A stretch of 64,000 bases of DNA. It comes from an uncultured Verrucomicrobiota bacterium (GTDB lineage Bacteria > Verrucomicrobiota > Verrucomicrobiia > Limisphaerales > UBA9464). The translations under genes were made by a program, and so were the position numbers. Numbering within the stretch: position 1 is the stretch's first letter; every line of letters begins with the position of its first letter. Below, piece after piece: positions 1 to 64,000 of the stretch. Under the pieces are notes generated by a model. That model worked only from the letters and a program-made list of their open reading frames with translations. It did not search any database and was not told where the DNA came from. The stretch spans positions 1-64,000 of the forward strand of contig CAIVQB010000018.1 of the NCBI GenBank assembly GCA_903907925.1, read 5' to 3'.

Positions 1-92
1 CGCTTTGGAACCGGTGGTGCGAAACGGGGGTGCAGAAGAATTCCGGCGCGTTGTTCGTGACGCTCAAGAACGGCGTTGGGAGGGCCGCTTGA
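1..92 (+). CDS. Possible 3' end of an upstream gene (partial)
   Basis: One plus-strand frame is open from the left edge (from base 3) to a TGA at 90-92. It gives about 29 residues ending in a plausible FVTLKNGVGRAA. It would converge on the minus-strand gene that ends at 268, with a terminator between them. Nothing identifies a family, and another plus-strand frame is open even longer here, so this may be chance. Confidence 0.2.
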   Translation, partial: LWNRWCETGVQKNSGALFVTLKNGVGRAA

Positions 93-210
93 ATTCCGGG
101 CGAGCGGTGCGCCGGCGGCGTACCGCGACGCCCGGGCTCGACAGCGGTGTCGACGCTTCGCTCTGCCACCGCACTCCACAAAAGACCGTCGCGCGGCCGG
201 CATCGACTCA

Positions 211-241
211 ACAAAAACGCCCGCCGGAATGCCGGCGGGCG
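211..241 (-). terminator. Rho-independent terminator of the propeller-protein gene
   Basis: A perfect 10-bp inverted repeat (CGCCCGCCGG at 218-227 and its complement at 232-241) flanks a 4-base loop. Read on the minus strand, the hairpin is followed by TTTTTGT. It lies 27 bases past the stop of the minus-strand gene at 268, so it very probably ends that transcript. Confidence 0.85.
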
Positions 242-267
242 TCGTCGTGAAGGAATGGGATGGAGGT

Positions 268-2667
268 TCAGCGCAGGGAGGCGGGTTCACTGCCGAGCTT
301 GTGAATGGTGCCGATCAGTTCCGAGCGGAGTTCGGTTCCGTCGGCTGCGTTCACCGAGTATTTGACGCCGAACTGGTCGGCGGGCTGGAGTCCATCGACT
401 TCGAGGAACAGCGTCTTCTGATCCGACGACAGGTGGGCTGATTTCACCGGCAGTTTGTCGTGGGATTCCTTGGCTGGAGTCTTCACCGAGACTTCAGGTG
501 ATCCATAATTTCCGGAGTAGCGGTAGTTCCACAATTCGACCGCGTAGTTTTCCAGATCCTGCGCCGATTTAGGATCGAGAGCGGCGCTGAAGGTAATGGA
601 GATTCCGGTCTTGGTCGCGTGAGCGCGGACGGGCATGCGCACCGGTTTGCCGGTGTAGCGCACCCGATAGAATCCGCCGTCGCGGGTGGCGTTGTTCTGC
701 CATCCGCGCAATCCGCAGACGTACAACTGGCCATCCTGAGTGTTGAAACGGCCGCGCATGACACCGCTGGCGAACTTGAGATTGAAGGGAACCATGCTGG
801 CCTGAACGGTGCCGTCGACGTTGTCCATCAGCACCCCGTACAACAGACATTTGCCATAGCTCATGAAGAGCGGCGCGCCTTTCCAGGGTCCCCACTTGTC
901 GCTGGTGACGTACACCTGGCCGCCGCTGGAATTGTCCCAGCGCATGGGCAGCCACGCGATCGGTTCGTCATAGGACGTCGGAATTGGCATCGCGCCTTCC
1001 CAGCCCTTGAGATTGTTCGCCTTCCGGACATCGGGATCGCTGGGGTTGACCTCGATCTCGCGGCCGTCCGGATAGCGCATTTTGACCGGCCGTTGTGCCG
1101 ACGGGGTCATGCCCATGAACGCACCGGGTTTGACCAGGTTCAGCTTTGAGGACGGCATCCAGTGACCCTGGTTGTCGCTGATCAGGATGGTGTCGTCCGG
1201 TCCGATGGTCATGCCGTTGGGAGCGCGAAGACCGGTGGCATAAACCTCCATCTTCTTTCCGTCGGGCGAGACCTTGAGGAGCGTGCCCTGATGCGGCGAA
1301 GTCACCGCGGGTTCCCACGGAGCGCCCTTGGCGTAAAAGAAATTGCCCTGCGAATCGGTGTGAAGATCGAGGACGAACTCATGATAGTTCGGCGTGACCA
1401 CCGTGTCGTTGTTGAAGTTCTCGTAGAAATCGGCCTCGCCGTCGCCGTTGAGATCCTTGAGGTGGGTGATCTGGTCGCGACCGGCGACATAGATCTCGCC
1501 CTTCTGAACCTTCACTCCGAGCGGCTGAAAGAGTCCGGTGGCGAATCGCTTCCACTTGAGATTCTGAAGAGTGTCGTCGATGCCGGACACGATCCAGACA
1601 TCGCCGTGGAAGGCGCAGATCACCGCGCGACCGTCGGGCAGGAAATCAAACCCGCCCCAGAACGTCCGGGTATTGTAAGCATTCGGGAACGGTTCGGTGA
1701 TGGTGTCGACCTGATAGGGGCCATCCTCGGTGCCGAGCTTGCCCTGGGTCACCGGCAGGTCCGTCCAATGAGCGGGACCGCCGTGGGTATGGGTTCGCAG
1801 GTCGGCAATCGGGCTCGAAGCCGGGAGGGTGCCCGTGGAGATGCTGATTCGGAACGGTTTGTTCGCCTGAACCTTGTCGAGCTTCAGAAGGAGCCGACCG
1901 TCCGAAGTCTTTTGGAGTGTGGAATGATTGCGAACGAGGCCGAAGAAACGGGAGCCAGACAGGCCTTCAACCATCACCGAACGCCGGGTGCCATCCTTCA
2001 TGGTGAACGAGGTCATCACCGCACTGTGTGAGATCGGCACCGGCTTCATCTCGCCACTTTCAAAACCGTCAGCCAGCACAAGGGTGGCTTCTTTCGCAGC
2101 GCCGGCGAACTGGATCGTCCGTGTGAAGCTGGCAGATCCGTTGGACAGATCGACGCCGGGCGTTTCCAGCACCGGGACGCCACCCAGGGTATATTTGAGG
2201 ACCACCTGGTCGCCGTCGACGTAGAGCCCTTCGTAGTGCGCCCAATCCTTGGGGAGCGGACCCTGGTGTCGGGCGCGGTTGTCTTCGAGCGAGCCCGAGC
2301 CACTCGCCCAACCGGGTCCCATGGCGGATTCGAAGGCGACGGTTCCCTTGACGCTCGGGGGCGGCGGCCAGGCGATCTTGGTGAGGGTGTCACCAAACTC
2401 GAGGAACTGTCCCGACCAGGCCACGGCGAGACGCAAGGTGTCGGCGTCATAGACCACGAAGTTGGTCTTCGAGGCGCCGAGGGTGATGGCGAGGCCCTTC
2501 ATGGCGGCCGCCTGACCTTTGGCGCGCATGATTGTGCCCGACCAGAACGGGCCGCGGACCGGGGCGTCGTCGGCGGAAAGGAACCCGGCGCACAGCGCGG
2601 TGCTGGCGAATGCGGCGACCCATCCCAGCCTGCGGGTGGGCATCAGAGAATGAAACGTGGAGGACAT
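268..2667 (-). CDS. Secreted sorbosone-dehydrogenase-like beta-propeller protein
   Basis: This 799-residue protein has an N-terminal signal peptide; a second ATG at 2643 gives a cleaner one (MPTRRLGWVAAFASTALCAG). The first third looks like the DUF6797-type domain often found in verrucomicrobial secreted proteins. Residues about 320-650 resemble the glucose/sorbosone dehydrogenase propeller, with DGRAVICAFHGDVW, LNGDGEADFYENF and APNGMTIGPDDTILISDNQG. No CxxCH heme motif was seen, unlike many PVC homologues that end in a cytochrome c domain. It probably acts in the periplasm or outside the cell on carbohydrates, but the substrate is unknown. It is divergent from the methyltransferase gene at 2828 and is followed by a strong terminator. 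Confidence 0.85.
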   Translation of the reverse strand: MSSTFHSLMPTRRLGWVAAFASTALCAGFLSADDAPVRGPFWSGTIMRAKGQAAAMKGLAITLGASKTNFVVYDADTLRLAVAWSGQFLEFGDTLTKIAWPPPPSVKGTVAFESAMGPGWASGSGSLEDNRARHQGPLPKDWAHYEGLYVDGDQVVLKYTLGGVPVLETPGVDLSNGSASFTRTIQFAGAAKEATLVLADGFESGEMKPVPISHSAVMTSFTMKDGTRRSVMVEGLSGSRFFGLVRNHSTLQKTSDGRLLLKLDKVQANKPFRISISTGTLPASSPIADLRTHTHGGPAHWTDLPVTQGKLGTEDGPYQVDTITEPFPNAYNTRTFWGGFDFLPDGRAVICAFHGDVWIVSGIDDTLQNLKWKRFATGLFQPLGVKVQKGEIYVAGRDQITHLKDLNGDGEADFYENFNNDTVVTPNYHEFVLDLHTDSQGNFFYAKGAPWEPAVTSPHQGTLLKVSPDGKKMEVYATGLRAPNGMTIGPDDTILISDNQGHWMPSSKLNLVKPGAFMGMTPSAQRPVKMRYPDGREIEVNPSDPDVRKANNLKGWEGAMPIPTSYDEPIAWLPMRWDNSSGGQVYVTSDKWGPWKGAPLFMSYGKCLLYGVLMDNVDGTVQASMVPFNLKFASGVMRGRFNTQDGQLYVCGLRGWQNNATRDGGFYRVRYTGKPVRMPVRAHATKTGISITFSAALDPKSAQDLENYAVELWNYRYSGNYGSPEVSVKTPAKESHDKLPVKSAHLSSDQKTLFLEVDGLQPADQFGVKYSVNAADGTELRSELIGTIHKLGSEPASLR

Positions 2668-2827
2668 GGTATGTTATCGGGAAGGAGCGAAGGCCCATCG
2701 TCACGGACCGGCGCTCGTCGCGCAAGTCCGGGTGTCGATTCCGTTCGGGGAGCGGGGTGTCCGCGGTGCCTCGAGGGATCCGGCACCGGGCATTGCGTTG
2801 GTCGCGATCCACGGCATTCTTTCGCTG

Positions 2828-3544
2828 ATGTCATTGACCCCGCCCACCGCCCACGACGCGGCACGTCAGGCCTACCGGGGTGCGGCGGGCCAGGCGTACC
2901 ATGGGGAAAAACGGGCGGTGCCGCAGGCGGCTATTCCATGGCTGATCCGGGTTCGTGCTGCGGTGTTTCAGCCGGAGATTGGGCTTATGGATTCCGTGAT
3001 CGAATTGGGATGTGGTGCCGGATGGAATCTGGCGGGGTTGAAGTGCGGTCGGCGGGTGGGCATGGACGTCGCCGTCTTGCTTCGCGCGGAGGTGGAATCG
3101 GCGGGCATCGAATTCTGCGAAACGACGGCCCATTTGCCGCCGGCGCAGTTTGATCGCGTCCTTTGCCATCACGCGTTGGAGCACGTCCCTGATCCACTCG
3201 GCTGCCTCGCGGAAGCGTGTCGCCTGCTGACGCCGAAGGGCCGGTTGTTGCTGGCCGTGCCGTGGGAACGCGAGGCGCGCTATCGTCGATTTGACCCGGC
3301 AGAACCCAACCACCATCTCTTTTCGTGGAACGTCCAAACCCTCGGAAACCTGGTGACGGTGGCGGGTCTTGAAATCGACAGCATCGGCCTGCGGACCTAT
3401 GGATATGATCGGCGCGCCGCGATCTGGGCGGTGCGATTCGGATTGGGCGAAGCCGGTTTCCGAGGAATACGGCAGATGTTGCAGACCCTTCGACCCTTGA
3501 AGGAAGTGGTGGTGGTCGCCCGACGCGGTGACGCCGGTGAATAA
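2828..3544 (+). CDS. Class I SAM-dependent methyltransferase
   Basis: This 238-residue soluble protein carries the SAM-binding motif I VIELGCGAGWNLAGL near residues 58-72. A later FDRVLCHHALEHVPDPL and a post-motif LLTPKGRLLLAVP are typical of Methyltransf_11-type enzymes. The frame is open upstream to 2657, but the ATG at 2828 (MSLTPPTAHDAA) fits the family and leaves a 160-base divergent promoter space with the gene ending at 268. The acceptor is unknown. The PSD1-family gene starts 124 bases downstream on the same strand, though no functional link is evident. Confidence 0.85.
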   Translation: MSLTPPTAHDAARQAYRGAAGQAYHGEKRAVPQAAIPWLIRVRAAVFQPEIGLMDSVIELGCGAGWNLAGLKCGRRVGMDVAVLLRAEVESAGIEFCETTAHLPPAQFDRVLCHHALEHVPDPLGCLAEACRLLTPKGRLLLAVPWEREARYRRFDPAEPNHHLFSWNVQTLGNLVTVAGLEIDSIGLRTYGYDRRAAIWAVRFGLGEAGFRGIRQMLQTLRPLKEVVVVARRGDAGE

Positions 3545-3668
3545 GTTCACACGAATTTCCGGCCCGTTCTGAATGCCCGGATGCCGGCCGGGGTCCAAGG
3601 ACGATGGGGTTGAGTTGTGTTGGATGGAGCGAATGGAAGTGGATGAAAGCGGTTGAAAACCTTGAACC

Positions 3669-6600
3669 ATGCGAGATGCGATGAGGAAGCGGATGGGGAT
3701 GACGGGGCGGGATTTCCGGCGGTTGGCCGGGAGTTCTGTACTGTTGGGATGGCTGTGGCTTCTGGCGTGGATTGTCCCGGCGACGGCGGCACCGGCCGAG
3801 TTTCAGCGTGATATTCTCCCGATTCTTTCCGACAAGTGCTTCCACTGCCACGGACCCGATGAGGCGGCACGAAAGGGAAAGTTCCGGCTCGATACGAAGG
3901 AGGGCGTGTTCCGGGTCAACGCCAAGGGCAAGACCGTGGTGGTCCCCGGGAAGAGCGCGGAGAGCGAGCTGATGCGGCGTTTGGTGTCCCAGGATCCCGA
4001 GGAGCTGATGCCGCCGCCCGACTCGCACCGGACCTTGACCGCGCGTCAGATCGAACAGATGCGGGAATGGATCGATGCCGGGGCGAAATGGGAACGGCAT
4101 TGGGCGTTCCTGCCCATCACCCGTCCGCCGGTGCCGGCCACCGTGGATTCGAACTGGCCCAGTGGCGCGATCGATCGATTCATTCTCGCGCGGTTGGAGG
4201 CCGAACATCTTCGCCCGGCACCGCCCGCCGACCGTGAACGCTGGCTGCGTCGGGTGACGCTCGATCTCACCGGATTGCCACCGACGCCCGGCGACACCGA
4301 TCGTTTTCAGGCCGACCGCGCTTCGGGCGCTGAAGAGCGGGTCGTGGATCGCCTGTTGGGATCGCAGCGGTTCGGCGAGCGCATGGCCGTTGACTGGTTG
4401 GATCTGGCCCGCTATTCGGACACCCACGGCTTCCAAATGGACCGCTATCGTCCTGTGTGGCCGTGGCGGGATTGGGTGATCAGCGCGTTCAACCGCAATC
4501 TTCCCTTTGATCGTTTCGTGACCTGGCAACTGGCGGGCGACCTGTTGCCCAACGCCACCCGCGAGCAGCGTCTGGCCACCGCCTTCAACCGGCAGCACCT
4601 GCAAAACGAAGAGGGTGGAATCGTCGAGGAAGAGTTCCGGGTCAGCTACGTGGTCGACCGGGTCAACACCTTTGGAACCGCGTTTCTCGGGCTTACCTTC
4701 GAATGCTCGCGGTGTCACGATCACAAGTACGATCCAATCACCCAGCGCGATTTCTACCGGTTGTTCTCGATGTTCCAAAACATCGATGAATCGGGTCAGA
4801 CGGTTTATTTCGGCGAAGTGATGCCAGTGCCGACGCTGCTGCTGTCGACCGATGAACAGGAGTCGAAGCTGAATGGATTGAAGGCGGCGATGGTGCGGCA
4901 GCAGGCGCGCGCGGGTGATGCGCGCGCGGCGGCGCGTCCGGCGTTTGCGGAATGGTTGCCGCACCGGCCGCAACGGGCGGAATTGCCCGGGCTGGTCGGA
5001 GCTTATGATTTTGACGGAACCAACGACGTCCGTTTTGCCAACGGGGTTGCGGGGCGGCCTGCGGCGATGCCTTCGGACGTGCCAGGATCGGCGGAAGGAC
5101 GCCACGGGCAATCGTTGCTTTTGAACGGTGAGAATGGCGTGACCCTGCCGAGCGTCGGTGCTTTCACCCGTGCGGATCCGTTCAGCATTGCGGTGTGGAT
5201 CAACATGCCGGTGGTGGCACCGCGGTTCGTCGTCCTGCACAAGAGCCGGGCGTGGATGGATGCCGGCAGCCGTGGGTATGAGATCCTGCTGGAAGACGGC
5301 CGGGTGTCGGTCGGGCTGCATCACATGTGGCCCGGGAATTCATTGCGGATCAGGAGCCGTGCGACCGTCGCCACCAATGCCTGGACGCACGTCGCCGTCA
5401 CCTACGATGGATCAAGCCGTGCCGCCGGGCTGCATCTGTATCTGGACGGCCAGCTGACTGAGGTGGAAGTCGTGCGCGACGGATTGTGGAAGGATTTTAC
5501 CTATGGCGGCAGTGAACCCGACCTAACAGTGGGATTCCGGATGCGGGATGCGGGGTTCAAGGGTGGACGCGTCGACGAACTGCGGATCTTCAACCGCGAA
5601 TTGAGCGCGCTCGAGGCCGGGAATCTGGCGGGAGATGAACGGCTGACGAAACTTCTCGCGCGGCCGGCGGCTGATCTCGACGGCCCTGACCGGTCCGCGT
5701 TGTTCGAGTATTTCTGTTCCGCATTTTCCGCGGAAACGGCCCGCTGGCGGGAGGATTTGTTGGGCGTTCGTCAGGAGCAAAACCGGTTGGTGACCTCCAT
5801 TCAGGACATCATGGTGATGCAGGAAATGCCCCAACCGAAGCCGGCCTTTATCCTGAAACGCGGCGCGTATGATGCCCCGGGTGAAGCAGTCACCGCGGGC
5901 GTGCCGTCGGCGCTGCCACCGCTGCCCGCGGGTGCGCCCACCAACCGGCTCGGTCTCGCCCAATGGCTGGTTGCGCCGGAGAATCCGCTGATGGCCCGGG
6001 TCACCGTCAATCGCGCGTGGCAGATGATGTTCGGCCGTGGCCTGGTGGAGACCAGCGACAACTTCGGTTCCCAGGGGAGTCCGCCGACTCATCCGGAATT
6101 GCTCGACTGGCTGGCGCGGGACTTCGCGGACGGTGGCTGGGATTGGAAACGGTTGCTCCGCGAAATCGCCCTATCGGCCACCTATCGACAGTCGTCGAAG
6201 GCGGGAAGCGAGCTGCTGGCGCGGGATCCCCAGAATGAATTGCTGGCCCGTGGTCCTGCGCGCCGATTGACCGCCGAGATGTTGCGGGATCAGGCGCTGT
6301 CGGTCAGTGGGCTCCTATCCGAAGCGGTGGGCGGTCCGAGCGTGAAACCGTATCAACCGGATGGACTGTGGGAGGTGGCGATGGGGAATCCCCGCTACGA
6401 TCAGAGCCACGGTGGGGATCTGCATCGGCGTAGTTTGTACACGTTCTGGAAGCGGACCGTGCCGCCACCGGCCATGGTGACTTTTGATGCGGCGGAACGG
6501 AACGGCTGTGTGGTTCGGCGTCAGAGCACCAGCACACCGTTGCAGGCGCTGGCGCTGCTCAACGATCCGCAGATCGTGGAGGCGTCACGGCATGTCGGCG

Positions 6601-6881
6601 AACGCTTGTTGCGCGAGGGCGGGGCGACGGACGCATCCCGTGTGGCTTTCGGATTCCGCCTGGTCACCGGGCGAACAGCGACGGCCCGGGAAATCGGCGT
6701 TCTCGTTAGAATGTTCCAAGAACAGCGGCTTCGGTTCCGGGACGATCCGGCAGCTTCCGCACGACTCCTGACGGTGGGTGAAACGCGGAACCATTCAGGA
6801 TTCACCAACGAAGACCTCGCCGCCGGAACGGTGCTGGCCGAGGCGTTGTTGAGCCACGATGAAGCCGTGATGCGGCGTTGA
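3669..6881 (+). CDS. PSCyt1/DUF1549/LamG/DUF1553 protein
   Basis: This 1070-residue exported protein belongs to the planctomycete cytochrome c family. Several closely spaced ATGs (3669, 3681, 3693, 3699) precede a hydrophobic signal segment ending near VPATAAPAEF. Domains in order: PSCyt1 with heme motif CFHCHG at residue 57; DUF1549 at about 145-360 with a second CSRCHDHKYDP motif at residue 346; a LamG/concanavalin-like domain at about 440-655; DUF1553 at about 755-1010. Families of this type are numerous in PVC genomes and are thought to act in periplasmic polysaccharide breakdown or oxidation; the reaction is not established. The LamG insert may bind carbohydrate. A DUF1501 gene follows after 31 bases, the usual pairing. 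Confidence 0.92.
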   Translation: MRDAMRKRMGMTGRDFRRLAGSSVLLGWLWLLAWIVPATAAPAEFQRDILPILSDKCFHCHGPDEAARKGKFRLDTKEGVFRVNAKGKTVVVPGKSAESELMRRLVSQDPEELMPPPDSHRTLTARQIEQMREWIDAGAKWERHWAFLPITRPPVPATVDSNWPSGAIDRFILARLEAEHLRPAPPADRERWLRRVTLDLTGLPPTPGDTDRFQADRASGAEERVVDRLLGSQRFGERMAVDWLDLARYSDTHGFQMDRYRPVWPWRDWVISAFNRNLPFDRFVTWQLAGDLLPNATREQRLATAFNRQHLQNEEGGIVEEEFRVSYVVDRVNTFGTAFLGLTFECSRCHDHKYDPITQRDFYRLFSMFQNIDESGQTVYFGEVMPVPTLLLSTDEQESKLNGLKAAMVRQQARAGDARAAARPAFAEWLPHRPQRAELPGLVGAYDFDGTNDVRFANGVAGRPAAMPSDVPGSAEGRHGQSLLLNGENGVTLPSVGAFTRADPFSIAVWINMPVVAPRFVVLHKSRAWMDAGSRGYEILLEDGRVSVGLHHMWPGNSLRIRSRATVATNAWTHVAVTYDGSSRAAGLHLYLDGQLTEVEVVRDGLWKDFTYGGSEPDLTVGFRMRDAGFKGGRVDELRIFNRELSALEAGNLAGDERLTKLLARPAADLDGPDRSALFEYFCSAFSAETARWREDLLGVRQEQNRLVTSIQDIMVMQEMPQPKPAFILKRGAYDAPGEAVTAGVPSALPPLPAGAPTNRLGLAQWLVAPENPLMARVTVNRAWQMMFGRGLVETSDNFGSQGSPPTHPELLDWLARDFADGGWDWKRLLREIALSATYRQSSKAGSELLARDPQNELLARGPARRLTAEMLRDQALSVSGLLSEAVGGPSVKPYQPDGLWEVAMGNPRYDQSHGGDLHRRSLYTFWKRTVPPPAMVTFDAAERNGCVVRRQSTSTPLQALALLNDPQIVEASRHVGERLLREGGATDASRVAFGFRLVTGRTATAREIGVLVRMFQEQRLRFRDDPAASARLLTVGETRNHSGFTNEDLAAGTVLAEALLSHDEAVMRR

Positions 6882-6912
6882 ATCGAAGATCGAACCCACG
6901 CAAGCCCTCTTC

Positions 6913-8364
6913 ATGAATGCCACGCACGTCAACTTTGAGATGAATCGCCGCGAGTTCTTCGGCCGCTTCGGCCTGGGGCTCGGAGGCGTCGCGCTGGCGG
7001 GTCTTCTCGGTGACACACTGCGCGCCGGTGATTCGGCGGGCGGGCAGGGTCTGGGGGGGATCCTGGGTCAGCCGCATTTCCCGGCGCGCGCCAAGCGGAT
7101 CATCTACCTCTTCATGAGCGGCGGGCCGTCGCAGATGGATCTGTTCGACTACAAGCCGCGGTTGAACGAGATGCACGGTCAGGATCTTCCGGCCAGCGTC
7201 CGGATGGGACAGCGCCTGACCGGCATGTCGGCCAATCAGGCCACTCTGCCGATCGCGGGATCGCCGTTTCAATTCACCCGGCATGGCCGCTCTGGTGCCT
7301 GGTTCAGTGAACTCCTGCCGTGGACCGCCCGCATGGCCGACGAGATGTGTTTTGTCCGGTCGATGCATACCGAGGCCATCAATCACGATCCGGCCATCAC
7401 CTTTCTCCAGACTGGTTCGCAGATCGCCGGCCGGCCGAGCATGGGCGCGTGGCTGAGTTATGGATTGGGTTCGGCCAACGAGAATCTGCCCGCGTTTGTG
7501 GTGCTGATTTCCAAGGACCGGATTGATCAACCCCTGTACGCGCGATTGTGGGGCAATGGATTCCTTCCCAGCATTCATCAGGGGGTTCAGTTTCGAAATG
7601 GGCGGGACCCGGTGCTGTTCCTCAAGAATCCCGACGGAATCTCCGGTGCAGGTCGCCGGCAAATGCTGGATCGCCTCGCCGAATTGCATCAGGCCCAGTT
7701 CGAAGATCTGGGCGACCCCGAGATCAATGCCCGGGTGGCCCAATATGAAATGGCCTACCGGATGCAGACCAGCGTTCCCGATACGCTGGATATTTCCGGT
7801 GAACCGGCATCGGTCAGCGAGCTCTACGGTCCGGCCGTGAAAACTCCGGGGACATTCGCGGCCAACTGTCTGCTCGCGCGCCGGATGGCGGAACGCAATG
7901 TCCGGTTCATCCAATTGTATCATCCCGGCTGGGATCATCATGGCGGCCTGCCCGGCGGAATCCGGCGTCAGTGCCAGGACATCGATCAGGCCTGCTACGG
8001 ACTTCTGACCGATCTCAAGCAACGGGGGTTGCTCGATGAAACCCTGGTGGTCTGGGGCGGTGAATTTGGTCGCACCAACTATTGCCAGGGGAAACTGACC
8101 CGGAACGATTTTGGCCGGGATCATCATCCGCGGTGTTTCACCACCTGGATGGCCGGCGGCGGTGTGAAGCCGGGCTTTTGCTACGGCGAAACGGACGACT
8201 TCGGCTACAACATCGCCACCGATCCGGTGCATGTTCATGACCTGCAAGCCACGGTGCTGCGGACGATGGGCATCGACCACGAACGGCTCACCTATAAGTT
8301 CCAGGGGCGATACTATCGATTGACCGATGTCCACGGGACGGTGATCCAACCGCTGTTGGGGTAA
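6913..8364 (+). CDS. DUF1501 protein, Tat-exported
   Basis: This 483-residue protein has a twin-arginine signal (NRREFFGRFGLGLGGVALAG), so it is probably exported folded. DUF1501 is related to the alkaline phosphatase/sulfatase superfamily. Visible motifs are [35 protein letters not shown] and GRDHHPRCF, rich in His and Asp as expected for metal binding. The start at 6913 is used; an internal ATG at 6940 sits directly before the Tat motif and is equally possible. It follows the PSD1 gene by 31 bases and is almost certainly co-transcribed with it. Its substrate is unknown. Confidence 0.92.
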   Translation: MNATHVNFEMNRREFFGRFGLGLGGVALAGLLGDTLRAGDSAGGQGLGGILGQPHFPARAKRIIYLFMSGGPSQMDLFDYKPRLNEMHGQDLPASVRMGQRLTGMSANQATLPIAGSPFQFTRHGRSGAWFSELLPWTARMADEMCFVRSMHTEAINHDPAITFLQTGSQIAGRPSMGAWLSYGLGSANENLPAFVVLISKDRIDQPLYARLWGNGFLPSIHQGVQFRNGRDPVLFLKNPDGISGAGRRQMLDRLAELHQAQFEDLGDPEINARVAQYEMAYRMQTSVPDTLDISGEPASVSELYGPAVKTPGTFAANCLLARRMAERNVRFIQLYHPGWDHHGGLPGGIRRQCQDIDQACYGLLTDLKQRGLLDETLVVWGGEFGRTNYCQGKLTRNDFGRDHHPRCFTTWMAGGGVKPGFCYGETDDFGYNIATDPVHVHDLQATVLRTMGIDHERLTYKFQGRYYRLTDVHGTVIQPLLG

Positions 8365-8456
8365 GCAGGACTGATGTAGAAGAGGCGGAGAAGGCACGGA
8401 TTCAGACGAATCTTGAAGAGCGAATCGGATTCGGTCCGTTGGGTTTCATCCCTCTC

Positions 8457-8484
8457 AATCGGTGTGAATTCGTGAATTCGTGTC
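8457..8484. repeat. Half-copy of an ACGAATT-type palindromic repeat
   Basis: The complement of this stretch reads GACACGAATTCACGAATTC followed by ACACCGATT. It closely resembles the left arm of the inverted repeat at 26295-26405. A weaker partial arm (CACGGATTCAGACGAATC) lies near 8396-8413. It looks like a degenerate copy of a dispersed intergenic element lying in the gap before the DHDPS-like gene. Confidence 0.5.
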
Positions 8485-8552
8485 GATCTTCCGGCGCTGG
8501 GCTGAGGATAGGGCTTCACCTTGCGGGGCTTCCTCCGCTTTGCTGTCGGCCG

Positions 8553-9497
8553 ATGAACATCCCCACCCTGCGGCCCCGACGGGCGATTGAGGGCATCTCC
8601 GCGGTGCTGCTGCCGTTTCACGCCGATGGCCGCATTCATTGGGGGGATTTCGCGCGGCTGGTGGAATCGACCTGGTCGGCGGGGCTCGTCCCGGCGGTCA
8701 ACATGGACACCGGCTATACGAATCTCCTGACCCCGGCGGAACGGGCGGAAGTGCTGGGCCTGGTCAACGGTCTGTCCCGCGGACGCCGATTCATCGCCGG
8801 CGCCTTCATTCACGGTGAAGACGGTGATCCGGTTCGTCTCTACCGACGCGAGTGTTCCGCGATTCAGTGCTCCGGCGGCGTCCCGATTCTCTTTCCGTGC
8901 GCTGCGCTGAAGCCGTTGTCCGGTCGCGAATTGGTGGAGGTTTTCCGGGCGGTGGCGGCCGAATGCGACGAATTCCTCGGGTTCGAACTCGGCGAAATGT
9001 TCGTTCCCTTCGGCCGGATCTGGGACGCGGAAACGTTCGAGGCCGTCCTCGGCATCCCCCAAATGACCGGAGCGAAACACAGTTCCCTGTCCCGGGAAAT
9101 CGAGTGGCAACGGCTCGCGGTTCGCGATCGCGTTCGCCCGGAATTCAAGGTTTACACCGGCAACGACCTCGCCATCGACATGGTCACCTGGGGCAGCGAC
9201 TACCTGCTCGGATTGTCGGCGTTCCATGTCGAAGCCTTCGCGGCTCGCGATCGGCTCTGGCAATCGGGCGATGCCCGCTTTCACGAGCTGAATGACTGGT
9301 TGCAATACCTCGGCATGCTGGCGTTCCGGCATCCGGTGCCCGCCTACAAACACACCTGCGCCCAGTTTCTGCAGCTTCGCGGACACATCGCCAATTCCAC
9401 GCCGCATCCTTCGGCGCCGCGCCGACCCGATTCCGACACGGCGTTGCTGGCCCCGATCGCCCAACGGCTCGACGAACTTGTCCTGGCCGCGCGTTGA
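8553..9497 (+). CDS. Dihydrodipicolinate synthase family protein
   Basis: This 314-residue protein looks like a TIM-barrel lyase/aldolase of the DHDPS/N-acetylneuraminate lyase superfamily. The candidate Schiff-base lysine is in MTGAKHSSLS (about residue 174). The usual GTTGE motif is replaced by NMDTGYTNLLTPAER, and where the family has YNxP this protein reads GFELGEMFVPFG, so it is unlikely to be the lysine-pathway DapA. The ATG at 8553 was preferred over the open upstream extension. It is followed after 56 bases by an epimerase and then a glycosyltransferase, which suggests a role in an unusual sugar acid rather than lysine. Confidence 0.8.
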   Translation: MNIPTLRPRRAIEGISAVLLPFHADGRIHWGDFARLVESTWSAGLVPAVNMDTGYTNLLTPAERAEVLGLVNGLSRGRRFIAGAFIHGEDGDPVRLYRRECSAIQCSGGVPILFPCAALKPLSGRELVEVFRAVAAECDEFLGFELGEMFVPFGRIWDAETFEAVLGIPQMTGAKHSSLSREIEWQRLAVRDRVRPEFKVYTGNDLAIDMVTWGSDYLLGLSAFHVEAFAARDRLWQSGDARFHELNDWLQYLGMLAFRHPVPAYKHTCAQFLQLRGHIANSTPHPSAPRRPDSDTALLAPIAQRLDELVLAAR

Positions 9498-9553
9498 CAA
9501 CAACCCGGCGGGGAATCTCGACATCCGCCGCACCATCTCTGAATCTCCGCCCC

Positions 9554-10549
9554 ATGTCGCAAGCGAAGGTCCTCGTCACTGGCGTGGCGGGATTCATTGG
9601 TTCGCATGTTGCCGAACGCTGCATCAACGCCGGAATGACCGTCGTCGGAGTGGATGACCTTTCCGGCGGGTTCCGTCGCAACGTCCCGGCGGGCGTCCGC
9701 TTCGTGCAAGGCGATCTCACCGATCGGGCCCTGGTCCGCTCGCTCTGGGCCGATGAAGGCCCCTTCGAGGTCGTCTATCATCTCGCTGCCTTCGCCGCCG
9801 AAGGTCTCAGTCATCAGGCTCGGCTCCACAATTATTCCATCAACCTCCTTGCCACGGCCGGATTGATCAACGCCGCCGTCAACGGCCGGACTCGCCACTT
9901 CGTGTTCGCTTCGAGCATTGCGGTGTACGGAACCGGTCAGCTCCCGTTGCGTGAGGACGCCGCACCGCATCCCGAGGATCCCTACGGCATCGCCAAGTAC
10001 GCCTGCGAACTGGATCTCGAAGCGGCGGCGGCGACCTACGACATGGGCTTCACGATCTTCCGTCCCCACAATGTCTACGGCGAACGGCAGAACCTGGCCG
10101 ATCCCCATCGCAACGTCATCGCCATCTTCCTGCGCCAATGTCTGGCCGGTGAACCGATGTCGGTGTTCGGTGATGGCCACCAGACCCGGGCGTTCACCCA
10201 CGTTGACGATGTCGCGCCTCTCATCGCCCGGGCTCCGTTGGTTTCCGGCGCCCGCAATGCCACCTTCAACATCGGTCGTGACGAAGCGGTGCGGGTCATC
10301 GACCTGGCGCACGCGGTGGCTTCGGCGGTCGGGGTGCCTGCCCGGATTCAGCATCTGTCGGCTCGACCGGAAGTCGTCCACGCGGTGTCCGATCATTCCC
10401 GGGTCGAGCTGGCGTTTGGCGTCCAATCCTCGGTGACCCTGGCGCAGGGCCTTTCGATGATGGCGAAGTGGGCGCGATCGCTGGAGATTGCGCCGCTGAA
10501 GCGCTTCGATAGGCTGGAGATCACAGCGGCACCCGCCCGGCCCACTTGA
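9554..10549 (+). CDS. NAD-dependent epimerase/dehydratase (extended SDR)
   Basis: This 331-residue protein begins with the Rossmann motif VLVTGVAGFIGSHVAE. It has the active-site region HFVFASSIAVYG and the catalytic YxxxK in YGIAKYACE. These are marks of extended short-chain dehydrogenases such as UDP-glucose 4-epimerase. RPHNVYGERQNLADP is typical of nucleotide-sugar epimerases. The exact substrate cannot be read from sequence. The ATG at 9554 was chosen because the upstream extension is not family-like. It sits between a DHDPS-like gene and a GT2 gene on the same strand, so it probably supplies a modified nucleotide sugar. Confidence 0.87.
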   Translation: MSQAKVLVTGVAGFIGSHVAERCINAGMTVVGVDDLSGGFRRNVPAGVRFVQGDLTDRALVRSLWADEGPFEVVYHLAAFAAEGLSHQARLHNYSINLLATAGLINAAVNGRTRHFVFASSIAVYGTGQLPLREDAAPHPEDPYGIAKYACELDLEAAAATYDMGFTIFRPHNVYGERQNLADPHRNVIAIFLRQCLAGEPMSVFGDGHQTRAFTHVDDVAPLIARAPLVSGARNATFNIGRDEAVRVIDLAHAVASAVGVPARIQHLSARPEVVHAVSDHSRVELAFGVQSSVTLAQGLSMMAKWARSLEIAPLKRFDRLEITAAPARPT

Positions 10550-10598
10550 CCGTGCGGACGGATTGATTCCGAACTGCGGCCGTTGAACTGATCCGCAC

Positions 10599-11591
10599 TT
10601 GATCTCCGTCGTCATATCGAACTTCAACGGCCGCCGATACCTCGACCGCCTCCTGGATTCGCTTCGCCGCCAGCGAGGGGTGGAAATCGAAATCGTGGTG
10701 GTGGATCGCGAAAGCACCGACGGCTCCGTTGAATTTCTCCGGCAACAATCCGACGTTCGGCTGCTGACCGAACCCGCCGCGTCGGGTTTGGTGAGTGGAT
10801 ATTCCGTGGGGGCCCGGGCTGCCACCGGCGACCTCCTTTTCTTCGCCAACGAGGATTTGTGGCTGGATCCAGACTGCCTCGGACAACTGGCCGCCCGGAT
10901 CGATGCCGGCCAGCGGGTGGCGATCGCCGATCCGTGGGAATGGGACTACGACGGTCGGCGGCTGCACCACGCCGGAGTACGCTTCGAAAATGCCCGATGG
11001 GATTGCAACAGTCCGTGGCCGCGAAGCCGCTTTCAGTTCACCGCGCCCCTCACGGCCGGGGAACGGATTCCCTTCCCGTGCGCCGGCGCGTTCCTCATCC
11101 ACAGGAGTTGCTACGACGATCTGAGCGGGTTCGACACCGGGTTCTTCCTCGATTTTGAGGATGTGGATCTGGGCGTACGGGCCTGGCAGCGCGGCTGGAA
11201 GTGCGCGACCGTTCCTGACGCACGCGTCTTTCATGCCGTTGGCGCCTCCAACACGCAGGCGGCTGGGAGCGACGCCGGGGCGGAGACGGCGACCCCGCGT
11301 CGTTACATCTCCAACCGCTCCAGCCTTTTCATCCTCGTGGTGAAGACGTTTTCCTTCCCGGCGCTTCCCATTGCCCTTGCCGGATGGCTGGTGAGCACGG
11401 CGAACAACCTGTACCGCGGCCGCTGGCACCGGTTCCTTTGGGATTTCGCCGCTCTTCCCGAAGTCGTCCGCCGGTTTCCCGCGGCGTGGCGATTCCGTCA
11501 GGCGAACAGCGCCTACAATCATTACTTCCCCGGCGAACGCTTCTTCACGACTCCGGAATTCCGCGGCCCCGCGCCCACGCGGAGGGATTAG
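10599..11591 (+). CDS. Glycosyltransferase family 2
   Basis: This 330-residue protein opens with ISVVISNFNGRRYLDRLL, the GT2 nucleotide-binding start. VVDREST and then NEDLWLDPD (DxD-like region) follow, with GFDTGFFLDFEDVDLGVRAW in the acceptor region, as in rhamnosyltransferase-like enzymes. A hydrophobic stretch near residues 245-270 may associate it with the membrane. The start appears to be TTG at 10599, since no ATG lies close upstream. It is the last gene of the DHDPS-like/epimerase/GT2 group. Donor and acceptor are unknown. Confidence 0.85.
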   Translation: MISVVISNFNGRRYLDRLLDSLRRQRGVEIEIVVVDRESTDGSVEFLRQQSDVRLLTEPAASGLVSGYSVGARAATGDLLFFANEDLWLDPDCLGQLAARIDAGQRVAIADPWEWDYDGRRLHHAGVRFENARWDCNSPWPRSRFQFTAPLTAGERIPFPCAGAFLIHRSCYDDLSGFDTGFFLDFEDVDLGVRAWQRGWKCATVPDARVFHAVGASNTQAAGSDAGAETATPRRYISNRSSLFILVVKTFSFPALPIALAGWLVSTANNLYRGRWHRFLWDFAALPEVVRRFPAAWRFRQANSAYNHYFPGERFFTTPEFRGPAPTRRD

Positions 11592-11671
11592 CGGTCGTAT
11601 CCTTTGGCCGCTGGAAAAACGGCCGGCCGGGCACATCTTAACACTGGCCCGAACGCCGCGGTCCGAGGCGG

Positions 11672-11741
11672 GGAAGGCAAGCCTTCCGCTGTTCTCAGGG
11701 CCAAAGGCCCGCCCCATACCAGCCTTGGGCACCGCCCAAGG
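11672..11741. repeat. Cluster of three intergenic hairpins
   Basis: The 342-base gap 11592-11933 has no credible gene. It contains three short perfect inverted repeats in a row: GGAAGGC/GCCTTCC at 11672-11687, GGGCC/GGCCC at 11698-11710, and CCTTGGGC/GCCCAAGG at 11723-11741. No T-tract follows any of them, so they are not simple terminators. CC-TGGGC-type hairpins of this kind recur between genes in PVC genomes as far as I recall. The rest of the gap shows nothing else I can name. Confidence 0.55.
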
Positions 11742-11933
11742 TGGAGGGCCCGGTTCCACCCGAGCCCTATATTCGTTTGGGTACACGGTGGAGCGGCCGT
11801 CGTCGGTCGGATGCATGCCCAACGTTGTTCCAACGGGCTTTCATAGGGGGCAGTGTCGAGATGCGCCCCGGCCGGCCGCCCCCGGCAAAAACGGTTCGAC
11901 CTCGCCCCGTTCCTGCGGCAAGTTCGTTGCCTG

Positions 11934-14900
11934 ATGAACTCCCCTTTCCCACGCACCTGGCTTGCAGCACTTCTGCTCGCGGCGGGGATTTCCGTCGTGC
12001 GCGCCGGGGCCGCCGCCACGCCGGTTGCGAAGGTGGATTTTGAACGCGACATCGCCCCGATTTTTGAAAACAGCTGCGTCGGCTGCCACGGACCCAAACG
12101 GACGGAAAACAATCTCCGTCTCGATGATCGCGCTGCGTTCTTCAAGGGTGGCGACCATGGTCCGACCGCCGTCGCCGGCAACAGCGCCGGCTCGTTGATC
12201 GTCCAGGTCACCACCGGCACCCATCACGAACTCGCCACGATGCCGAAGAAAGGCGAGCGACTTGCCGCTGCCCAAATCGGTCTGTTGCGAAACTGGATCG
12301 ATCAGGGTTTGTCCTGGCCCGCCACCGCCCGGGTCGACAAGGCGGCTCATCATTGGGCCTTCCGCGCGCCGGTCCGGCCCGAGGAACCCACGGTCACCCA
12401 TTCCAACTGGCCCCGCACTCCGATGGACCGCTTTGTCCTGGCCCGCCTGGAACGCGAAGGACTGACCCCGGCGCCGGAAGCCGACCGGATCGCCCTGTTG
12501 CGACGGGTTCATTTCGATCTGACGGGTCTCCCGCCCACGCCCGCGGAGGTGGACGCGTTTCTGGCCGACCATTCGACAAGCGCATTCGAACGCGTGGTGG
12601 AGGGCCTGCTGCGATCCCCGCATTACGGTGAGAAGTGGGGACGCCAATGGCTCGACGCGGCCCGGTACGCCGATTCCGACGGCTTCGAGAAGGACAAGGG
12701 ACGCTCGATCTGGGCCTACCGCGACTGGGTGGTGAACGCCTTGAACCGCGATCTTCCCTACGATCAATTCATCATCGAGCAGATCGCCGGCGATCTCCTG
12801 CCGGGCGCGACCGAGGATCAACGGGTGGCCACTGGATTCCTTCGCAACGCGATGCTCAACGAGGAGGGTGGGGTGGATCCCGAACAGTTCCGGATGGACG
12901 GATTGATCGACCGCATGGATTGCATCGGGAAAAGCGTTCTCGGCCTGACCATTCAGTGCGCGCAATGCCACACTCACAAGTTCGATCCGATCACTCAGGA
13001 GGAATACTACCGGTTGTTCGCGTTTCTGAACAACGACCACGAGTCCTCGACCGTGGCCTACACGCCGGAACAACAGATGCTCCGGTCAGATCTGCTCCGG
13101 CAAATGCGCGACCTCGAGGAAGGTCTCCGGCACACCACGCCCGATTGGAAGGAACGGATGGCGGCGTGGGAGGCGGAACAGAAAAACCAAGTCACCGCGT
13201 GGACGTACGTCGACGTCCGAAATTCTGGCGACAACGGCGAGCGGTATTACAACTATGAGGATCATTCCATCCGCGCCGCCAGTTATGCTCCGACGCAATG
13301 GACGGCCGATTTTCTGGGCACCAATTCCCTGACCTCGATCGGGGCCTTCCGGCTGGAGCAATTTCCGGATCCCAATCTTCCCAGCGGCGGACCGGGGCGC
13401 TCGATTCGCGGAATGTCCGCGCTGAGCGAATTCAAGGTCGAGGCTGCGGATGCGGCCGATCCAACCAACAAGGTGACGATCAAGTTCGTCCGGGCGACCG
13501 CCGATTTCTCCAACGAAGAACGCCGGTTGGAACCGGAGTTCCAATCCGAGAGCCGGAAAAAGTCCGGCGGTGACAAGCGTACCTACGGCCCGGTCGCCTT
13601 CGCCATCGATGGAAAAGAGGACACCGCCTGGGGCATCGATGCCGGGCCCGGCCGCCGCAACGTCCCGCGCAACGCCGTCTTCATTCCGGAGAAACCGGTT
13701 CAGTTCCCCAAGGGCACCATCCTGCATTTCCACCTGCTCCAGAACCACGGTGGCGACAATTCCGACGACAACCAGAACCACAATCTCGGCCGGTTCAGGC
13801 TGAGTGTTTCGACCAACAGCGAGGCCGTGGCCGATCCGCTTCCGCCGCGGATTCGTGAGCTTTTTGCGATTCCGGCCGAACAACGGTCCCCCGCTCAGGT
13901 GGCTGCCGTTTTCACCCAGTGGCGGAAGACGGTCGATGCCTTCAAGGAGACCAACGCGAAGATCGAGGGCCTCTGGAAACAATGGCCCGAGGGAACCCCG
14001 ACCCTGACGCTGGTGGCGCGGAAAGGCTCCGGCATCAACGAGGACAAACGTCCGACCCATATTTTCAAACGGGGCGACTGGTTGAAACCGGGTGATGCGG
14101 TGACTGCGGGCGTGCCAGCCTTCCTGCATCCGCTGCCCGCCGGAGCCGATGATTCGCGTCTGACGCTGGCCCGCTGGTTGGTGGACCGGAAGTCGCCGAC
14201 CACCGCGCGCGTTGTGGTGAACCGGGTCTGGCAGTCCTACTTCGGCACCGGATTGATCGAAACGCCCGAGGACGTCGGCGTGCAGAGCCCTGCTCCATCC
14301 CATCCGGAATTACTCGACTGGCTGGCCTGCGAGTTCATGGACCACGGGTGGAGCTTGAAGACCCTGCACCGGACGATCGTGATGTCGGCCACTTACCAGC
14401 AATCCTCGCGGGTCACGCCGGACAAACTGGAGAAGGACCGCTTCAACCGACTGCTCGCGCGCGGACCTCGCTTCCGGCTGGAGGGCGAACTGGTGCGCGA
14501 CTTCGGACTCGCCACCAGCGGCCTGCTGAATCCCGCGCTGGGCGGTCAAAGCGTTCATCCGCCCGCACCCCAGTTCCTGTTCCAGCCCCCGACCAGTTAC
14601 GGCCCGAAACCGTGGGATGAAGAGACCGGCACCAACCGGTATCGCCGGGCCTTGTACACCTTCCGTTATCGATCGGTTCCGTATCCCTTCCTGGTCACCT
14701 TTGATGCGCCGAACGGGGATTTCTCCTGCGTCCGCCGTTCACGCTCCAACACTCCGTTGCAGGCCCTGATGACGCTCAACGAAACGGTGTCGATGGAATG
14801 CGCCCAGGGTCTGGCGGCACTCACGCTGAAGAACGGCGGCACCTCGGATGATCAACGCATCAACTACGCCTTCCGCCGGGTGCTTTCGCGTCCGCCCACC

Positions 14901-15104
14901 TCGGCTGAACGGACGGAACTAAAGGGATTGCTCGCCCGCCAGCAGAAGCGGATCGCCGAGGGTTGGGTCAATCCGTTTGAACTCGGCACCGGCCGCAACG
15001 AACTGCCGAAAGTCCCGCCCGGCACCACACCCGCCCAACTCGCTGCCTACGCCGCTGTCTCGCGAGTATTGCTGAACCTCGACGAAGCCATCACCAAGGA
15101 ATGA
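11934..15104 (+). CDS. PSCyt1/DUF1549/DUF1553 protein
   Basis: This 1056-residue exported protein is a paralogue of the gene at 3669. The signal peptide is [18 protein letters not shown], cut near VRAGAAA. Domains: PSCyt1 with CVGCHG at residue 48; DUF1549 at about 150-350 with [11 protein letters not shown] at residue 342; DUF1553 from about residue 740 to 985. The centre (about 400-700) lacks the LamG domain of the first copy. It instead has a region with [23 protein letters not shown] and [20 protein letters not shown], which looks like a carbohydrate-binding jelly roll. It pairs with a DUF1501 gene 19 bases downstream. Periplasmic carbohydrate breakdown is the likely setting; the chemistry is unproven. 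Confidence 0.92.
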
Positions 15105-15123
15105 ATTCCCAGGATCCACGATC

Positions 15124-16575
15124 ATGACACGCCTGACCCACGAACAGCACGCCGCCGAGGAGTTCCGTCGGGACCTGACCCGCCGCTGGTTTTTCAAACA
15201 ATGCGGTGTGGGCCTCGGCGCCATTGCCCTGCAGTCGCTCCTCGGTGAATCCACAGCGTTGGCCGCCGCGTCGAGTACGGGCGCGCCGGATCCGCTGGCC
15301 CCGAAGAAGCCCCATTTCAACGGCAAGGCCAAACGGGTCATCTACCTGTTCATGGCCGGCGCGCCCAGCCACCTGGAGTTGTTCGACTACAAACCGCAGT
15401 TGGCCAAATTCAACGGAACCCTGCCGCCGGCGGAGTTGTTGAAGGGCTACCGGGCGGCGTTCATCAATCCTTCCGCCAAGCTTCTCGGACCCAAGTTCAA
15501 GTTTGCCCGTCACGGTCGCAGTGGCATGGAACTCTCGGAGTTGTTGCCGCATTTGTCCGGGGTTGCCGACGACATCACCTTGATCAAGTCGATGCAGACC
15601 GACGCCTTCAACCACGCGCCGGCGCAGATCTTCATGAACACCGGTTCGCAACAGTTCGGCCGTCCGAGCTTCGGGGCCTGGACAACGTACGGCCTGGGCA
15701 GTGAATCCCGCGATCTCCCATCCTACGTGGTGTTCAGCACCGGCAGCAAGGGCACCAGCGGCGGTGCGTCCAACTGGGGTTGTGGATTTCTCCCCACCGT
15801 CCACAGCGGCACCCTGTTCCGCACCGGTGGCGATCCAATCCTCCACCTCGGCAATCCGCGCGGTGTCGATGACGTCCTCCAGAAGGACTCGCTTGAAGTC
15901 ATCAACCGGCTGAATCACCAGCGTCTCGACGTGGTCGGCGATCCGGAAATCGCCGCGCGCATCAACGCCTTCGAAATGGCCTACCGGATGCAATCCAGCG
16001 CGCCGGAATTGATGGATCTTTCCAAGGAATCGAAGGCAACCCTCGATCTCTACGGCGCGGAACCGGGAAAGCCGACCTACGCCAACGCCTGTCTGCTCGC
16101 CCGCCGCCTCATCGAGCGCGGCACCCGCTTCGTCCAGATTTTCCACGAGTCCTGGGATCATCACGGCGGCCTCACCGGCGGATTGAAGTCCGAATGCGGC
16201 AAGACCGATCGCGCCAGCGCGGCCCTCGTCGCCGATCTCAAACAACGCGGGTTGCTCGAGGACACCATCGTCATCTGGGGCGGTGAATTCGGTCGGACAC
16301 CGATGGTGCAGGGCGGTGACGACGGGCGGGATCATCATCCCAATGGCTTCAGCTACTGGGTCGCCGGCGGTGGCTTCAAGCCGGGCCTCACCTGGGGCGA
16401 AACCGACGATTTCGGCTTCAACGCGGTGAAGGACAAGGTCCACGTCCACGATCTCCACGCCACCCTGCTGCACCAACTCGGATTCGACCACGAACGCCTG
16501 ACCTACCGCTTCCAGGGCCGCGACTTCCGCCTCACCGACGTCTTCGGCGAAGTGGTCAAGGGATTGATCAGCTAA
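15124..16575 (+). CDS. DUF1501 protein, Tat-exported
   Basis: This 483-residue protein matches the copy at 6913 in length and motifs: [35 protein letters not shown] and [12 protein letters not shown]. Its N-terminus has [19 protein letters not shown], an acceptable twin-arginine signal ending near ALAAASS. The two DUF1501 proteins are clearly homologous along their whole length. With its upstream partner it forms the second PSD1-DUF1501 two-gene unit in the window, separated from the first by 3.6 kb. Confidence 0.92.
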
Positions 16576-16596
16576 GCGAACGAAGAGGGCAGATAC

Positions 16597-16704
16597 CGGT
16601 AGGGCGAACCTCTGGTGAGCCGAGTGGACGGACGGAATCAACCCCGCCCAGCAGCGTCCCATGTAGTGCCACGTACTCGGTTCGGCAGGAGCCTCACCCT
16701 ACCG
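16597..16704. repeat. Long imperfect inverted repeat (CGGTAGGG-type element)
   Basis: The left arm at 16597-16624 begins CGGTAGGGCGAACCTC. The right arm at 16677-16704 is its imperfect complement, beginning CGGTAGGGTGAGGCTC when read on the other strand. The arms span 28 bases each with about 52 bases between. A similar GGTAGGGCGAGGCTCC...GCCGAGCC palindrome is, from memory, a common dispersed intergenic element in Verrucomicrobiota. It lies between the convergent genes ending at 16575 and 16782. Confidence 0.65.
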
Positions 16705-16781
16705 TGGAGCGTGTTCCCCTCTTCAACTTGTCTACACTTCAACCCGTCCGCGCGGACCTGTGTCCCGGCGCACGCCGCCGC

Positions 16782-17228
16782 TCACCGTTGGCGGAGATAC
16801 CGCGCGACCTTGCCGTTGGGTTCCGTGTCGGCCCCCCACGCACTTCGCAAACGTTCGCCGTCGGGGCGGGTGAAAACGTGAGGAATCCAGTTCGTGTCCC
16901 CCCGGGCATTCTGCATCAGACGCTCCACGTCGGCCTTCCAATCAATTCGGACCAGCTTTTGCAACTGATCCAACGGCAGGAAGGTCTGAGCGTTTTCGAC
17001 ATCCTTGAGGTCGTCCCAACTGGTCGGCCAGCGGTTCGTGTGGGCGTTGAGATACCCAACCACAAGATTGCCGGCAGACCATGCGGCGTAGCTTTCCGGA
17101 ATCTTCTTCCAAGTGCGGTGGGCCGACAGGACAATCATCACGGCCGCCGCGACCAACAGCCCGGTCAACACCAGGAGGGAATTCCCGAAACGACTCCGTC
17201 CCTGTCCTGTTGGAATCGTTTTTGTCAC
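16782..17228 (-). CDS. Small membrane-anchored protein of unknown function
   Basis: This 148-residue protein has one transmembrane helix near residues 16-36 (NSLLVLTGLLVAAAVMIVL). A soluble domain follows with NAHTNRWPTSWDDLKDV and DTNWIPHVFTRPDGERLRSAWG. The start is GTG at 17228. I recognise no named family, but the composition is protein-like and the WPTSWDDL segment resembles small proteins I recall from Pedosphaera-type bacteria. It would sit in the inner membrane with the domain outside. It is isolated on the minus strand between plus-strand genes. Confidence 0.65.
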   Translation of the reverse strand: MTKTIPTGQGRSRFGNSLLVLTGLLVAAAVMIVLSAHRTWKKIPESYAAWSAGNLVVGYLNAHTNRWPTSWDDLKDVENAQTFLPLDQLQKLVRIDWKADVERLMQNARGDTNWIPHVFTRPDGERLRSAWGADTEPNGKVARYLRQR

Positions 17229-17471
17229 GGCATCGCCGACTTCGTCGATTGCGGGTTACGATCGGTTTCCGCACTGCATCCGTCGGCCCGCCCATTGACC
17301 CACCCCCCGCCGGCCTTCGCAAGCCACCATCCGGTGACGCCTTCGGCCGGTTGGGTCCCGGTCAATAGGGCTTGCACGGGGGCTCTCCGCATCGCCAAAT
17401 GAATGGGTACCCGATTCCAGGCGTCCGTTCGCGGACCTGACAGCACGCAACCTCCTGATCGCACGCATCGC

Positions 17472-18821
17472 ATGAAACTCCGTCTCCTGACCGCCGGCCT
17501 GCTAATGGCCTCCATCGTCCCCATCCAACTCGACGCCGCCCCCAAGCGGGTGGTCGTCGTCACTGCCACCAAGGGATTCCGCCACAGCTCGATCGAAACC
17601 GCCGAAAACGTCCTCGCCACTTTGGGCGAGACGAGCGGCGATTTCACGGTCGTCGACGTCGTTCGCGGCGGACCCAAGGGTACTGACGACGCCGAAGTCG
17701 CCGAGAAGCTGACTCTTGAGAAACTGAAGAACGTGGACGCGGTGATCTTCGCCAACACCACCGGCGACCTCGCCATTCCCGACAAGGACGGCTTCATTCG
17801 CTGGATCGAAAGCGGCCATGCGCTGATCGGCATGCATTCCGGCAGTGACACCTTCCACGGCTACCCGCCGTTCATCAAGGCGCTCGGCGGCGAGTTCCGG
17901 ACCCACGGTGCCCAGGTTCAGATTGATGCCTACAATCTCGATCCCAGCCACCCGGCCACCAAGAACTTCGGCCCGATCTACACCGTCTTTGACGAGATAT
18001 ACCAGTTCACCAACTTCAATCGCGGCGAAGTCCACGGGCTCCTGACCCTCGACAAGAATCCGAACACCCTCGTCCCGGGAGATTATCCGGTCGCCTGGTG
18101 CAAAAACGTCGGCAAGGGCAAGGTCTTCTACACTTCGCTCGGCCACCGCGAAGACGTCTGGGCCAGTGAGGCCTATCAGAAACACATCCTCGGCGGCATC
18201 CGTTGGTCGCTCGGGCTGGAAGCCGGCAGTGGCACACCTCAGGACAACGCCAACGTCCTGGCGGCGAAGGAAAAGGCGGATGGATTCAAGCTCCTGTTTG
18301 ACGGCAAGAGCATGGACGGATGGACCTACCGCCGTCCGGACGGCAACAAGTCGTGGAGCGTCCAGCGCGGCATTCTTTGCAATGTTCTCGCCCCCGGCGC
18401 GCACGGGACCGACATCTATTCGACCGGCAAGTACAAGGACTTTATCGTCCGCTATGAATACCAGGTGCCTCCCGGATCCAACTCCGGCTTCTACCTGCGC
18501 GGCCGTTACGAAATCCAGATCTTCGACAACAGCAACAAGGACGGCCATGAGAAGGGTCTGAACGGCGACATCTACAACGTGGCGTCCTGCGCGATCCCCG
18601 CGATCCGCAAGGCCGGCCAGTGGCAGCAGGTCGAGGCCCGCATGATCGGCAACAAGATTACGGTCATCCTCAACGGCGTGACGGTGCATAAGGATGTGGT
18701 CGTCGAACACGGCACAGGCAGCCATCTGGACGACAACGTCAATGAACCCGGACCGATCCTGCTCCAGGGCGATCACGGTTCGGTGGCCTTCCGCAACATC
18801 CGCATCAAGACGCTGAACTGA
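17472..18821 (+). CDS. ThuA domain fused to DUF1080 (3-keto-disaccharide hydrolase-like)
   Basis: This 449-residue exported protein has signal peptide MKLRLLTAGLLMASIVPIQL. Residues about 25-255 are a ThuA (trehalose utilisation) domain with TATKGFRHSSIETAENVL, GMHSGSDTFHGYPPF and VFYTSLGHREDVW. Residues about 270-448 are DUF1080, starting FKLLFDGKSMDGWTYR, a jelly-roll domain of the 3-keto-glycoside hydrolase type. The fusion is common in PVC genomes and fits the 3-keto-sugar pathway, in which Gfo/Idh/MocA enzymes oxidise a sugar and a DUF1080 protein cleaves it. An oxidoreductase of that superfamily follows after a terminator. Confidence 0.9.
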   Translation: MKLRLLTAGLLMASIVPIQLDAAPKRVVVVTATKGFRHSSIETAENVLATLGETSGDFTVVDVVRGGPKGTDDAEVAEKLTLEKLKNVDAVIFANTTGDLAIPDKDGFIRWIESGHALIGMHSGSDTFHGYPPFIKALGGEFRTHGAQVQIDAYNLDPSHPATKNFGPIYTVFDEIYQFTNFNRGEVHGLLTLDKNPNTLVPGDYPVAWCKNVGKGKVFYTSLGHREDVWASEAYQKHILGGIRWSLGLEAGSGTPQDNANVLAAKEKADGFKLLFDGKSMDGWTYRRPDGNKSWSVQRGILCNVLAPGAHGTDIYSTGKYKDFIVRYEYQVPPGSNSGFYLRGRYEIQIFDNSNKDGHEKGLNGDIYNVASCAIPAIRKAGQWQQVEARMIGNKITVILNGVTVHKDVVVEHGTGSHLDDNVNEPGPILLQGDHGSVAFRNIRIKTLN

Positions 18822-18846
18822 GCGGACGCGGATTTCGGTTTCCAAA

Positions 18847-18883
18847 CGGGCGTCGACCACAATCGACGCCCGTTTTCGTTTTT
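18847..18883 (+). terminator. Rho-independent terminator after ThuA-DUF1080
   Basis: A perfect 10-bp stem (CGGGCGTCGA at 18847-18856 pairing with 18863-18872) with a 6-base loop is followed by TTTTCGTTTTT on the plus strand. It lies 25 bases past the stop at 18821. It should separate transcription of this gene from the oxidoreductase gene that begins at 18942. Confidence 0.92.
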
Positions 18884-18941
18884 GTCTCGAAGCATCCGCG
18901 GCTTGGCATCGTCCATTCCTCCGCTAAACTCGTCCCACCGC

Positions 18942-20261
18942 ATGAATTCCCCCGTTCCGTCCTCCGACTTCAACCGGCGTGATTTCGTCAAGGCCGGCTC
19001 CCTCGCCACGATGATGGCCGCGCTCGGCGGCATTCCGATCCAGGCCGAAGACGCCAAGACGCCGCCGGCCGGAACGCTGGCGGTGCCCAAGGCAGATCCC
19101 AACTTCAAGGAGAAGCCGGTGGGCCCGCCGGTGAAGATGGGATTGATCGGTCTCGGCGCGCAGGGACGCGACATCATCACGCAATTGGGCCGGCTGCCGA
19201 ATGCCCCGCTCGTTGGCATCTGCGATCACTACAAGGCTTCGATCAAGCGGGCCGCCGAAGCAGCGCCCGCGGCCAAGATCTACGACGACTACAAGGCACT
19301 GCTTGACGATAAGGACGTGCAGGCGGTGGTCATCGCCACACCGACCCATCTTCACAAGGAGATCGCTCTCGCCGCTCTCGCCGCGGGAAAAAACGTCTAC
19401 CTGGAAGCGCCGATGGCCGGTTCCATTGACGATGCGCGCACGATTGCCAAAGCGGCCGCTGCCCTTCCGGCAAAACAGATCTTCCAGGTGGGTCACGCGT
19501 TCCGCGCCAATCCCCAGCATCATCACGTCCTGAAGTTCTTCCGCACCGGCGCCTGCGGACACACCGCCTCTGCGCGGGCGCAGTTCAACAAGAAGCAATC
19601 CTGGCGGCGCGCCTCACCGAATCCGGAGCGTGAAAAAGCCCTCAACTGGCGGTTGTTCCGCGAAACGTCGCTGGGTCTCGCCGGTGAAATTGGCGTTCAC
19701 GCCATCGACACGGTCAGTTGGTATCTCGATGCGCTGCCGGTTTCGATCACCGGGTTTGGCGGCATCCTCCAATGGCAGGATGGCCGCGAAGTGGAGGACA
19801 CCGTCCACGCGGTAGTCGAGTATCCGGGCGGCGTTCGCATGCATTACAGCGCGACCCTCGCGAGTTCCTTTGAAGGCGAACATCAGATCTTTCACGGCAG
19901 CGACGCGGCGATCCTCATCCGCGACAACCGCGGTTGGATGTTCAAGGAAGTCGACGCGCCCCTGCTCGGCTGGGAAGTGTATGCCCGGAAGGACGATTTC
20001 CTCTCCGATTCCGGAATCGCCCTCGTCGCCAACGCGACCAAGATCCTCGCCCAGGGCAAGAAGCCGGCCGAGGCCGCGTCCGACACCGACTCGCCGTTGA
20101 AATACGCCCTCGAGAAATTCGTGGAACACGTCAACGAGGGCACCAAGCCGGATTGCGGCTGGAAGGAAGGCTTCGAGGCGACCGTCACCGCGGTCAAAAC
20201 CAACGAGGCCATCAGCACCAACGGCAAGGTCACCCTCGACAAGGCGCTCTTCACCGTCTGA
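18942..20261 (+). CDS. Gfo/Idh/MocA family oxidoreductase, Tat-exported
   Basis: This 439-residue protein has a twin-arginine signal (NRRDFVKAGSLATMMAALGG), so it is probably periplasmic. The Rossmann motif VKMGLIGLGAQGRDI lies near residue 62, and GVHAIDTVSWYLDALP is the second conserved site. The usual EKP motif, whose lysine is catalytic in many members, reads LEAPMAGS here. It probably oxidises a sugar or related polyol with bound NAD(P). The upstream ThuA-DUF1080 gene is a likely pathway partner although a terminator separates them. The ATG at 18942 was chosen because the Tat motif follows directly. Confidence 0.9.
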   Translation: MNSPVPSSDFNRRDFVKAGSLATMMAALGGIPIQAEDAKTPPAGTLAVPKADPNFKEKPVGPPVKMGLIGLGAQGRDIITQLGRLPNAPLVGICDHYKASIKRAAEAAPAAKIYDDYKALLDDKDVQAVVIATPTHLHKEIALAALAAGKNVYLEAPMAGSIDDARTIAKAAAALPAKQIFQVGHAFRANPQHHHVLKFFRTGACGHTASARAQFNKKQSWRRASPNPEREKALNWRLFRETSLGLAGEIGVHAIDTVSWYLDALPVSITGFGGILQWQDGREVEDTVHAVVEYPGGVRMHYSATLASSFEGEHQIFHGSDAAILIRDNRGWMFKEVDAPLLGWEVYARKDDFLSDSGIALVANATKILAQGKKPAEAASDTDSPLKYALEKFVEHVNEGTKPDCGWKEGFEATVTAVKTNEAISTNGKVTLDKALFTV

Positions 20262-20280
20262 GTGAGAGCGGAGCGGGCTG

Positions 20281-21471
20281 TCAGGCCCGAAGTGTTTCCG
20301 GATCCACACCGATGGATCGGCACCAGTCGCGATAGGCGAACGGGCTGATCTCGCTCGGCTTGATTTCGCTCCGGCCGCCCCAGAAAACGTTGGTGTAGCT
20401 CACCGCGATCCCCGCCTCTTCCAGATGCCGGTCGATGGCCGCCTTGTGCGCCAGCACCACGTCGCGGTCGGTGCCGTGGGCCACGCCCATCACGTTGACG
20501 TTGCGGAATTCCGGGCCGCCTTCGCGCCAGTAGGCGTGGGTCATGATGTGGTGGCGCCCCACTTCCCGACCGGCGTCGAGTTCGCGGCCGGCCGGAACCG
20601 CCCAATGAAAGAGGGCGTTGAACTTGGTCACCTTTTCACCCGAGCTCAACGTCTTCACGTGCTCGAGGAAGGTGCTGAACCGGCCGATCACCTTGCGCGC
20701 GTTGAGATCCTCGGCGATGCGGCAGAATTCATCTAGGCCGAGTACGGCCTCGGCAGCGCGCGAACTCCAAAGATCCGCGCTGAGTTCTTCGGGCCGGAAT
20801 TCGCGCTTCAACGCTGTCAGCACCCGCCATTCGAGATCGGACAAGTGCACGATCTGGACATCCAATACATCGGCCAGCACGTCCGCGCGGCTGCCGGGTT
20901 CCATGCCACGACGCCGGACATGGCCCACGCCGAGGGCGAAAAGTTTCCTGGCGGGCATCAACCGGAACCGCTCGGCACCGACCCGTTGACGCAACACTTC
21001 GGCATGCTTTTCCAGAGAGAATCCCTGCGGAACCTTGAGCGTCGTCCACAGGCGATAGTTCGAGCCCGGCGTCGCGGCATCGGTGGATCGGACCACCACG
21101 TGTCCGCTGAACGGGTCCTGCTGGAACATGTAGTCGAAGGCCGCGTCGGTCTTCTCGATGGGAATCTGCCACGCGCACAACGCGCCATCGGCCAGATTGG
21201 TGGCGAGCAGGGTTTGGCGAATACGGCGAATGGTGCCGGCGGCCAGCAGGGCGCGGAGCCGTTCGATCACGGTTTCGAGCGGCACTTCGGAACGTCGACT
21301 GATCTCGGCCAGCGGATTTCGCAGGAACCCCTGGATCTGGTCCTCGCTGACCGCAAGGATTTGCGCATTGATCGGATCAGTGGTCAGGACGGATGTGGCC
21401 GCGGCTGTCATTTCAGTCGGAACGTTACTGGAAACAGGTCGTATTGGCGATGGGTGAAACAGAGTGCTCAT
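20281..21471 (-). CDS. Tandem Lrp/AsnC-type protein, siroheme-decarboxylase (AhbA/AhbB)-like
   Basis: This 396-residue protein contains two AsnC/Lrp-like units. The first has a winged-helix segment PLAEISRRSEVPLETVIERL near residues 53-72 and an RRIRQT wing. The second begins at about residue 210 with DLEWRVLTALKREF. The end contains KFNALFHWAVP, HHIMTHAYWREGGPEFRNVNVMGVAHG and IAVSYTNVFWG, which resemble siroheme decarboxylase subunits of alternative heme and heme d1 synthesis. No other heme d1 gene is nearby, so the function may instead be regulatory. An alternative ATG at 21411 would drop 20 residues. It lies 88 bases downstream of the TatD-like gene. Confidence 0.8.
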   Translation of the reverse strand: MSTLFHPSPIRPVSSNVPTEMTAAATSVLTTDPINAQILAVSEDQIQGFLRNPLAEISRRSEVPLETVIERLRALLAAGTIRRIRQTLLATNLADGALCAWQIPIEKTDAAFDYMFQQDPFSGHVVVRSTDAATPGSNYRLWTTLKVPQGFSLEKHAEVLRQRVGAERFRLMPARKLFALGVGHVRRRGMEPGSRADVLADVLDVQIVHLSDLEWRVLTALKREFRPEELSADLWSSRAAEAVLGLDEFCRIAEDLNARKVIGRFSTFLEHVKTLSSGEKVTKFNALFHWAVPAGRELDAGREVGRHHIMTHAYWREGGPEFRNVNVMGVAHGTDRDVVLAHKAAIDRHLEEAGIAVSYTNVFWGGRSEIKPSEISPFAYRDWCRSIGVDPETLRA

Positions 21472-21559
21472 CGGGCGTCAGCGTGCCCGAATCCGCGAAA
21501 ACCGGGCCACCCGGTTCTTGGCGAAAACCCGCCACGGGACGGCCTTGAATTTGACCGGA

Positions 21560-22363
21560 CTACCGCAGTTGGAACCGCGGATTCTGGCTGAGGAAGCGCA
21601 CCGGGTTCTGGTAGACGACGCGGTCGATCGCCTCGGCACTCCAGCCGCGTCGACGCATTTCCAAGGCGGTCTTGGGAATCGCCAGCGGGACACTTTCACC
21701 CCAATCGCAGGCGGAATTCATCCACAAACGATCGCTGCCGTGCAGATCGAGAATGTCGACCGCCCGCGCCGGCGTGCATTTGCTGATCGGATACAACGTC
21801 ATCCCCGCCCAATGCCCGCGTTCCAGCACGCAGCGGACGGTGTGTTCCTCGACGTGATCGATCAGCACCCGCTCGGGACGGATCCGTGAATCCGCCTTCA
21901 ACACGTCGAGAATGAGCCGGGTGCCCTTGAGTTTGTCCTCCAGGTGCGGCGTGTGGACCAGAATGAGTTGATCGTGACGGGCGGCGAGGTCGACGTGCAT
22001 CTCCAGCACGCGCAGTTCGTTGCGCGAGTTCTTGTTCAGGCCGATTTCACCGATGCCCAACACTGTGGGGCGATCGAGGAATTCCGGGATGATGGAAATG
22101 ACGTCAGTCGCTAGTGCGACGTCCTCGGATTCCTTCGGGTTGATGCAGAGCCAGCAATAGTGGGGCAGACCGTAACGTGCGGCGCGGGCCGGCTCGTACT
22201 CGGTGAGCTGGCGGAAATAATCGCGAAACCCGTCCACCGAGGAGCGGTCGAAACCGGCCCAGAACGCCGGCTCGCAGACCGCGGCGCACCCGGCGGTGAC
22301 CATGTCGAGATAGTCATCCGTGGTGCGGCTGACCATGTGGCCGTGGGGTTCGATGTAGCGCAT
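21560..22363 (-). CDS. TatD-family metal hydrolase, EboB-like
   Basis: This 267-residue amidohydrolase-fold protein keeps the metal-binding pattern of TatD enzymes: IEPHGHM near the start, GIGEIGLNK, LVHTPHLEDK, LIDHVEEHTV and SACDWGES. The N-terminal HMVSRTTDDYLDMVTAG matches, from memory, the EboB proteins of the cyanobacterial/algal ebo cluster, more closely than it matches housekeeping TatD nucleases. None of the other ebo genes (such as the UbiA-like prenyltransferase) is in the window. The substrate is unknown. It is 36 bases downstream of the DUF5990 gene on the same strand. Confidence 0.82.
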   Translation of the reverse strand: MRYIEPHGHMVSRTTDDYLDMVTAGCAAVCEPAFWAGFDRSSVDGFRDYFRQLTEYEPARAARYGLPHYCWLCINPKESEDVALATDVISIIPEFLDRPTVLGIGEIGLNKNSRNELRVLEMHVDLAARHDQLILVHTPHLEDKLKGTRLILDVLKADSRIRPERVLIDHVEEHTVRCVLERGHWAGMTLYPISKCTPARAVDILDLHGSDRLWMNSACDWGESVPLAIPKTALEMRRRGWSAEAIDRVVYQNPVRFLSQNPRFQLR

Positions 22364-22399
22364 AGCCGTGACAGTAAACGGTAAACAGGGGTCAGTGAA

Positions 22400-22885
22400 T
22401 CACTCTTCAACAGGACGGACCGTCCACCCGGCTCCGAGCAGCGGGACCGAGGCGCAGGCAGGGCCGTCATCCTTCGCGACCGCGTGGACCCGGGCTTCCA
22501 GCAGATTCGCAGGTTTTCGGGCCTGGACCAACTGGGTCATCGTCAGGTCGCGGAGGTGGATTTTGATCCGCCGGAACATCACTCGGGTGCCGGCCACCTC
22601 ACCGCTCCAACTGAGATAGAAAAATCGTTCACCGCGTTTTCCATGAACCGCCGGTCCAGAAAAATCGGGAGCCCCGTCCGGACTTCTTTTCTCCGCGACG
22701 AGAATCTCCCAGGCGACCGCATTTGATCCGACCTTCCTCCCTGGTTGATGCCCCGTCTTGGTCTGCAGTTCCACTCGGACGGAACGCTTGCCGTCGAAGC
22801 CTTCAAATCGATGCACCGGAATGCCTTCGCAAACAAGGCGAACCTGCAGCGTGGGCAAATTGGCTGGAACTGAACGGGATGCCAT
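22400..22885 (-). CDS. DUF5990 family protein
   Basis: This 161-residue protein begins near LQVRLVCEGIPVHRFEGF and continues with VRVELQTKTGH, FFYLSWSG and RRIKIHLRDLT, the pattern of DUF5990. These are small soluble proteins of unknown function. There is no signal peptide or membrane segment. It starts 4 bases after the stop of the PIN-domain toxin gene, so it is likely to be co-transcribed with the toxin-antitoxin pair. Confidence 0.75.
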   Translation of the reverse strand: MASRSVPANLPTLQVRLVCEGIPVHRFEGFDGKRSVRVELQTKTGHQPGRKVGSNAVAWEILVAEKRSPDGAPDFSGPAVHGKRGERFFYLSWSGEVAGTRVMFRRIKIHLRDLTMTQLVQARKPANLLEARVHAVAKDDGPACASVPLLGAGWTVRPVEE

Positions 22886-22889
22886 CGAC

Positions 22890-23336
22890 TCAAAGTTTCA
22901 CGAGTTTCAACCCCGCCGCCGTCGCCAGCTTCTTCTGCCGCTCATCGAAGGTTAGGAAGTGCTTCAGCTTGAGTTCCTGGGCGCAGGCGACGTGTAGGAC
23001 GTCGGACGACCGGGTGCCCAATGTTGGTGTCAGGGTCCGGCTCAGTTCGGCGGCGCGGTCGAGTGCGGCGCGCCATAACAGGTCGGCCCGGTGCAGACGG
23101 CCATCGATAAAGTCCGTTTCAAATTCCGCGAGGACCTCCGTAAGTTTGGCCTGAGGAAGTTCGCCGCGAAACGCGGCCAGACAGATGACATTGGCGATTT
23201 CACAGCGGCCGTGATGGGTAACCGGCAAGGCCCCGGCCAACCGGCCACGCCAGGCGGCGATTTCGCGGAGGCCGGGCTGGTTCAAGTACAGCCGGCACAA
23301 CGCGCTGGGATCGACATAGATCTCCTCAGCATGCAC
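22890..23336 (-). CDS. PIN-domain toxin (VapC-like)
   Basis: This 148-residue protein opens with IYVDPSALCRLYL, giving the first acidic residue of the PIN fold. A conserved glutamate follows in CEIANVICLA, and the last acidic cluster is RSSDVLHVACAQELKLKHFLTFDERQKKLA. PIN domains of toxin-antitoxin systems are magnesium-dependent RNases. The start is GTG at 23336, which overlaps the end of the antitoxin gene by 11 bases. Length and order (antitoxin first) are standard for type II systems. Confidence 0.85.
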   Translation of the reverse strand: MHAEEIYVDPSALCRLYLNQPGLREIAAWRGRLAGALPVTHHGRCEIANVICLAAFRGELPQAKLTEVLAEFETDFIDGRLHRADLLWRAALDRAAELSRTLTPTLGTRSSDVLHVACAQELKLKHFLTFDERQKKLATAAGLKLVKL

Positions 23337-23580
23337 TTCGATTGTCCTCGTGGAGGCGCCTCGCCGCCTCTTCGGTCATGGCTTTCGGCATATAACGAAG
23401 GACACGCGCCATGTAGTCGGGCATCGGGCCGGGCTTCCGCACCTTCCGCGGGACCGGCTCCATCACATAGGCGGGCTCGCCGTTGTCGGTGATGGTGACC
23501 CGGCCGAATTCCTCGATCTTTCGCTTCACCGAACGGAAGTCGGTGCGGAGTTCGCGGATGCTGGCGGTGGCGGCACTCAT
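23326..23580 (-). CDS. Phd/YefM-type antitoxin
   Basis: This 84-residue protein begins MSAATASIRELRTDFRSVKR and continues with VTITDNGEPAYVMEPV, the typical N-terminal Phd/YefM DNA-binding fold that represses its own operon. The C-terminal half (about residues 50-84) would bind and block the PIN toxin. The ATG at 23580 was chosen over a longer frame reaching 23616. It overlaps the toxin start by 11 bases, so the two are translationally linked. Confidence 0.82.
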   Translation of the reverse strand: MSAATASIRELRTDFRSVKRKIEEFGRVTITDNGEPAYVMEPVPRKVRKPGPMPDYMARVLRYMPKAMTEEAARRLHEDNRSAC

Positions 23581-23612
23581 GCTGTGAAACACTACTGTTG
23601 TACACCCGCCGG

Positions 23613-23882
23613 TCAACCGGCCTTTCCCGGCCAGGCACCCACCGCGCCCTTGCCGGGAGCCTTCGCAATCGGGTCGGGTGTCGGATCGCTGAACGACACC
23701 AGCACCGCCTCGGCGCGCTGCGGTTCGCCGTCGGCCAGATGCTTCATCGCCTCGCGAAACGCCGTGAGCCGAAAATCGGATTCACCGGTCCCGCGGTCTA
23801 GGCGATCGAGAAAAGCGGCGAGCTCGATGAGTTTGCACCGGGCATCCATGAAATAGAGGTCGAGCACCTGCTGGCGAGTCAT
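23613..23882 (-). CDS. Small conserved protein of unknown function
   Basis: This 89-residue protein starts MTRQQVLDLYFMDARCKLIE and continues with LAAFLDRLDR and FREAMKHLADGEPQRAEAVL. It ends in KGAVGAWPGKAG. It looks largely alpha-helical and soluble. The frame is open upstream to 24008, overlapping the divergent copper ATPase start, but the ATG at 23882 gives a compact protein and a 100-base divergent spacer. I recall similar short proteins in other Verrucomicrobiota, without known function. Confidence 0.65.
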   Translation of the reverse strand: MTRQQVLDLYFMDARCKLIELAAFLDRLDRGTGESDFRLTAFREAMKHLADGEPQRAEAVLVSFSDPTPDPIAKAPGKGAVGAWPGKAG

Positions 23883-23969
23883 GCGCGGAACATACGCCGC
23901 CGGGTCCGATGGACAACTCCCGGATGGGCCGGGTACCGGCAATTGATTTGCCAGCTCACCTTCCGGGCC

Positions 23970-23974
23970 GGAGG
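23970..23974 (+). promoter_or_regulatory. Shine-Dalgarno site of the copper ATPase gene
   Basis: GGAGG lies 8 bases before the ATG at 23983. It is one of the few textbook Shine-Dalgarno sequences in this window and supports that start. Confidence 0.6.
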
Positions 23975-23982
23975 TTGCTGAT

Positions 23983-26289
23983 ATGGCTTTGGCTCCGATT
24001 TCCTTCAAGCCACGACCTCCTCAACCGGCCGTGCTTCCGCTGGCGCCCGTCGTTGAAAGTCCTCCTGCCGGCGCGCGAACCGTTCTCCGGGTGGAGGATA
24101 TGACCTGTGGTTCCTGCGCGGCCCGGGTTCAGGCGGGATTGATCGGCGTGGCCGGAGTGGCGACAGCGCGGGTGGAATTGGAGGCGGCCCGCGCGGTGGT
24201 GGACTGGAAACCGGGTCAGGAACCGGCTGTCGAAACCCTGGTGGCCGCGCTCAAGGCCGTGGGGTACGCCGCCGCTGTCCAACGAATGGATGTAGCGCCT
24301 TCAACCGGAGGTTCTGCGGCGGAACAGGCGTGGCGTCGGGCGGTGTGGATCGGCGTTCCGGTGACCCTCGCGATGATGGTGGCGGAGTGGATTTTCGGGC
24401 TGGGAATGAACCGGACCTATCACGGCGTCGCGCTGATGCTCGCGCTGCCGGTGCAGGTGTGGGTCGGCGCCGGGTTCTATCGCGGCGCCTGGAGGCAGTT
24501 GAAGGTGGGCGGGTCGAACATGGACACGCTGGTGTCCTTGGGATCGACCGCTGCATTTGGATTCAGTCTCTGGGCGTTTCTGACCGGGATGCCGGGTCAC
24601 GTTTATTTCATGGAATCCTCCGGAATCCTGACGCTGGTCAGCCTCGGTCATTGGCTCGAAGCGCGGATGTCGGTCCACGCCGGTGCCTCCCTCAAAGCGT
24701 TGCTCACCCTCGCGCCCGCCACCGCGCGGCGTCGGACGGCTGCCGTTGAGATCGAAGTCCCGGTCGCCGAGCTGCAGATCGGCGATGAAATTGTCCTGCG
24801 TCCCGGAGATCGCGTGCCGGTCGATGCAGTCGTTTTGGAAGGCGAATCGGCGGTGGATGAAGCAATGCTGACCGGTGAACCGTTGCCGGTGGAGAAAACG
24901 GCGGCGGCACGGCTGTATTCGGGCACGGTGAACACCTCCGGTCGGATGGTGGCACGCGTCGATGCCACGGGGGAAGCCACCGCGCTCGCCCATATCATCG
25001 CCGCGGTGCAACGGGCGCAGTCGAGTCGGGCCGGGATCCAACGTCTCGCCGATCGCATCAGCGCGGTGTTCGTCCCGGTGGTGGTGCTGATCGCCCTCGG
25101 CGCTGCGGCGTGGTGGGGATTCGCCTTCGATTCCGCGAGCGCCCTTCAATCGACCCTCGGGCATTGGCTGTGGCACGCGCATCCGCCGGAGACGCCACTC
25201 GCCGCGGCGTTTGTCATGCTGTCGGCGGTGTTGATCGTTGCCTGCCCGTGCGCGATGGGATTGGCCACGCCCGCCGCCCTGATGGCCGGGGTCAACGCGG
25301 CGGCCCGACAGGGAATCCTGATCCGCGACGCCCAGGCGCTGGAGAAATCCGGACGCATCACGACGGTCATCTTCGACAAGACCGGAACGTTGACCGAAGG
25401 CCGCCCGGTGATCAGCGCCCGATTGGATCTCAGCGGCGCGGAATCCGAGGGACCCGCTTTGGACGGCCTAGCCGCGAGCCTGGCCCGGCCCTCGTCGCAT
25501 CCGCTGAGCCTCGCGGTGTCCACGTTGCGAGCGGCGCTGGTGCCGCTCGACGGTTGGCGCGAAGTGCGGGGAAGTGGTGTCGAGGCGCGATGGACGAATC
25601 AGAACGTTCGTTTGGGTTCACCAGTCTGGCTGCGCGAATCCGGGGTTGAGCTGGGCGGAATCGATCCATTTCTCGCCGAACAGGCGAAACTCGGCGCGAC
25701 GGTTCTGGTGGTTTCGATCGGGTCGAACGCGATCGGTGCCTATGCCTTGCGCGATGCTTTGAAATCCGGCGCGCGGGACGTCGTCACGCGATTGCAATCG
25801 GGTGGATTCCGGGTGCGATTGCTCTCAGGGGATCAACCGGCCGCCGTCACTGCGATTGCCGCGGAATTGGGATTGTCCGCTGCTGCTGCAACCGCCGGTG
25901 TTCGTCCGGAGAAAAAGGCGGCCTTCCTCGCGGAATTGCAGGCGGGCGGCGAACGGGTGGCCTTTGTCGGCGATGGATTGAACGATGGACCGGCACTGGC
26001 GCAGGCCGACCTCGGGATTGCCGTGTCCCGGGCCACCGATGTGGCACGCGAAGCGGCCGATGTGGTGCTGCTGCGACCTGATTTGATGGCCGTGCCCACG
26101 GCCTTGGAACTGGCCCGGCAGACGCTGCGGGTCATCCACCAGAATCTGTTCTGGGCCTTCTTCTACAACGCCGCCTTCGTGCCGCTCGCCGCCGTCGGAT
26201 TGCTCAGCCCGCTGCTGAGCGCCGCCGCGATGGGCTTGAGCGACGTGATCGTGATCGGCAACGCCCTCCGCCTGGCGCGGAAACGGTGA
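23983..26289 (+). CDS. copA: Copper-type P1B ATPase
   Basis: This 768-residue inner-membrane pump has one N-terminal heavy-metal-associated domain (residues about 27-95) with DMTCGSCAARV. Further motifs are the ion-pathway VACPCAMGLATPA, the phosphorylated aspartate in FDKTGTLTEG, the SHP motif in RPSSHPLSL and GDGLNDGPALAQADLG. The TM7 YN and TM8 M..S residues typical of Cu(I) pumps are visible near the end (FFYNAAFVPLAAVG, AAAMGLSD), although the second serine of the common MxxSS motif is aspartate here. It most likely exports Cu(I) or Ag(I). No copper regulator or chaperone gene is adjacent. Confidence 0.93.
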   Translation: MALAPISFKPRPPQPAVLPLAPVVESPPAGARTVLRVEDMTCGSCAARVQAGLIGVAGVATARVELEAARAVVDWKPGQEPAVETLVAALKAVGYAAAVQRMDVAPSTGGSAAEQAWRRAVWIGVPVTLAMMVAEWIFGLGMNRTYHGVALMLALPVQVWVGAGFYRGAWRQLKVGGSNMDTLVSLGSTAAFGFSLWAFLTGMPGHVYFMESSGILTLVSLGHWLEARMSVHAGASLKALLTLAPATARRRTAAVEIEVPVAELQIGDEIVLRPGDRVPVDAVVLEGESAVDEAMLTGEPLPVEKTAAARLYSGTVNTSGRMVARVDATGEATALAHIIAAVQRAQSSRAGIQRLADRISAVFVPVVVLIALGAAAWWGFAFDSASALQSTLGHWLWHAHPPETPLAAAFVMLSAVLIVACPCAMGLATPAALMAGVNAAARQGILIRDAQALEKSGRITTVIFDKTGTLTEGRPVISARLDLSGAESEGPALDGLAASLARPSSHPLSLAVSTLRAALVPLDGWREVRGSGVEARWTNQNVRLGSPVWLRESGVELGGIDPFLAEQAKLGATVLVVSIGSNAIGAYALRDALKSGARDVVTRLQSGGFRVRLLSGDQPAAVTAIAAELGLSAAAATAGVRPEKKAAFLAELQAGGERVAFVGDGLNDGPALAQADLGIAVSRATDVAREAADVVLLRPDLMAVPTALELARQTLRVIHQNLFWAFFYNAAFVPLAAVGLLSPLLSAAAMGLSDVIVIGNALRLARKR

Positions 26290-26294
26290 TGGGG

Positions 26295-26405
26295 AGTGAC
26301 ACGGATTTCACGAATTATCACGAATTGAGACGGGCGGAGCAGAGTGAATCCAATTGGATCGGCTCTTCAGGAATCCGTGTTAATCCGTGAAATCCGCGTC
26401 TCACT
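26295..26405. repeat. Imperfect inverted repeat (REP-like) between convergent genes
   Basis: The left arm at 26295-26326 starts AGTGACACGGATTTCACGAA. The right arm at 26372-26405, read on the minus strand, starts AGTGAGACGCGGATTTCACG and continues GATTAACACGGATT. About 45 bases separate the arms. The right arm overlaps the stop codon of thiD. Such ACACGGATTTCACG palindromes look like dispersed intergenic elements and might end transcription from both sides. Confidence 0.65.
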
Positions 26406-27204
26406 TCCAAAATGAATTCAGCGCAGTATGACGCCCAATGCGGACACTCTGAGCGATCGCCTGCGTGATGTGATTCTTCGCCAGTTCCACTGCCTCGGGT
26501 AGCGCGAGCCCCAACGCCAGATAGCCGGCGATGGCTGCGGAATAGGTGCAGCCGGTTCCGTGGGTGGTGACGCCGCGGATCATCGGGACGGAGAAGGTCA
26601 GGCCATTCCGGCCGTCGAAAAAAACGTCGGTCGCCGTGCGGACTCCGCGGAGGTGCCCGCCTTTGACGAGCGCGGCGCATCCGAATCGGAGATGAATCTC
26701 AATGGCCGCCTGGTGCAGATCATCGATCGAACGCAGCGGGTGCCCCACCAGGACTTCCGCCTCGTCGAGATTGGGTGTGATCAGAGTAGCCAGCGGCAGA
26801 AGGCCGTCCAACAACGCACGAACGGCGGCCGGCTGAAGCAATCGCGCCCCACTGGTGGCGATCATCACCGGATCGACGACCAACGGCGGACGTTTCCGTG
26901 CGGGAATGGAGGACCAGAATCGGACCACCTCCCGGATGAGCCCTGCGTTGAAGAGCATCCCCGTCTTGACTGCACGCGGCGGCAGTTCGGCGAAGAGAGT
27001 TTCCAACTGCGCCCAGAGGAAGGCCACCGGCACCGCATGAACCGCGGCCACCGTCGACGGGTTTTGGGCGGTCAGACAGGTGATTGCCGACGTGCCGTGA
27101 ACCCCAAGCGCCGCGAAGGTCTTCAAATCCGCCTGGATGCCCGCGCCCCCGCCGCTATCGGAGCCAGCGATGGTGAGCGCGATGGGCTGATGATGGCGAG
27201 TCAT
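26401..27204 (-). CDS. thiD: Hydroxymethylpyrimidine/phosphomethylpyrimidine kinase
   Basis: This 267-residue protein is a ribokinase-fold enzyme that phosphorylates HMP and HMP-P for thiamine synthesis. The motifs are IAGSDSGGGAGIQADLKTF, KTGMLF, VVDPVMIATSGARLL, LITPNLDEAEVL, KGGHLRG and HGTGCTYSAAIAGYL. The ATG at 27204 overlaps the TGA of the upstream transglutaminase gene by four bases. The frame is open further upstream, but that stretch lies inside the transglutaminase gene and is not ThiD-like. No other thiamine gene is nearby. Confidence 0.93.
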   Translation of the reverse strand: MTRHHQPIALTIAGSDSGGGAGIQADLKTFAALGVHGTSAITCLTAQNPSTVAAVHAVPVAFLWAQLETLFAELPPRAVKTGMLFNAGLIREVVRFWSSIPARKRPPLVVDPVMIATSGARLLQPAAVRALLDGLLPLATLITPNLDEAEVLVGHPLRSIDDLHQAAIEIHLRFGCAALVKGGHLRGVRTATDVFFDGRNGLTFSVPMIRGVTTHGTGCTYSAAIAGYLALGLALPEAVELAKNHITQAIAQSVRIGRHTALNSFWK

Positions 27205-28055
27205 GTCGCGGAAAGTGCTAAGGGCGCGGGCTCTTCCGTGACCGTCACCTCGACCTCCATTTCGCGGCGGGTGATGCCTTTGTAGTTGCCGCGGACGGGG
27301 GGGACGTCGGCGTAGTCGCGGCCGACGGCGAGTTTCACGTAGCGTTCGTCCGGTTGACGGCCGTGGGTGGGGTCGAGAGCGCGCCAGCCGATTTCGGGCA
27401 GGAAGACTTCCACCCAGGCATGGCTGGCTTGGGCGCCCGGGGTGCAAAGGTAGCCGCTGACGTACAGCGCCGGGATCTGGATCGAGCGACAAAGCCCGAT
27501 CAGAACATGGGCGAAATCCTGGCAAACCCCCACCCGGGCCGCCAACGCGTCGCGCATGTGGGTTTGGGCGTGGGTCGAGAGCGGGGTGTAGGTGAGGTGC
27601 GCCTGGACGAAGCGGTTCAGGGCCTGCGCGGCCTGCCAGAGATCGGTGTGACCGGCGGTGGCGTCGAGTGCCATGCGCCAGAGAGCGGGATCGTTTTCGA
27701 CGAACTCACTCGATTGAAGGTAGTCAAAGCAGCGTTCCAATCGCGCCAGCGACGGTGCAACGGAAAGAGGCACCGGCGTGGCCGCGGGATCGAGCCAGTT
27801 GGCGCCGGTCGTCGTCACCCGGGTCCGGGATTCGATGGTCAATGACGCGTGGGGCGGGGTGATTTCGAAATGATGGACCCAGTTCAGGTAAAAATCCTGG
27901 TAACGTCGGACGGCGACCGCGGGATCAATCCGTAGTTCGAAGGAATCGCAGGTCTGGTGCTCGTTGCTGAACGGCTGGAGTCGGACCTCGTTGAAGCTCT
28001 CCTTCACCGGTGTGGAATACCGGTACCGGGTTCGGTGGAGGATGAAGAGCCTCAT
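27201..28055 (-). CDS. Transglutaminase-like cysteine peptidase family protein
   Basis: This 284-residue protein has an N-terminal bacterial transglutaminase-associated beta region (FILHRTRYRYSTPVKESFNE). The catalytic domain follows: cysteine in RVGVCQDFAHVLIGLCRS, histidine in ASHAWVEVFLPEIGW and aspartate in ALDPTHGR. These cytoplasmic proteins probably act as peptidases or cross-linking enzymes and often occur in operons with circularly permuted ATP-grasp proteins, which are absent here. The ATG at 28055 gives the standard family N-terminus. It overlaps thiD by four bases. Confidence 0.9.
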   Translation of the reverse strand: MRLFILHRTRYRYSTPVKESFNEVRLQPFSNEHQTCDSFELRIDPAVAVRRYQDFYLNWVHHFEITPPHASLTIESRTRVTTTGANWLDPAATPVPLSVAPSLARLERCFDYLQSSEFVENDPALWRMALDATAGHTDLWQAAQALNRFVQAHLTYTPLSTHAQTHMRDALAARVGVCQDFAHVLIGLCRSIQIPALYVSGYLCTPGAQASHAWVEVFLPEIGWRALDPTHGRQPDERYVKLAVGRDYADVPPVRGNYKGITRREMEVEVTVTEEPAPLALSAT

Positions 28056-28145
28056 CGTGCGGAGCCTGACGAAGAAGTAGCCCTGCGGGCAAGCGTTGCA
28101 AAAGGCCGTTGACGGTCCCCGGGGGACCCCGGTCATGCTGATCGC

Positions 28146-29753
28146 ATGTTCCTGCCCCTTGTTCGCCGTGCAGCCCCGTCGGAATCCGCCGTGGCGCGCA
28201 CCTTTTCCCCGGCCGTGTTGCTGGCATCCGCGCTGACGCTGACCCTTCCGGTCGCGGCTGAAGTCCGCCTGCATCCCCTGTTCTCCGATCATGGCATACT
28301 CCAGCGAGGCATCCGGGTGCCGGTATGGGGCACCGGCGATGAAGGCGAACGGGTCACGGTGGAATTCGCCGGCCAAAAGGTGTCCACCACCGCGCACAAC
28401 GGCCGCTGGCAGGTGTCGTTGAGTCCGTTGAAGGCTTCGAACCACGGCGCGGTACTGAAAGCGAGTGGCCCCGCCAACGCGACCGAGGTCACCGATGTGG
28501 TCGTCGGCGAGGTCTGGATTTGCTCCGGTCAATCCAACATGGAATGGCCGTTGAGCCGCAGCTACCAGCCGGAGGCCGACATCCAGGCCAGTGCCAATCC
28601 GAACCTGCGGTTGTTCACCGTCGCGAAGCGGCGGTCGCCCGAGGCGAAGACCGATCTCGATTACGCCAAGCATTCCTGGGCGGTTGCGGGACCGGACACG
28701 GTGAAGAATTTCTCCGCGGTCGGCTATTATTTTGGTCGGAACCTCGAAGAAGATCTGAAATCCCAGGGTGTTCCCGTCGGATTGATCCACACCAGTTGGG
28801 GTGGATCTCCGGCCGAAGTGTGGATGAGCGACTCGGCGATCCGGGCGAATCCCTCCTACGCTCGCGATCTTCAGGAAGCCGATGCGGCAGCGTACCTGGG
28901 CTATCAAAAGGGCCTGCTCGCCTGGGAAACGGAGAAGGCGGCCGCTGTGGCCAAAGGCGAAGCGTTCACCAAGAACCGTCCCTTTGCGCCGTGGCAGAAT
29001 TCCGAACTCTACAACGGCATGATCGCCAACCTCATTCCCTACGCCATCAAGGGAGCGATCTGGTACCAGGGCGAATCCAACGCCGGACGGGCCTGGCAGT
29101 ACCGCGAATTGTACGGCGACATGATCAAGAACTGGCGTCGCGATTGGGGCCAGGGCGATTTCCATTTCTACGCGGTGCAACTGGCGCCGTGGGACAAGAG
29201 CCGGAGGCGGGAGATGTCAGTGATCGCCAGCGAAGTGGGCGATTCCAATTGGGCCGAATTGCGTGAAGCGCAGGATTTTGTTGCCGCCACGGTTCCCAAC
29301 ACCGGAGTCGCGGTGATCACCGATGTGGGCGACAAGGACGACATCCATCCCACCCGCAAGGCCCCGGTCGGTGCGCGTCTGGCCCTGCTGGCGCGGTCGA
29401 AGGCCTACCATGAACCGGTGGAATCCTCCGGTCCGGTGGTCCGCACCTTCACCTTCGTCGGTGGCGAAGCACTGCTGGATTTCAGCCATGTGGGCAGTCG
29501 GCTGCAAACCCGGGATGGACTCGCTCCGACTGGATTCTCGGTCGCCGGTGAGGATCACAAGTTTCACGCGGCGACCGCCCGGATCCGCGGCAGATCCGAA
29601 ATCGTCGTCCAGAGCTCCGAAGTTGCGAAGCCGGTTGCGGTTCGCTACGGCTGGGCCGACTATCCGGTGGTGAATCTGAGAAACGGTGCGGGTCTTCCCG
29701 CGTCACCGTTCCGCACGGATTCCTGGGAATTGACCACCCAGAAGAAACCGTGA
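28146..29753 (+). CDS. Sialate O-acetylesterase-like protein (SASA domain)
   Basis: This 535-residue exported protein has a signal segment near residues 20-38 (SPAVLLASALTLTLPVAAEV). The SGNH-type serine is in CSGQSNMEWPLSRS (about residue 129). Other conserved parts are LIHTSWGGSPAEVWMSD and AIKGAIWYQGESNAGRAW, and DKDDIHPTRKAPVGARLAL carries the catalytic DxxH. It removes acetyl groups from carbohydrate, sialate or other sugars. The gene is followed by a BNR-repeat protein, which makes a periplasmic glycan-degrading pair plausible. It is divergent from the transglutaminase gene. Confidence 0.92.
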   Translation: MFLPLVRRAAPSESAVARTFSPAVLLASALTLTLPVAAEVRLHPLFSDHGILQRGIRVPVWGTGDEGERVTVEFAGQKVSTTAHNGRWQVSLSPLKASNHGAVLKASGPANATEVTDVVVGEVWICSGQSNMEWPLSRSYQPEADIQASANPNLRLFTVAKRRSPEAKTDLDYAKHSWAVAGPDTVKNFSAVGYYFGRNLEEDLKSQGVPVGLIHTSWGGSPAEVWMSDSAIRANPSYARDLQEADAAAYLGYQKGLLAWETEKAAAVAKGEAFTKNRPFAPWQNSELYNGMIANLIPYAIKGAIWYQGESNAGRAWQYRELYGDMIKNWRRDWGQGDFHFYAVQLAPWDKSRRREMSVIASEVGDSNWAELREAQDFVAATVPNTGVAVITDVGDKDDIHPTRKAPVGARLALLARSKAYHEPVESSGPVVRTFTFVGGEALLDFSHVGSRLQTRDGLAPTGFSVAGEDHKFHAATARIRGRSEIVVQSSEVAKPVAVRYGWADYPVVNLRNGAGLPASPFRTDSWELTTQKKP

Positions 29754-29829
29754 GGCACGTCGGTTGTTCAGCGTGAAGACGGGTTGAGCCCGCGGGCGTC
29801 GTCGCGCCAGTTTGAAAGCACTCTTTGGA

Positions 29830-30861
29830 ATGAAACTCCTTCGCCTTGCCCTGCCGGCTCTCTGCGGTTGGGCGGCCGCCTGCCTTGCCGTTGCCCAAAC
29901 CCCGGTGGGATTGGTGCGGACCGAGTTCCTCGCGGATCCGCCGCCCACACCTTCCTCTCATGCCTCGACGATTTGCGAGTTGAAGGGCGGCCTGGCGGCG
30001 GCGTGGTTCGGTGGAACGGCTGAACGGCAGCGCGACGTCGTGATTTGGTTCATCCGCCAGGAGAAAGGCGTCTGGACCCGCCCGGCCGAGGTGGCCCGGG
30101 GCGATGAAGATGGCGACGAACAATGGGCCTGCTGGAATCCGGTCCTGGTGCAGCCGCAGAAGGGTCCGCTGCTGTTGTACTACAAGGTCGGTCCGAGTCC
30201 TTCCGAATGGTGGGGCCGGCTGAAGACCTCCGATGACGGCGGCATCCACTGGTCCGCGTCCCGGCGGCTGCCCAAGGGAATCATCGGACCGGTTCGCAAC
30301 AAACCCATCGAGTTAAGCCCGGGCATCCTGCTTTGCGGCGCCAGCGAAGAGAGTTCGGGTTGGCGGGTGCATATGGAAACTGTGCGCCAGCCGGGGAGCG
30401 CCTCGCCTTCCTGGAGCCGGACGGTGGACCTGAATTCCGCCCTCGAATTCGGTGCCATCCAGCCGACGATTCTGGTTTGGCCGGATCTCGGGATCCAGAT
30501 TCTGTGCCGGACCCGGCAGAAGCTTCTCACCGAATCGTGGAGCACCGACGGCGGGATGAGTTGGAGCCGGATGCGCCGGACCGACATCCCCAATCCGAAC
30601 AGCGGTGTGGACGCGGTGATGTTGAAGGATGGCCGGGCGTTGTTGGTTTACAACCCGACCACCGAGTCGCGGCATTCACTGGGAGTGGCGTTGATCGAAG
30701 AAGGACGGAAGTGGCACCATGTCCTGAATCTCGAAGACGACGCGGGCGAGTACAGCTACCCGGCGGTGATCCAGACCGCGGACGGAATGGTCCACACCAC
30801 CTACACGTGGAAGCGCGAGAAAATCAAACACGCGGTCATTGATCCCGCCCTGTTGAAGTAG
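29830..30861 (+). CDS. BNR-repeat (sialidase-superfamily) protein
   Basis: This 343-residue exported protein has signal peptide MKLLRLALPALCGWAAACLA. It has a six-bladed propeller look with Asp-box type repeats such as TSDDGGIHWSASRRLP and STDGGMSWSRM. The first blade reads SSHASTICELKGGLAAAWFGG. Members of this group are annotated as exo-sialidases, but in PVC bacteria the substrates are often other glycans, so the name should be read as a fold. The ATG at 29830 was preferred to a TTG at 29812. Its last 26 bases overlap the convergent histidine kinase gene. Confidence 0.85.
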   Translation: MKLLRLALPALCGWAAACLAVAQTPVGLVRTEFLADPPPTPSSHASTICELKGGLAAAWFGGTAERQRDVVIWFIRQEKGVWTRPAEVARGDEDGDEQWACWNPVLVQPQKGPLLLYYKVGPSPSEWWGRLKTSDDGGIHWSASRRLPKGIIGPVRNKPIELSPGILLCGASEESSGWRVHMETVRQPGSASPSWSRTVDLNSALEFGAIQPTILVWPDLGIQILCRTRQKLLTESWSTDGGMSWSRMRRTDIPNPNSGVDAVMLKDGRALLVYNPTTESRHSLGVALIEEGRKWHHVLNLEDDAGEYSYPAVIQTADGMVHTTYTWKREKIKHAVIDPALLK

Positions 30862-32074
30862 GCTCCGGAGTTCGCCGGGCGCTGCCGGGTGGCAGCGGAA
30901 TGAGCGCCTCGATTTCCGTGCCGGCGTGGCGATGGGATTTGATTTGAAGCGTGCCGCCGACATAGGCCGCCCGTTCGCGCATGCCGACGAGACCCAAGCC
31001 ACCCTTTTGTTTTCCACGCACCGGCCTACGTTGCGGATCGAATCCGATGCCATCGTCGGCAATCACCAACCGTACCAAGCCGTCGGTGACATTCAGGTTC
31101 ACCGTGACGTGGTGGGCGCCGGCGTGCTTCTCCGAGTTTTTCAACGCTTCCTGCAGAATGCGGTAGATCGTCAGCTCAATGTCGTCTGGCAAACGCTCAA
31201 TCAAACCCACGACCATCTTGACCGGAACGCCCGCTTGTTCGGCGAACTGGGTGCAGATTTCGCGCAGGGCGGCGATCAGACCCAGGTGTTCCAAGACCCC
31301 GGGTCGCAGATTGCGCGAGATCCGTTCCACTTCATCGGCTGCTTCTCCGAGCAACTTGGCGAGCTCGCTGGCCTCCCGCTTTGCCGTCGCTTCGCGTGCC
31401 GGAAGCCGGTCCGCCAGCGTCTGGCTGCGAACCAAAATGGCGCAGAGCAGTTGGGTGATGTGATCGTGCAATTCGAGCGCCACGCGACCGCGTTCGGCCT
31501 CCTGCACCTGCACCACGCGGTGGGTCAATGCCCGCAACAGCTCCTCATTGCGTCGCGCCTCGGTCAGATCGGTCACCACCAGACCGAGGGTTGCACCGGT
31601 GGAATTCTTCCGGGGAAGCGGACGAATGGACAGTTGCACCGGCATTCGAGAACCGCTGCTGGTGTTGAGGATCGTCTGGAGTTTTGCACCCACCTTGCCG
31701 GCGCGTTTCAGAAGGGGTTGCAGAGCCGCCTGGTCTTCAGCGGCGAGAAAACGGCGAAACGAACTGCCGGTCACCTGCTCGAGCGGATAGTCAACCATCC
31801 GGGCGAAGCCCTGATTGGCGTAGAGAACGGCCCCGTCCGCCGTCAATGTCAGCGCCCCCTCGTTCATCGATTCGATCAGCACCCGGTAGGCATGGTCGGC
31901 ACCCTCCAGGGTGAACACCCGCGGACCGGCCTGACCCGCGACCACCAGGGCATCCACTTCGCCGGAGCGAATGGCGGTGAGGGTTGATTCCGCCTCGGCG
32001 AGGCGAATGCGGAGGCGGGTGAGTTCGCGGACTGGATCCGGCGTTGGAGAGCGTCCGCGCTTGGGAGTGTTCAC
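30836..32074 (-). CDS. PAS-domain histidine kinase (HisKA_3 type) of the kai operon
   Basis: This 412-residue cytoplasmic kinase has a PAS domain at about residues 60-170 (LIESMNEGALTLTADGAVLY). A short linker leads to a NarL-type dimerisation domain with the phospho-accepting histidine in RGRVALELHDHITQLL. The ATPase domain has ILQEALKNSEKHAGAHHV, IADDGIGFD and GGLGLVGMRERAAYVGG. No membrane segment is visible, so it senses an internal cue. The start is GTG at 32074, overlapping the TGA of kaiB by four bases. No response regulator lies next to it. Placement directly after kaiC-kaiB-kaiB suggests it is the output or input kinase of that system. Confidence 0.9.
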   Translation of the reverse strand: MNTPKRGRSPTPDPVRELTRLRIRLAEAESTLTAIRSGEVDALVVAGQAGPRVFTLEGADHAYRVLIESMNEGALTLTADGAVLYANQGFARMVDYPLEQVTGSSFRRFLAAEDQAALQPLLKRAGKVGAKLQTILNTSSGSRMPVQLSIRPLPRKNSTGATLGLVVTDLTEARRNEELLRALTHRVVQVQEAERGRVALELHDHITQLLCAILVRSQTLADRLPAREATAKREASELAKLLGEAADEVERISRNLRPGVLEHLGLIAALREICTQFAEQAGVPVKMVVGLIERLPDDIELTIYRILQEALKNSEKHAGAHHVTVNLNVTDGLVRLVIADDGIGFDPQRRPVRGKQKGGLGLVGMRERAAYVGGTLQIKSHRHAGTEIEALIPLPPGSARRTPEPTSTGRDQ

Positions 32075-32424
32075 GGACGAACTGAGGTCTTCGCGGCGAC
32101 ATCCAACCCGACAAACAGACCGCTGGTCTTGGTCAGATTACCAATCAGCCGGCGTACCGGCTTGGGAAACTCACGAACCAGCGTCGGTGTGGCGACAATC
32201 TGGCCGTCCCGCGCGAGGATCGGCTGTTGAAAGACGTCGATGACTTCCAACTCGTAGTGGCCCTCGAACTCGGTTTCACACAGGTGACGCGCACGCAGGA
32301 TCGCCTTGCGGGATCGGTCGGTGGCACCCGCCACGTAGAGCCGCAGGACGCATTTCTCCGTGGGCCGGGCCGCCAAGGCGCGTTCGAAGGCCTTCGTGGT
32401 GCGGTTGGATGGGGTGGCTTTCAC
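32071..32424 (-). CDS. kaiB: KaiB-like protein (second copy)
   Basis: This 117-residue thioredoxin-fold protein has CVLRLYVAGATDRSRKAILR, then YELEVIDVFQQPILARDGQI and VATPTLVREFPKPVRRLIG. These are the conserved KaiB regions. Compared with the first KaiB it differs at many positions, so the two are old paralogues rather than a recent duplication. It starts 15 bases after the stop of the first kaiB and overlaps the kinase start by four bases. In known clocks KaiB binds KaiC; binding here is inferred from the operon. Confidence 0.88.
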   Translation of the reverse strand: MKATPSNRTTKAFERALAARPTEKCVLRLYVAGATDRSRKAILRARHLCETEFEGHYELEVIDVFQQPILARDGQIVATPTLVREFPKPVRRLIGNLTKTSGLFVGLDVAAKTSVRP

Positions 32425-32439
32425 GGACGTCGGGCTGGG

Positions 32440-32769
32440 CTATTGGGCGGATCGCAGATCCAACCCCACCAACACGCGTTCGGTGTCGGAAAGGTCGCCG
32501 ATGATCTTTCGCACCGGTTCCGGCAGCTTCCGCACCAGGGTGGGAATGGCCAGAATCTGATCGCCCTTCGACAGTTGGGGTCGTTCGAGCAGATCAATCA
32601 CCTCGATGCTGTACTGGCCGCTGAGATGGGTCTCGCAGATGTTCTTGAGGTTCGAGAATGCCGTCAGTGACTTGGGCGTCTGGCCCGCCACGTAGAGACG
32701 GAGTTGCCACAGCTTTTCGGGCGGGGGATTTGCGCGGGCGGCCCGCCGTTTCACCGGTTTTGTTTTCAT
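32440..32769 (-). CDS. kaiB: KaiB-like protein (first copy)
   Basis: This 109-residue protein has [39 protein letters not shown] and [20 protein letters not shown], all typical of KaiB. The N-terminus is basic ([11 protein letters not shown]). Its ATG overlaps the TGA of kaiC by four bases, so translation is likely coupled. It is followed by a second, divergent KaiB gene. Confidence 0.9.
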
Positions 32770-34532
32770 CGGGTTTTGGTTTTCGGTTTGGAGCTTCCCA
32801 CCGCGCCGGTCGTCACCGATATGTCGGCCTGGCGCAGGCGGCCCAATTCGCTCCGCTCGGTGGTGAGCAATCGCGTCTGGGTTCCGATCTGTTCGTCAAT
32901 CTGGCGGAATTCTTCCGCGGTGGCCTCATGCTCAGAGCGCAGTCCGCTGATCTGTCGTTCGAGCGCCATCCGTTTGCTCTCCAGTTCGCGCTTGCGGCGG
33001 CCGGCCTCCTGTTGACCCGCCAGCGTCGCGGCTTTTTCGGAGGCGGTCTGCGCCGCCCGGGCCGATCCGGTCAGGACGCCGCTGGGACCGATGTAGGCGT
33101 CCACGAGGTCGACGCCGCGATCGGAGATCAAGAATTCCCGGATCTGGTTCGAGTGCGCCATGCCGCGCGCCTTGAGCACGTAGAGGACGCGATTGCGTTC
33201 GCCGTTGCCCTCAAAATCCTGCAGCAGCAACCAGGCGTCCATGAGCGAGGACATCGCCATCTCGGTTTGCTGCAGGGACTGACCGCCCTGGGTCAGGCTG
33301 GTGAAGAGGGTGGTGATCTGTCCGGCCTTCAGGTAGTCGATCAATCGCGTGACCATGCCCTTGCTCTCCGAGGCCGTGCCCGAATCCATGAGACTGGTGA
33401 TGGGATCCACGATGACCACCTCCGGTTGAAAAACGGCGATCTCCTTGAACATCGTCGCGAGATGCATTTCCAGGCCGTAGAGCGAGGGTCGCGCCGAGTG
33501 GAACCGCAGCAGGTTGCGTTTGACCAGCGGCTCCAGGCGCAACCCGATGGAATGCATGTTGCGGATGATCTGGTTGGGTGATTCTTCGAAGGAAAAGAAC
33601 AACGTCCTCTCGCCGCGCCGGGCGGCGGCCTGGGCAAAGTTGGCGGCGATGATGGTCTTGCCCGTGCCCGGTGTGCCGGTGAGCAGAATGCTGCTGCCGC
33701 GGAAGAAGCCGCGTCCGCCCAGCATCGCGTCGAGCCGGGGAATGCCGGTGGCGATCCGCTCGTTCGACACCCCGTGGTTCAATCCCAGCGAAGTGATCGG
33801 CAGCACGCTGAGGCCTGTTTCCCCGATCAGGAACGGGAATTCATTGGTGCCGTGCAGTGCGCCGCGATACTTGACCACCCGCAGATGTCGCGTGGCGATC
33901 TGGTCGTTGACCCGGTGATCCAGCAGGATGACGCAGTCGGAGACGTACTCCTCCAACCCGTGGCGGGTCAGTTGGTCGGAGTCGCGACCACGCTCGGCGG
34001 TGATGACAGCGGTCACGCCCTTGTCCTTGAGCCAGCGGAACAGGCGGCGGAGTTCGGCCCGCAGGATGGCCTCGTTCGGCAGGCCGGCGAACAATGCTTC
34101 GAGCGTGTCCAGCACCACCCGCTTGGCTCCGATGGAATCGATCGCGTGATTCAGCCGGACGAACAACCCCTCCAGATCGTATTCGCCGGTTTCGTGGATT
34201 TCGTTGCGTTCGATGCGGACGTGTTCGAGCAGAATCTTTTTTCGCCGCACCAGGCTGGTCAGATCGAAACCGAGCGAGGCGACATTCGCCTTCAACTCGG
34301 CTTCCGTCTCCTCGAACGACATGAAAACACCGGGCTCGCCGAACTGCGTCGCGCCGCGCACGAGGAATTCCGCGGCGAACAATGTCTTGCCGCAGCCCGC
34401 GCCGCCGCAAACCAGTGTGGGCCGTCCGCGGGGCAGTCCGCCGTCGGTGATTTCATCGAGCCCCTGGATGCCGGTGGGACACTTGGGCAATCGGGTAGCC
34501 CGGAACGCGGCGTGGGAAGCAGGGGGTACCAT
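32766..34532 (-). CDS. kaiC: KaiC-like double RecA ATPase
   Basis: This 588-residue protein has two KaiC domains. CI has the Walker A loop GGAGCGKT at residues 43-50 and the catalytic glutamates in MSFEETE (74-75). CII has GTPGTGKT and FFSFEESPN. The region matching the Ser-Thr phosphorylation pair of cyanobacterial KaiC reads [12 protein letters not shown], so two serines are the candidate sites. [20 protein letters not shown] is the conserved CII end. A C-terminal extension (about residues 500-575, rich in E, K, R, Q) looks like a coiled coil and is absent from Synechococcus KaiC. The ATG at 34532 was preferred to a TTG at 34574. It is the first gene of the kaiC-kaiB-kaiB-kinase operon; no kaiA is present. 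Confidence 0.93.
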
Positions 34533-34777
34533 CACCCGGCACGCTAGGACAACGTCATCAAAGCGATACAACAATTCAGATGGGGTGATTTCCCCATTGC
34601 TGACGCGAGGACACGACGCCGTCAGCCGCTGGACGGGGCTGCGGCGAGGTGGCGTTTCGCGGGTGCGGAGCTGTGGCCGTCACCCGTGCCAGACGCCGTT
34701 TTCAAGGAGACTGCAAACGACGCTCATTCTTCGCACCACCCTTTCCGGGAGGAGGTTCGGACTTGGAGAAAATCCCA

Positions 34778-36694
34778 TCAAGCCGTCGCCGCACCGGGCT
34801 TGCGTCCGATCGGCAGGGTCGGTGTGGAGGACTTCCCCTGAAAGCTGCGCCAGCGCGCGGCGGGCAGACAGCCGATCACGATCAACGCCAATTGGCTGAC
34901 GACAAAGGCGGCGAGGACCTGGAAGGCACCGTTCATGAAGCCGTAGCTATGGAGGCCGATGCCCAGCATGTTCACACCGAACCAGGACCAGCTGGTGACG
35001 ATGTTGCCGGCGATGGCCAGATTGACCAATCCGCGTTCCTTCACCCAGCCGCCCCAACGGGCGTGCAGGATGAGCGCGTTCCACAGCACGATGATCAATG
35101 CCCCGTTTTCCTTGGGATCCCAACCCCAGAACCGGCCCCAGCTTTGATCGGCCCAGATGCCGCCGAGAACGGTTCCGACGAAGCTGAACAGCGTGGCGAA
35201 GCAGACGATGCCGTAAACCATCCGTGCCAGGGAGCGGGCGGTGGCGGGGTCGAGGCTGCTGGTGAAGAATCCGCGCAGCACATAAACGATGGCCAGGAAG
35301 CCGGCGACGTAGGTGCTGGCGTAGCCGAGCGTCACGATCACCACATGGGTCGCCAGCCAGAAATTGGTGTCGAGGACGGCCCGGAGCATTTCCATGGTGT
35401 CGCCTTCGAGCGCGAGATTGTGGGCGATGATGAGAGTGACGAATCCGAGCAGGCTGCCGACGGCGAGCCCGATCGCGTTGCGCCACAGCCGTTCGAGAAC
35501 CAATCCGAGGATCACTGCGCCCCAGCCGATGAAGATGGCCGAGGAATAGAGGTTGGTGACCGGCGGCCGGCCTTCCAGCCACATGCGGAACACGAGGCCC
35601 TCCATGTGGATGATCAAGGCGAGCATCATCAACCAGGACGAGGTGAGCCGCAGCGGTTCTGAGAAGGTGAACCAGAAGGCAATGGCGCAGAGGAAGGCGG
35701 CGATGTAGATGACCAGCGCGTGGTAAAACGGCGCCATGCGGTTGAAGAAGGTTTCGCGGCCCGTCTTGGTCATGTCGGCGGGAACCGTCGCGATGCAGAA
35801 GCGTTCGTATTCGGTGAGCGCGGCATTGAAGGCACCGGCGTCACGGGCTTCAAAGGCGTCCCCCATCTTCGCCCAGGACAATGCGGCGACCGGCAACGGC
35901 GAGCCGCCCGTCAACTCCAGCAGGCGTTCGGGAAAGCGGGCCCAATCAGCTCCCCCCTCCGGCGGAAGAATCAGCGGTAGTTTGTCGGCACGATCCCCGC
36001 GTTGATAAAGAAACCGGGCGGTGGATCGGACGAGTGGATCGTTCTGGAGATCGGCATTTTCGGCAGAGGAACGTGCCCGGGCGGCTTCGAGGGCGTTGGT
36101 TCCGCGCGGAATCGCCTGCTGAAAAGCGACGAGTTCGGCGGCCAGTTGGGACACGCCGGAAGGGCGCGCGGTGTTGAGCAGGGCGTTGTACAACATCAGC
36201 GCGTTGCCGAGCCGGAGGATCCCCTGGTCAAAGGCGTCGCGCTGCGCATCGGCCTTGGCGCCGGCCAGACGGGATTGTTCCTGGAGGATGCTGACATTGG
36301 TGCCGGCCAGAATCTGGGTGAAGGAATAGTGCTGACCGTCCTCGCCCTTCGTCGCGTCCTTCAACGGCAGCCGGAGGAGTGAAATCAAATCCGGATGATC
36401 GATGCGGAACACGCTTCGTTCGCGGGCGGCATCCGGCCGGAACATCACCTCTGCCAGCCATTCGGTCGCGGATAACGAACGCTTTTCCGTCCGGTCATAG
36501 AACGAATACCGTTCGAAAATCTGCACCAACGAATTCCGGGCGAACGAATCGATGGGCTGATGCCGGCCTTTGAAGAGGATCGGCAGGTTGCCAAAGCGGG
36601 TGTAGGCGAATTCGCGATCGGTCGGCGGCACCAGATCGGAGAGAAACCACGCGGCGAACAGCGCCGGAATCAGCAGGGGCAGGTAGCGTTTCAT
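34778..36694 (-). CDS. ccsA: Cytochrome c biogenesis protein CcsA (ResC-like)
   Basis: This 638-residue inner-membrane protein belongs to System II cytochrome c maturation, which delivers heme to the outside for attachment to apocytochromes. The long periplasmic N-terminal part (about residues 25-315) follows one membrane helix. The C-terminal part has multiple helices with the WWD-type tryptophan-rich motif visible as GGIWADQSWGRFWGWDPKE. The ATG at 36694 begins MKRYLPLLIPALFAAWF; the open frame further upstream lies in resB. It is 14 bases downstream of resB. It would serve the heme-binding PSCyt1 proteins encoded earlier in the window, among others. Confidence 0.92.
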   Translation of the reverse strand: MKRYLPLLIPALFAAWFLSDLVPPTDREFAYTRFGNLPILFKGRHQPIDSFARNSLVQIFERYSFYDRTEKRSLSATEWLAEVMFRPDAARERSVFRIDHPDLISLLRLPLKDATKGEDGQHYSFTQILAGTNVSILQEQSRLAGAKADAQRDAFDQGILRLGNALMLYNALLNTARPSGVSQLAAELVAFQQAIPRGTNALEAARARSSAENADLQNDPLVRSTARFLYQRGDRADKLPLILPPEGGADWARFPERLLELTGGSPLPVAALSWAKMGDAFEARDAGAFNAALTEYERFCIATVPADMTKTGRETFFNRMAPFYHALVIYIAAFLCAIAFWFTFSEPLRLTSSWLMMLALIIHMEGLVFRMWLEGRPPVTNLYSSAIFIGWGAVILGLVLERLWRNAIGLAVGSLLGFVTLIIAHNLALEGDTMEMLRAVLDTNFWLATHVVIVTLGYASTYVAGFLAIVYVLRGFFTSSLDPATARSLARMVYGIVCFATLFSFVGTVLGGIWADQSWGRFWGWDPKENGALIIVLWNALILHARWGGWVKERGLVNLAIAGNIVTSWSWFGVNMLGIGLHSYGFMNGAFQVLAAFVVSQLALIVIGCLPAARWRSFQGKSSTPTLPIGRKPGAATA

Positions 36695-36708
36695 CGGAGG
36701 ACGGGGAT

Positions 36709-38028
36709 TCAGGCGCGGGGTTTGCGAAGAAAGCCGTTGAGATGGATTCCGAACTGGACCAGCAGACCGAGCGCCACCAGGACGCAACCGAGGTAAGGCG
36801 TCAGCCACGAGGGATTCTTGACCACCTGCAGCGTGCTGGTGCCGCGGTTGGCGGCGGCTTCGTCCTGCCCCATCTGGTATTGGAAAAAGGTCAATCCAGC
36901 ATAGCGCAACGGGTTGTTCATGTAGATGTCGGCCTCCCGTTTTCCATCCCTCGGATGATCCACCAACACGCGGCTCTGGAAGTGCTTGGGAATGCCTTCA
37001 GGATCGGCGGCGGTCGACGTGCCTGCATACGTCTCATGCTTCGTCTGCAGCAGTTTGATGCTGAAGGGCTGATAGTAACGGCGGGGACGCAGGGTGAAGG
37101 AATAGCTCCGGCCCCCAACGGTGACCGATTGCGGGACGATCAACTGCTGGTAGATCCGGGCCGTCATAGGGTAGTATTCCGGTAAAGCGTCCTGGAGCTG
37201 TTCATCAGTCCCGGCGCCACTGAAGGCCCTGACCCAGAATCGGCGTGCCGTGCGTTGGAGGTCGGATTCACCAGCCCATTCGGAAATCGCCCAGGTTCCA
37301 AGACTGGTGCCGTTGGTGGCGACCAGTTCCAGCAGGGCGGAGGGGATGTTCTTGTCATCCATCTTTCGGGTTTCTTTCACCGAACGGAAAGTGAACGACC
37401 GACCGATCCCCAGCGAAGTTTGGGGGGTGTTGGTCCGCTGCATCATCGGCGGTTGAAACGTCGGATCCGAATTCGGCATCCATTCCTTCACCCGGATTGT
37501 GAACGGCAGCGGTTCAGTGCGGATTTCTTCACCGATCTTCAGGAGCGAATCCGGAATGGCGACGACCGAATTCATCGCGGGATCCGGGAGGTCGGACAGG
37601 AAGACCAGTTCGGTTTCCTGGAAGTCTTCCGAATAATTCCGCCATTCCCCCTCGGCGAAACTGATCCGGCTTTCGTGGGCAAACATGTCGGTGGCGAGCT
37701 GGCCGACGAGTAGCACGATGATGCCGAGATGGCTGAGGATGATGCCGGTCTTCTTCCAGGCGAATTTGAAGCGGACCAGGTGGGCGGCGATGAGGTTCAC
37801 CAGCAGCGACGTGCCGAGCAGATAGCCGCCTGGCAACGGCACGATGATCCATTTCAACGAGGGATCGTGCGGCGACCAGGTGGAGAACCAGGAACGGAAG
37901 TAACGGGACTGGGCGACGTAGAGGCCGTCTTCGGTCTGGGCCAGGGTGCCGAAGAAGACGACCGCGATGCCCAACGCCAGCAGGGTGACGGTCAGGCGAA
38001 GCGAGGTCAGGGGGGCGAGAAGGCGTTT
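36709..38028 (-). CDS. resB: Cytochrome c biogenesis protein ResB
   Basis: This protein of about 439 residues has the ResB pattern. There is an N-terminal helix (RLTVTLLALGIAVVFFGTLAQ) and further helices near GGYLLGTSLLVNLIAAHLV and GIILSHLGIIVLLVGQ. A large periplasmic domain follows, then a last helix before the end. With CcsA it forms the heme-export and attachment complex. The frame can start at a TTG (38061) or a GTG (38028). I use the GTG because MKRLLAPLTSLRLTV looks like the family start, but the TTG adds only 11 residues. It is sandwiched between the lipoprotein gene and ccsA on the same strand. Confidence 0.85.
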   Translation of the reverse strand, partial: KRLLAPLTSLRLTVTLLALGIAVVFFGTLAQTEDGLYVAQSRYFRSWFSTWSPHDPSLKWIIVPLPGGYLLGTSLLVNLIAAHLVRFKFAWKKTGIILSHLGIIVLLVGQLATDMFAHESRISFAEGEWRNYSEDFQETELVFLSDLPDPAMNSVVAIPDSLLKIGEEIRTEPLPFTIRVKEWMPNSDPTFQPPMMQRTNTPQTSLGIGRSFTFRSVKETRKMDDKNIPSALLELVATNGTSLGTWAISEWAGESDLQRTARRFWVRAFSGAGTDEQLQDALPEYYPMTARIYQQLIVPQSVTVGGRSYSFTLRPRRYYQPFSIKLLQTKHETYAGTSTAADPEGIPKHFQSRVLVDHPRDGKREADIYMNNPLRYAGLTFFQYQMGQDEAAANRGTSTLQVVKNPSWLTPYLGCVLVALGLLVQFGIHLNGFLRKPRA

Positions 38029-38160
38029 CACGAAAAAGGGAGCGCGCGATGGACGGGCCAATGGACGGCGGGAAAGGCCACGGATTCGGAGTGTTTCGGG
38101 GATTTGGGGCGGGCCGCGGGTCTCGGGTGGTGATTCGCGGAACCGTTCGACGACGGTCGG

Positions 38161-39285
38161 TCAGTATTTCACCGATTTGAGGAATTTCACGAACCGGTCG
38201 TGTTCACCGGAGACCAGGGCGGCGTCACCGGTGAGTTTGTAGAACCAGGTCCGGTCCGGACGGGCGACGATGGCGGCCAGCATTTTCCGGCCGGCCGTCG
38301 CACCGGTGCCATCCAACTCGGCCACCACGGCCTGAGCGTCACCTTCAAGCTGGACCTTGGTGGTGTTGCCGGCGATGTCCTCGGCTCCGATCGGTGCGAG
38401 TCCCATTTGACCGCGCCAGCGATTGACGTTGGCCAGGGTCCCACCGGCTGCGGGTCCGAGGGCGACCACCGACAGGTCACCGCCGTTGCCGACCGCGAAG
38501 CTGGCGAGGCGCATGGTGGAGGCTTGAACCGGCTTCCAACCGTCCGGAACCTCCCATTCCGGAAGGCCCGTTGCCGGCGGCGGCGTCACCGGCCCGGCCA
38601 TGGCGGCGGGTGGGGCGGTGGTGGCGGGAGCCGTCGACGGCGGTGTGGCGGAGGAAGGCGACGACGGAGAACTGGTGGAAGATCCGGCGGAATCGCCGGT
38701 GTCCACCGACTTTAACCAGGCCAAAAACTTGGGTCGGTTTTCCGACACCAGCGCGTCTTCGCCGGTCATCTTGAAAAACACTGTCGTGCCGCCGAGCGAA
38801 AGAACCGCCGCGAGGGTCCGGGCCTTGTACTTGCCGTCGAGGGTGGGTTCCGTTCCCACCATGTCGTAGAGCTTCCCAGTGACACTGCCGATGGCGGCGG
38901 ACCCGGTTTGGGAATCGAGTTCAGCCTGGGTGATGGGAGCCAGGTGAAGCTGGTCTCGCCAGCGATTGACGTTGTCGAGTTCACCGCCGGCCACCGGACC
39001 GAGGGGCACTACCGACACATCCGCGCTTCGTCCATCGGTCGCGCTGATGCCGTAGCTGGCGATCCGCATGGAACCGCTTTCCCGTGGCTTTTCGGTCCAG
39101 CCCTCCGGCACCTGCCAGGGCGGGCGTTCGGGTCGGGATTCCGCGGCGGTCGCACCGGCGGGGCTGGCCGCCGCGGTGACCGCGCTGTCTTTCGGGGCCT
39201 GGTAGACTTGGATCTCCGCCTTTTTGCAGCCGACCCCGGCAAGGGTCGATGCCATCAGGACGGCGAGGCAGGGACGGAAACGCAT
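38161..39285 (-). CDS. Lipoprotein with two copies of an unknown domain
   Basis: This 374-residue protein has a lipoprotein signal (MRFRPCLAVLMASTLAGVGC), so it is probably anchored to a membrane through the cysteine at residue 20. It contains two homologous units of about 135 residues. The first starts PPWQVPEGWTEKP and ends KFLAWLKSVD; the second starts PEWEVPDGWKPVQ and ends RFVKFLKSVKY. Shared motifs are VNRWR, GGTTVFFKMTGEDALVS and WFYKLTGDAALVS. A low-complexity linker of S, T, P and A joins them. I recognise no named family. It precedes resB by about 100 bases on the same strand, suggesting a link to cytochrome c maturation. Confidence 0.85.
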   Translation of the reverse strand: MRFRPCLAVLMASTLAGVGCKKAEIQVYQAPKDSAVTAAASPAGATAAESRPERPPWQVPEGWTEKPRESGSMRIASYGISATDGRSADVSVVPLGPVAGGELDNVNRWRDQLHLAPITQAELDSQTGSAAIGSVTGKLYDMVGTEPTLDGKYKARTLAAVLSLGGTTVFFKMTGEDALVSENRPKFLAWLKSVDTGDSAGSSTSSPSSPSSATPPSTAPATTAPPAAMAGPVTPPPATGLPEWEVPDGWKPVQASTMRLASFAVGNGGDLSVVALGPAAGGTLANVNRWRGQMGLAPIGAEDIAGNTTKVQLEGDAQAVVAELDGTGATAGRKMLAAIVARPDRTWFYKLTGDAALVSGEHDRFVKFLKSVKY

Positions 39286-39358
39286 CCGGTCTAAGTAGCG
39301 GTGCCCCGGCGATCGGGCAAGCGCGGGCTCGGGCCGATTGCGGGTGGACGGTGGGATT

Positions 39359-41512
39359 TCAGCGGGATGGCCCCGCGCCGAGATGGGCCGCGATGAAGGC
39401 CAGCTTGTCGGCGGCTTCCTCGATGATCTTGCGGGTCGGCTTGCCCGCACCGTGTCCGGCCTGGGTTTCGATCCGGATCAACACCGGGGCAGGCCCCGCT
39501 TGAAGTTCCTGGAGACGGGCGGCGAATTTGAAGCTGTGGGCCGGGACCACGCGGTCATCGTGATCGCCGGTGGTCACCAGTGTCGCCGGGTAGCGGACTC
39601 CGGGCTTGAGATTGTGATAGGGCGAGTAGGCGAACAGGGCCTTGAACTGCGCTGCGTCGTCGCTGGATCCGTAATCGCTGGTCCACGCCCAGCCGATGGT
39701 GAATTTCTGGAACCGCAACATGTCCATCACCCCCACCGCTGGCAGCGCGGCACCGAACAGCTCGGGCCGCTGGGTCATGCAGGCACCCACCAGCAAGCCG
39801 CCGTTGGAACCTCCGGAAATCGCCAGGCGATCCGGTCGTGTGTAGTGCTGGGCGATCAACCACTCAGCCGCGCCGATGAAATCATCGAAGACATTCTGCT
39901 TTTGAAGCTTGGTTCCGGCTTGGTGCCAGGCCTCGCCGTATTCCCCTCCGCCGCGAAGGTTCGGTACGGCGTAGACTCCGCCGAGTTCCATCCAGGCGAG
40001 ATTTGCCACGTTGAACGCAGGAGTGAGCGAGATGTTGAATCCCCCATAACCGTACAGAAGCGTCGGATTCGAATCATCCAGCTTCAGCCCCTTTTTGTGG
40101 GTGATGAACATCGGAACGCGAGTTCCATCCTTGCTGGTGTAGAACACCTGCTTCACCTCGAAGGCATCGGGATTGAAATCCACTTTGGGTTGCCGCCAGA
40201 GGGTGCTGGTGCCGGTCTTGAAGTCGTACCGGTAGATCCGCCCGGGCGTCGTGAAGCTGGTGAAGCTGTAGAAGGTTTCCAGATCGGACCGCTTGCCCGA
40301 GAAACCGGCGGCCGTGCCAATGCCCGGCAGTTCAATGTCCTGGACCCATTTGCCCGTGAGGTCGAACAACTTCACCTGGCTGTGCGCGTCGCGGAGGTAT
40401 TCGGCAACGATCCGATCACCGACCACATTGGCAGTGGTCAGTGTCGCGTCGGTCTGCGCGATCCGTTCGCGCCACTCCGTTCGTTCGGGATTCCGGAGAT
40501 CGACGGCGATGACCCGGCCGCGCGGGGCCTGGAGGTCCGTGAGAAACAGGAAAACCGGACCGTCGTTGCCGATGAAATGGTAGCTGGCGTCGAACGCGTT
40601 GAGCAGTTCGACGACTGGCGACGTGGGGGCCGACAGGTCCTGGTAGAACACGCGGTTCTTCACCTCGGTGCCCTGTCGAACGTGGATGATCAGATAACGG
40701 CCATCCTCGGTGACCGAACCGTTGAATCCCCATTTGGGCTGGTCCTTCCGCTCATAGACCAGGCGGTCGGCGGATTGCGGAGTGCCGAGCCGATGGAAGT
40801 AGAGCTTCTGGAACTCGTTGACCTGGGTGAGCCGGGAAGCCTCGGGCGGCTGATCGTAACGTGAGTAAAAGATTCCCGAACCGTCGCGCATCCAGGACGC
40901 CTCTGAAAACTTCACCGAACGAAGAATATCGGTGGCGTCGGCCGCGGTGGCCACGTTGCGGATGCGCCATTCCTCCCAATCCGAGCCTGCCTCGGAAAGA
41001 CCGTAGGCAAGGTGTCGGCCGTCCTCAGAAAGGGAGTATCCCTTGAGCGCGACCGTTCCATTGGTGCTCAGACGGTTCGGATCGAGCAGGATCCGGGGTG
41101 GTGCGTCCAGGTCATCGGCAACGTAGAGCACTGCCTGGTTTTGCAGGCCGTCGTTGCGGGTGAAGAAGTACCGGCCGCCCTCGCGTTGTGGCGGTGAAAA
41201 CCGTTCGAAGTCGTACAGGTGGGTCAGTCGTTCCATCAGCGGTTTGCGCAGTGGAAGTTTTTCGAGTTGTCCGAAGGTGAACCGGTTCTGTTCCTCCACC
41301 CAGGCCTTCGTTTCGGCGGAATGATCGTCCTCCAGCCAGCGGTACGGATCGGTCACCGGGGTTCCATGGTAGTCTTCGACGACAGGGAGTTGGCGGGTGA
41401 CGGGATGAGCCGCGATGCCGGAGTTCACGGGTTGTGATAGGAGGGGCTGGGACACGATGAGCTGCAGGACGATCCATCCGGCCGTGAACGTGGGTCGTGT
41501 CTGACGGGCCAT
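39359..41512 (-). CDS. Prolyl oligopeptidase family serine peptidase (S9A)
   Basis: This 717-residue exported enzyme has an N-terminal hydrophobic segment (TAGWIVLQLIVSQPLLSQ) and then the propeller start (DPYRWLEDDHSAETKAWVEEQN). The alpha/beta hydrolase domain carries the catalytic serine in ISGGSNGGLLVGACM (about residue 570), the aspartate in TTGDHDDRVVPAHSFK and the histidine in QAGHGAGKP. It cleaves peptides after proline. The ATG at 41512 was chosen; the frame is open to 41611 without signal-like character. The usual family length is about 690-750. Its stop lies 73 bases before the lipoprotein start, so they may share a transcript. Confidence 0.94.
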   Translation of the reverse strand: MARQTRPTFTAGWIVLQLIVSQPLLSQPVNSGIAAHPVTRQLPVVEDYHGTPVTDPYRWLEDDHSAETKAWVEEQNRFTFGQLEKLPLRKPLMERLTHLYDFERFSPPQREGGRYFFTRNDGLQNQAVLYVADDLDAPPRILLDPNRLSTNGTVALKGYSLSEDGRHLAYGLSEAGSDWEEWRIRNVATAADATDILRSVKFSEASWMRDGSGIFYSRYDQPPEASRLTQVNEFQKLYFHRLGTPQSADRLVYERKDQPKWGFNGSVTEDGRYLIIHVRQGTEVKNRVFYQDLSAPTSPVVELLNAFDASYHFIGNDGPVFLFLTDLQAPRGRVIAVDLRNPERTEWRERIAQTDATLTTANVVGDRIVAEYLRDAHSQVKLFDLTGKWVQDIELPGIGTAAGFSGKRSDLETFYSFTSFTTPGRIYRYDFKTGTSTLWRQPKVDFNPDAFEVKQVFYTSKDGTRVPMFITHKKGLKLDDSNPTLLYGYGGFNISLTPAFNVANLAWMELGGVYAVPNLRGGGEYGEAWHQAGTKLQKQNVFDDFIGAAEWLIAQHYTRPDRLAISGGSNGGLLVGACMTQRPELFGAALPAVGVMDMLRFQKFTIGWAWTSDYGSSDDAAQFKALFAYSPYHNLKPGVRYPATLVTTGDHDDRVVPAHSFKFAARLQELQAGPAPVLIRIETQAGHGAGKPTRKIIEEAADKLAFIAAHLGAGPSR

Positions 41513-41706
41513 CTGGAAAAACCGGGAAGTTCGCACGGAAGGAGTCTGGAGCACTCTCGCCCACCCGCAACCGCCATCTCGACTCCCTCCGTAAGGAATG
41601 CTGTTCTTCATCGACCCAATGGCTTCGACCTCGCGTTCTGCGCGTTCCCCGTCCGCTTTCCGTGGATCGCGGGCGCGGGTGGACGGCGGATTGGAACACC
41701 GGATAT

Positions 41707-41784
41707 GAAGTGGGCGTTGAAATTGTCGTTGAAGTCACAGTTTAGGTCTCTGTCGAAATTGCAGTCGAAGTTTCTGTTGAAGTC
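41707..41784. repeat. 12-bp tandem repeat
   Basis: The stretch consists of about six and a half imperfect copies of a 12-base unit of the form GAARTYNNNGTY: GAAGTGGGCGTT, GAAATTGTCGTT, GAAGTCACAGTT, a diverged copy TAGGTCTCTGTC, GAAATTGCAGTC, GAAGTTTCTGTT, and the start of another. It ends 9 bases before the thioredoxin gene start at 41794. It does not code in any gene I accept. Confidence 0.7.
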
Positions 41785-41793
41785 CCATCGCCC

Positions 41794-43095
41794 ATGAAGT
41801 CACTGATCTGGCATCGACTGGGGACGTTGCTGTTGGTTGGAGCCGTGCTGTGTGGCGTTGTCGCGCTGGCGCTGCCGTCGCTGCGGCATCGTCTGGCGAT
41901 TCGCTCGGCGCTCAGCGCGGACAGCCTGGACGACGGCGACGTTTTCGGTGAACCCGGTCGATCCCTGACCGTGGAAGAAGCGGAGCGACTGTGGGATACC
42001 GGACGCCTGCCCCATCGCCGGTCGGTATTGACCGCGTGGATGGAGCGACGGGGAACGAATTCGAGTCTGGACGAACAATCGGCACTCTTTGCGGGGCGAT
42101 TGATCCGGGAATCGGCGGTGGATCCCGACCTCGAGATTCGCACCCGGATGTTGGGGGGATTGAAGTCCCTGGATGAATCCGACGAGCGGTCGGCGGTGGC
42201 GATCCAACTGGTCGATATCGACCCGGAACTGCGCCGGTTGGGTTTGGCCACCTTGCGTCGGCTGGGTGGAGTGGGGCAGATTCCGTGGGTACTGCCGCTA
42301 TTGGATGATCCGGATCCGACGGTGGTACTGGCGGCGGATGCGACATTGCGCAAATGGACCGGAAGGGATTCGGGTCTGCGGTTGTCACAGGTCCTGCCGG
42401 CGTCGGATTCACTTTCTACTGCACCGGTTTCGATTGAGCAGGGCGAAGAGTTTCGAAGGGCAATTCAAGAGTGGAAGACGGCGCTGGCGGGAGCGAAATC
42501 GGAGAGCCCACTGCCGGTTCTTCACGGAGCTTTGACCGGTCCTGCCGGTCGCCCGGTGGCGAATTTTGTATTGGAGGATGTTCACGGACAGCCGGTGGGT
42601 CTCGATGCCTTCAAGGGGAAACGGGTGCTTCTGAATTTCTGGGCCACGTGGTGCCCGGCCTGCCTGGTGGAACTGCCGATTCTGTGCGAACTGCAGCGCC
42701 GCCATTCCGACGATCTGGTGGTCCTCGGGATCAGTCTCGATTCACCGGACGGACTGAACGAAACGGAAGGGTCGTTGACACCGGAGGCGTTGCGGGAGCT
42801 CCGGAAATTGGTGGGAACCGTCGCGGCGCGGCACCGGCTCAACTACCGGGTGTTGCTCGATCCGCGCCACGAGGTGGGTCGGCGATTCAACGGCGGTGAG
42901 CTCCCGACCCAGGTGCTGTTGGATCGCGACGGGCGGATCCGCCGCCGCTTTGTGGGCGGGCGCGGACTCGAAGTCTGGGAAGCGTTGTTGGCCGAAGCCG
43001 GTAGGCCGATGGGCACCGCACCTTCGGCAACTACGATGTCACCGGCGGTTTTCGGCGAATCCGCTGAACAGGTCGGGAGTGCGGCGCGGCATTGA
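41794..43095 (+). CDS. TlpA-like thioredoxin with helical N-terminal region
   Basis: This 433-residue membrane-anchored protein begins with one helix (LGTLLLVGAVLCGVVALAL). Residues about 90-190 look like HEAT-type helical repeats (DPELRRLGLATLRRLGG, DDPDPTVVLAADATLRKW). Residues about 245-410 form a TlpA/AhpC-TSA thioredoxin domain with the active site NFWATWCPACLVELP and GGELPTQVLLDRDGRIRRRF. The CPAC pair would reduce or oxidise disulfides outside the cytoplasm, for example in cytochrome c maturation, whose resB and ccsA lie 4-7 kb to the left. Its last 57 bases overlap the convergent MBL-fold gene. Confidence 0.9.
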   Translation: MKSLIWHRLGTLLLVGAVLCGVVALALPSLRHRLAIRSALSADSLDDGDVFGEPGRSLTVEEAERLWDTGRLPHRRSVLTAWMERRGTNSSLDEQSALFAGRLIRESAVDPDLEIRTRMLGGLKSLDESDERSAVAIQLVDIDPELRRLGLATLRRLGGVGQIPWVLPLLDDPDPTVVLAADATLRKWTGRDSGLRLSQVLPASDSLSTAPVSIEQGEEFRRAIQEWKTALAGAKSESPLPVLHGALTGPAGRPVANFVLEDVHGQPVGLDAFKGKRVLLNFWATWCPACLVELPILCELQRRHSDDLVVLGISLDSPDGLNETEGSLTPEALRELRKLVGTVAARHRLNYRVLLDPRHEVGRRFNGGELPTQVLLDRDGRIRRRFVGGRGLEVWEALLAEAGRPMGTAPSATTMSPAVFGESAEQVGSAARH

Positions 43096-44091
43096 CTGGA
43101 GGGATCGCAGTTCCGCTGGTGACGGCAGCCCGGCCGTGTCGAACGGCTTCCCGCCGAGGTCCACGTAGACCTTTTCCACCTGGCCGGCAAACATGCCGCC
43201 GATGTAGTTGGCGATTTTCTCGTTTTGTTGGAGCGTTGCCTTGATCGCCTCTACGGATCCCTTGATCTCGGAGGGTTTCTTTCCCGCCTCGACGAGTTTC
43301 CGGACCTCTTCGCGGAGGTCGTTGAAGAATTCGATCTGGTGGTCGAGCAGTTCCGGTCCGCCCATCAGTCCGTGACCCGGGCAGACCTTCAACGGTTTGA
43401 GGGCGCGCGCGGCTTCGAGCGTTTTCACCCATTCGCCCGAATCGCCGTCACCCATGTAGTTGTAGGGACCGTTCACGCAGGCGTCGCCGGTGAAAAGGAT
43501 GCGCTCCTTCGGCAACCAGGCGAATCCGTCACCGCGGGTGTGGCCGACGCCGAAATGGTGCAGTTCGACGACATGCCGGCGGTCTTCGAACTTGAGATCC
43601 CGGGCAAAGGTAAGGCTTGGTGGAACGAAATGAGACTTGGCGACATCGGGTCGCGTCTTGGCGAGATCCTCCCAGCGGCCGGGTGTGTCGCCGAAGTAAC
43701 CCGTTTCCACCCGCTTCATTTCGGCGAGGACGCCTTCGTGGGCGACGATGGTGGCTCCGGCCTCGAGGAAGGTCAGGTTGCCGTAGGCGTGATCGCCGTG
43801 GTGATGGGTGTCGAAGACGAACCGAATCGGAAGAGTGGTGCTGGTACGGATCTTGGGTAGGACCTCCTCCGCGCCGCCGGGGAAGTTGGCGTCAATCACG
43901 AGAACGTAGTCCTGAAAGACGATCCAACCGTTGTTGCAATGCCCGCGGCGGGCGAGATCGCCTTCGTGGAACCACACGCCGGGTGCCAGTTCCTGGGGCG
44001 TCCCCACCTCGGCACGCAGGGTCGGGGTCAACGGGAGGAGTGCGGCGGCCAGGCCCATTCCGAAGAATCCGGTGAAGCGGGGAGGGATCAT
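43039..44091 (-). CDS. Exported MBL-fold metallo-hydrolase
   Basis: This 350-residue protein has a signal peptide (FTGFFGMGLAAALLPL, cut near LRAEV). The metallo-beta-lactamase metal motif is FDTHHHGDHAYGN; GVGHTRGDGFAW, FTGDACVNG and VCPGHGLMGG follow. These bind two metals and activate water. The substrate cannot be read; many exported members are broad hydrolases or lactonases. The ATG at 44091 was chosen; a longer frame to 44157 lacks signal character. It converges on and overlaps the thioredoxin gene by 57 bases. Confidence 0.9.
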   Translation of the reverse strand: MIPPRFTGFFGMGLAAALLPLTPTLRAEVGTPQELAPGVWFHEGDLARRGHCNNGWIVFQDYVLVIDANFPGGAEEVLPKIRTSTTLPIRFVFDTHHHGDHAYGNLTFLEAGATIVAHEGVLAEMKRVETGYFGDTPGRWEDLAKTRPDVAKSHFVPPSLTFARDLKFEDRRHVVELHHFGVGHTRGDGFAWLPKERILFTGDACVNGPYNYMGDGDSGEWVKTLEAARALKPLKVCPGHGLMGGPELLDHQIEFFNDLREEVRKLVEAGKKPSEIKGSVEAIKATLQQNEKIANYIGGMFAGQVEKVYVDLGGKPFDTAGLPSPAELRSLQSMPRRTPDLFSGFAENRR

Positions 44092-44155
44092 GGGCGGAGT
44101 GTGGGCGCTGGAGTGCCGGAGGCAAGCGGGACCCGTGCGGGCCAGGTGGCGGAAC

Positions 44156-44184
44156 AAAAAAACGCCGACCCGAAGGCCGGCGTT
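44156..44184 (-). terminator. Terminator of the wzc operon
   Basis: An inverted repeat with one mismatch (AACGCCGACC at 44161-44170 and GGCCGGCGTT at 44175-44184) encloses a CGAA loop. On the minus strand the hairpin is followed by a run of seven T. It lies 22 bases past the stop of the tyrosine kinase gene. Confidence 0.88.
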
Positions 44185-44205
44185 TTGCAGTCAGAACGGT
44201 TCAAT

Positions 44206-46365
44206 TCAGGACTTCGCGGCTTCCTTTTTCGCAGCGTCGGGAGTTGCGGTCTTGGCACTCTTGTAGTGCGAGGAGTAGTACCGGTTCTGGTAGTAGTGGT
44301 AGCTGTAGTAGTAGCTGTCCTTGCCCTCGAAATCGATGTCGTTGAGCACCAATCCGAGGAGGTGGATGCCGGCATCCTGAACCCGTTGAACCGAGCGCAA
44401 CGCGTGTTCGCGGCGGATTTTGTTGAACTTGGTCACGAACATGATGCCGTCGCACATCGCGCCGACGACCAGGGGATCGGCGACGGCAGACACGGGCGGA
44501 CAGTCAAGGACGACGCGATCGTAGCGGGTTCCGGCCTCTTCCAGAAATTGCATCATCCGCTTGGAGCTGATGAGTTCGGAAGGATTACCCGGGGTGACAC
44601 CGCAGCACACCACGTCGAGGTTGGGGACTTCGGTGGTGTGGACGATTTCGTCGATGCTGCGAACCCGTTCCGCGAGATAGGCGGAGAGGCCGATGGGGCT
44701 CTGGAGCTGGAACGCCTTGTGGACCGAGGGACGGCGAAGATCGGCGTCCACCAGCAGCGTGCGCAACCCGGTCTGGGCGGTGACGATGGCGAAGTTGGAG
44801 GCGACCAGTGATTTGCCTTCCGACGGAATAGTTGAAGTGATCGCGATGTTCCGGAGTTTGTCCGCGTTGCGGGCGAGTGACACGGCCGCCCGCAGCGTGC
44901 GGAAGCCTTCCGCCGCGCTGGACGTTGGATGGAGATGCGACTGGAGATCGCGTTCGACGACGCTCTGCGACTTGATGTTGGGGATGTAGCCGAGGAACGG
45001 CAGGCGGAGATAGTTCTCCACGTCCTCCTGGCTCTTGATCGAGTCGTCGAGGAAGTTGACGAAGATGGCCAGGCCGAAGGCGATGGCGAGACCACCGAAC
45101 ACGCTGCCGGAAATCACCAGCGGCTTGTTGGGCTTGACCGGCTTGAGCGGCGTGGTGGCGCGGTCGATGATGGACATGTTCTGCTGATGGTCCTTGGAGT
45201 TCATGTCGTACTCCTTGGTCTTTTGAAGGACCAACTGGTAGATGACCTCGGCGCGTTCCCGTTTGCGGCTGAGAATGTCGAACTGCGTCTTGGCTTCGTA
45301 AAGCTTGGACACCCGCTGTTCGGCCTCGGTGTAACGGCGGCTCGCGGCCTCTTCCTCGGCCTTGGCCGTGCGGGCACTGGAGAGGATGGAATCAAAGGCT
45401 CGTTGAGCCTCGAACCGGAGTTTGTTGCGGTCCGCCGCCAGCATCTCCTGCTGTTCCATGACCTTGGGGTGGCGGTCGCGATACTTGGATTTGAGGCCCT
45501 TCAGGACTGATTCCTCCTGGGCGACGCGGGACTTGAGTTCCTGAACGAGGCGATCCTGGCTGATGGTTCCGAAATCGGCGATTTCGTTCCCGGCCTTGAC
45601 CCATCGATCCGCTTCATTGGCCTGCTGTTCCGCGGTGGCGGAACGCGCCCGGGTTAGATCGAGATCGGTGCGCGCCTGGCGGAGTCCAAAGGAGTCCACG
45701 TTGTCCTGTTGCTGGTGGTCGTCGACGAGGGAAACGATTCCCTTCGCAACGCGGAATTTCTGGAGGTCATCAATGGCCCCCTGGAGATCGAGCTCCTGAG
45801 AGGCGGCTTCCTTTTTGAGCAAAATCAGGCCGTCGAAGGCCTTGGAGATTTTTCGATCCTGGTTCTGCGTCAGGAAGCTGTCGACCAGGGTGTTGGCGAT
45901 TTCCTCGGCGCGTTTGGCGTTGGGATGCTCGACCCGGACCTCGACGAGGCGCGTCAGGCGGATGGGGACCACTGTGATGTCCCTGGAGATGGCGAGGGCC
46001 TGGTCAACCTTCTTCTTGTAGCGCTCGTCCTCGTCCAGTTTCAGCTTCTGTTTGACGATCTCGATCAACGAACGCGAGAGCAGGTTCCGGTACTGCGTCT
46101 GCAGGTAGTCCGTATCCTTGGAATTGTATCCGACGGCGTCACGGACGCTCAGGATGCCGCTGGTTTCGGGGTCGATTTGGAGGCGGACGACCGCTTCATA
46201 GATGGGAGTCGCACGGAGTGCGTAGACGACGCCCAGAACCACGAAGAGGGAAAATAGGGCGACGATGAGCCAGCGACGTTCGAGGCAGACATGCCAGTAA
46301 TGGCGCAGGGCGTTGACGTCGCGGTTCGATCCCGCGGATTCCTGAAGAGCTTGCTTTTGTTCCAT
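44206..46365 (-). CDS. Wzc-like polysaccharide tyrosine autokinase
   Basis: This 719-residue inner-membrane protein has a Wzz chain-length domain with a first helix near residues 30-55 (RRWLIVALFSLFVVLGVVYA). A long coiled-coil periplasmic part follows, then a second helix near residue 435 (SGSVFGGLAIAFGLAIFVNF). The cytoplasmic BY-kinase domain has Walker A TSTIPSEGKSLVASN (about 510-520), Walker A' LLVDADLRRPS and Walker B VVLDCPPVSAVAD. The tail is a tyrosine cluster with nine tyrosines in DSYYYSYHYYQNRYYSSHYK, the expected autophosphorylation sites. It would control polymer length and export with the Wza-like gene just upstream. Its ATG is at 46365. Confidence 0.94.
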   Translation of the reverse strand: MEQKQALQESAGSNRDVNALRHYWHVCLERRWLIVALFSLFVVLGVVYALRATPIYEAVVRLQIDPETSGILSVRDAVGYNSKDTDYLQTQYRNLLSRSLIEIVKQKLKLDEDERYKKKVDQALAISRDITVVPIRLTRLVEVRVEHPNAKRAEEIANTLVDSFLTQNQDRKISKAFDGLILLKKEAASQELDLQGAIDDLQKFRVAKGIVSLVDDHQQQDNVDSFGLRQARTDLDLTRARSATAEQQANEADRWVKAGNEIADFGTISQDRLVQELKSRVAQEESVLKGLKSKYRDRHPKVMEQQEMLAADRNKLRFEAQRAFDSILSSARTAKAEEEAASRRYTEAEQRVSKLYEAKTQFDILSRKRERAEVIYQLVLQKTKEYDMNSKDHQQNMSIIDRATTPLKPVKPNKPLVISGSVFGGLAIAFGLAIFVNFLDDSIKSQEDVENYLRLPFLGYIPNIKSQSVVERDLQSHLHPTSSAAEGFRTLRAAVSLARNADKLRNIAITSTIPSEGKSLVASNFAIVTAQTGLRTLLVDADLRRPSVHKAFQLQSPIGLSAYLAERVRSIDEIVHTTEVPNLDVVCCGVTPGNPSELISSKRMMQFLEEAGTRYDRVVLDCPPVSAVADPLVVGAMCDGIMFVTKFNKIRREHALRSVQRVQDAGIHLLGLVLNDIDFEGKDSYYYSYHYYQNRYYSSHYKSAKTATPDAAKKEAAKS

Positions 46366-46375
46366 AGTCCGGTCC

Positions 46376-46960
46376 TCAAAAAACGCGTTCGCCAACGGTT
46401 ATCACGTCACCCGGTTCGACCACGATCTTCTTGCCGGCCTGGATGTTTTTCTGAAGTTCATCGTAGGTGTATCGCTTCACCTCCCCGGTTTTGGCCCGGC
46501 GCAGCTTGATGTCGCTCTTTTTCGCGAGGCGGGTGAAGTCACCGGCTTGGGCGATGGCCTCGATCACGTCCACCGAATGATCGGGAGGAAGGGCAACTCT
46601 TCCCGGCCGGCCCACCTGGCCCGCGACACTGACATACTGCTCGTCGTACTTCTCGATCTCGACGATCACCTGCGGATTCACGAGATAATCCCGGTCCAGC
46701 AGCTCTTTGAGTTCCTTCTCCACCTCGGCGGTGGTTTTCCCGAGGACTTTGACGTCGCCGACGAAGAAATAGTTGATCACGCCGTCCTCGGGGACGCGCC
46801 GCGGGGCGTCCATTTCTTTTTCACCCAGGACGTGGATCACCAACTGGTCTCCCACGCCGATCCTGCGGCCAGAGTCGGCCGCCTGGAGCGCGGCGGGCAG
46901 GATCAGAAATAGCATCCCCAGCGCCAACGTGAGGCGGTTCGTTTTCAGACGTTTTTTCAT
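46376..46960 (-). CDS. Polysaccharide export protein (Wza-like)
   Basis: This 194-residue exported protein has signal peptide MKKRLKTNRLTLALGMLFLI. A Poly_export domain (IGVGDQLVIHVLGEKEMDAP) and an SLBB domain (YVSVAGQVGRPGRVALPPDH) follow. It is short compared with E. coli Wza (about 380) and has no lipobox cysteine, so it may form a periplasmic ring only, with the outer-membrane barrel gene upstream supplying the pore. It lies 3 bases after that barrel gene and 10 before wzc. The three form one export operon. Confidence 0.92.
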   Translation of the reverse strand: MKKRLKTNRLTLALGMLFLILPAALQAADSGRRIGVGDQLVIHVLGEKEMDAPRRVPEDGVINYFFVGDVKVLGKTTAEVEKELKELLDRDYLVNPQVIVEIEKYDEQYVSVAGQVGRPGRVALPPDHSVDVIEAIAQAGDFTRLAKKSDIKLRRAKTGEVKRYTYDELQKNIQAGKKIVVEPGDVITVGERVF

Positions 46961-46963
46961 GAG

Positions 46964-48373
46964 TTAAAAGCCGATAGCAATTCGAAAAGTGGCGCGATTG
47001 TCAACATAGTCAATAAAGGGATGGAGTGAGGCGACTCGCGGGTCCTTGAGTCGGGACGTGTATTGGTCGAAATCGTAGGAAATTGAGGCCGTGAGCCAGG
47101 GGCGCGGCTGGTAGCTCACTTGGATTCCGAAGCTGATGATCGTCTCGGAACGGGCGTAATCGCCGGAGACCGAGGAATAGACGGCCCGCCCAATTTGATC
47201 GAAAAGAAGATTGCCGCGGGCGTCGGTGGCCAAAATTGGAACCGGGAGCTGGACCGAGCTGAACTCTCTCAGATAACCCGTGGTTCGTCCGGTCAAAATC
47301 CATTTACCGGTGGGACCCAACGACTCCTGAACCGTCAGGGTGAACGAGTCGGCCGAGAGGGATTGGGCTCCGTAGTTGCTGGAAACGTCGGTGCGGCGGG
47401 AATAATCGAGCGTCACGATGGTTTTCAGAGTGACGTTGTAGGTGATCGCCAGGTCGAAGACGGGTGAGAGGGTGGAATGAGTGTCCGCCAGGCCTGGAAA
47501 ATCGCGAAATTCAAGTCCCGCCTTCACCGAACCCTCAATTTTCGGTGTGAATTCGCCCTTTGCGCCGATGTTGACCCCCATGAACTGCGAATGCGGCCCA
47601 ACTTCCCTGACAGCGGAATTCCCGGCCACGGCTGTTTGGCCATACGATCCTTCCGTGGTCAGCGCCAGCTTCGCGGCCGGACTATAGGCGGCACCCACGG
47701 TCCCCATCAGGGTGTTGAAATCGAGAATGGCCGTCCCGGGATCATAGTCGACGTCCGTGTGGACCGCCGTGGCGTAGAGCGAAGTCTTGTCGGAAAGGTC
47801 GAGCCGAAAATTGTAGGTGTCGTCCCAAGTCCGGGCGTTGACCAACACGCCGAGAGCTCCATAGCCCGACCCGCCTCCCAACAAACTGGAGAGGAAATTG
47901 AGCCGATCGTTTCCCCGGAAAGAAAAGGCCCCGGAATCGAAGATCGTGCCAATGGCCATATGGCTTTGAGTGGTGTTGTCAGACCGATGCTGCAGATACG
48001 TAACCTCGTCGAACTGGCCCGAGAGGTTGACCTTGTTTCCCGCGGGCGCGCCGTATTGTACCTGCAGCCCCGGCGTCACGGTGGTGATCAGGTCGCTCTC
48101 CTGTTGGCGCAGCACCACGTTGTTAGTCGTGATCGGTCCAAATTGGATGGTATTTCCCGAAATAATCAGCGGCCGGAAAATGCTGGGCAGGGTCACCGAG
48201 TCGTTTCCGTAGAACACGTTGTCGGTAAACGTGCTTTGCATCGACAGTTGTGGCCTGAAAACAAAGTCGTTCCAGGGAATTGCCAGGATATCGGCCGCTT
48301 CGAAGGCAGAGACACGCAGCGTCGCCGTGAACGCGCCTAAAATTCCAACGCATTTCAGCGATCGAAGGGGCAT
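46964..48373 (-). CDS. Outer-membrane beta-barrel protein of the export operon
   Basis: This 469-residue protein has a signal peptide (LKCVGILGAFTATLRVSAFE) and many alternating strands. Examples are FVFRPQLSMQSTFTDNVFYG, VTPGLQVQYGAPAGNKVNLS and ITYNVTLKTIVTLDYSRRTD. It ends in ATFRIAIGF, whose last phenylalanine is the classic signal for barrel insertion. Proteins of this type sit next to wza and wzc in exopolysaccharide loci and may be the outer-membrane pore. The ATG at 48373 was chosen over an open upstream extension. It is the first gene of the three-gene export unit. Confidence 0.82.
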   Translation of the reverse strand: MPLRSLKCVGILGAFTATLRVSAFEAADILAIPWNDFVFRPQLSMQSTFTDNVFYGNDSVTLPSIFRPLIISGNTIQFGPITTNNVVLRQQESDLITTVTPGLQVQYGAPAGNKVNLSGQFDEVTYLQHRSDNTTQSHMAIGTIFDSGAFSFRGNDRLNFLSSLLGGGSGYGALGVLVNARTWDDTYNFRLDLSDKTSLYATAVHTDVDYDPGTAILDFNTLMGTVGAAYSPAAKLALTTEGSYGQTAVAGNSAVREVGPHSQFMGVNIGAKGEFTPKIEGSVKAGLEFRDFPGLADTHSTLSPVFDLAITYNVTLKTIVTLDYSRRTDVSSNYGAQSLSADSFTLTVQESLGPTGKWILTGRTTGYLREFSSVQLPVPILATDARGNLLFDQIGRAVYSSVSGDYARSETIISFGIQVSYQPRPWLTASISYDFDQYTSRLKDPRVASLHPFIDYVDNRATFRIAIGF

Positions 48374-48951
48374 CGGTGGCCGGAATCGACTCCCGGAATT
48401 CTGTGAAAATGAGGTCAACTTAATCAAAACAGCAATGGATCGCGCCCGCCGGCCGTTCAGCACGGGGCGGGACCGCCCATCCCGGACAACGATGCTGAAA
48501 CAACGTTCAAAGACGTTCGGCCATTCTCAGGAAGACCTAGAACCAAGTAAATCTCAGAAATCATCGGATCCAGCTCCTCCTTCGCCAGCAAGTAGCGCAC
48601 CAACCACTTGGTTGTCTTGTTCTTGGAACCGAGCGCCGCCCTCGCTGTCGCTCCGTCCCGTTGGCTTCGGCCCATGCGCCAATTTTTCTGTGTTGGCGTC
48701 CCGGCCAATCGTTCTATCCTCGCTCCATCGTCGCCGCTGTTATTTCCACAACCTGTTGTTGTCGAAATGGTTCCATATGAATCAATCCGCGGCTGTGTTC
48801 CTGACAACGGGTCCTGAGTGGGGATGGCGGATGCGGCGGCCATGGCCGGTTTCGCGAGGAGGCGTCACGTCCTCCCGCGGGTCGATGGCGGTCGTGGAAT
48901 CCTTCCCCGGCGCAAGAACCCATTTCTGAGATACTTCTGAAAGAGAATTCA
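48374..48951. other. Long divergent intergenic region
   Basis: This 578-base stretch separates the minus-strand export operon from the plus-strand sugar kinase and must carry promoters for both. No sigma-70 promoter stands out. It contains one strong hairpin, CGCGAGGAGG (48853-48862) with CCTCCCGCG (48871-48879) around an 8-base loop, and no T-run after it. A minus-strand open frame at 48457-48843 is not recognisable and is not called. Confidence 0.55.
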
Positions 48952-50034
48952 ATGAAGCATGGTCTGAATATCCGCCCGCAGGGTGCCCTGGACTTCGTGT
49001 CCCTCGGCGCGCTGGTTCACCGTCTGGATCCCGGCATCATCCCATTCCGGAAGGCCACCCAGTGCCAGATCCATGTGAGCGGCGGCGAGTTCAACGTGGC
49101 CGCCAACCTCGCCGATTGCTTCCGCCGACCGACGGGGATTGTGTCGGCGATGGTGAATTATCCGATCGGCGAACTGATCGCCGAACGGGTCCGCGCCATG
49201 GGTGTAAAACCGTTCTACAAGCGCTTCGAGCATGACGGTGTCACCGGACCCAACATGGCCACGGTCTACAGCGACCAGGGCAAGGGCGTCCGTGCCCCGG
49301 TGGTGTTCTACAACCGTTGCAACGAGGCGGCCGGTCTGCTCAAGCCGGGCGATTTCAACTGGAACGAAATCTTCGGCGGCGGCGTCCGCTGGTTCCACAG
49401 CGGTGGCATTTTCGCCGCGTTGTCCCCGACCACGCCGGAGTTGATCATCGAGGGCATGAAGGCCGCCAAGGCCGCCGGAGCCATCACCTCCTTCGATCTC
49501 AATTTCCGCGCCAAGCTGTGGAAGGTCTTCGGCGGCCAGGACCGCGCGGTTTCAACGCTCCGCCGCATCATGGACCACGTCGATGTCATCATCGGCAACG
49601 AGGAGGATCTTCAGAAGGGTCTCGGTGTCGCCGGACCCGAGGTGGCCTCGTCCTCCAAGCTCGATACCGCCACCTTCTTCGGGATGATCGAACGGGTGGT
49701 CCAGCAGCATCCCAACGTCAAGGCGGTCGCGACCACGCTGCGGGAAGTCCACACCACCAACCGACACAGTTGGAGCGCGGTGGCCTGGATCAACGGACAG
49801 AGTTTCACGGCACCCACCGCCGAACTTGACGTGCTCGATCGCGTCGGCGGCGGTGACGGATTTGCCGCGGGTTTCATCCACGGCCTGCTGGCCGGCGAGA
49901 CAGGCGAGATGGCGGTCCGACTCGGATGGGCCCACGGCGCCCTGCTGACCACCTTCCCCGGAGATACGACGATGGCCACCGAGGATGAGGTCCGCGCCTT
50001 CGCTCAGGGCGGATCCGCCCGGATTCAGCGCTGA
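48952..50034 (+). CDS. PfkB-family sugar kinase (2-keto-3-deoxygluconate kinase-like)
   Basis: This 360-residue soluble enzyme has the ribokinase fold. VSGGEFNVAANLADCF is the N-terminal substrate region. SFDLNFRAKLWKVFGG is typical of 2-dehydro-3-deoxygluconate kinases. LDRVGGGDGFAAGFIHGLL holds the catalytic aspartate and anion hole. It would phosphorylate a sugar acid, probably KDG, with ATP. A purine stretch AAAGAGAA lies 5 bases before the ATG. It is the only plus-strand gene within the 20 kb polysaccharide locus and is followed by a terminator, so it is transcribed on its own. Confidence 0.88.
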   Translation: MKHGLNIRPQGALDFVSLGALVHRLDPGIIPFRKATQCQIHVSGGEFNVAANLADCFRRPTGIVSAMVNYPIGELIAERVRAMGVKPFYKRFEHDGVTGPNMATVYSDQGKGVRAPVVFYNRCNEAAGLLKPGDFNWNEIFGGGVRWFHSGGIFAALSPTTPELIIEGMKAAKAAGAITSFDLNFRAKLWKVFGGQDRAVSTLRRIMDHVDVIIGNEEDLQKGLGVAGPEVASSSKLDTATFFGMIERVVQQHPNVKAVATTLREVHTTNRHSWSAVAWINGQSFTAPTAELDVLDRVGGGDGFAAGFIHGLLAGETGEMAVRLGWAHGALLTTFPGDTTMATEDEVRAFAQGGSARIQR

Positions 50035-50083
50035 TCAGAATCCCAACCGGATCTTTCCGAATTCTCGGTCGGGCTCTCATTTT

Positions 50084-50121
50084 CCCGTGCCGGCCGATTG
50101 GCGGGCACGGGATTCTCTTTT
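50084..50121 (+). terminator. Terminator after the sugar kinase gene
   Basis: CCCGTGCC at 50084-50091 pairs with GGCACGGG at 50104-50111 around a 12-base loop. ATTCTCTTTT follows on the plus strand. It lies about 50 bases past the stop of the kinase gene and just before the end of the convergent methyltransferase-like gene at 50138. Confidence 0.75.
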
Positions 50122-50137
50122 CCAGAACCGTTTCGGA

Positions 50138-51052
50138 TCAGAGGGTTTCGAGAAGTCCGGTCTCCACGTTGACCACCGGCATTCCTCTCAAGACCTTCAG
50201 CCGATCGTCGCCGGCCAGGAATGTCGGGTTGCCCTGTTGATCGCGGCTCTGGCGTTCCTTGGAGGGGAAAAACACCTGTTCGGGTGTCACCACCTCCAGC
50301 CGGTCGTTGAGCAGGTCGTTCCGGACGAAGAAGGCGTTGACGAGATTGATTCCGACCAGCGAATACCCACGGCGGGCGGCCAGATGGGTCAAGGCGGCAA
50401 GCGAGGCACCATAGTAGAGGTTGGAGTAGTGCCGGGCCGTTCGTTGAAAATCCGCGGCATAGGGCACCGAGATTTTCCGGCAGGGTCCGAACACGGTGTT
50501 GAACTCGCAGACCAGGATTCGGGGGCGGAATCCGGTGATCGCCTCCAGCACGTGGTAGTCATTGCCGTCGATGTCCACCGACAGGATCCCGAGATCTTCG
50601 TCAAAGCCGCTTTCGGCCAGCAAGGCGTTGATGTTTTCGCGGGTGATGAAGGCAGTCCGCGCGATGAGTTCATGCTTCCAGAAGAAATGCGATTTTCGCA
50701 ACCGGTTCAGCTTCTCGGCCGAGCCGTCGATGACGAATCCACTCCAGTCGTCCTTCACCATCAGAAACCGGCAATTCGACTCGAAGAAATTCTCCACGCC
50801 GAACTCGATGAAGGTGTGGTTTCGGATCTCCACCACCCGGGTGAGATACTGGATGATTCCGTCCTCACCCCATTGGGAAAAGACTTTGAACTCATGGTCC
50901 CGTAGCCGCCGTGAGGACTCGCCCTTGTGGAGTTCGGCAAGGATGAGCCCCTGGCTCAATTTGATCTCGTCCAGGGTCACGTTGAGCTTGAAGAGGGTCG
51001 ACAGGGTCTCGCGGATCTTGTGAAGCAGGATGTGCAGTGGCGGAATCGACAT
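50138..51052 (-). CDS. FkbM-like methyltransferase family protein
   Basis: This 304-residue protein has FSQWGEDGIIQYLTRVVE, then FIEFGVENFFESNCRFL at the motif I position. GILSVDIDGNDYHVLEAI matches the VDxEG-type motif of FkbM methyltransferases. The glycine-rich SAM loop is unusual (GVENF), so activity is less certain than for the neighbouring FkbM gene. It would methylate a sugar of the polysaccharide. It is the last gene of the minus-strand series that begins at 63936 and lies 60 bases downstream of the other FkbM gene. Confidence 0.75.
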   Translation of the reverse strand: MSIPPLHILLHKIRETLSTLFKLNVTLDEIKLSQGLILAELHKGESSRRLRDHEFKVFSQWGEDGIIQYLTRVVEIRNHTFIEFGVENFFESNCRFLMVKDDWSGFVIDGSAEKLNRLRKSHFFWKHELIARTAFITRENINALLAESGFDEDLGILSVDIDGNDYHVLEAITGFRPRILVCEFNTVFGPCRKISVPYAADFQRTARHYSNLYYGASLAALTHLAARRGYSLVGINLVNAFFVRNDLLNDRLEVVTPEQVFFPSKERQSRDQQGNPTFLAGDDRLKVLRGMPVVNVETGLLETL

Positions 51053-51112
51053 GGGACGAGGCGTGACGTTGGTGGACGAAGCGAAAGGGTCGGGAAGAAC
51101 GCGAATCGTGGC

Positions 51113-52042
51113 TCAACAGCAGTCGCCGTCGGGAAGGCGGTTTAAAAAAGCCTCCTCCGATTCAAGAAAACGCGCGGCGGAGTCCGTTCGTGAAACCGGG
51201 AATACCATCAGGTCGAAATAGAAAAAGCTCAGGACCCGCGCGTAGCGGATGAGCGTGCGAAGCAGATCGGTCTCCGAGAGTTGGGTGCTTAGCAGCAGCA
51301 CGCCCTGGTTGTCGTAGACCAGAAGCGGTCCGTAGCCGGCCTTGCGCAGTCCTGGAAGAACCGATTCGAAATCCTGCCCCGCCTTCCGCCACAAGCTGGG
51401 GTGGAATTCGAAGAGAACCACCGGATTGTCGTTCTCGAGCATGCGGCGGCCACCGGCGAGGACTCGGCCGTCAAATCCCTCCGCGTCCACCTTGATGACT
51501 CCGACCGGGGTTGCCGATGAGTGGCGTTCGAGAACCGAGTCCAGCGTTTCAAATTGGACTGCACGACCCTCTCCCGGAACCAGTCGGTTGGTGGCGTTGG
51601 AGGGGATCTCCGCCACCTGTACTGCGGCTGCCTGGCCCGAGAGGTAGTTCTCAGCAAGGTGCACACCGGACATTCCGGCCACGTTCCGTTTTAGTAGCGT
51701 GTCGAATGGAGGATAACCCTCAACCAACAGAATGGAATCGCCGGGACCGGGTTCGGCGAGGACCGCCCAATCACCGACGTTGGCACCCACGTCTACGTAC
51801 CGGAGGCGTCCCTGCTCGGAGCGCACGAAACGGCAGAGCCGGCGCAGATTCGAGTTGTACGTCTCAAAATCGGCAGTATGGATCGCAAGATCGCTGCTGA
51901 ACGGCACCTCCAGGGTTCGTCCGAAGTACTCGATGCGGACCGTCGGATTGCCGAGGCGCAACATCACCTTTCGAAGGAGTCGGAAGCCCTTTCGACGGAC
52001 ACGTCCGCCGCGCAGACACTGGTCGGAGACCCACTGGAACAT
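51113..52042 (-). CDS. FkbM family methyltransferase
   Basis: This 309-residue protein has SAM motif I LRYVDVGANVGDWAVLA, then ILLVEGYPPFDTLLKRN, and the family signature GVIKVDAEGFDGRVLAGG. FkbM enzymes O-methylate sugars or polyketides. The C-terminal third (about residues 230-309) has aromatic hydrophobic stretches (VLSFFYFDLMVF). It lies 30 bases downstream of the flippase gene and upstream of a second FkbM-like gene, consistent with tailoring of the exopolysaccharide. Confidence 0.85.
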   Translation of the reverse strand: MFQWVSDQCLRGGRVRRKGFRLLRKVMLRLGNPTVRIEYFGRTLEVPFSSDLAIHTADFETYNSNLRRLCRFVRSEQGRLRYVDVGANVGDWAVLAEPGPGDSILLVEGYPPFDTLLKRNVAGMSGVHLAENYLSGQAAAVQVAEIPSNATNRLVPGEGRAVQFETLDSVLERHSSATPVGVIKVDAEGFDGRVLAGGRRMLENDNPVVLFEFHPSLWRKAGQDFESVLPGLRKAGYGPLLVYDNQGVLLLSTQLSETDLLRTLIRYARVLSFFYFDLMVFPVSRTDSAARFLESEEAFLNRLPDGDCC

Positions 52043-52072
52043 AGCGATGCGGGAAAACCTGGGTTGGAGGGA

Positions 52073-53482
52073 TTAAATGCCCGAGGGCGGACGGGGATCG
52101 GCATGGAAGGAGTGGGGGAGTTCCATCCGGCGGATCTGCCGGGGCACGACCACGAGACAGGGAAGGACGACAACAAGCACGTAGGACAGGGTTGTCGCCC
52201 AGACGATTCCTGTTAAGCCGAATCGCGTTCCCAGCGCCAGTTTTGCCGGAACCGAGCATCCCGCCAGGAGCAACGAGAAGATCAGTTGGGAGCGGAGCAG
52301 GGAGGCGGAATTCCAGAAGACCGCGACCGTCGCGCCGAGGGCGGCCAGCATGTTCCACAGGGCCAGCGCCCACAACAGCGGGTGGGACACGTTCACCGGA
52401 GTTCCGACCCAGAGCTGGATCAGGCGGTCACTGGCGAGCAACAGCAGGGTGGCGGAGGCGACTCCGAGGAGGATGGAAACGGCCATGGATCCCAACAGCA
52501 GCCGCTTCACCCAGCGGAATTCCCCCAGAGTGATGGCCTCGGCGTAGGCGGGCCAGAGGGGTGCGATGCAGAGCAACTGGATGGATTGAATCACCGCGAA
52601 GGGGCGGAGATGGTAGGAGAAGTAGGTGACCGCAGCCGTCCCTTGAATCCGCGCGATGATCAGGTTGTCGATTTGAAAATTCGCCACCTGAAGAAGATTC
52701 AGCGCGAGGAAAATGGCTCCGGTTCTGAGCATGAGCTCGCCGTGCGAACGCCGGACATCGGCGCGCGCGGGTAGAAGCCAGCGCCGCCGGGTGGCAAAGA
52801 GGTGGATGGCGTTGGCGATCGCCCCCAGCAACGGCGGTCCCTGGAGGGTCATCAACAGGACGGGCAGGGGGGCCCGCGCATGGGCCGCCATCGCCAGCAG
52901 ACCCAATGAAAGCAGTCCCGATCCCACCAGAAACCAGGAGGTCACATGGCTTTCCTGGAAGGCCAGCCGGACCCTTTCGATCAGCGTGAACGGCACCGAA
53001 AGGCTGAAGATCAGCACGGCAATCATAAGCGTCTCCCGGGCTTCCGCGCCTTCCTTGAGTTTCAGAAACCATCCCAGATCAATCGTCCAGGCCAGGGCAC
53101 TCAGGACGACCAGGGCGATCCCGCCGACGGCGGCGAGAAAGAAGGCCGCCGAGGAAAAAAGACGCCGGCACTCGACCTGATCCCCGCGCACCGCGGCACG
53201 GGTGAGATGGGTGATGAGGGCGTTGCCGATGCCCAGGTCGGCCCAGGTCAGACCGGTGATCAGGGAAGAAATTGTAATCCACGTGCCCTGTCGTTCCTCG
53301 TTGAGATAAGGATGGGTCCATCGGATCGTCACCAGCAGCAGGACGGCGGCGATGACCTTGGCCACCAACTGGCTTCCTGCGGAGAGCGCCACCCGGGCCA
53401 TGCGACCCGTTCCACCCGGCGACGTGCCGGTTCCCGAGGTCCCGATGACCGAACGGAGTTTTTCCAACAGCGGGACAATCAT
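52073..53482 (-). CDS. Polysaccharide flippase (Wzx-like, MOP superfamily)
   Basis: This 469-residue inner-membrane protein has about 12 to 14 hydrophobic helices. Examples are SQLVAKVIAAVLLLVTI, FFLAAVGGIALVVLSALAW, LVGSGLLSLGLLAMA and LGVASATLLLLASDRLI. Size and helix pattern match Wzx/MOP exporters that flip lipid-linked repeat units across the membrane. Sequence motifs in this family are weak, so the call rests on topology and context. It follows gnd after 155 bases, with a probable terminator between, and precedes the FkbM genes. Confidence 0.83.
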   Translation of the reverse strand: MIVPLLEKLRSVIGTSGTGTSPGGTGRMARVALSAGSQLVAKVIAAVLLLVTIRWTHPYLNEERQGTWITISSLITGLTWADLGIGNALITHLTRAAVRGDQVECRRLFSSAAFFLAAVGGIALVVLSALAWTIDLGWFLKLKEGAEARETLMIAVLIFSLSVPFTLIERVRLAFQESHVTSWFLVGSGLLSLGLLAMAAHARAPLPVLLMTLQGPPLLGAIANAIHLFATRRRWLLPARADVRRSHGELMLRTGAIFLALNLLQVANFQIDNLIIARIQGTAAVTYFSYHLRPFAVIQSIQLLCIAPLWPAYAEAITLGEFRWVKRLLLGSMAVSILLGVASATLLLLASDRLIQLWVGTPVNVSHPLLWALALWNMLAALGATVAVFWNSASLLRSQLIFSLLLAGCSVPAKLALGTRFGLTGIVWATTLSYVLVVVLPCLVVVPRQIRRMELPHSFHADPRPPSGI

Positions 53483-53582
53483 TGTTGGCGGACGCCGGAC
53501 TCCGGCGAATCCCGGTGCCGGGGACTTGTTTCTCCAGCCGACCGCGGCGACATCACGCCGATTCCCCGGGCTGGGTGGAATC

Positions 53583-53618
53583 CATGGAAAGGGCGCATTC
53601 GAGTGGTCGGATGCGCCC
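53583..53618 (-). terminator. Probable terminator after gnd
   Basis: GGGCGCAT at 53591-53598 and ATGCGCCC at 53611-53618 form a perfect 8-bp stem with a 12-base loop. On the minus strand it is followed by TTTCC, a short T-run. It lies 20 bases past the gnd stop, so it may attenuate rather than block transcription into the flippase gene. Confidence 0.5.
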
Positions 53619-53637
53619 CGGCGGGAACCCCCCGGGC

Positions 53638-55107
53638 TCAGGCGTTGTAGGTGCTGGAGCTGACACGGCCGCCGGTGCCGGTCCAGTTGGTGTGGAAGAA
53701 TTCGCCACGCGGCTTGTCCACTCGTTCATAGGTGTGGGCACCGAAATAATCACGCTGGGCCTGCAGCAGATTGGCCGGGAGACGGGCGTTTCGGTAACCG
53801 TCGAAGAAGGCCAGCGCGGTGCTGAAGGCGGGCACCGGAATTCCCTTCTTGACCGCCAGGGACACCACGTTGCGCCAACCCTTCTGGCTGCGCTTGATTT
53901 CGCCGCGGAAATAATCGTCGAGCAGGAGGTTGGTGAGCTTCGGATTCTTGTCGTAAGCCTCCTTGATCCGGCCGAGGAAACGGGACCGGATGATGCAACC
54001 GCCGCGCCACATCAGCGCGATGCCACCGTAGTTGAGGTTCCAACTGTATTCCTTGGCCGCGGCCCGGAGCAGCATGTAGCCCTGCGCGTAGCTGACGATC
54101 TTCGAGGCGTAGAGCGCGCTCATGATGTCGTTGACCAGCGCCTTCTTTTTGGCAGCGTCCTTCGCCTGGGAGAGCACCGGGCGCGGGCCCTTGAGCTTTC
54201 GGGCGGCCTTCACGCGCTCGTCCTTCATCGCACTGACGCAACGGGAGAACACGGCCTCGGCGATCAGGGTGACCGGCTGGGCGAGGTTGGCGGAATCGAT
54301 CACTGTCCACTTGCCCGTGCCCTTCTGGCCGGCGGTGTCGAGGATCTTGTCGACCAGCGGGGTGCCGTCCTCGTCCTTTTTTGCGAGAATGTTGGCGGTG
54401 ATTTCGATGAGGAAGCTGTCGAGTTCGCCGGCGTTCCATTCCTTGAACACCGCGGCCATCTCGTCGGCACTCATGCCGAGTCCGTCGCGCATCAGGCTGT
54501 AGGCCTCGCAGATCAACTGCATGTCGCCGTACTCGATGCCGTTGTGGACCATCTTGACGTAGTGGCCGGAGCCGCCGCCGCCGACCCAGTCGCAGCACGG
54601 TGTGCCGCCATCGACCTTGGCCGAGATGCCCTGGAAGATGTCCTTCACGTGGGGCCAGGCTGCCGCGCTGCCACCGGGCATGATGCTGGGACCGAACCGG
54701 GCTCCCTCTTCGCCGCCCGACACGCCGGTGCCGATGTAGAGAAGTCCGTGGGATTCCAGTTCCTTCACCCGGCGGTTGGTGTCGTTGTAAAGCGAATTGC
54801 CGCCGTCGATGACGATGTCCCCGGGCTCAAGGTGGGGGATCAATTGGGCGATGAATTCGTCCACCGCGGAGCCGGCCTTCACCATCAGCATGATCCGGCG
54901 GGGGCGCTTGAGCTTCGAGACCATTTCCTCGACCGAATGCGCGCCCTGGATCCGGGTTCCCTTGGCCTCGTTGGCCAGGAAATCATCGACCTTGGAGGTC
55001 GTCCGGTTGTAGGCCACGACGGTGAAGCCGTGGTCGTTCATGTTGAGGATGAGGTTTTGCCCCATCACTGCGAGGCCAATGAGTGCGATATCGCCGGTAG
55101 GATTCAT
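53638..55107 (-). CDS. gnd: 6-phosphogluconate dehydrogenase (decarboxylating)
   Basis: This 489-residue cytoplasmic enzyme oxidises 6-phosphogluconate to ribulose 5-phosphate with NADP and CO2 release. It opens with IALIGLAVMGQNLILNMNDH. The catalytic signature is GGGGSGHYVKMVHNGIEYGD, and the C-terminal half has WRGGCIIRSRFLGRIKEAY. Length is standard for the long form. The ATG at 55107 gives the usual start. gnd next to O-antigen genes is common in other bacteria. It may supply NADPH or simply mark a frequently recombined locus. Confidence 0.95.
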   Translation of the reverse strand: MNPTGDIALIGLAVMGQNLILNMNDHGFTVVAYNRTTSKVDDFLANEAKGTRIQGAHSVEEMVSKLKRPRRIMLMVKAGSAVDEFIAQLIPHLEPGDIVIDGGNSLYNDTNRRVKELESHGLLYIGTGVSGGEEGARFGPSIMPGGSAAAWPHVKDIFQGISAKVDGGTPCCDWVGGGGSGHYVKMVHNGIEYGDMQLICEAYSLMRDGLGMSADEMAAVFKEWNAGELDSFLIEITANILAKKDEDGTPLVDKILDTAGQKGTGKWTVIDSANLAQPVTLIAEAVFSRCVSAMKDERVKAARKLKGPRPVLSQAKDAAKKKALVNDIMSALYASKIVSYAQGYMLLRAAAKEYSWNLNYGGIALMWRGGCIIRSRFLGRIKEAYDKNPKLTNLLLDDYFRGEIKRSQKGWRNVVSLAVKKGIPVPAFSTALAFFDGYRNARLPANLLQAQRDYFGAHTYERVDKPRGEFFHTNWTGTGGRVSSSTYNA

Positions 55108-55311
55108 GTGTGGAGAGGTCTGCTCCCGGGGAGCGAACGGGGGGGCCATCCTAGCCCCTGACGGGAAACGCAGGCCAGCGGGAAGTTTTCCTTATCGGTG
55201 TCACCAGCCGACCTGAGATGTCCATCGGGTCCAGCGGGAGGAAACTGCGCGGAATGTCTGCGGACCGATGGGTGACGGGTGGACGAGTGACGGCAGGAGA
55301 ATCCGGCTGGA

Positions 55312-56718
55312 TCAGGCTGGGACTGGTTCCGGAGTCTGCCTCGACCAGATTTGTCGAATCAAAGCCCTTGCCCGTTGTGGTGCGCCAAAAACCGTGACCG
55401 GATCGTCGACAAACGAGATACCCAGCCAGAGTCCGAGGAACACCGCCGGCCGGATCTCGTTGTAAAACGGGGGTGCGGTTGTGAGGTTGCTCGCGATGAG
55501 GAAGAGAGCCAGGAAAAGGCACGGCAACAGGGAGACGGGACGCCCGAGGGATCGAAGTTTCAGGATGTGTCGGAGCGGGATGACGATGAAGAAGATCGCC
55601 CAGACCGCGGCTCCAAATATCCCCTGGCGAACCACCAATTCCAGCATTCCGACGTGGAGAATGACCTCGTTCAACGCAGCGCCGGGGTCGATGCTCTGGG
55701 TAATTTCGTCGTACCGCCCCGCGATGCCGTACGTGGTTGAGAATCCAATGCCTGTAACTGGGTTGCGGTGAATCAGGTCAAAGGCGTAGTCGGAGTCCCG
55801 CTCATAGCCTTCGTTGCTGGCCGAAAAATCGCCCTCGTCATGCGCGGAAAAGGAGCGAAGGCGTTCAATAGCCACATCCGCTCCAAAGAGGCCGAAGAAC
55901 ACGGCACCACCGATGGTCGTGACAATGATGATTGCAGCCGCGACGGGGAGAAGCCTGCGAATCAGCATGCGATTCACAAAGGCATGGAGCAGGATTCCCA
56001 GAATGAGCGACCCCATCGTTAGCAGGATCATCGTGCGACGAAAGCTGGCGATCGGAAACAAGAACAGCGGCATAGAAATGAGAAACCAGAGGAACGCCTG
56101 GGCATTCCTTTTCTGCGCCAGGCTTTCGTAGAGGTTGGAAAGCGCTACAAAAAGATAGGAAAGGGAAAAAAACATGACTCCGACATCCAGCGCCACACTG
56201 CGGACGCCTCCAATGATTTCCACACCTTCTCCGATACCAAATTGGTATAGTGAATAGCAGAAACGTAAACAGAAGACCGGGATTGCACCCAAGAGAAGCG
56301 GACGGAACATGTTGTACCGTCCTGCCAGCGAGGCGGCCATCGCGACCAGGGCGAACGTCAAGAAATGGCGAGATCCAGTCGCAAGCAAGTAGAGGGGGTT
56401 CTGCATGTCCATGGCACTGCGGATTCCAGTGACAACGCAAAAGACGATGAGCAGGCTAAAGACGCCTCCGCACTGTTTGAAACCGAGGTTTCTCTTGCGG
56501 GCTGATGCCAGGGTGAGCGCGCTCACCAAGAGTGCCCCGCCACATAGGGAATATCGGACCCACTGCAGCCACAAGCCTTGGTCAGGCATGAAATTTCCTG
56601 CAAAGACGTTGCTACCCGCCTGTTGGACCTGAACATCCAGAAGGCAAAGCGCAACCCCCAAAAAACCAATGGCGGCCCGGAGGCCGGGAGTCATCCCGTT
56701 ATTGGCGCTAGCGGTCAT
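55312..56718 (-). CDS. O-antigen ligase/polymerase-like membrane protein
   Basis: This 468-residue protein has about ten hydrophobic helices. A large loop lies around residues 290-350 with the segment NPVTGIGFSTTYGIAGRYDE, the usual position and NPxxGxG form of the Wzy_C/WaaL loop. It could polymerise or ligate the polysaccharide. GC over 55801-56100 is about 55% by hand count, lower than most of the window. It has about 200 bases of non-coding DNA on each side (55108-55311 and 56719-56914), in which I see nothing specific. Confidence 0.83.
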   Translation of the reverse strand: MTASANNGMTPGLRAAIGFLGVALCLLDVQVQQAGSNVFAGNFMPDQGLWLQWVRYSLCGGALLVSALTLASARKRNLGFKQCGGVFSLLIVFCVVTGIRSAMDMQNPLYLLATGSRHFLTFALVAMAASLAGRYNMFRPLLLGAIPVFCLRFCYSLYQFGIGEGVEIIGGVRSVALDVGVMFFSLSYLFVALSNLYESLAQKRNAQAFLWFLISMPLFLFPIASFRRTMILLTMGSLILGILLHAFVNRMLIRRLLPVAAAIIIVTTIGGAVFFGLFGADVAIERLRSFSAHDEGDFSASNEGYERDSDYAFDLIHRNPVTGIGFSTTYGIAGRYDEITQSIDPGAALNEVILHVGMLELVVRQGIFGAAVWAIFFIVIPLRHILKLRSLGRPVSLLPCLFLALFLIASNLTTAPPFYNEIRPAVFLGLWLGISFVDDPVTVFGAPQRARALIRQIWSRQTPEPVPA

Positions 56719-56914
56719 TTGATCCCAAAATGGTTGTCATATCAGAGTTTCCAAAACAGGGGCCGGTCGTGCCCGTTCCCGGCTGGTGTTGGCCGGCATC
56801 GACACGCCTCCGCTTCTGGAACCTTCCGGGGCCTTGATTCTACGACACAATCTTGCCAAGTCTCAACCTTGTTTCCATTGGGTCAGAATTCCACTCGTTT
56901 CGACCTCCGGGCCT

Positions 56915-57772
56915 TCACGCCGCGGAGACGGGAGTGGGCCTCGCGGATCGGCGCCAGTGGAGGAACTCGAGTGCGCGGTGTGCTAGGTATCGCCGGGCGG
57001 CGCTCCAGCATCTGGCCGGCAAGCTCAAATGTAGCACGTCGCGCTGGAGGTTCCAACATTCCACCAGGCTGGCCTGGGCATGTTTCATCGAATTCCCGCC
57101 CACGCCGAATTCCGCGACCGGCCGCTTCAGGTAGCAGGCGGTTGCCCCCTTTAGGAAATACCGGGCGGAGATGTAGTAGTCCGAACTGACGCGATACCGC
57201 AGGTCGTAGGGGGGGGTGTCGAGGCCCTCGCGACGGAAGAAGCTCGCCTGATGGACGGCCGGAATGCCATGCCGAATGGACGACTCCAGCGGCCGGGGTG
57301 GTCGGTTCCGCACCGAGCCGTCCTCGAAACGATAGTGGCATCCCGCATAGCAAAGGTCGGGGTTCCCGGCCGCTTCCAGGGTCATCCGAACGTCGCGCAG
57401 GCAGTCGGCGTCCGCGAAGCAGTCGCCGCCATTCATGTAGACGACGTACCGGCCGGTCGCCAGCGCTGTTCCCTTGTTCATCGCGTCGTAGATACCCTTG
57501 TCGCGCTCACTGATCCACCGGGGCAACGGATCGGTGATGTTGCTGATGTAGTCGGCGGTTCCATCCTTGGAGGCCCCGTCAACGATCACCCATTCAAAGT
57601 CACGGCAGGACTGGCTCGCCACTGAGCGGTGGGTGCGTTCGATTCCGGCGCGGTCGTTGAAGACCACGGTGATGACCGAGAAAAACGGACCCGCGGTCGC
57701 CACGGCGATTGGAGGGATCACGGACCGGCCGGATGGGTCCGGTCGGTCAGAAGGTGGTGTCGAGGAGTTCAT
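56915..57772 (-). CDS. Glycosyltransferase family 2
   Basis: This 285-residue cytoplasmic enzyme has FFSVITVVFNDRAGIERTHR, then EWVIVDGASKDGTADYI and SERDKGIYDAMNKGTALATG. YMNGGDCFADADCL carries the metal-binding acidic residues. The SERDKGIYDAMNKG block is typical of WcaA/WbbN-like GT2 enzymes of capsule and O-antigen loci. It would add one sugar to the repeat unit. Its ATG lies inside the upstream GT9 gene, overlapping by 26 bases. Confidence 0.9.
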   Translation of the reverse strand: MNSSTPPSDRPDPSGRSVIPPIAVATAGPFFSVITVVFNDRAGIERTHRSVASQSCRDFEWVIVDGASKDGTADYISNITDPLPRWISERDKGIYDAMNKGTALATGRYVVYMNGGDCFADADCLRDVRMTLEAAGNPDLCYAGCHYRFEDGSVRNRPPRPLESSIRHGIPAVHQASFFRREGLDTPPYDLRYRVSSDYYISARYFLKGATACYLKRPVAEFGVGGNSMKHAQASLVECWNLQRDVLHLSLPARCWSAARRYLAHRALEFLHWRRSARPTPVSAA

Positions 57773-58907
57773 CGATGGTAGTTAGGACGAGACGGGGCGG
57801 AAGATCGGTGATGCACAGGGGGCTCGAATGAATGCAGCTCCAATTGCATCCGAAGCACGGGAGTTTCCACTCCACCCACCGCTGACGGTTTGAGCGGATC
57901 CAGGGTGCGAAGCGTCCGTAATGCCCTCCGCCAATAATCCCCACCATCGGGGCATCCGCGGCAGCCCCCAGATGGGCGGTTGCCGTTTCAGTCGCCACCA
58001 GCAGACGGGTCCGGTCTATCGCCATCACCAGACCCGCCAGATCCGGTGTTACCATCAGTTGGACGTCCGGGACGCCCGCCCACCGCAGGGTTTCGACATC
58101 CCGGGTGAGTCGCGGTGCCTGTGACGGCGAGGACAGGAGGCGAAGTCCGAGCCGGTGCCGTGTGGCGAGGTGTCGGCTCAACTCGGCGATCAAGGAGATC
58201 GGCAGGTCGCGAATCGGATGGGCGCCGTACGGTGCCACCGCCACCCAGGGTTCACGTTCCACCAACTCCCGGGACGACAGTCGCGGAACGGTTTGTTTGG
58301 GATCCGATGACGTTCCAGAAACCAGGTCGAGCAGCGTCTGATGACATTCCAGATCCAGACACCATCCGGCTCGCACGATCGCCGGACAAAGTGCCTCTTG
58401 GTCGAATCTGAGCCGGCCCTGCGAGGCCTCTCCGGCGAAGCTGCAGGGGGATTTCTGAAGACCGAACGTCCGTTGACTCGGAATGGAGGCAATCAGGAGA
58501 TCCTGGTGCAGGTAACGGTGGTGTCTCAGTGAAATCAGATCGTTGACCCCGTGTTGGAACAGCGGTGTGGAGCGCAGGTGCCGGAGGTGAGCCCAGGTCC
58601 GCCACAGGCGTCCAGAAAAGGGTGTGACGATCACCTGGTCCAGTTCCGGAAATTCGTGGCGTGCGAAATCGCGGGCGGCCGGCGAAGTGATGAGGATGCA
58701 ATTTTCCGTCCCAAACCGGTCCAACAACGCGCGGATCGCCCCTAGCGCGAGAACGAAATCCCCAAGCCCATCCGCCTTGAAAAGGCCGACTCGGTGGGTG
58801 GGCTGGATCGGCAACCGGCGCCGTGGAAACAAGGCGTGGTAAAGCGGGACGTTAACCCTGGCACCCGCTGCGCGCAGGCCCCGCTGGAAGAGGTTCGGCA
58901 CCGTCAT
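57747..58907 (-). CDS. Glycosyltransferase family 9 (heptosyltransferase-like)
   Basis: This 386-residue protein has VGLFKADGLGDFVLALGAIR near residue 40. The donor-binding half reads VAVAPYGAHPIRDLPISL and LLVATETATAHLGAAADAPM, the GT9 pattern with the expected TATAHLGAA. Three cysteines cluster in LPCFGCNWSCIHSSPLC near the end, as in some GT9 proteins. An upstream hldD-like gene could supply an ADP-heptose donor. It starts 13 bases after the hldD-like gene and overlaps the GT2 gene. Confidence 0.88.
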   Translation of the reverse strand: MTVPNLFQRGLRAAGARVNVPLYHALFPRRRLPIQPTHRVGLFKADGLGDFVLALGAIRALLDRFGTENCILITSPAARDFARHEFPELDQVIVTPFSGRLWRTWAHLRHLRSTPLFQHGVNDLISLRHHRYLHQDLLIASIPSQRTFGLQKSPCSFAGEASQGRLRFDQEALCPAIVRAGWCLDLECHQTLLDLVSGTSSDPKQTVPRLSSRELVEREPWVAVAPYGAHPIRDLPISLIAELSRHLATRHRLGLRLLSSPSQAPRLTRDVETLRWAGVPDVQLMVTPDLAGLVMAIDRTRLLVATETATAHLGAAADAPMVGIIGGGHYGRFAPWIRSNRQRWVEWKLPCFGCNWSCIHSSPLCITDLPPRLVLTTIDELLDTTF

Positions 58908-58920
58908 CGAAGGGGAAAGT

Positions 58921-59910
58921 TCAATGCGCGGGAGGGTTCCTCAGACGAGTGACATAGCGGCCCACCGCGACCTCCAACGGGGTCGGGCTGTAGACAATGC
59001 CCGCCGCGCCGAGCTTCCGCATCGTGGCCTCGGTGAAGTACTGGTAGCGCTCGCGCAGGTCCTCCGGCATCGGGATGTATTCGATCCGCGGGGTCCGGCC
59101 GAGTGCCTGGAAGACGGCCTCGGTCAGGTCGCGAAACGACCGCGCGCGGCCGGTGCCGAGATTGAACAGACCGGAGATTTCCGGATGGCGTTCAAGGTCG
59201 CGGACGACGGACACCACATCTTCGACGCTGATGAAATCGCGCAACTGGCCGCCGTCGGTGTATCCCTCCCGGTGCGATTGAAACAGGCGCACGATTCCGG
59301 TTTGAAGGATCTGGTGATAGCCGTGGAACACCATCGAGGCCATGCGGCCCTTGTGGGATTCACCATCGCCAAACACGTTGAAGAACTTCAATCCCACCGA
59401 TTGTGCCGGCACGGGGTGTCCGGCCGCCACCTCGGCCCGAACCCAGAGGTCGAATTCGTGTTTCGAACGTCCGTAAAGATTCAACGGTACCAGACGCGCG
59501 GGATCCGCCTCGTCGTCGAAACCAGCGCTGCCGTCACCGTAGGTTGCCGCGCTGGAGGCGTAGATCAGCCGGCGTTTCCGGCGGGCGCACCACGACCACA
59601 GGCGTTGCGAGTATCCGACGTTGTTTTCCGCGAGGTAGGACCAGCGGGTCTCCGTGGTCGAACTGCACGCGCCCATGTGGACGATGACCTCGGGATCCAG
59701 TTCGCCGGCCTCGAGGCGTTGGAGAAACGCGGCGTGATCCAGAAACGGGATTCCGGGGAACGTGTCCTGGGGCGCAGGCCGGTCGGGTCGCAATGGATGA
59801 TCGACTGCGAGGAGGTCGGCAGCGGGGTGTGTTCCGGCGAAGGATTCAAGCAGGCGGCCTCCAATGAAGCCGGCCGCGCCGGTGATGACAATGCGGGGAT
59901 GGAGGGACAC
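58921..59910 (-). CDS. hldD: ADP-L-glycero-D-manno-heptose 6-epimerase-like
   Basis: This 329-residue extended SDR begins IVITGAAGFIGGRLLESFAG. It has IVHMGACSSTTETRWSYL, LIYASSAATYGDG, NLYGRSKHEFD (YxxxK), LKFFNVFG and ERYQYFTEATMRKL. The HMGACSSTTE and YQYFTEA blocks are characteristic of HldD, which flips the C6 configuration of ADP-heptose. The start is GTG at 59910. It is 2 bases after the stop of the upstream GDP-mannose dehydratase-like gene and 13 bases before the GT9 gene. No other heptose genes (hldE, gmhA, gmhB) are in the window. Confidence 0.88.
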   Translation of the reverse strand: MSLHPRIVITGAAGFIGGRLLESFAGTHPAADLLAVDHPLRPDRPAPQDTFPGIPFLDHAAFLQRLEAGELDPEVIVHMGACSSTTETRWSYLAENNVGYSQRLWSWCARRKRRLIYASSAATYGDGSAGFDDEADPARLVPLNLYGRSKHEFDLWVRAEVAAGHPVPAQSVGLKFFNVFGDGESHKGRMASMVFHGYHQILQTGIVRLFQSHREGYTDGGQLRDFISVEDVVSVVRDLERHPEISGLFNLGTGRARSFRDLTEAVFQALGRTPRIEYIPMPEDLRERYQYFTEATMRKLGAAGIVYSPTPLEVAVGRYVTRLRNPPAH

Positions 59911-59912
59911 GG

Positions 59913-60914
59913 TCAGGCAGGGTCGACGTCCCGTGGTGTATGGGACATGGCTTCGAGTTCCGCGGAAACCATCCAGCGGATCAGGGCGGCAAAATCAGTG
60001 GCGGGTTGCCAGCCGAGGCGGCACACCTTGCTGGAATCACCCACGAGGGTGCACGTCTCAGGCGGGCGGACCAGGCGCTCGTCGCGGTGGACGTAGGGCC
60101 GCCAGTTCAGACCGACCTCGGCGAAGGCCAGCTCCAGGACCTCCTGCACCGAATGCAGAACGCCGGTGGCGAACACGTAGTCATCGCCGGCCGGCTGCTG
60201 GAGCGATAGCCACATGCCGCGCACGTAGTCCCGCGCGTCACCCCAGTCCCGGCGGGCCGACGTGTCACCGAGACGTACCTCGGTCGCCAGACCCAGCTTG
60301 ATGGCCGCCGCGGTCCGGCAGATTTTCCGGGTGACAAAATTTTCACCGCGACGCGGGGATTCGTGATTGTAGAGGATTCCGTTGGTCAGATGGAGGCCGA
60401 ACTTTTCCCGATATATCCGGATCATTTGGGTGGCGAACGCTTTGGCGGCTCCGTAGGGATTGACCGGGTTGAGCGGCGTGGATTCATCCTGCGGACTGAC
60501 GGTCGGTCGCCCGAAGATTTCACTCGAGGTGGCGTGAAACAGGCGGACCGGAGCCGGGTGTTCCCGGACGATTTCCAGGATCCGGAGCGTTCCCATCGCG
60601 ATGCTGTCGGCCGTGGTTTCGGCCATGTCGAAGCTAAGGCCGACGTGGCTTTGACCGGCGAGGTGATAGATCTCATCGGGATTCACCCGCTGAAGGATCC
60701 GCAAGAAGGTGATGGGCCGTTCCAGATCGGCGGAGTGAAGGTGGAGGGTCTTTCCAAAGACCGCCGGATTGGAGCAGAGATGGCGGAGATTGGACCGCTC
60801 GAGGGAGCTGGTCCGGCGCACGAGGCCGTGCACGGTGTAGCCCTGATCCAGCAGGAATTCCGTGAGATAGGACCCGTCCTGTCCGGTGATTCCCGTGATG
60901 AGGGCGCAGGGCAT
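59913..60914 (-). CDS. GDP-mannose 4,6-dehydratase-type enzyme (second copy)
   Basis: This 333-residue extended SDR has [20 protein letters not shown], then EIYHLAGQSHVGLSFDMA, LFHATSSEIFGRP, NPYGAAKAFATQMI (YxxxK) and [18 protein letters not shown]. It is clearly of the Gmd family. It differs at many positions from the gene just upstream, including LVRRTSSLERSNL in place of [13 protein letters not shown] in the early substrate loop. It may use another NDP-sugar or make a different product. It starts 27 bases after the first gmd stop. Confidence 0.87.
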   Translation of the reverse strand: MPCALITGITGQDGSYLTEFLLDQGYTVHGLVRRTSSLERSNLRHLCSNPAVFGKTLHLHSADLERPITFLRILQRVNPDEIYHLAGQSHVGLSFDMAETTADSIAMGTLRILEIVREHPAPVRLFHATSSEIFGRPTVSPQDESTPLNPVNPYGAAKAFATQMIRIYREKFGLHLTNGILYNHESPRRGENFVTRKICRTAAAIKLGLATEVRLGDTSARRDWGDARDYVRGMWLSLQQPAGDDYVFATGVLHSVQEVLELAFAEVGLNWRPYVHRDERLVRPPETCTLVGDSSKVCRLGWQPATDFAALIRWMVSAELEAMSHTPRDVDPA

Positions 60915-60941
60915 GACGTGGGGAAACGGCGGCGAACCCGA

Positions 60942-61973
60942 CTAGTCCTGGCGGTTCACCTTGCCAGCCAATTGGTCGTGGATGAGCTTGAGATCGGCGT
61001 CGACCATGAGCTCGATCAATTCCTTGAACTTCGTGCGTGGTTCCCAGCCCAGCTTCCGCTTGGCCTTGGAGTAATCGCCGATGAGAATGTCGACCTCCGC
61101 CGGCCGGTAGTAGCGCGGGTCAATTTCCACGTGGTTCTTCCAGTCGAGTTCGACGCGCGCAAAGGCCACCTCCAGGCATTCGCGGATGGTGTGGGTCTCG
61201 TTTGTGGCGATCACGTAATCGTCGGGCTCCGGTTGCTGCAGAATCCGCCACATCGCGTCGACGTATTCCTTGGCATAGCCCCAATCCCGCCGGGCATCGA
61301 GGTTGCCCAGGAAGAGTTTGTCTTGAAGCCCGAGTTTGATGTGGGCGGCGCCACGGGTGATCTTGCGGGTGACGAACGATTCACCGCGCCGGGGTGATTC
61401 ATGGTTGAACAGAATCCCATTGCTGGCGTGCAGTCCGTAGGATTCCCGGTAGTTCACCGTTACCCAATAGGAGAAAACCTTGGCGCATCCATAGGGGCTT
61501 CGTGGGTAGAAAGGAGTGGTCTCCGTCTGGGGAATCTGCTGCACCAAGCCGTACATCTCGCTCGAGGAGGCCTGGTAGAAGCGGGGCTTGATGCCGACTT
61601 CGCGGATGGCTTCCAACAGACGGATGGTTCCGGTGGCGGTGATGTCGGTGGTGTATTCCGGAATGTCGAAACTGACCCGAACGTGACTCTGCGCCGCCAG
61701 ATTGTAGATTTCGTCCGGCTGGATCCGGCCGATCAGTCGGGCGAGATTGCTGGCGTCACCGAGGTCGCCGTAGTGGAGGAAGAAGGGATTGCCCTCGTTG
61801 GGTGGGTTGCCGTAGATGGTGTCCTTGCGGATTCCGTCGATGCGGCTGGTGTTGAAGGTCGACGCGCGGCGAAGGATGCCGTGGACCTCATATCCCTTCG
61901 ACAGGAGCAACTCGGTAAGATACGAGCCATCTTGTCCGGTCACGCCTGTGATCAGTGCTGTTTTTTTTGACAT
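60942..61973 (-). CDS. gmd: GDP-mannose 4,6-dehydratase
   Basis: This 343-residue enzyme converts GDP-mannose to GDP-4-keto-6-deoxymannose, the precursor of fucose, rhamnose and perosamine nucleotides. Motifs are [80 protein letters not shown] (YxxxK) and [18 protein letters not shown]. The length is near the usual 340-370. The ATG at 61973 ([10 protein letters not shown]) was chosen over an open upstream extension. No fcl or rmd gene follows, so the next step must be encoded elsewhere or done by the neighbouring SDRs. Confidence 0.94.
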
Positions 61974-62193
61974 ACGTAGTGGTGTAACCTTCCGCCCTTC
62001 AATGGCAGGTTGATCGCCCCGAACCAAGCTAGAGAAGCCGCAAACTGGCGGGGAGGTCAATTTTCGGCTTCCGACTCCCGGGCGGAAACGGTGTGGGGTT
62101 GCCGTCTCTTCGTGACGAGCCTTACTTCGGAAGGCCGCAGTGTCGGTCACGCCTCCAACCAGATGAAATCGCGAAACCGCCGCGCGCCGGCTC
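61974..62193. other. Intergenic gap before gmd
   Basis: This 220-base stretch on the minus strand separates the EpsI-like gene from gmd. It may hold a secondary promoter for the sugar genes. I see no clear hairpin or promoter in it. Confidence 0.3.
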
Positions 62194-62979
62194 TCATTGG
62201 GCGCTGGCCAGACCTTCAGCGGCGGGATGAGTCACCTGCAATTTCAGCCAGAGCGGGGCAAATTGCCGGAGCCGCTCCAACGCCGGCCGCCAGTCGCCTT
62301 CCGCACTGGTCGAGAATCGGACAAACTGCTTGCTGCCGTTCCCCGGAATCCGGTCGGTCAGGACGCGGATGAACTGGCTTCGAAGGTGGTTTCGGCTGCT
62401 GGAAGCCTGGAGAAGTCGGGTGTCGGTGCCCGCGGAATTGGCGGGCGGGACGAAGCGCGAACTCTCCTCGAAGACCTGGCCGCTCACCAGGGTGCACCAA
62501 ACCGTCATCTCCACGTGCGTCTTCGAGGTGTCCTGAAACGCCCGGACTTCGAATGGAATCAGAGTGCCGTCGAACACGAAATTGGTGGACGGCGGTTGTC
62601 CCAGATCGACGGGAACCCAGCCGGCTCCCACCCAGCAAATGTCCGGCGTGTGGGCCACCACCGACATCTCCTTGGAATTCGCGGCGTCCCAAGTGCCCAT
62701 GAATACCGTGAACGGGGTCTTTCCCGGAGCGGTGAATACGCCCGCGACCAGGTTGGTTGTGGCCAGGCTCTCAATCACGGTGGCGTCCGCCGGCGGGTCC
62801 GGCTGATACGCCCATCCGGGCGCATTCGTGCTGTTGAAGAAATGGTAGGCCACCGGAAACCGTTTCGGACTGACGTTGTACCAGGCCCAGGCGGTTCCGA
62901 CCGCGGTGACGAAGAGGGCCGCCAGAATGATTGATCGGCGGAGGAGTTGTCCCGGTCCGGGCGGCTGTATCGTGTTCAT
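62194..62979 (-). CDS. Exosortase-associated EpsI-like protein (DUF3485-type)
   Basis: This 261-residue protein has one N-terminal membrane helix ([19 protein letters not shown]), so most of it is outside the membrane. [19 protein letters not shown] matches the conserved HxPExCYxxxGW block of EpsI proteins that accompany exosortases. Many EpsI proteins are fused to the exosortase or lie next to it, as here (43 bases downstream). Its role is unknown; it is thought to assist polysaccharide export or protein sorting. Confidence 0.8.
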
Positions 62980-63021
62980 GCGGGCAAATGGGGTTGCTGC
63001 GGATTCGATGATTTCGCGGAC

Positions 63022-63936
63022 TCAATCCTGCGCGTCCCTCGCCAGCAGCAGCGCGTGACGTTCCAGGCGGCATAGAATCTGGACGAGGACCACCACTCCG
63101 ACGGCGGTGAAGGTGAGGACGCTCCAACCAGCGGTGTCATGGACCGCCTGCAATCCCGCCGCGCCCGCCCGGTAGGCGGTGATGGACAGGAAGAGCGATC
63201 GCCCGAAATTCCCGACGACCGCCAGCACCACTCCCCCGACCACCAGCGACACCTTCCAGCCCGCCCGCTTCAGCATCAGGTCTCCGACGAAGAGCGCCGC
63301 CATGAGACTCGATTGAAGGCTCCGGATACCGCTGCAGGCCTCATTGACTCCCACCGTGGTGTTGGGGAGCTTGATGACGTGGGCATTTTGTTCGGCCGGA
63401 ATTCCAATCAGGCGCAGGGTCTCCACGTTCAGTGTCGCAACAAAGGATTGCAGGCCGAACACGATCGGGTTCCACAGGATCTTCGGGATCGGTACCGCGA
63501 CGAAAAAGAACAGCAACGGAAACAGGAAGTGTCGCAACGTCGCCGGCCCGCGCAGGGCCAGGATCAGAGACGAAACGAAGAGCGCGCAGCCGATGCTGAG
63601 GGACATCGAGGAGGTCGGGGTCCGGGACAGCCCGATCCGGTAGAGTTCCCCGGCGATGACGAAGACGAATCCGAACCCGGCCATCGCCAGGCACCGTCCG
63701 AACGGTGCCGCGGTGTCTTGAGCCGGCAGGGTCGGCCAGCGTTCCATAATCAGGTAGCCGGCCAGCATGACCACGATCCAGCCGAATTGATATTCCACCA
63801 GCGACCGCCATTGATAGGAAAGGTCGAAGATCCACCAGCCGATCACCACGGCGAGCGGGGCAATCAGGATGAGGGCCTCCCGCTGAAATGGGCGGGAGCC
63901 TGCCGGAGGAGCGCTGGGTTTGGATTCGGACGCCAT
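63022..63936 (-). CDS. Exosortase (transmembrane protein-sorting transpeptidase)
   Basis: This 304-residue inner-membrane protein has about eight helices. The catalytic triad of the exosortase/archaeosortase family is visible: cysteine in GVNEACSGIRSLQSS (about residue 200), arginine in VVGNFGRSLFLS (about 243) and histidine in LQAVHDTAGWSV (about 264). It would cleave C-terminal sorting tags of exported proteins and transfer them to a glycolipid or other acceptor. The exosortase subtype is not assigned. It is the first gene of the long minus-strand series. Confidence 0.93.
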   Translation of the reverse strand: MASESKPSAPPAGSRPFQREALILIAPLAVVIGWWIFDLSYQWRSLVEYQFGWIVVMLAGYLIMERWPTLPAQDTAAPFGRCLAMAGFGFVFVIAGELYRIGLSRTPTSSMSLSIGCALFVSSLILALRGPATLRHFLFPLLFFFVAVPIPKILWNPIVFGLQSFVATLNVETLRLIGIPAEQNAHVIKLPNTTVGVNEACSGIRSLQSSLMAALFVGDLMLKRAGWKVSLVVGGVVLAVVGNFGRSLFLSITAYRAGAAGLQAVHDTAGWSVLTFTAVGVVVLVQILCRLERHALLLARDAQD

Positions 63937-64000
63937 GATCAGATTTCGGTGTGGGAGTATGCAGCGGGATTGGTCATCGGGAAACAGCCAAATCCACGGC

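Follow-up and report, generated by a model that had tools for sequence, protein, structure and literature searches.

A KaiA-less kaiC-kaiB-kaiB-histidine kinase operon of a Verrucomicrobiota bacterium and the kai-linked N-terminal module of its kinase

The window, a stretch of 64,000 nucleotides from an uncultured Verrucomicrobiota bacterium, carries a kaiC-kaiB-kaiB-histidine kinase operon, whose kinase (HK1) begins with a short N-terminal module that is linked near-exclusively to kai genes in the genomes and plasmids searched. The core operon is of a known kind, since KaiBC-kinase sets have been described already; the unnamed module, two KaiB lineages and, in some loci, an extra regulator and a second kinase (HK2) go further than this core. 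As judged from its sequence, the operon most likely encodes a KaiBC timer or switch that is driven by ATP/ADP and would be read by the second KaiB (KaiB2) together with the kinase.

The features are as follows.

34533..34777, minus strand: gap of 245 bases between the upstream ccsA-like gene (same strand) and kaiC
32766..34532, minus strand: kaiC, ATG at 34532 to stop at 32766, 588 aa
32440..32769, minus strand: kaiB1, ATG start, 109 aa
32071..32424, minus strand: kaiB2, GTG start, 117 aa, adjoining the kinase gene
30836..32074, minus strand: HK1, HisKA_3/HATPase_c histidine kinase with N-terminal module and PAS domain, GTG start, 412 aa
31868..32035, minus strand: N-terminal module of HK1 (profile A4, 58 positions), its end reaching into the start of PAS
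31538..31891, minus strand: PAS domain of HK1, about residues 62-179

The sequence reads as an ATGA overlap between kaiC and kaiB1 (32766-32769), a spacing of 15 bases between kaiB1 and kaiB2 (32425-32439) and a GTGA overlap between kaiB2 and the HK1 gene (32071-32074), and the earlier note was right in coordinates, overlaps and gap when it called the four genes one coupled unit. An in-frame TTG upstream of the kaiC start, at 34574, would give a protein of 602 aa. In the 245-base gap 5' of kaiC, a simple scan found no sigma-70-type promoter or terminator pattern. The operon has a GC content of about 62-64%, against 59-68% in its surroundings, so there is no compositional sign of recent arrival, and the idea of a foreign-looking operon was rejected.

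KaiC consists of two RecA-like domains with Walker A motifs at residues 43 (GGAGCGKT) and 286 (GTPGTGKT). It matches PF06745 in Pfam in two stretches at 367 bits, far over the cut-off, and NF006799 at 734 bits, and it is the only KaiC match in the window's genome. Against KaiC-RS of Cereibacter (Rhodobacter) sphaeroides (8dba) it scores 642 bits, with 303 of 566 aligned residues identical (54%), whereas other full-length KaiCs score about 330-370 bits and cyanobacterial KaiC about 340. S428 and S429, putative phosphosites, align with the serine pair of KaiC-RS, and the long C-terminal tail aligns with its coiled-coil tail up to residue 562. By its sequence the protein belongs to the type of C. 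sphaeroides KaiC (KaiC2, with two serines and a long tail). KaiC2 proteins have a C-terminal extension of about 50 aa that forms a coiled coil; the extension is present here, and its coiled coil is putative. In C. sphaeroides KaiC, the long tail and serine pair were tied to KaiA-free phosphorylation, dodecamers and a response to ATP/ADP, and in vitro the KaiBC of this species behaves as an hourglass timer (PMC10076222).

KaiA (PF07688) has no match at E<=10 across the whole genome of the window's organism, which is 96% complete; the same search found matches in 5 of 14 control genomes, including Synechococcus elongatus, and exceeded the cut-off in one. The operon is KaiA-less on this evidence, as had been proposed, and the KaiA of a KaiABC oscillator was not found in its genome.

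In HK1, PAS, HisKA_3 (41 bits) and HATPase_c (57 bits) all exceed their Pfam cut-offs, in agreement with the earlier reading of a PAS plus HisKA_3 kinase inside the operon. The H-box string ELHD lies at residue 201, and the ATPase-box strings of HATPase_c are present. No Pfam family covers residues 14-61, where the module lies. In SasA of cyanobacteria, a KaiB-like N-terminal domain is fused to a histidine kinase. The window resembles the SasA-KaiC-KaiB system in how it may work, by tying a histidine kinase to KaiC and a KaiB-type protein, and differs in that its KaiB-like part is a separate gene and HK1 has no KaiB domain by Pfam.

Loci were fetched by KaiC similarity, and the best 80 of 185 were compared. 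Among these best 80, two kaiB domains lie behind kaiC in 60 loci (in L045, the first is a remnant), a module protein lies 0.3-3 kb behind kaiC in 71, and a kinase of HK1's catalytic type lies downstream in 65. In 57 of the 71 loci with a module protein, again from the best 80 of 185, its start overlaps the stop of the last kaiB in frame (ATGA, GTGA or TTGA). Because this gene order recurs, the kaiC-kaiB-kaiB-kinase arrangement is not due to chance. The earlier note would have been contradicted if homologues of the kinase were never next to kaiC elsewhere; the 65 loci place them there.

The linkage was also counted from the side of the module. Within 116 genomes of the window's order, 19 module places were found in 18 genomes (in this and the other searches of these genomes, part of the first-look candidates was scored where candidates were many). 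Of these places, 16 follow a KaiC match that shares their contig and strand, and the remaining three are behind kaiB at contig ends, so that all 19 are kai-linked. KaiC above 600 bits is found in 15 of the 18 module genomes (Fisher p 4e-14) and KaiC at E<=1e-20 in 17 of 18 (p 5e-13); with two partial KaiCs beside modules added by hand, the count is 17 of 18 (p 3e-17). A sample of 79 genomes from the phylum had KaiC at E<=1e-100 in the window's own genome only. Plasmid sequences served as a second sample, in which 13 of 14 module-PAS matches from five species are beside KaiC (9 in C. sphaeroides and 4 in other species). The linkage appears in records labelled Verrucomicrobiota, Lentisphaerota, Planctomycetota, Pseudomonadota, Bacteroidota and Thermodesulfobacteriota. 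Several cases count against the explanation that we regard as most likely. The module is found without kai in G054 (a broken module gene, no kai within the 15 kb fetched) and in G215 (at a contig end, no kai in the preceding 4.8 kb). It is absent from the kai locus of L076, where room is available, and from the genome of L076; this locus lies outside the window's KaiC clade and has a single KaiB of KaiB1 type. On the C. sphaeroides plasmid and three other plasmid loci the module stands with a single KaiB1-type KaiB, and the module therefore does not need KaiB2.

The protein behind the module varies. It is a HisKA_3 kinase in the window, an HWE kinase in C. sphaeroides, Falsirhodobacter and Rhizobium, a HisKA kinase with receiver in Pararhizobium, L073 and L075, and a sigma-54 activator in L070. 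Since the output domains vary while the module stays, and since it occurs almost only beside kai genes, the module is a good candidate for the part of the kinase that reads the Kai timer.

The two KaiBs are separate lineages rather than interchangeable copies. Both carry the KaiB domain (94 bits in KaiB1 and 79 in KaiB2; Pfam cut-off 27). PRK09301 (NCBIfam cut-off 110) is passed by KaiB1 (112.9) and failed by KaiB2 (82.8), and TIGR02654 (cut-off 145.3) is passed by neither. C. sphaeroides KaiB (8fwj) scores 112 bits against KaiB1 and 75 against KaiB2. A tree was built from 140 KaiB domains minus 4 shorter than 75 aa (L004, the first copies of L040 and L045 and the second of L018) plus 4 known KaiBs. 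There, the KaiB1 lineage is that of fold-switching KaiB-RS and cyanobacterial KaiB, and the position-2 KaiBs of Verrucomicrobiota-type loci form one clade (67 rows, support 100/97). The window's KaiC clade includes 72 fetched loci, 5 of which are cut by contig ends. In the other 67, both KaiBs are present in 53 (L018 was scored so although a contig end cuts its KaiB2), KaiB2 only in 12, and KaiB2 with a KaiB1 remnant in 2 (L040 and L045; 42 and 34 bits). Intact KaiB1 is thus missing in 14 of 67 informative loci, all of which keep KaiB2, and loss of KaiB2 was seen in none; the pattern takes about 10 changes on the KaiC tree. As most of the genomes were assembled from metagenomes and their completeness is unknown, absences may be inflated. 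Of the 12 genomes with KaiB2-only loci, two (G007 and G010) have two more KaiBs elsewhere.

A model of KaiB2 (AF2, 11 sequences) reached a pLDDT of 59, too weak to use, with an element order like that of the ground state. All three fold-switch prolines are present in 54 of 54 KaiB1 and 59 of 59 KaiB2 sequences that have all 87 columns. A KaiB2 locked in the fold-switched, SasA-like state is unsupported by this order and these prolines, and the use of AF2 to select fold states is disputed in the literature.

We lean, if only slightly, towards the operon encoding a KaiBC system of the C. sphaeroides type that works without KaiA, as a timer or as a switch set by the energy state, and has a two-component output of its own. 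By analogy with the solved relative, two KaiC hexamers would be joined by their coiled-coil tails, KaiC would autophosphorylate at S428/S429 without KaiA, its state would track the ATP/ADP ratio, and a fold-switching KaiB would bind KaiC and help in its return. KaiB2, translationally coupled to the kinase, would bring the KaiC state to HK1, which would take it up via the N-terminal module (with PAS) and then alter how phosphate passes to a response regulator of the NarL type. KaiB1 would be the reset or feedback KaiB and dispensable. A readout of the Kai state is a plausible role for the kinase. Such regulators are carried by the kai loci of some relatives, at up to 700 bases from the kinase in 19 of the 63 loci that have room (from the best 80 of 185). 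The window's contig has no relative of this regulator, and the closest one in the genome, at 61% identity, is encoded on a different contig, with most of the DNA-binding end missing. That the regulator is adjacent in no more than 19 of 63 loci and that this relative is truncated also count against the favoured explanation.

The kinase could instead be an input, which would sense redox, light or a ligand through its PAS domain and would adjust KaiC or KaiB instead of reading their state. Small-molecule sensing is common among PAS domains, and the R. sphaeroides kinase has been viewed as passing a redox signal to KaiBC (PMC5520375, PMC10931921). We hold this unlikely, as the module is also found on the sigma-54 activator and the module kinases are followed in part of the loci by the NarL-type regulator, both being outputs to gene expression. 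A serious contender, only a little short of even, is that the KaiBC-kinase unit is a stress or energy-charge switch with no timing role. The patchy distribution fits it: among the 116 genomes of the order, 26 have KaiC at E<=1e-20, and the operon is absent from the same site in a congener. A stress role is also cited for Legionella KaiC (PMC5520375). Against it stands the in vitro timer of C. sphaeroides, whose key KaiC sequence features the window's KaiC retains.

KaiB2 might also work against KaiB1, as an antagonist or decoy competing for KaiC, and have no special link to the kinase. As a KaiB family member with intact prolines it may bind the same KaiC site as KaiB1. A pure antagonist, however, should not outlive KaiB1 as KaiB2 does, and 10 of 12 KaiB2-only genomes without a remnant show no further KaiB, which makes this role improbable. 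The conserved order could also have persisted through operon inertia once the genes had been transferred horizontally, with kinase and Kai proteins functionally unlinked. This would agree with module and kai genes on plasmids and in scattered genomes; it is very improbable, given a linkage that holds across six phylum labels and with different output domains behind the module.

Kai loci of some relatives also carry HK2, a second kinase with an RsbU/KaiA-like domain, which in the window's genome is on another contig (C51). This domain matches PF08673 at E 4e-5 to 1.5e-3, below the cut-off in all four full-length HK2s tested. Its model (pLDDT 93.9) compares best with KaiA 1v2z (Z 9.3, rmsd 2.9, 86 aligned), a Z common among helical bundles; a stressosome protein in the second row reaches 9.0 and a designed protein in the fourth 8.8. 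Foldseek gave no match at E<=0.001, and in a profile search of the PDB RsbU was best at E 0.13 and KaiA was absent. Among the best 80 of 185 loci, an RsbU_N-like domain lies upstream on the kaiC strand in six (L002, L015, L026, L033, L050 and L071) and on the opposite strand in L069. In the 116 genomes of the order, such domains occur in 26, of which 13 have no KaiC match at E<=1e-20, and none shares a contig with a listed KaiC match. Genomes with KaiC have them more often than the others do (13 of 26; Fisher p 4e-4, a statistic that ignores genome size). The case for HK2 as a dedicated KaiA substitute is no more than suggestive, and the idea was set aside. KaiA3, a NarL-type receiver with a KaiA-like C-terminal domain (PMC11372060), is similar in joining a KaiA-like four-helix domain to two-component parts, as may hold for the relatives' HK2; HK2 differs in being a kinase, with a domain weakly RsbU_N/KaiA-like, outside the window.

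Among known systems, C. sphaeroides KaiBC (8dba, 8fwj) is similar in the KaiC serine sites and long tail, in the KaiB1 lineage and in a downstream kinase that begins with the same module; it has one KaiB where the window has two, and its kinase has an HWE catalytic part instead of HisKA_3. The kaiC-kaiB-kinase operon is visible on the plasmid of strain 2.4.1, and a kaiC-B-PAS/HK operon was named in R. palustris and R. sphaeroides (PMC4794148). The earlier comparison with KaiA-less sets outside Cyanobacteria holds for these two and is poor for Legionella, whose KaiB (4kun) scores 55 bits against KaiB1 and 39 against KaiB2, well under the C. sphaeroides scores. Rhodopseudomonas palustris, likened by description only, shares the gene set without KaiA, and the parts of PMC4794148 consulted mention no second kaiB. 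According to the Ramlibacter paper (PMC3164672), a gene for a histidine kinase or a GGDEF/EAL protein almost invariably comes after kaiC/kaiB outside cyanobacteria. Its conserved N-terminal region RtaNt was defined for kinases of the kaiB-less group, and its section 17 describes neither the module nor two KaiB lineages for the kaiB group. The main text of the C. sphaeroides reconstitution paper (PMC10076222) does not contain the term "histidine kinase", and no Verrucomicrobiota kai operon was among the matches listed from open-licence papers.

A wider reading is tentative, and we put it clearly below even. The module would be a general Kai-state receiver, a counterpart of the SasA KaiB-like domain of unrelated sequence, which would connect KaiBC timers to exchangeable outputs (kinases of the HisKA_3, HWE and HisKA-receiver kinds and a sigma-54 activator). 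By record label this would hold in six phyla or more, and the C. sphaeroides system would be one of the cases. KaiB2 would be an ancient KaiB devoted to output that persists where the clock KaiB is gone, and in some organisms a KaiA-like domain on a second kinase would be a further input. The absence of intact KaiB1 from some loci and the constancy of KaiB2 suggest that the two share out the work, KaiB1 as the clock KaiB and KaiB2 as the output KaiB. A module almost confined to the kaiBC neighbourhood gives a handle on the route by which KaiA-less KaiBC timers would pass their state to gene expression, and C. sphaeroides KaiC and KaiB have already been purified and solved, which makes the system biochemically tractable and the output question directly testable.

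The operon lies on the minus strand of the window with the following neighbours:

29812-30861, downstream flank: convergent BNR-repeat gene
30836-34532, minus strand: kaiC, kaiB1, kaiB2 and the PAS-HisKA_3 histidine kinase HK1
34778-38061, upstream flank: ccsA/ResB-like cytochrome c biogenesis pair

All four genes were recovered from the window sequence with the coordinates and coupling described in an earlier note, where the KaiBC-plus-kinase system was seen correctly; it is an ordinary kind of system. The 4.6 Mb genome (96% complete) contains one KaiC match, and a profile search of the whole genome found no KaiA match, in agreement with the KaiA-less operon proposed in that note. Two further genes were observed in the surroundings. 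An ORF of 429 aa adjoins the cytochrome c biogenesis genes (38161-39450, minus strand), which is conserved in three relatives and matches no Pfam family at E 0.001. The transglutaminase-like gene at 27201-29180 (minus strand) probably starts much later than the listed ORF, because some 370 surplus N-terminal residues overlap a convergent esterase gene.

By its sequence, the KaiC of the window is of the Cereibacter (Rhodobacter) sphaeroides type. The closest solved relatives are 8dba (642 bits), 8fwi (638 bits) and the tail-less 8db3 (623 bits), while cyanobacterial KaiCs score about 340 bits. In the alignment to the C. sphaeroides 2.4.1 protein 303 of 566 residues are identical; the window protein has the two Walker A motifs, the long tail and the serine pair S428/S429. 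KaiC of this type forms a dodecamer via a coiled coil, is phosphorylated without KaiA and is controlled by the ATP/ADP ratio (PMC10076222), and by homology these properties would apply to the window protein.

In order to compare gene orders, we gathered 80 named loci by KaiC similarity, the best 80 of 185 relatives. Most are labelled Verrucomicrobiota, and the other labels include Lentisphaerota, Planctomycetota, Fibrobacterota, CSSED10-310, Acidobacteriota, Pseudomonadota and Bacteroidota. The earlier note had suggested a search for the four-gene order. Among these best 80 of 185, kaiC is followed by two kaiB domains in 60 loci (including L045, whose first kaiB is a 34-bit remnant), by one in 16 and by none in 4, and a protein with the N-terminal module of HK1 (about 58 residues) lies downstream of kaiC in 71, the module-bearing protein having a catalytic part of the HK1/HK2 type in 65 of 80 loci (HK2 is a second HisKA_3 kinase of some relatives). 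Eight of the 9 loci without a module protein hit a contig end; the other one (L076) has room, and a profile search of its genome found no module match at all. In 57 of 71 loci the end of the last kaiB overlaps the start of the module gene in frame, as ATGA, GTGA or TTGA, so the potential for translational coupling is conserved as well.

At the site itself the operon is patchy. In a congener (G098; locus L105, 6402-7248) the BNR and ccsA genes are adjacent, about 0.8 kb apart, with no match to kai proteins below E 0.3 between them, which makes this an empty counterpart of the kai site; in the window, 3.9 kb including the operon separates the two genes. No C. sphaeroides-type KaiC was found by genome search in another congener (G156) or a family member (G187); this site has thus seen either a gain or a loss of the operon. 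G156 contains the remains of a different KaiC-like gene (contig C85, 107208-108394; about 40% identity), which is split in two, with an internal TGA in one piece.

The two KaiBs belong to distinct lineages. In a tree of 140 rows and 87 columns, which are few columns for so many rows according to the tool's warning, all long-enough position-1 KaiBs from Verrucomicrobiota-type loci (KaiB1) group with the KaiBs of C. sphaeroides and cyanobacteria in one clade (67 rows, 98/90); every position-2 KaiB from these loci (KaiB2) belongs to a separate clade (67 rows, 100/97). In other phyla, the position-2 KaiBs are not placed within the KaiB1 group, though support for this is weak. The three fold-switch prolines described in PMC11551320 are all found in every full-length KaiB1 (n = 54) and KaiB2 (n = 59) compared.

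KaiB2 is the copy retained in the Verrucomicrobiota-type KaiC clade. Among its 72 fetched loci (5 cut by contig ends), 53 have both KaiBs, 12 have only KaiB2, 2 have KaiB2 and a KaiB1 remnant (L040 and L045) and none lacks KaiB2; all 12 single-KaiB loci with room for two hold KaiB2. In 10 of these 12 loci kaiC overlaps the kaiB2 start in frame by ATGA or GTGA, so that KaiB1 looks cleanly deleted there. Genome searches found no further KaiB match in 10 of the 12 KaiB2-only genomes and a KaiB pair elsewhere in the other 2. KaiB1 absence corresponds to 10 changes on the KaiC tree when loss, not gain, is assumed, and the true number may be lower given the open forks. Outside the clade, the KaiBs of L076 and of four alphaproteobacterial plasmid loci with a single KaiB (L097-L100) are of KaiB1 type, so reduction exists in both directions.

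Some loci add a regulator and a second kinase. Among the best 80 of 185 loci, 63 have room behind the kinase, and in 19 of these a NarL-type response regulator lies no more than 700 bases behind it. Sixty-eight loci extend 1300 bases or more upstream of kaiC; HK2 is found within 300 bases upstream on the kaiC strand in 12 of them, and a HisKA_3 kinase anywhere upstream in 21. Relatives such as L071 and L013 have the whole set, with both kinases and the adjacent regulator. The closest relative of the regulator in the window's own genome (61% identity; contig C51, locus L094, 7100-7792) is directly behind two HK2-like genes. It lacks most of the HTH, with GerE matched only at positions 1-24 of 57, and its frame reaches into the beginning of a gene that by eye resembles fructose-bisphosphate aldolase; the shortening is either a real truncation or a misassembly. 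The cognate regulator of HK1 in this genome is therefore uncertain. The first of the two HK2-like genes (5229-5927; 232 aa) no longer has the H-box histidine and stops short of the ATPase domain, and the second (391 aa) has both parts. Similar short proteins are encoded in L002, L015, L026 and L033, where an RsbU_N-like domain is combined with a HisKA_3-like stretch and the protein ends ahead of any ATPase domain; the histidine is lost in L015 as in the window's genome and retained in others.

The N-terminal domain of this type of HK2 may be KaiA-like, a lead that comes from a structural model (pLDDT 93.9). KaiA C-terminal domains ranked 1st, 3rd and 5th in structural re-ranking (Z 9.3, 9.0, 8.7), with a stressosome protein 2nd (Z 9.0) and a designed protein 4th (Z 8.8); helical bundles commonly reach Z values of this size. 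Foldseek returned nothing at E<=0.001 for this model. Four full-length HK2 proteins, picked for N-termini that looked alike, match RsbU_N below the cut-off (E 4e-5 to 1.5e-3), and KaiA and RsbU have this fold in common (PMC11372060). In the order sample of 116 genomes, half of those carrying an RsbU_N-like domain have no KaiC match.

The module of HK1 is closely linked with kai genes. At E 0.001, Pfam has no family for residues 14-61, which precede the PAS domain, and a profile of 17 sequences (A4) shows a mean column identity of 59% with nine invariant columns. Genomes were searched with A4 regardless of kai presence. Of the 79 genomes in the phylum sample, two have the module: the window's own genome and G054. 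In G054 the module gene is broken, and the 15 kb fetched contain no kai gene. In the order sample it was found at 19 places in 18 of 116 genomes; at 16 of these places a KaiC match precedes the module on its own contig and strand, and at the remaining 3, at contig ends, kaiB genes immediately precede the module. KaiC above 600 bits is present in 15 of 18 module genomes vs 2 of 98 others (Fisher p 4e-14), those two (G148 and G155) having their KaiCs at contig ends, and KaiC at E<=1e-20 in 17 of 18 vs 9 of 98 (Fisher p 5e-13). The genomes of 14 further fetched loci gave 14 module places in 13 genomes. Twelve of these places coincide by position with the fetched kai loci; another is a second kai stretch (G217), and the last, at a contig end (G215), has no kai gene in the preceding 4.8 kb.

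The same linkage is seen on plasmids. Module plus PAS matches 14 of 72,556 records, and KaiC is beside the module in 13 of them, from five species (nine C. sphaeroides, one each Pararhizobium, Rhizobium, Falsirhodobacter and Sinorhizobium); the 14th, from Paraburkholderia, was matched mainly in the PAS part. Conversely, 14 plasmid records have KaiC at E<=1e-80, and the one without a module, from Aquisphaera, has a KaiC merely 38% identical. The kai operons of L096 (Pararhizobium plasmid p3) and L100 (Rhizobium plasmid pRPC2) are on plasmids typed as conjugative, and plasmids of this type are a possible route for the spread of kai operons.

Behind the module, the output domain changes while the module stays constant. 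According to Pfam, the module protein contains HisKA_3 in the window, HWE in C. sphaeroides, Falsirhodobacter and Rhizobium, HisKA plus a receiver in Pararhizobium and two Planctomycetota-labelled loci, and only PAS domains in L077 (cut) and L078. A Syntrophaceae locus (L070, 3608-7737) encodes three KaiB domains, a HisKA_3 kinase and an adjoining sigma-54 activator, and both the kinase and the activator bear the module at the N-terminal. A KaiC-interacting N-terminal region was proposed for kinases of a different, kaiB-less group in the Ramlibacter paper, which also states that signalling proteins usually follow kaiBC clusters (PMC3164672); the present kaiBC-linked module is not described in section 17 of that paper. 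No report of the kai-bound module or the retained second KaiB was found in the literature searched. A constant head, exchangeable outputs and a tie to kaiBC are as expected of a part contacting Kai proteins, and we infer that the module is this part. From the linkage, the best-supported reading is that HK1 serves as an output of KaiBC.
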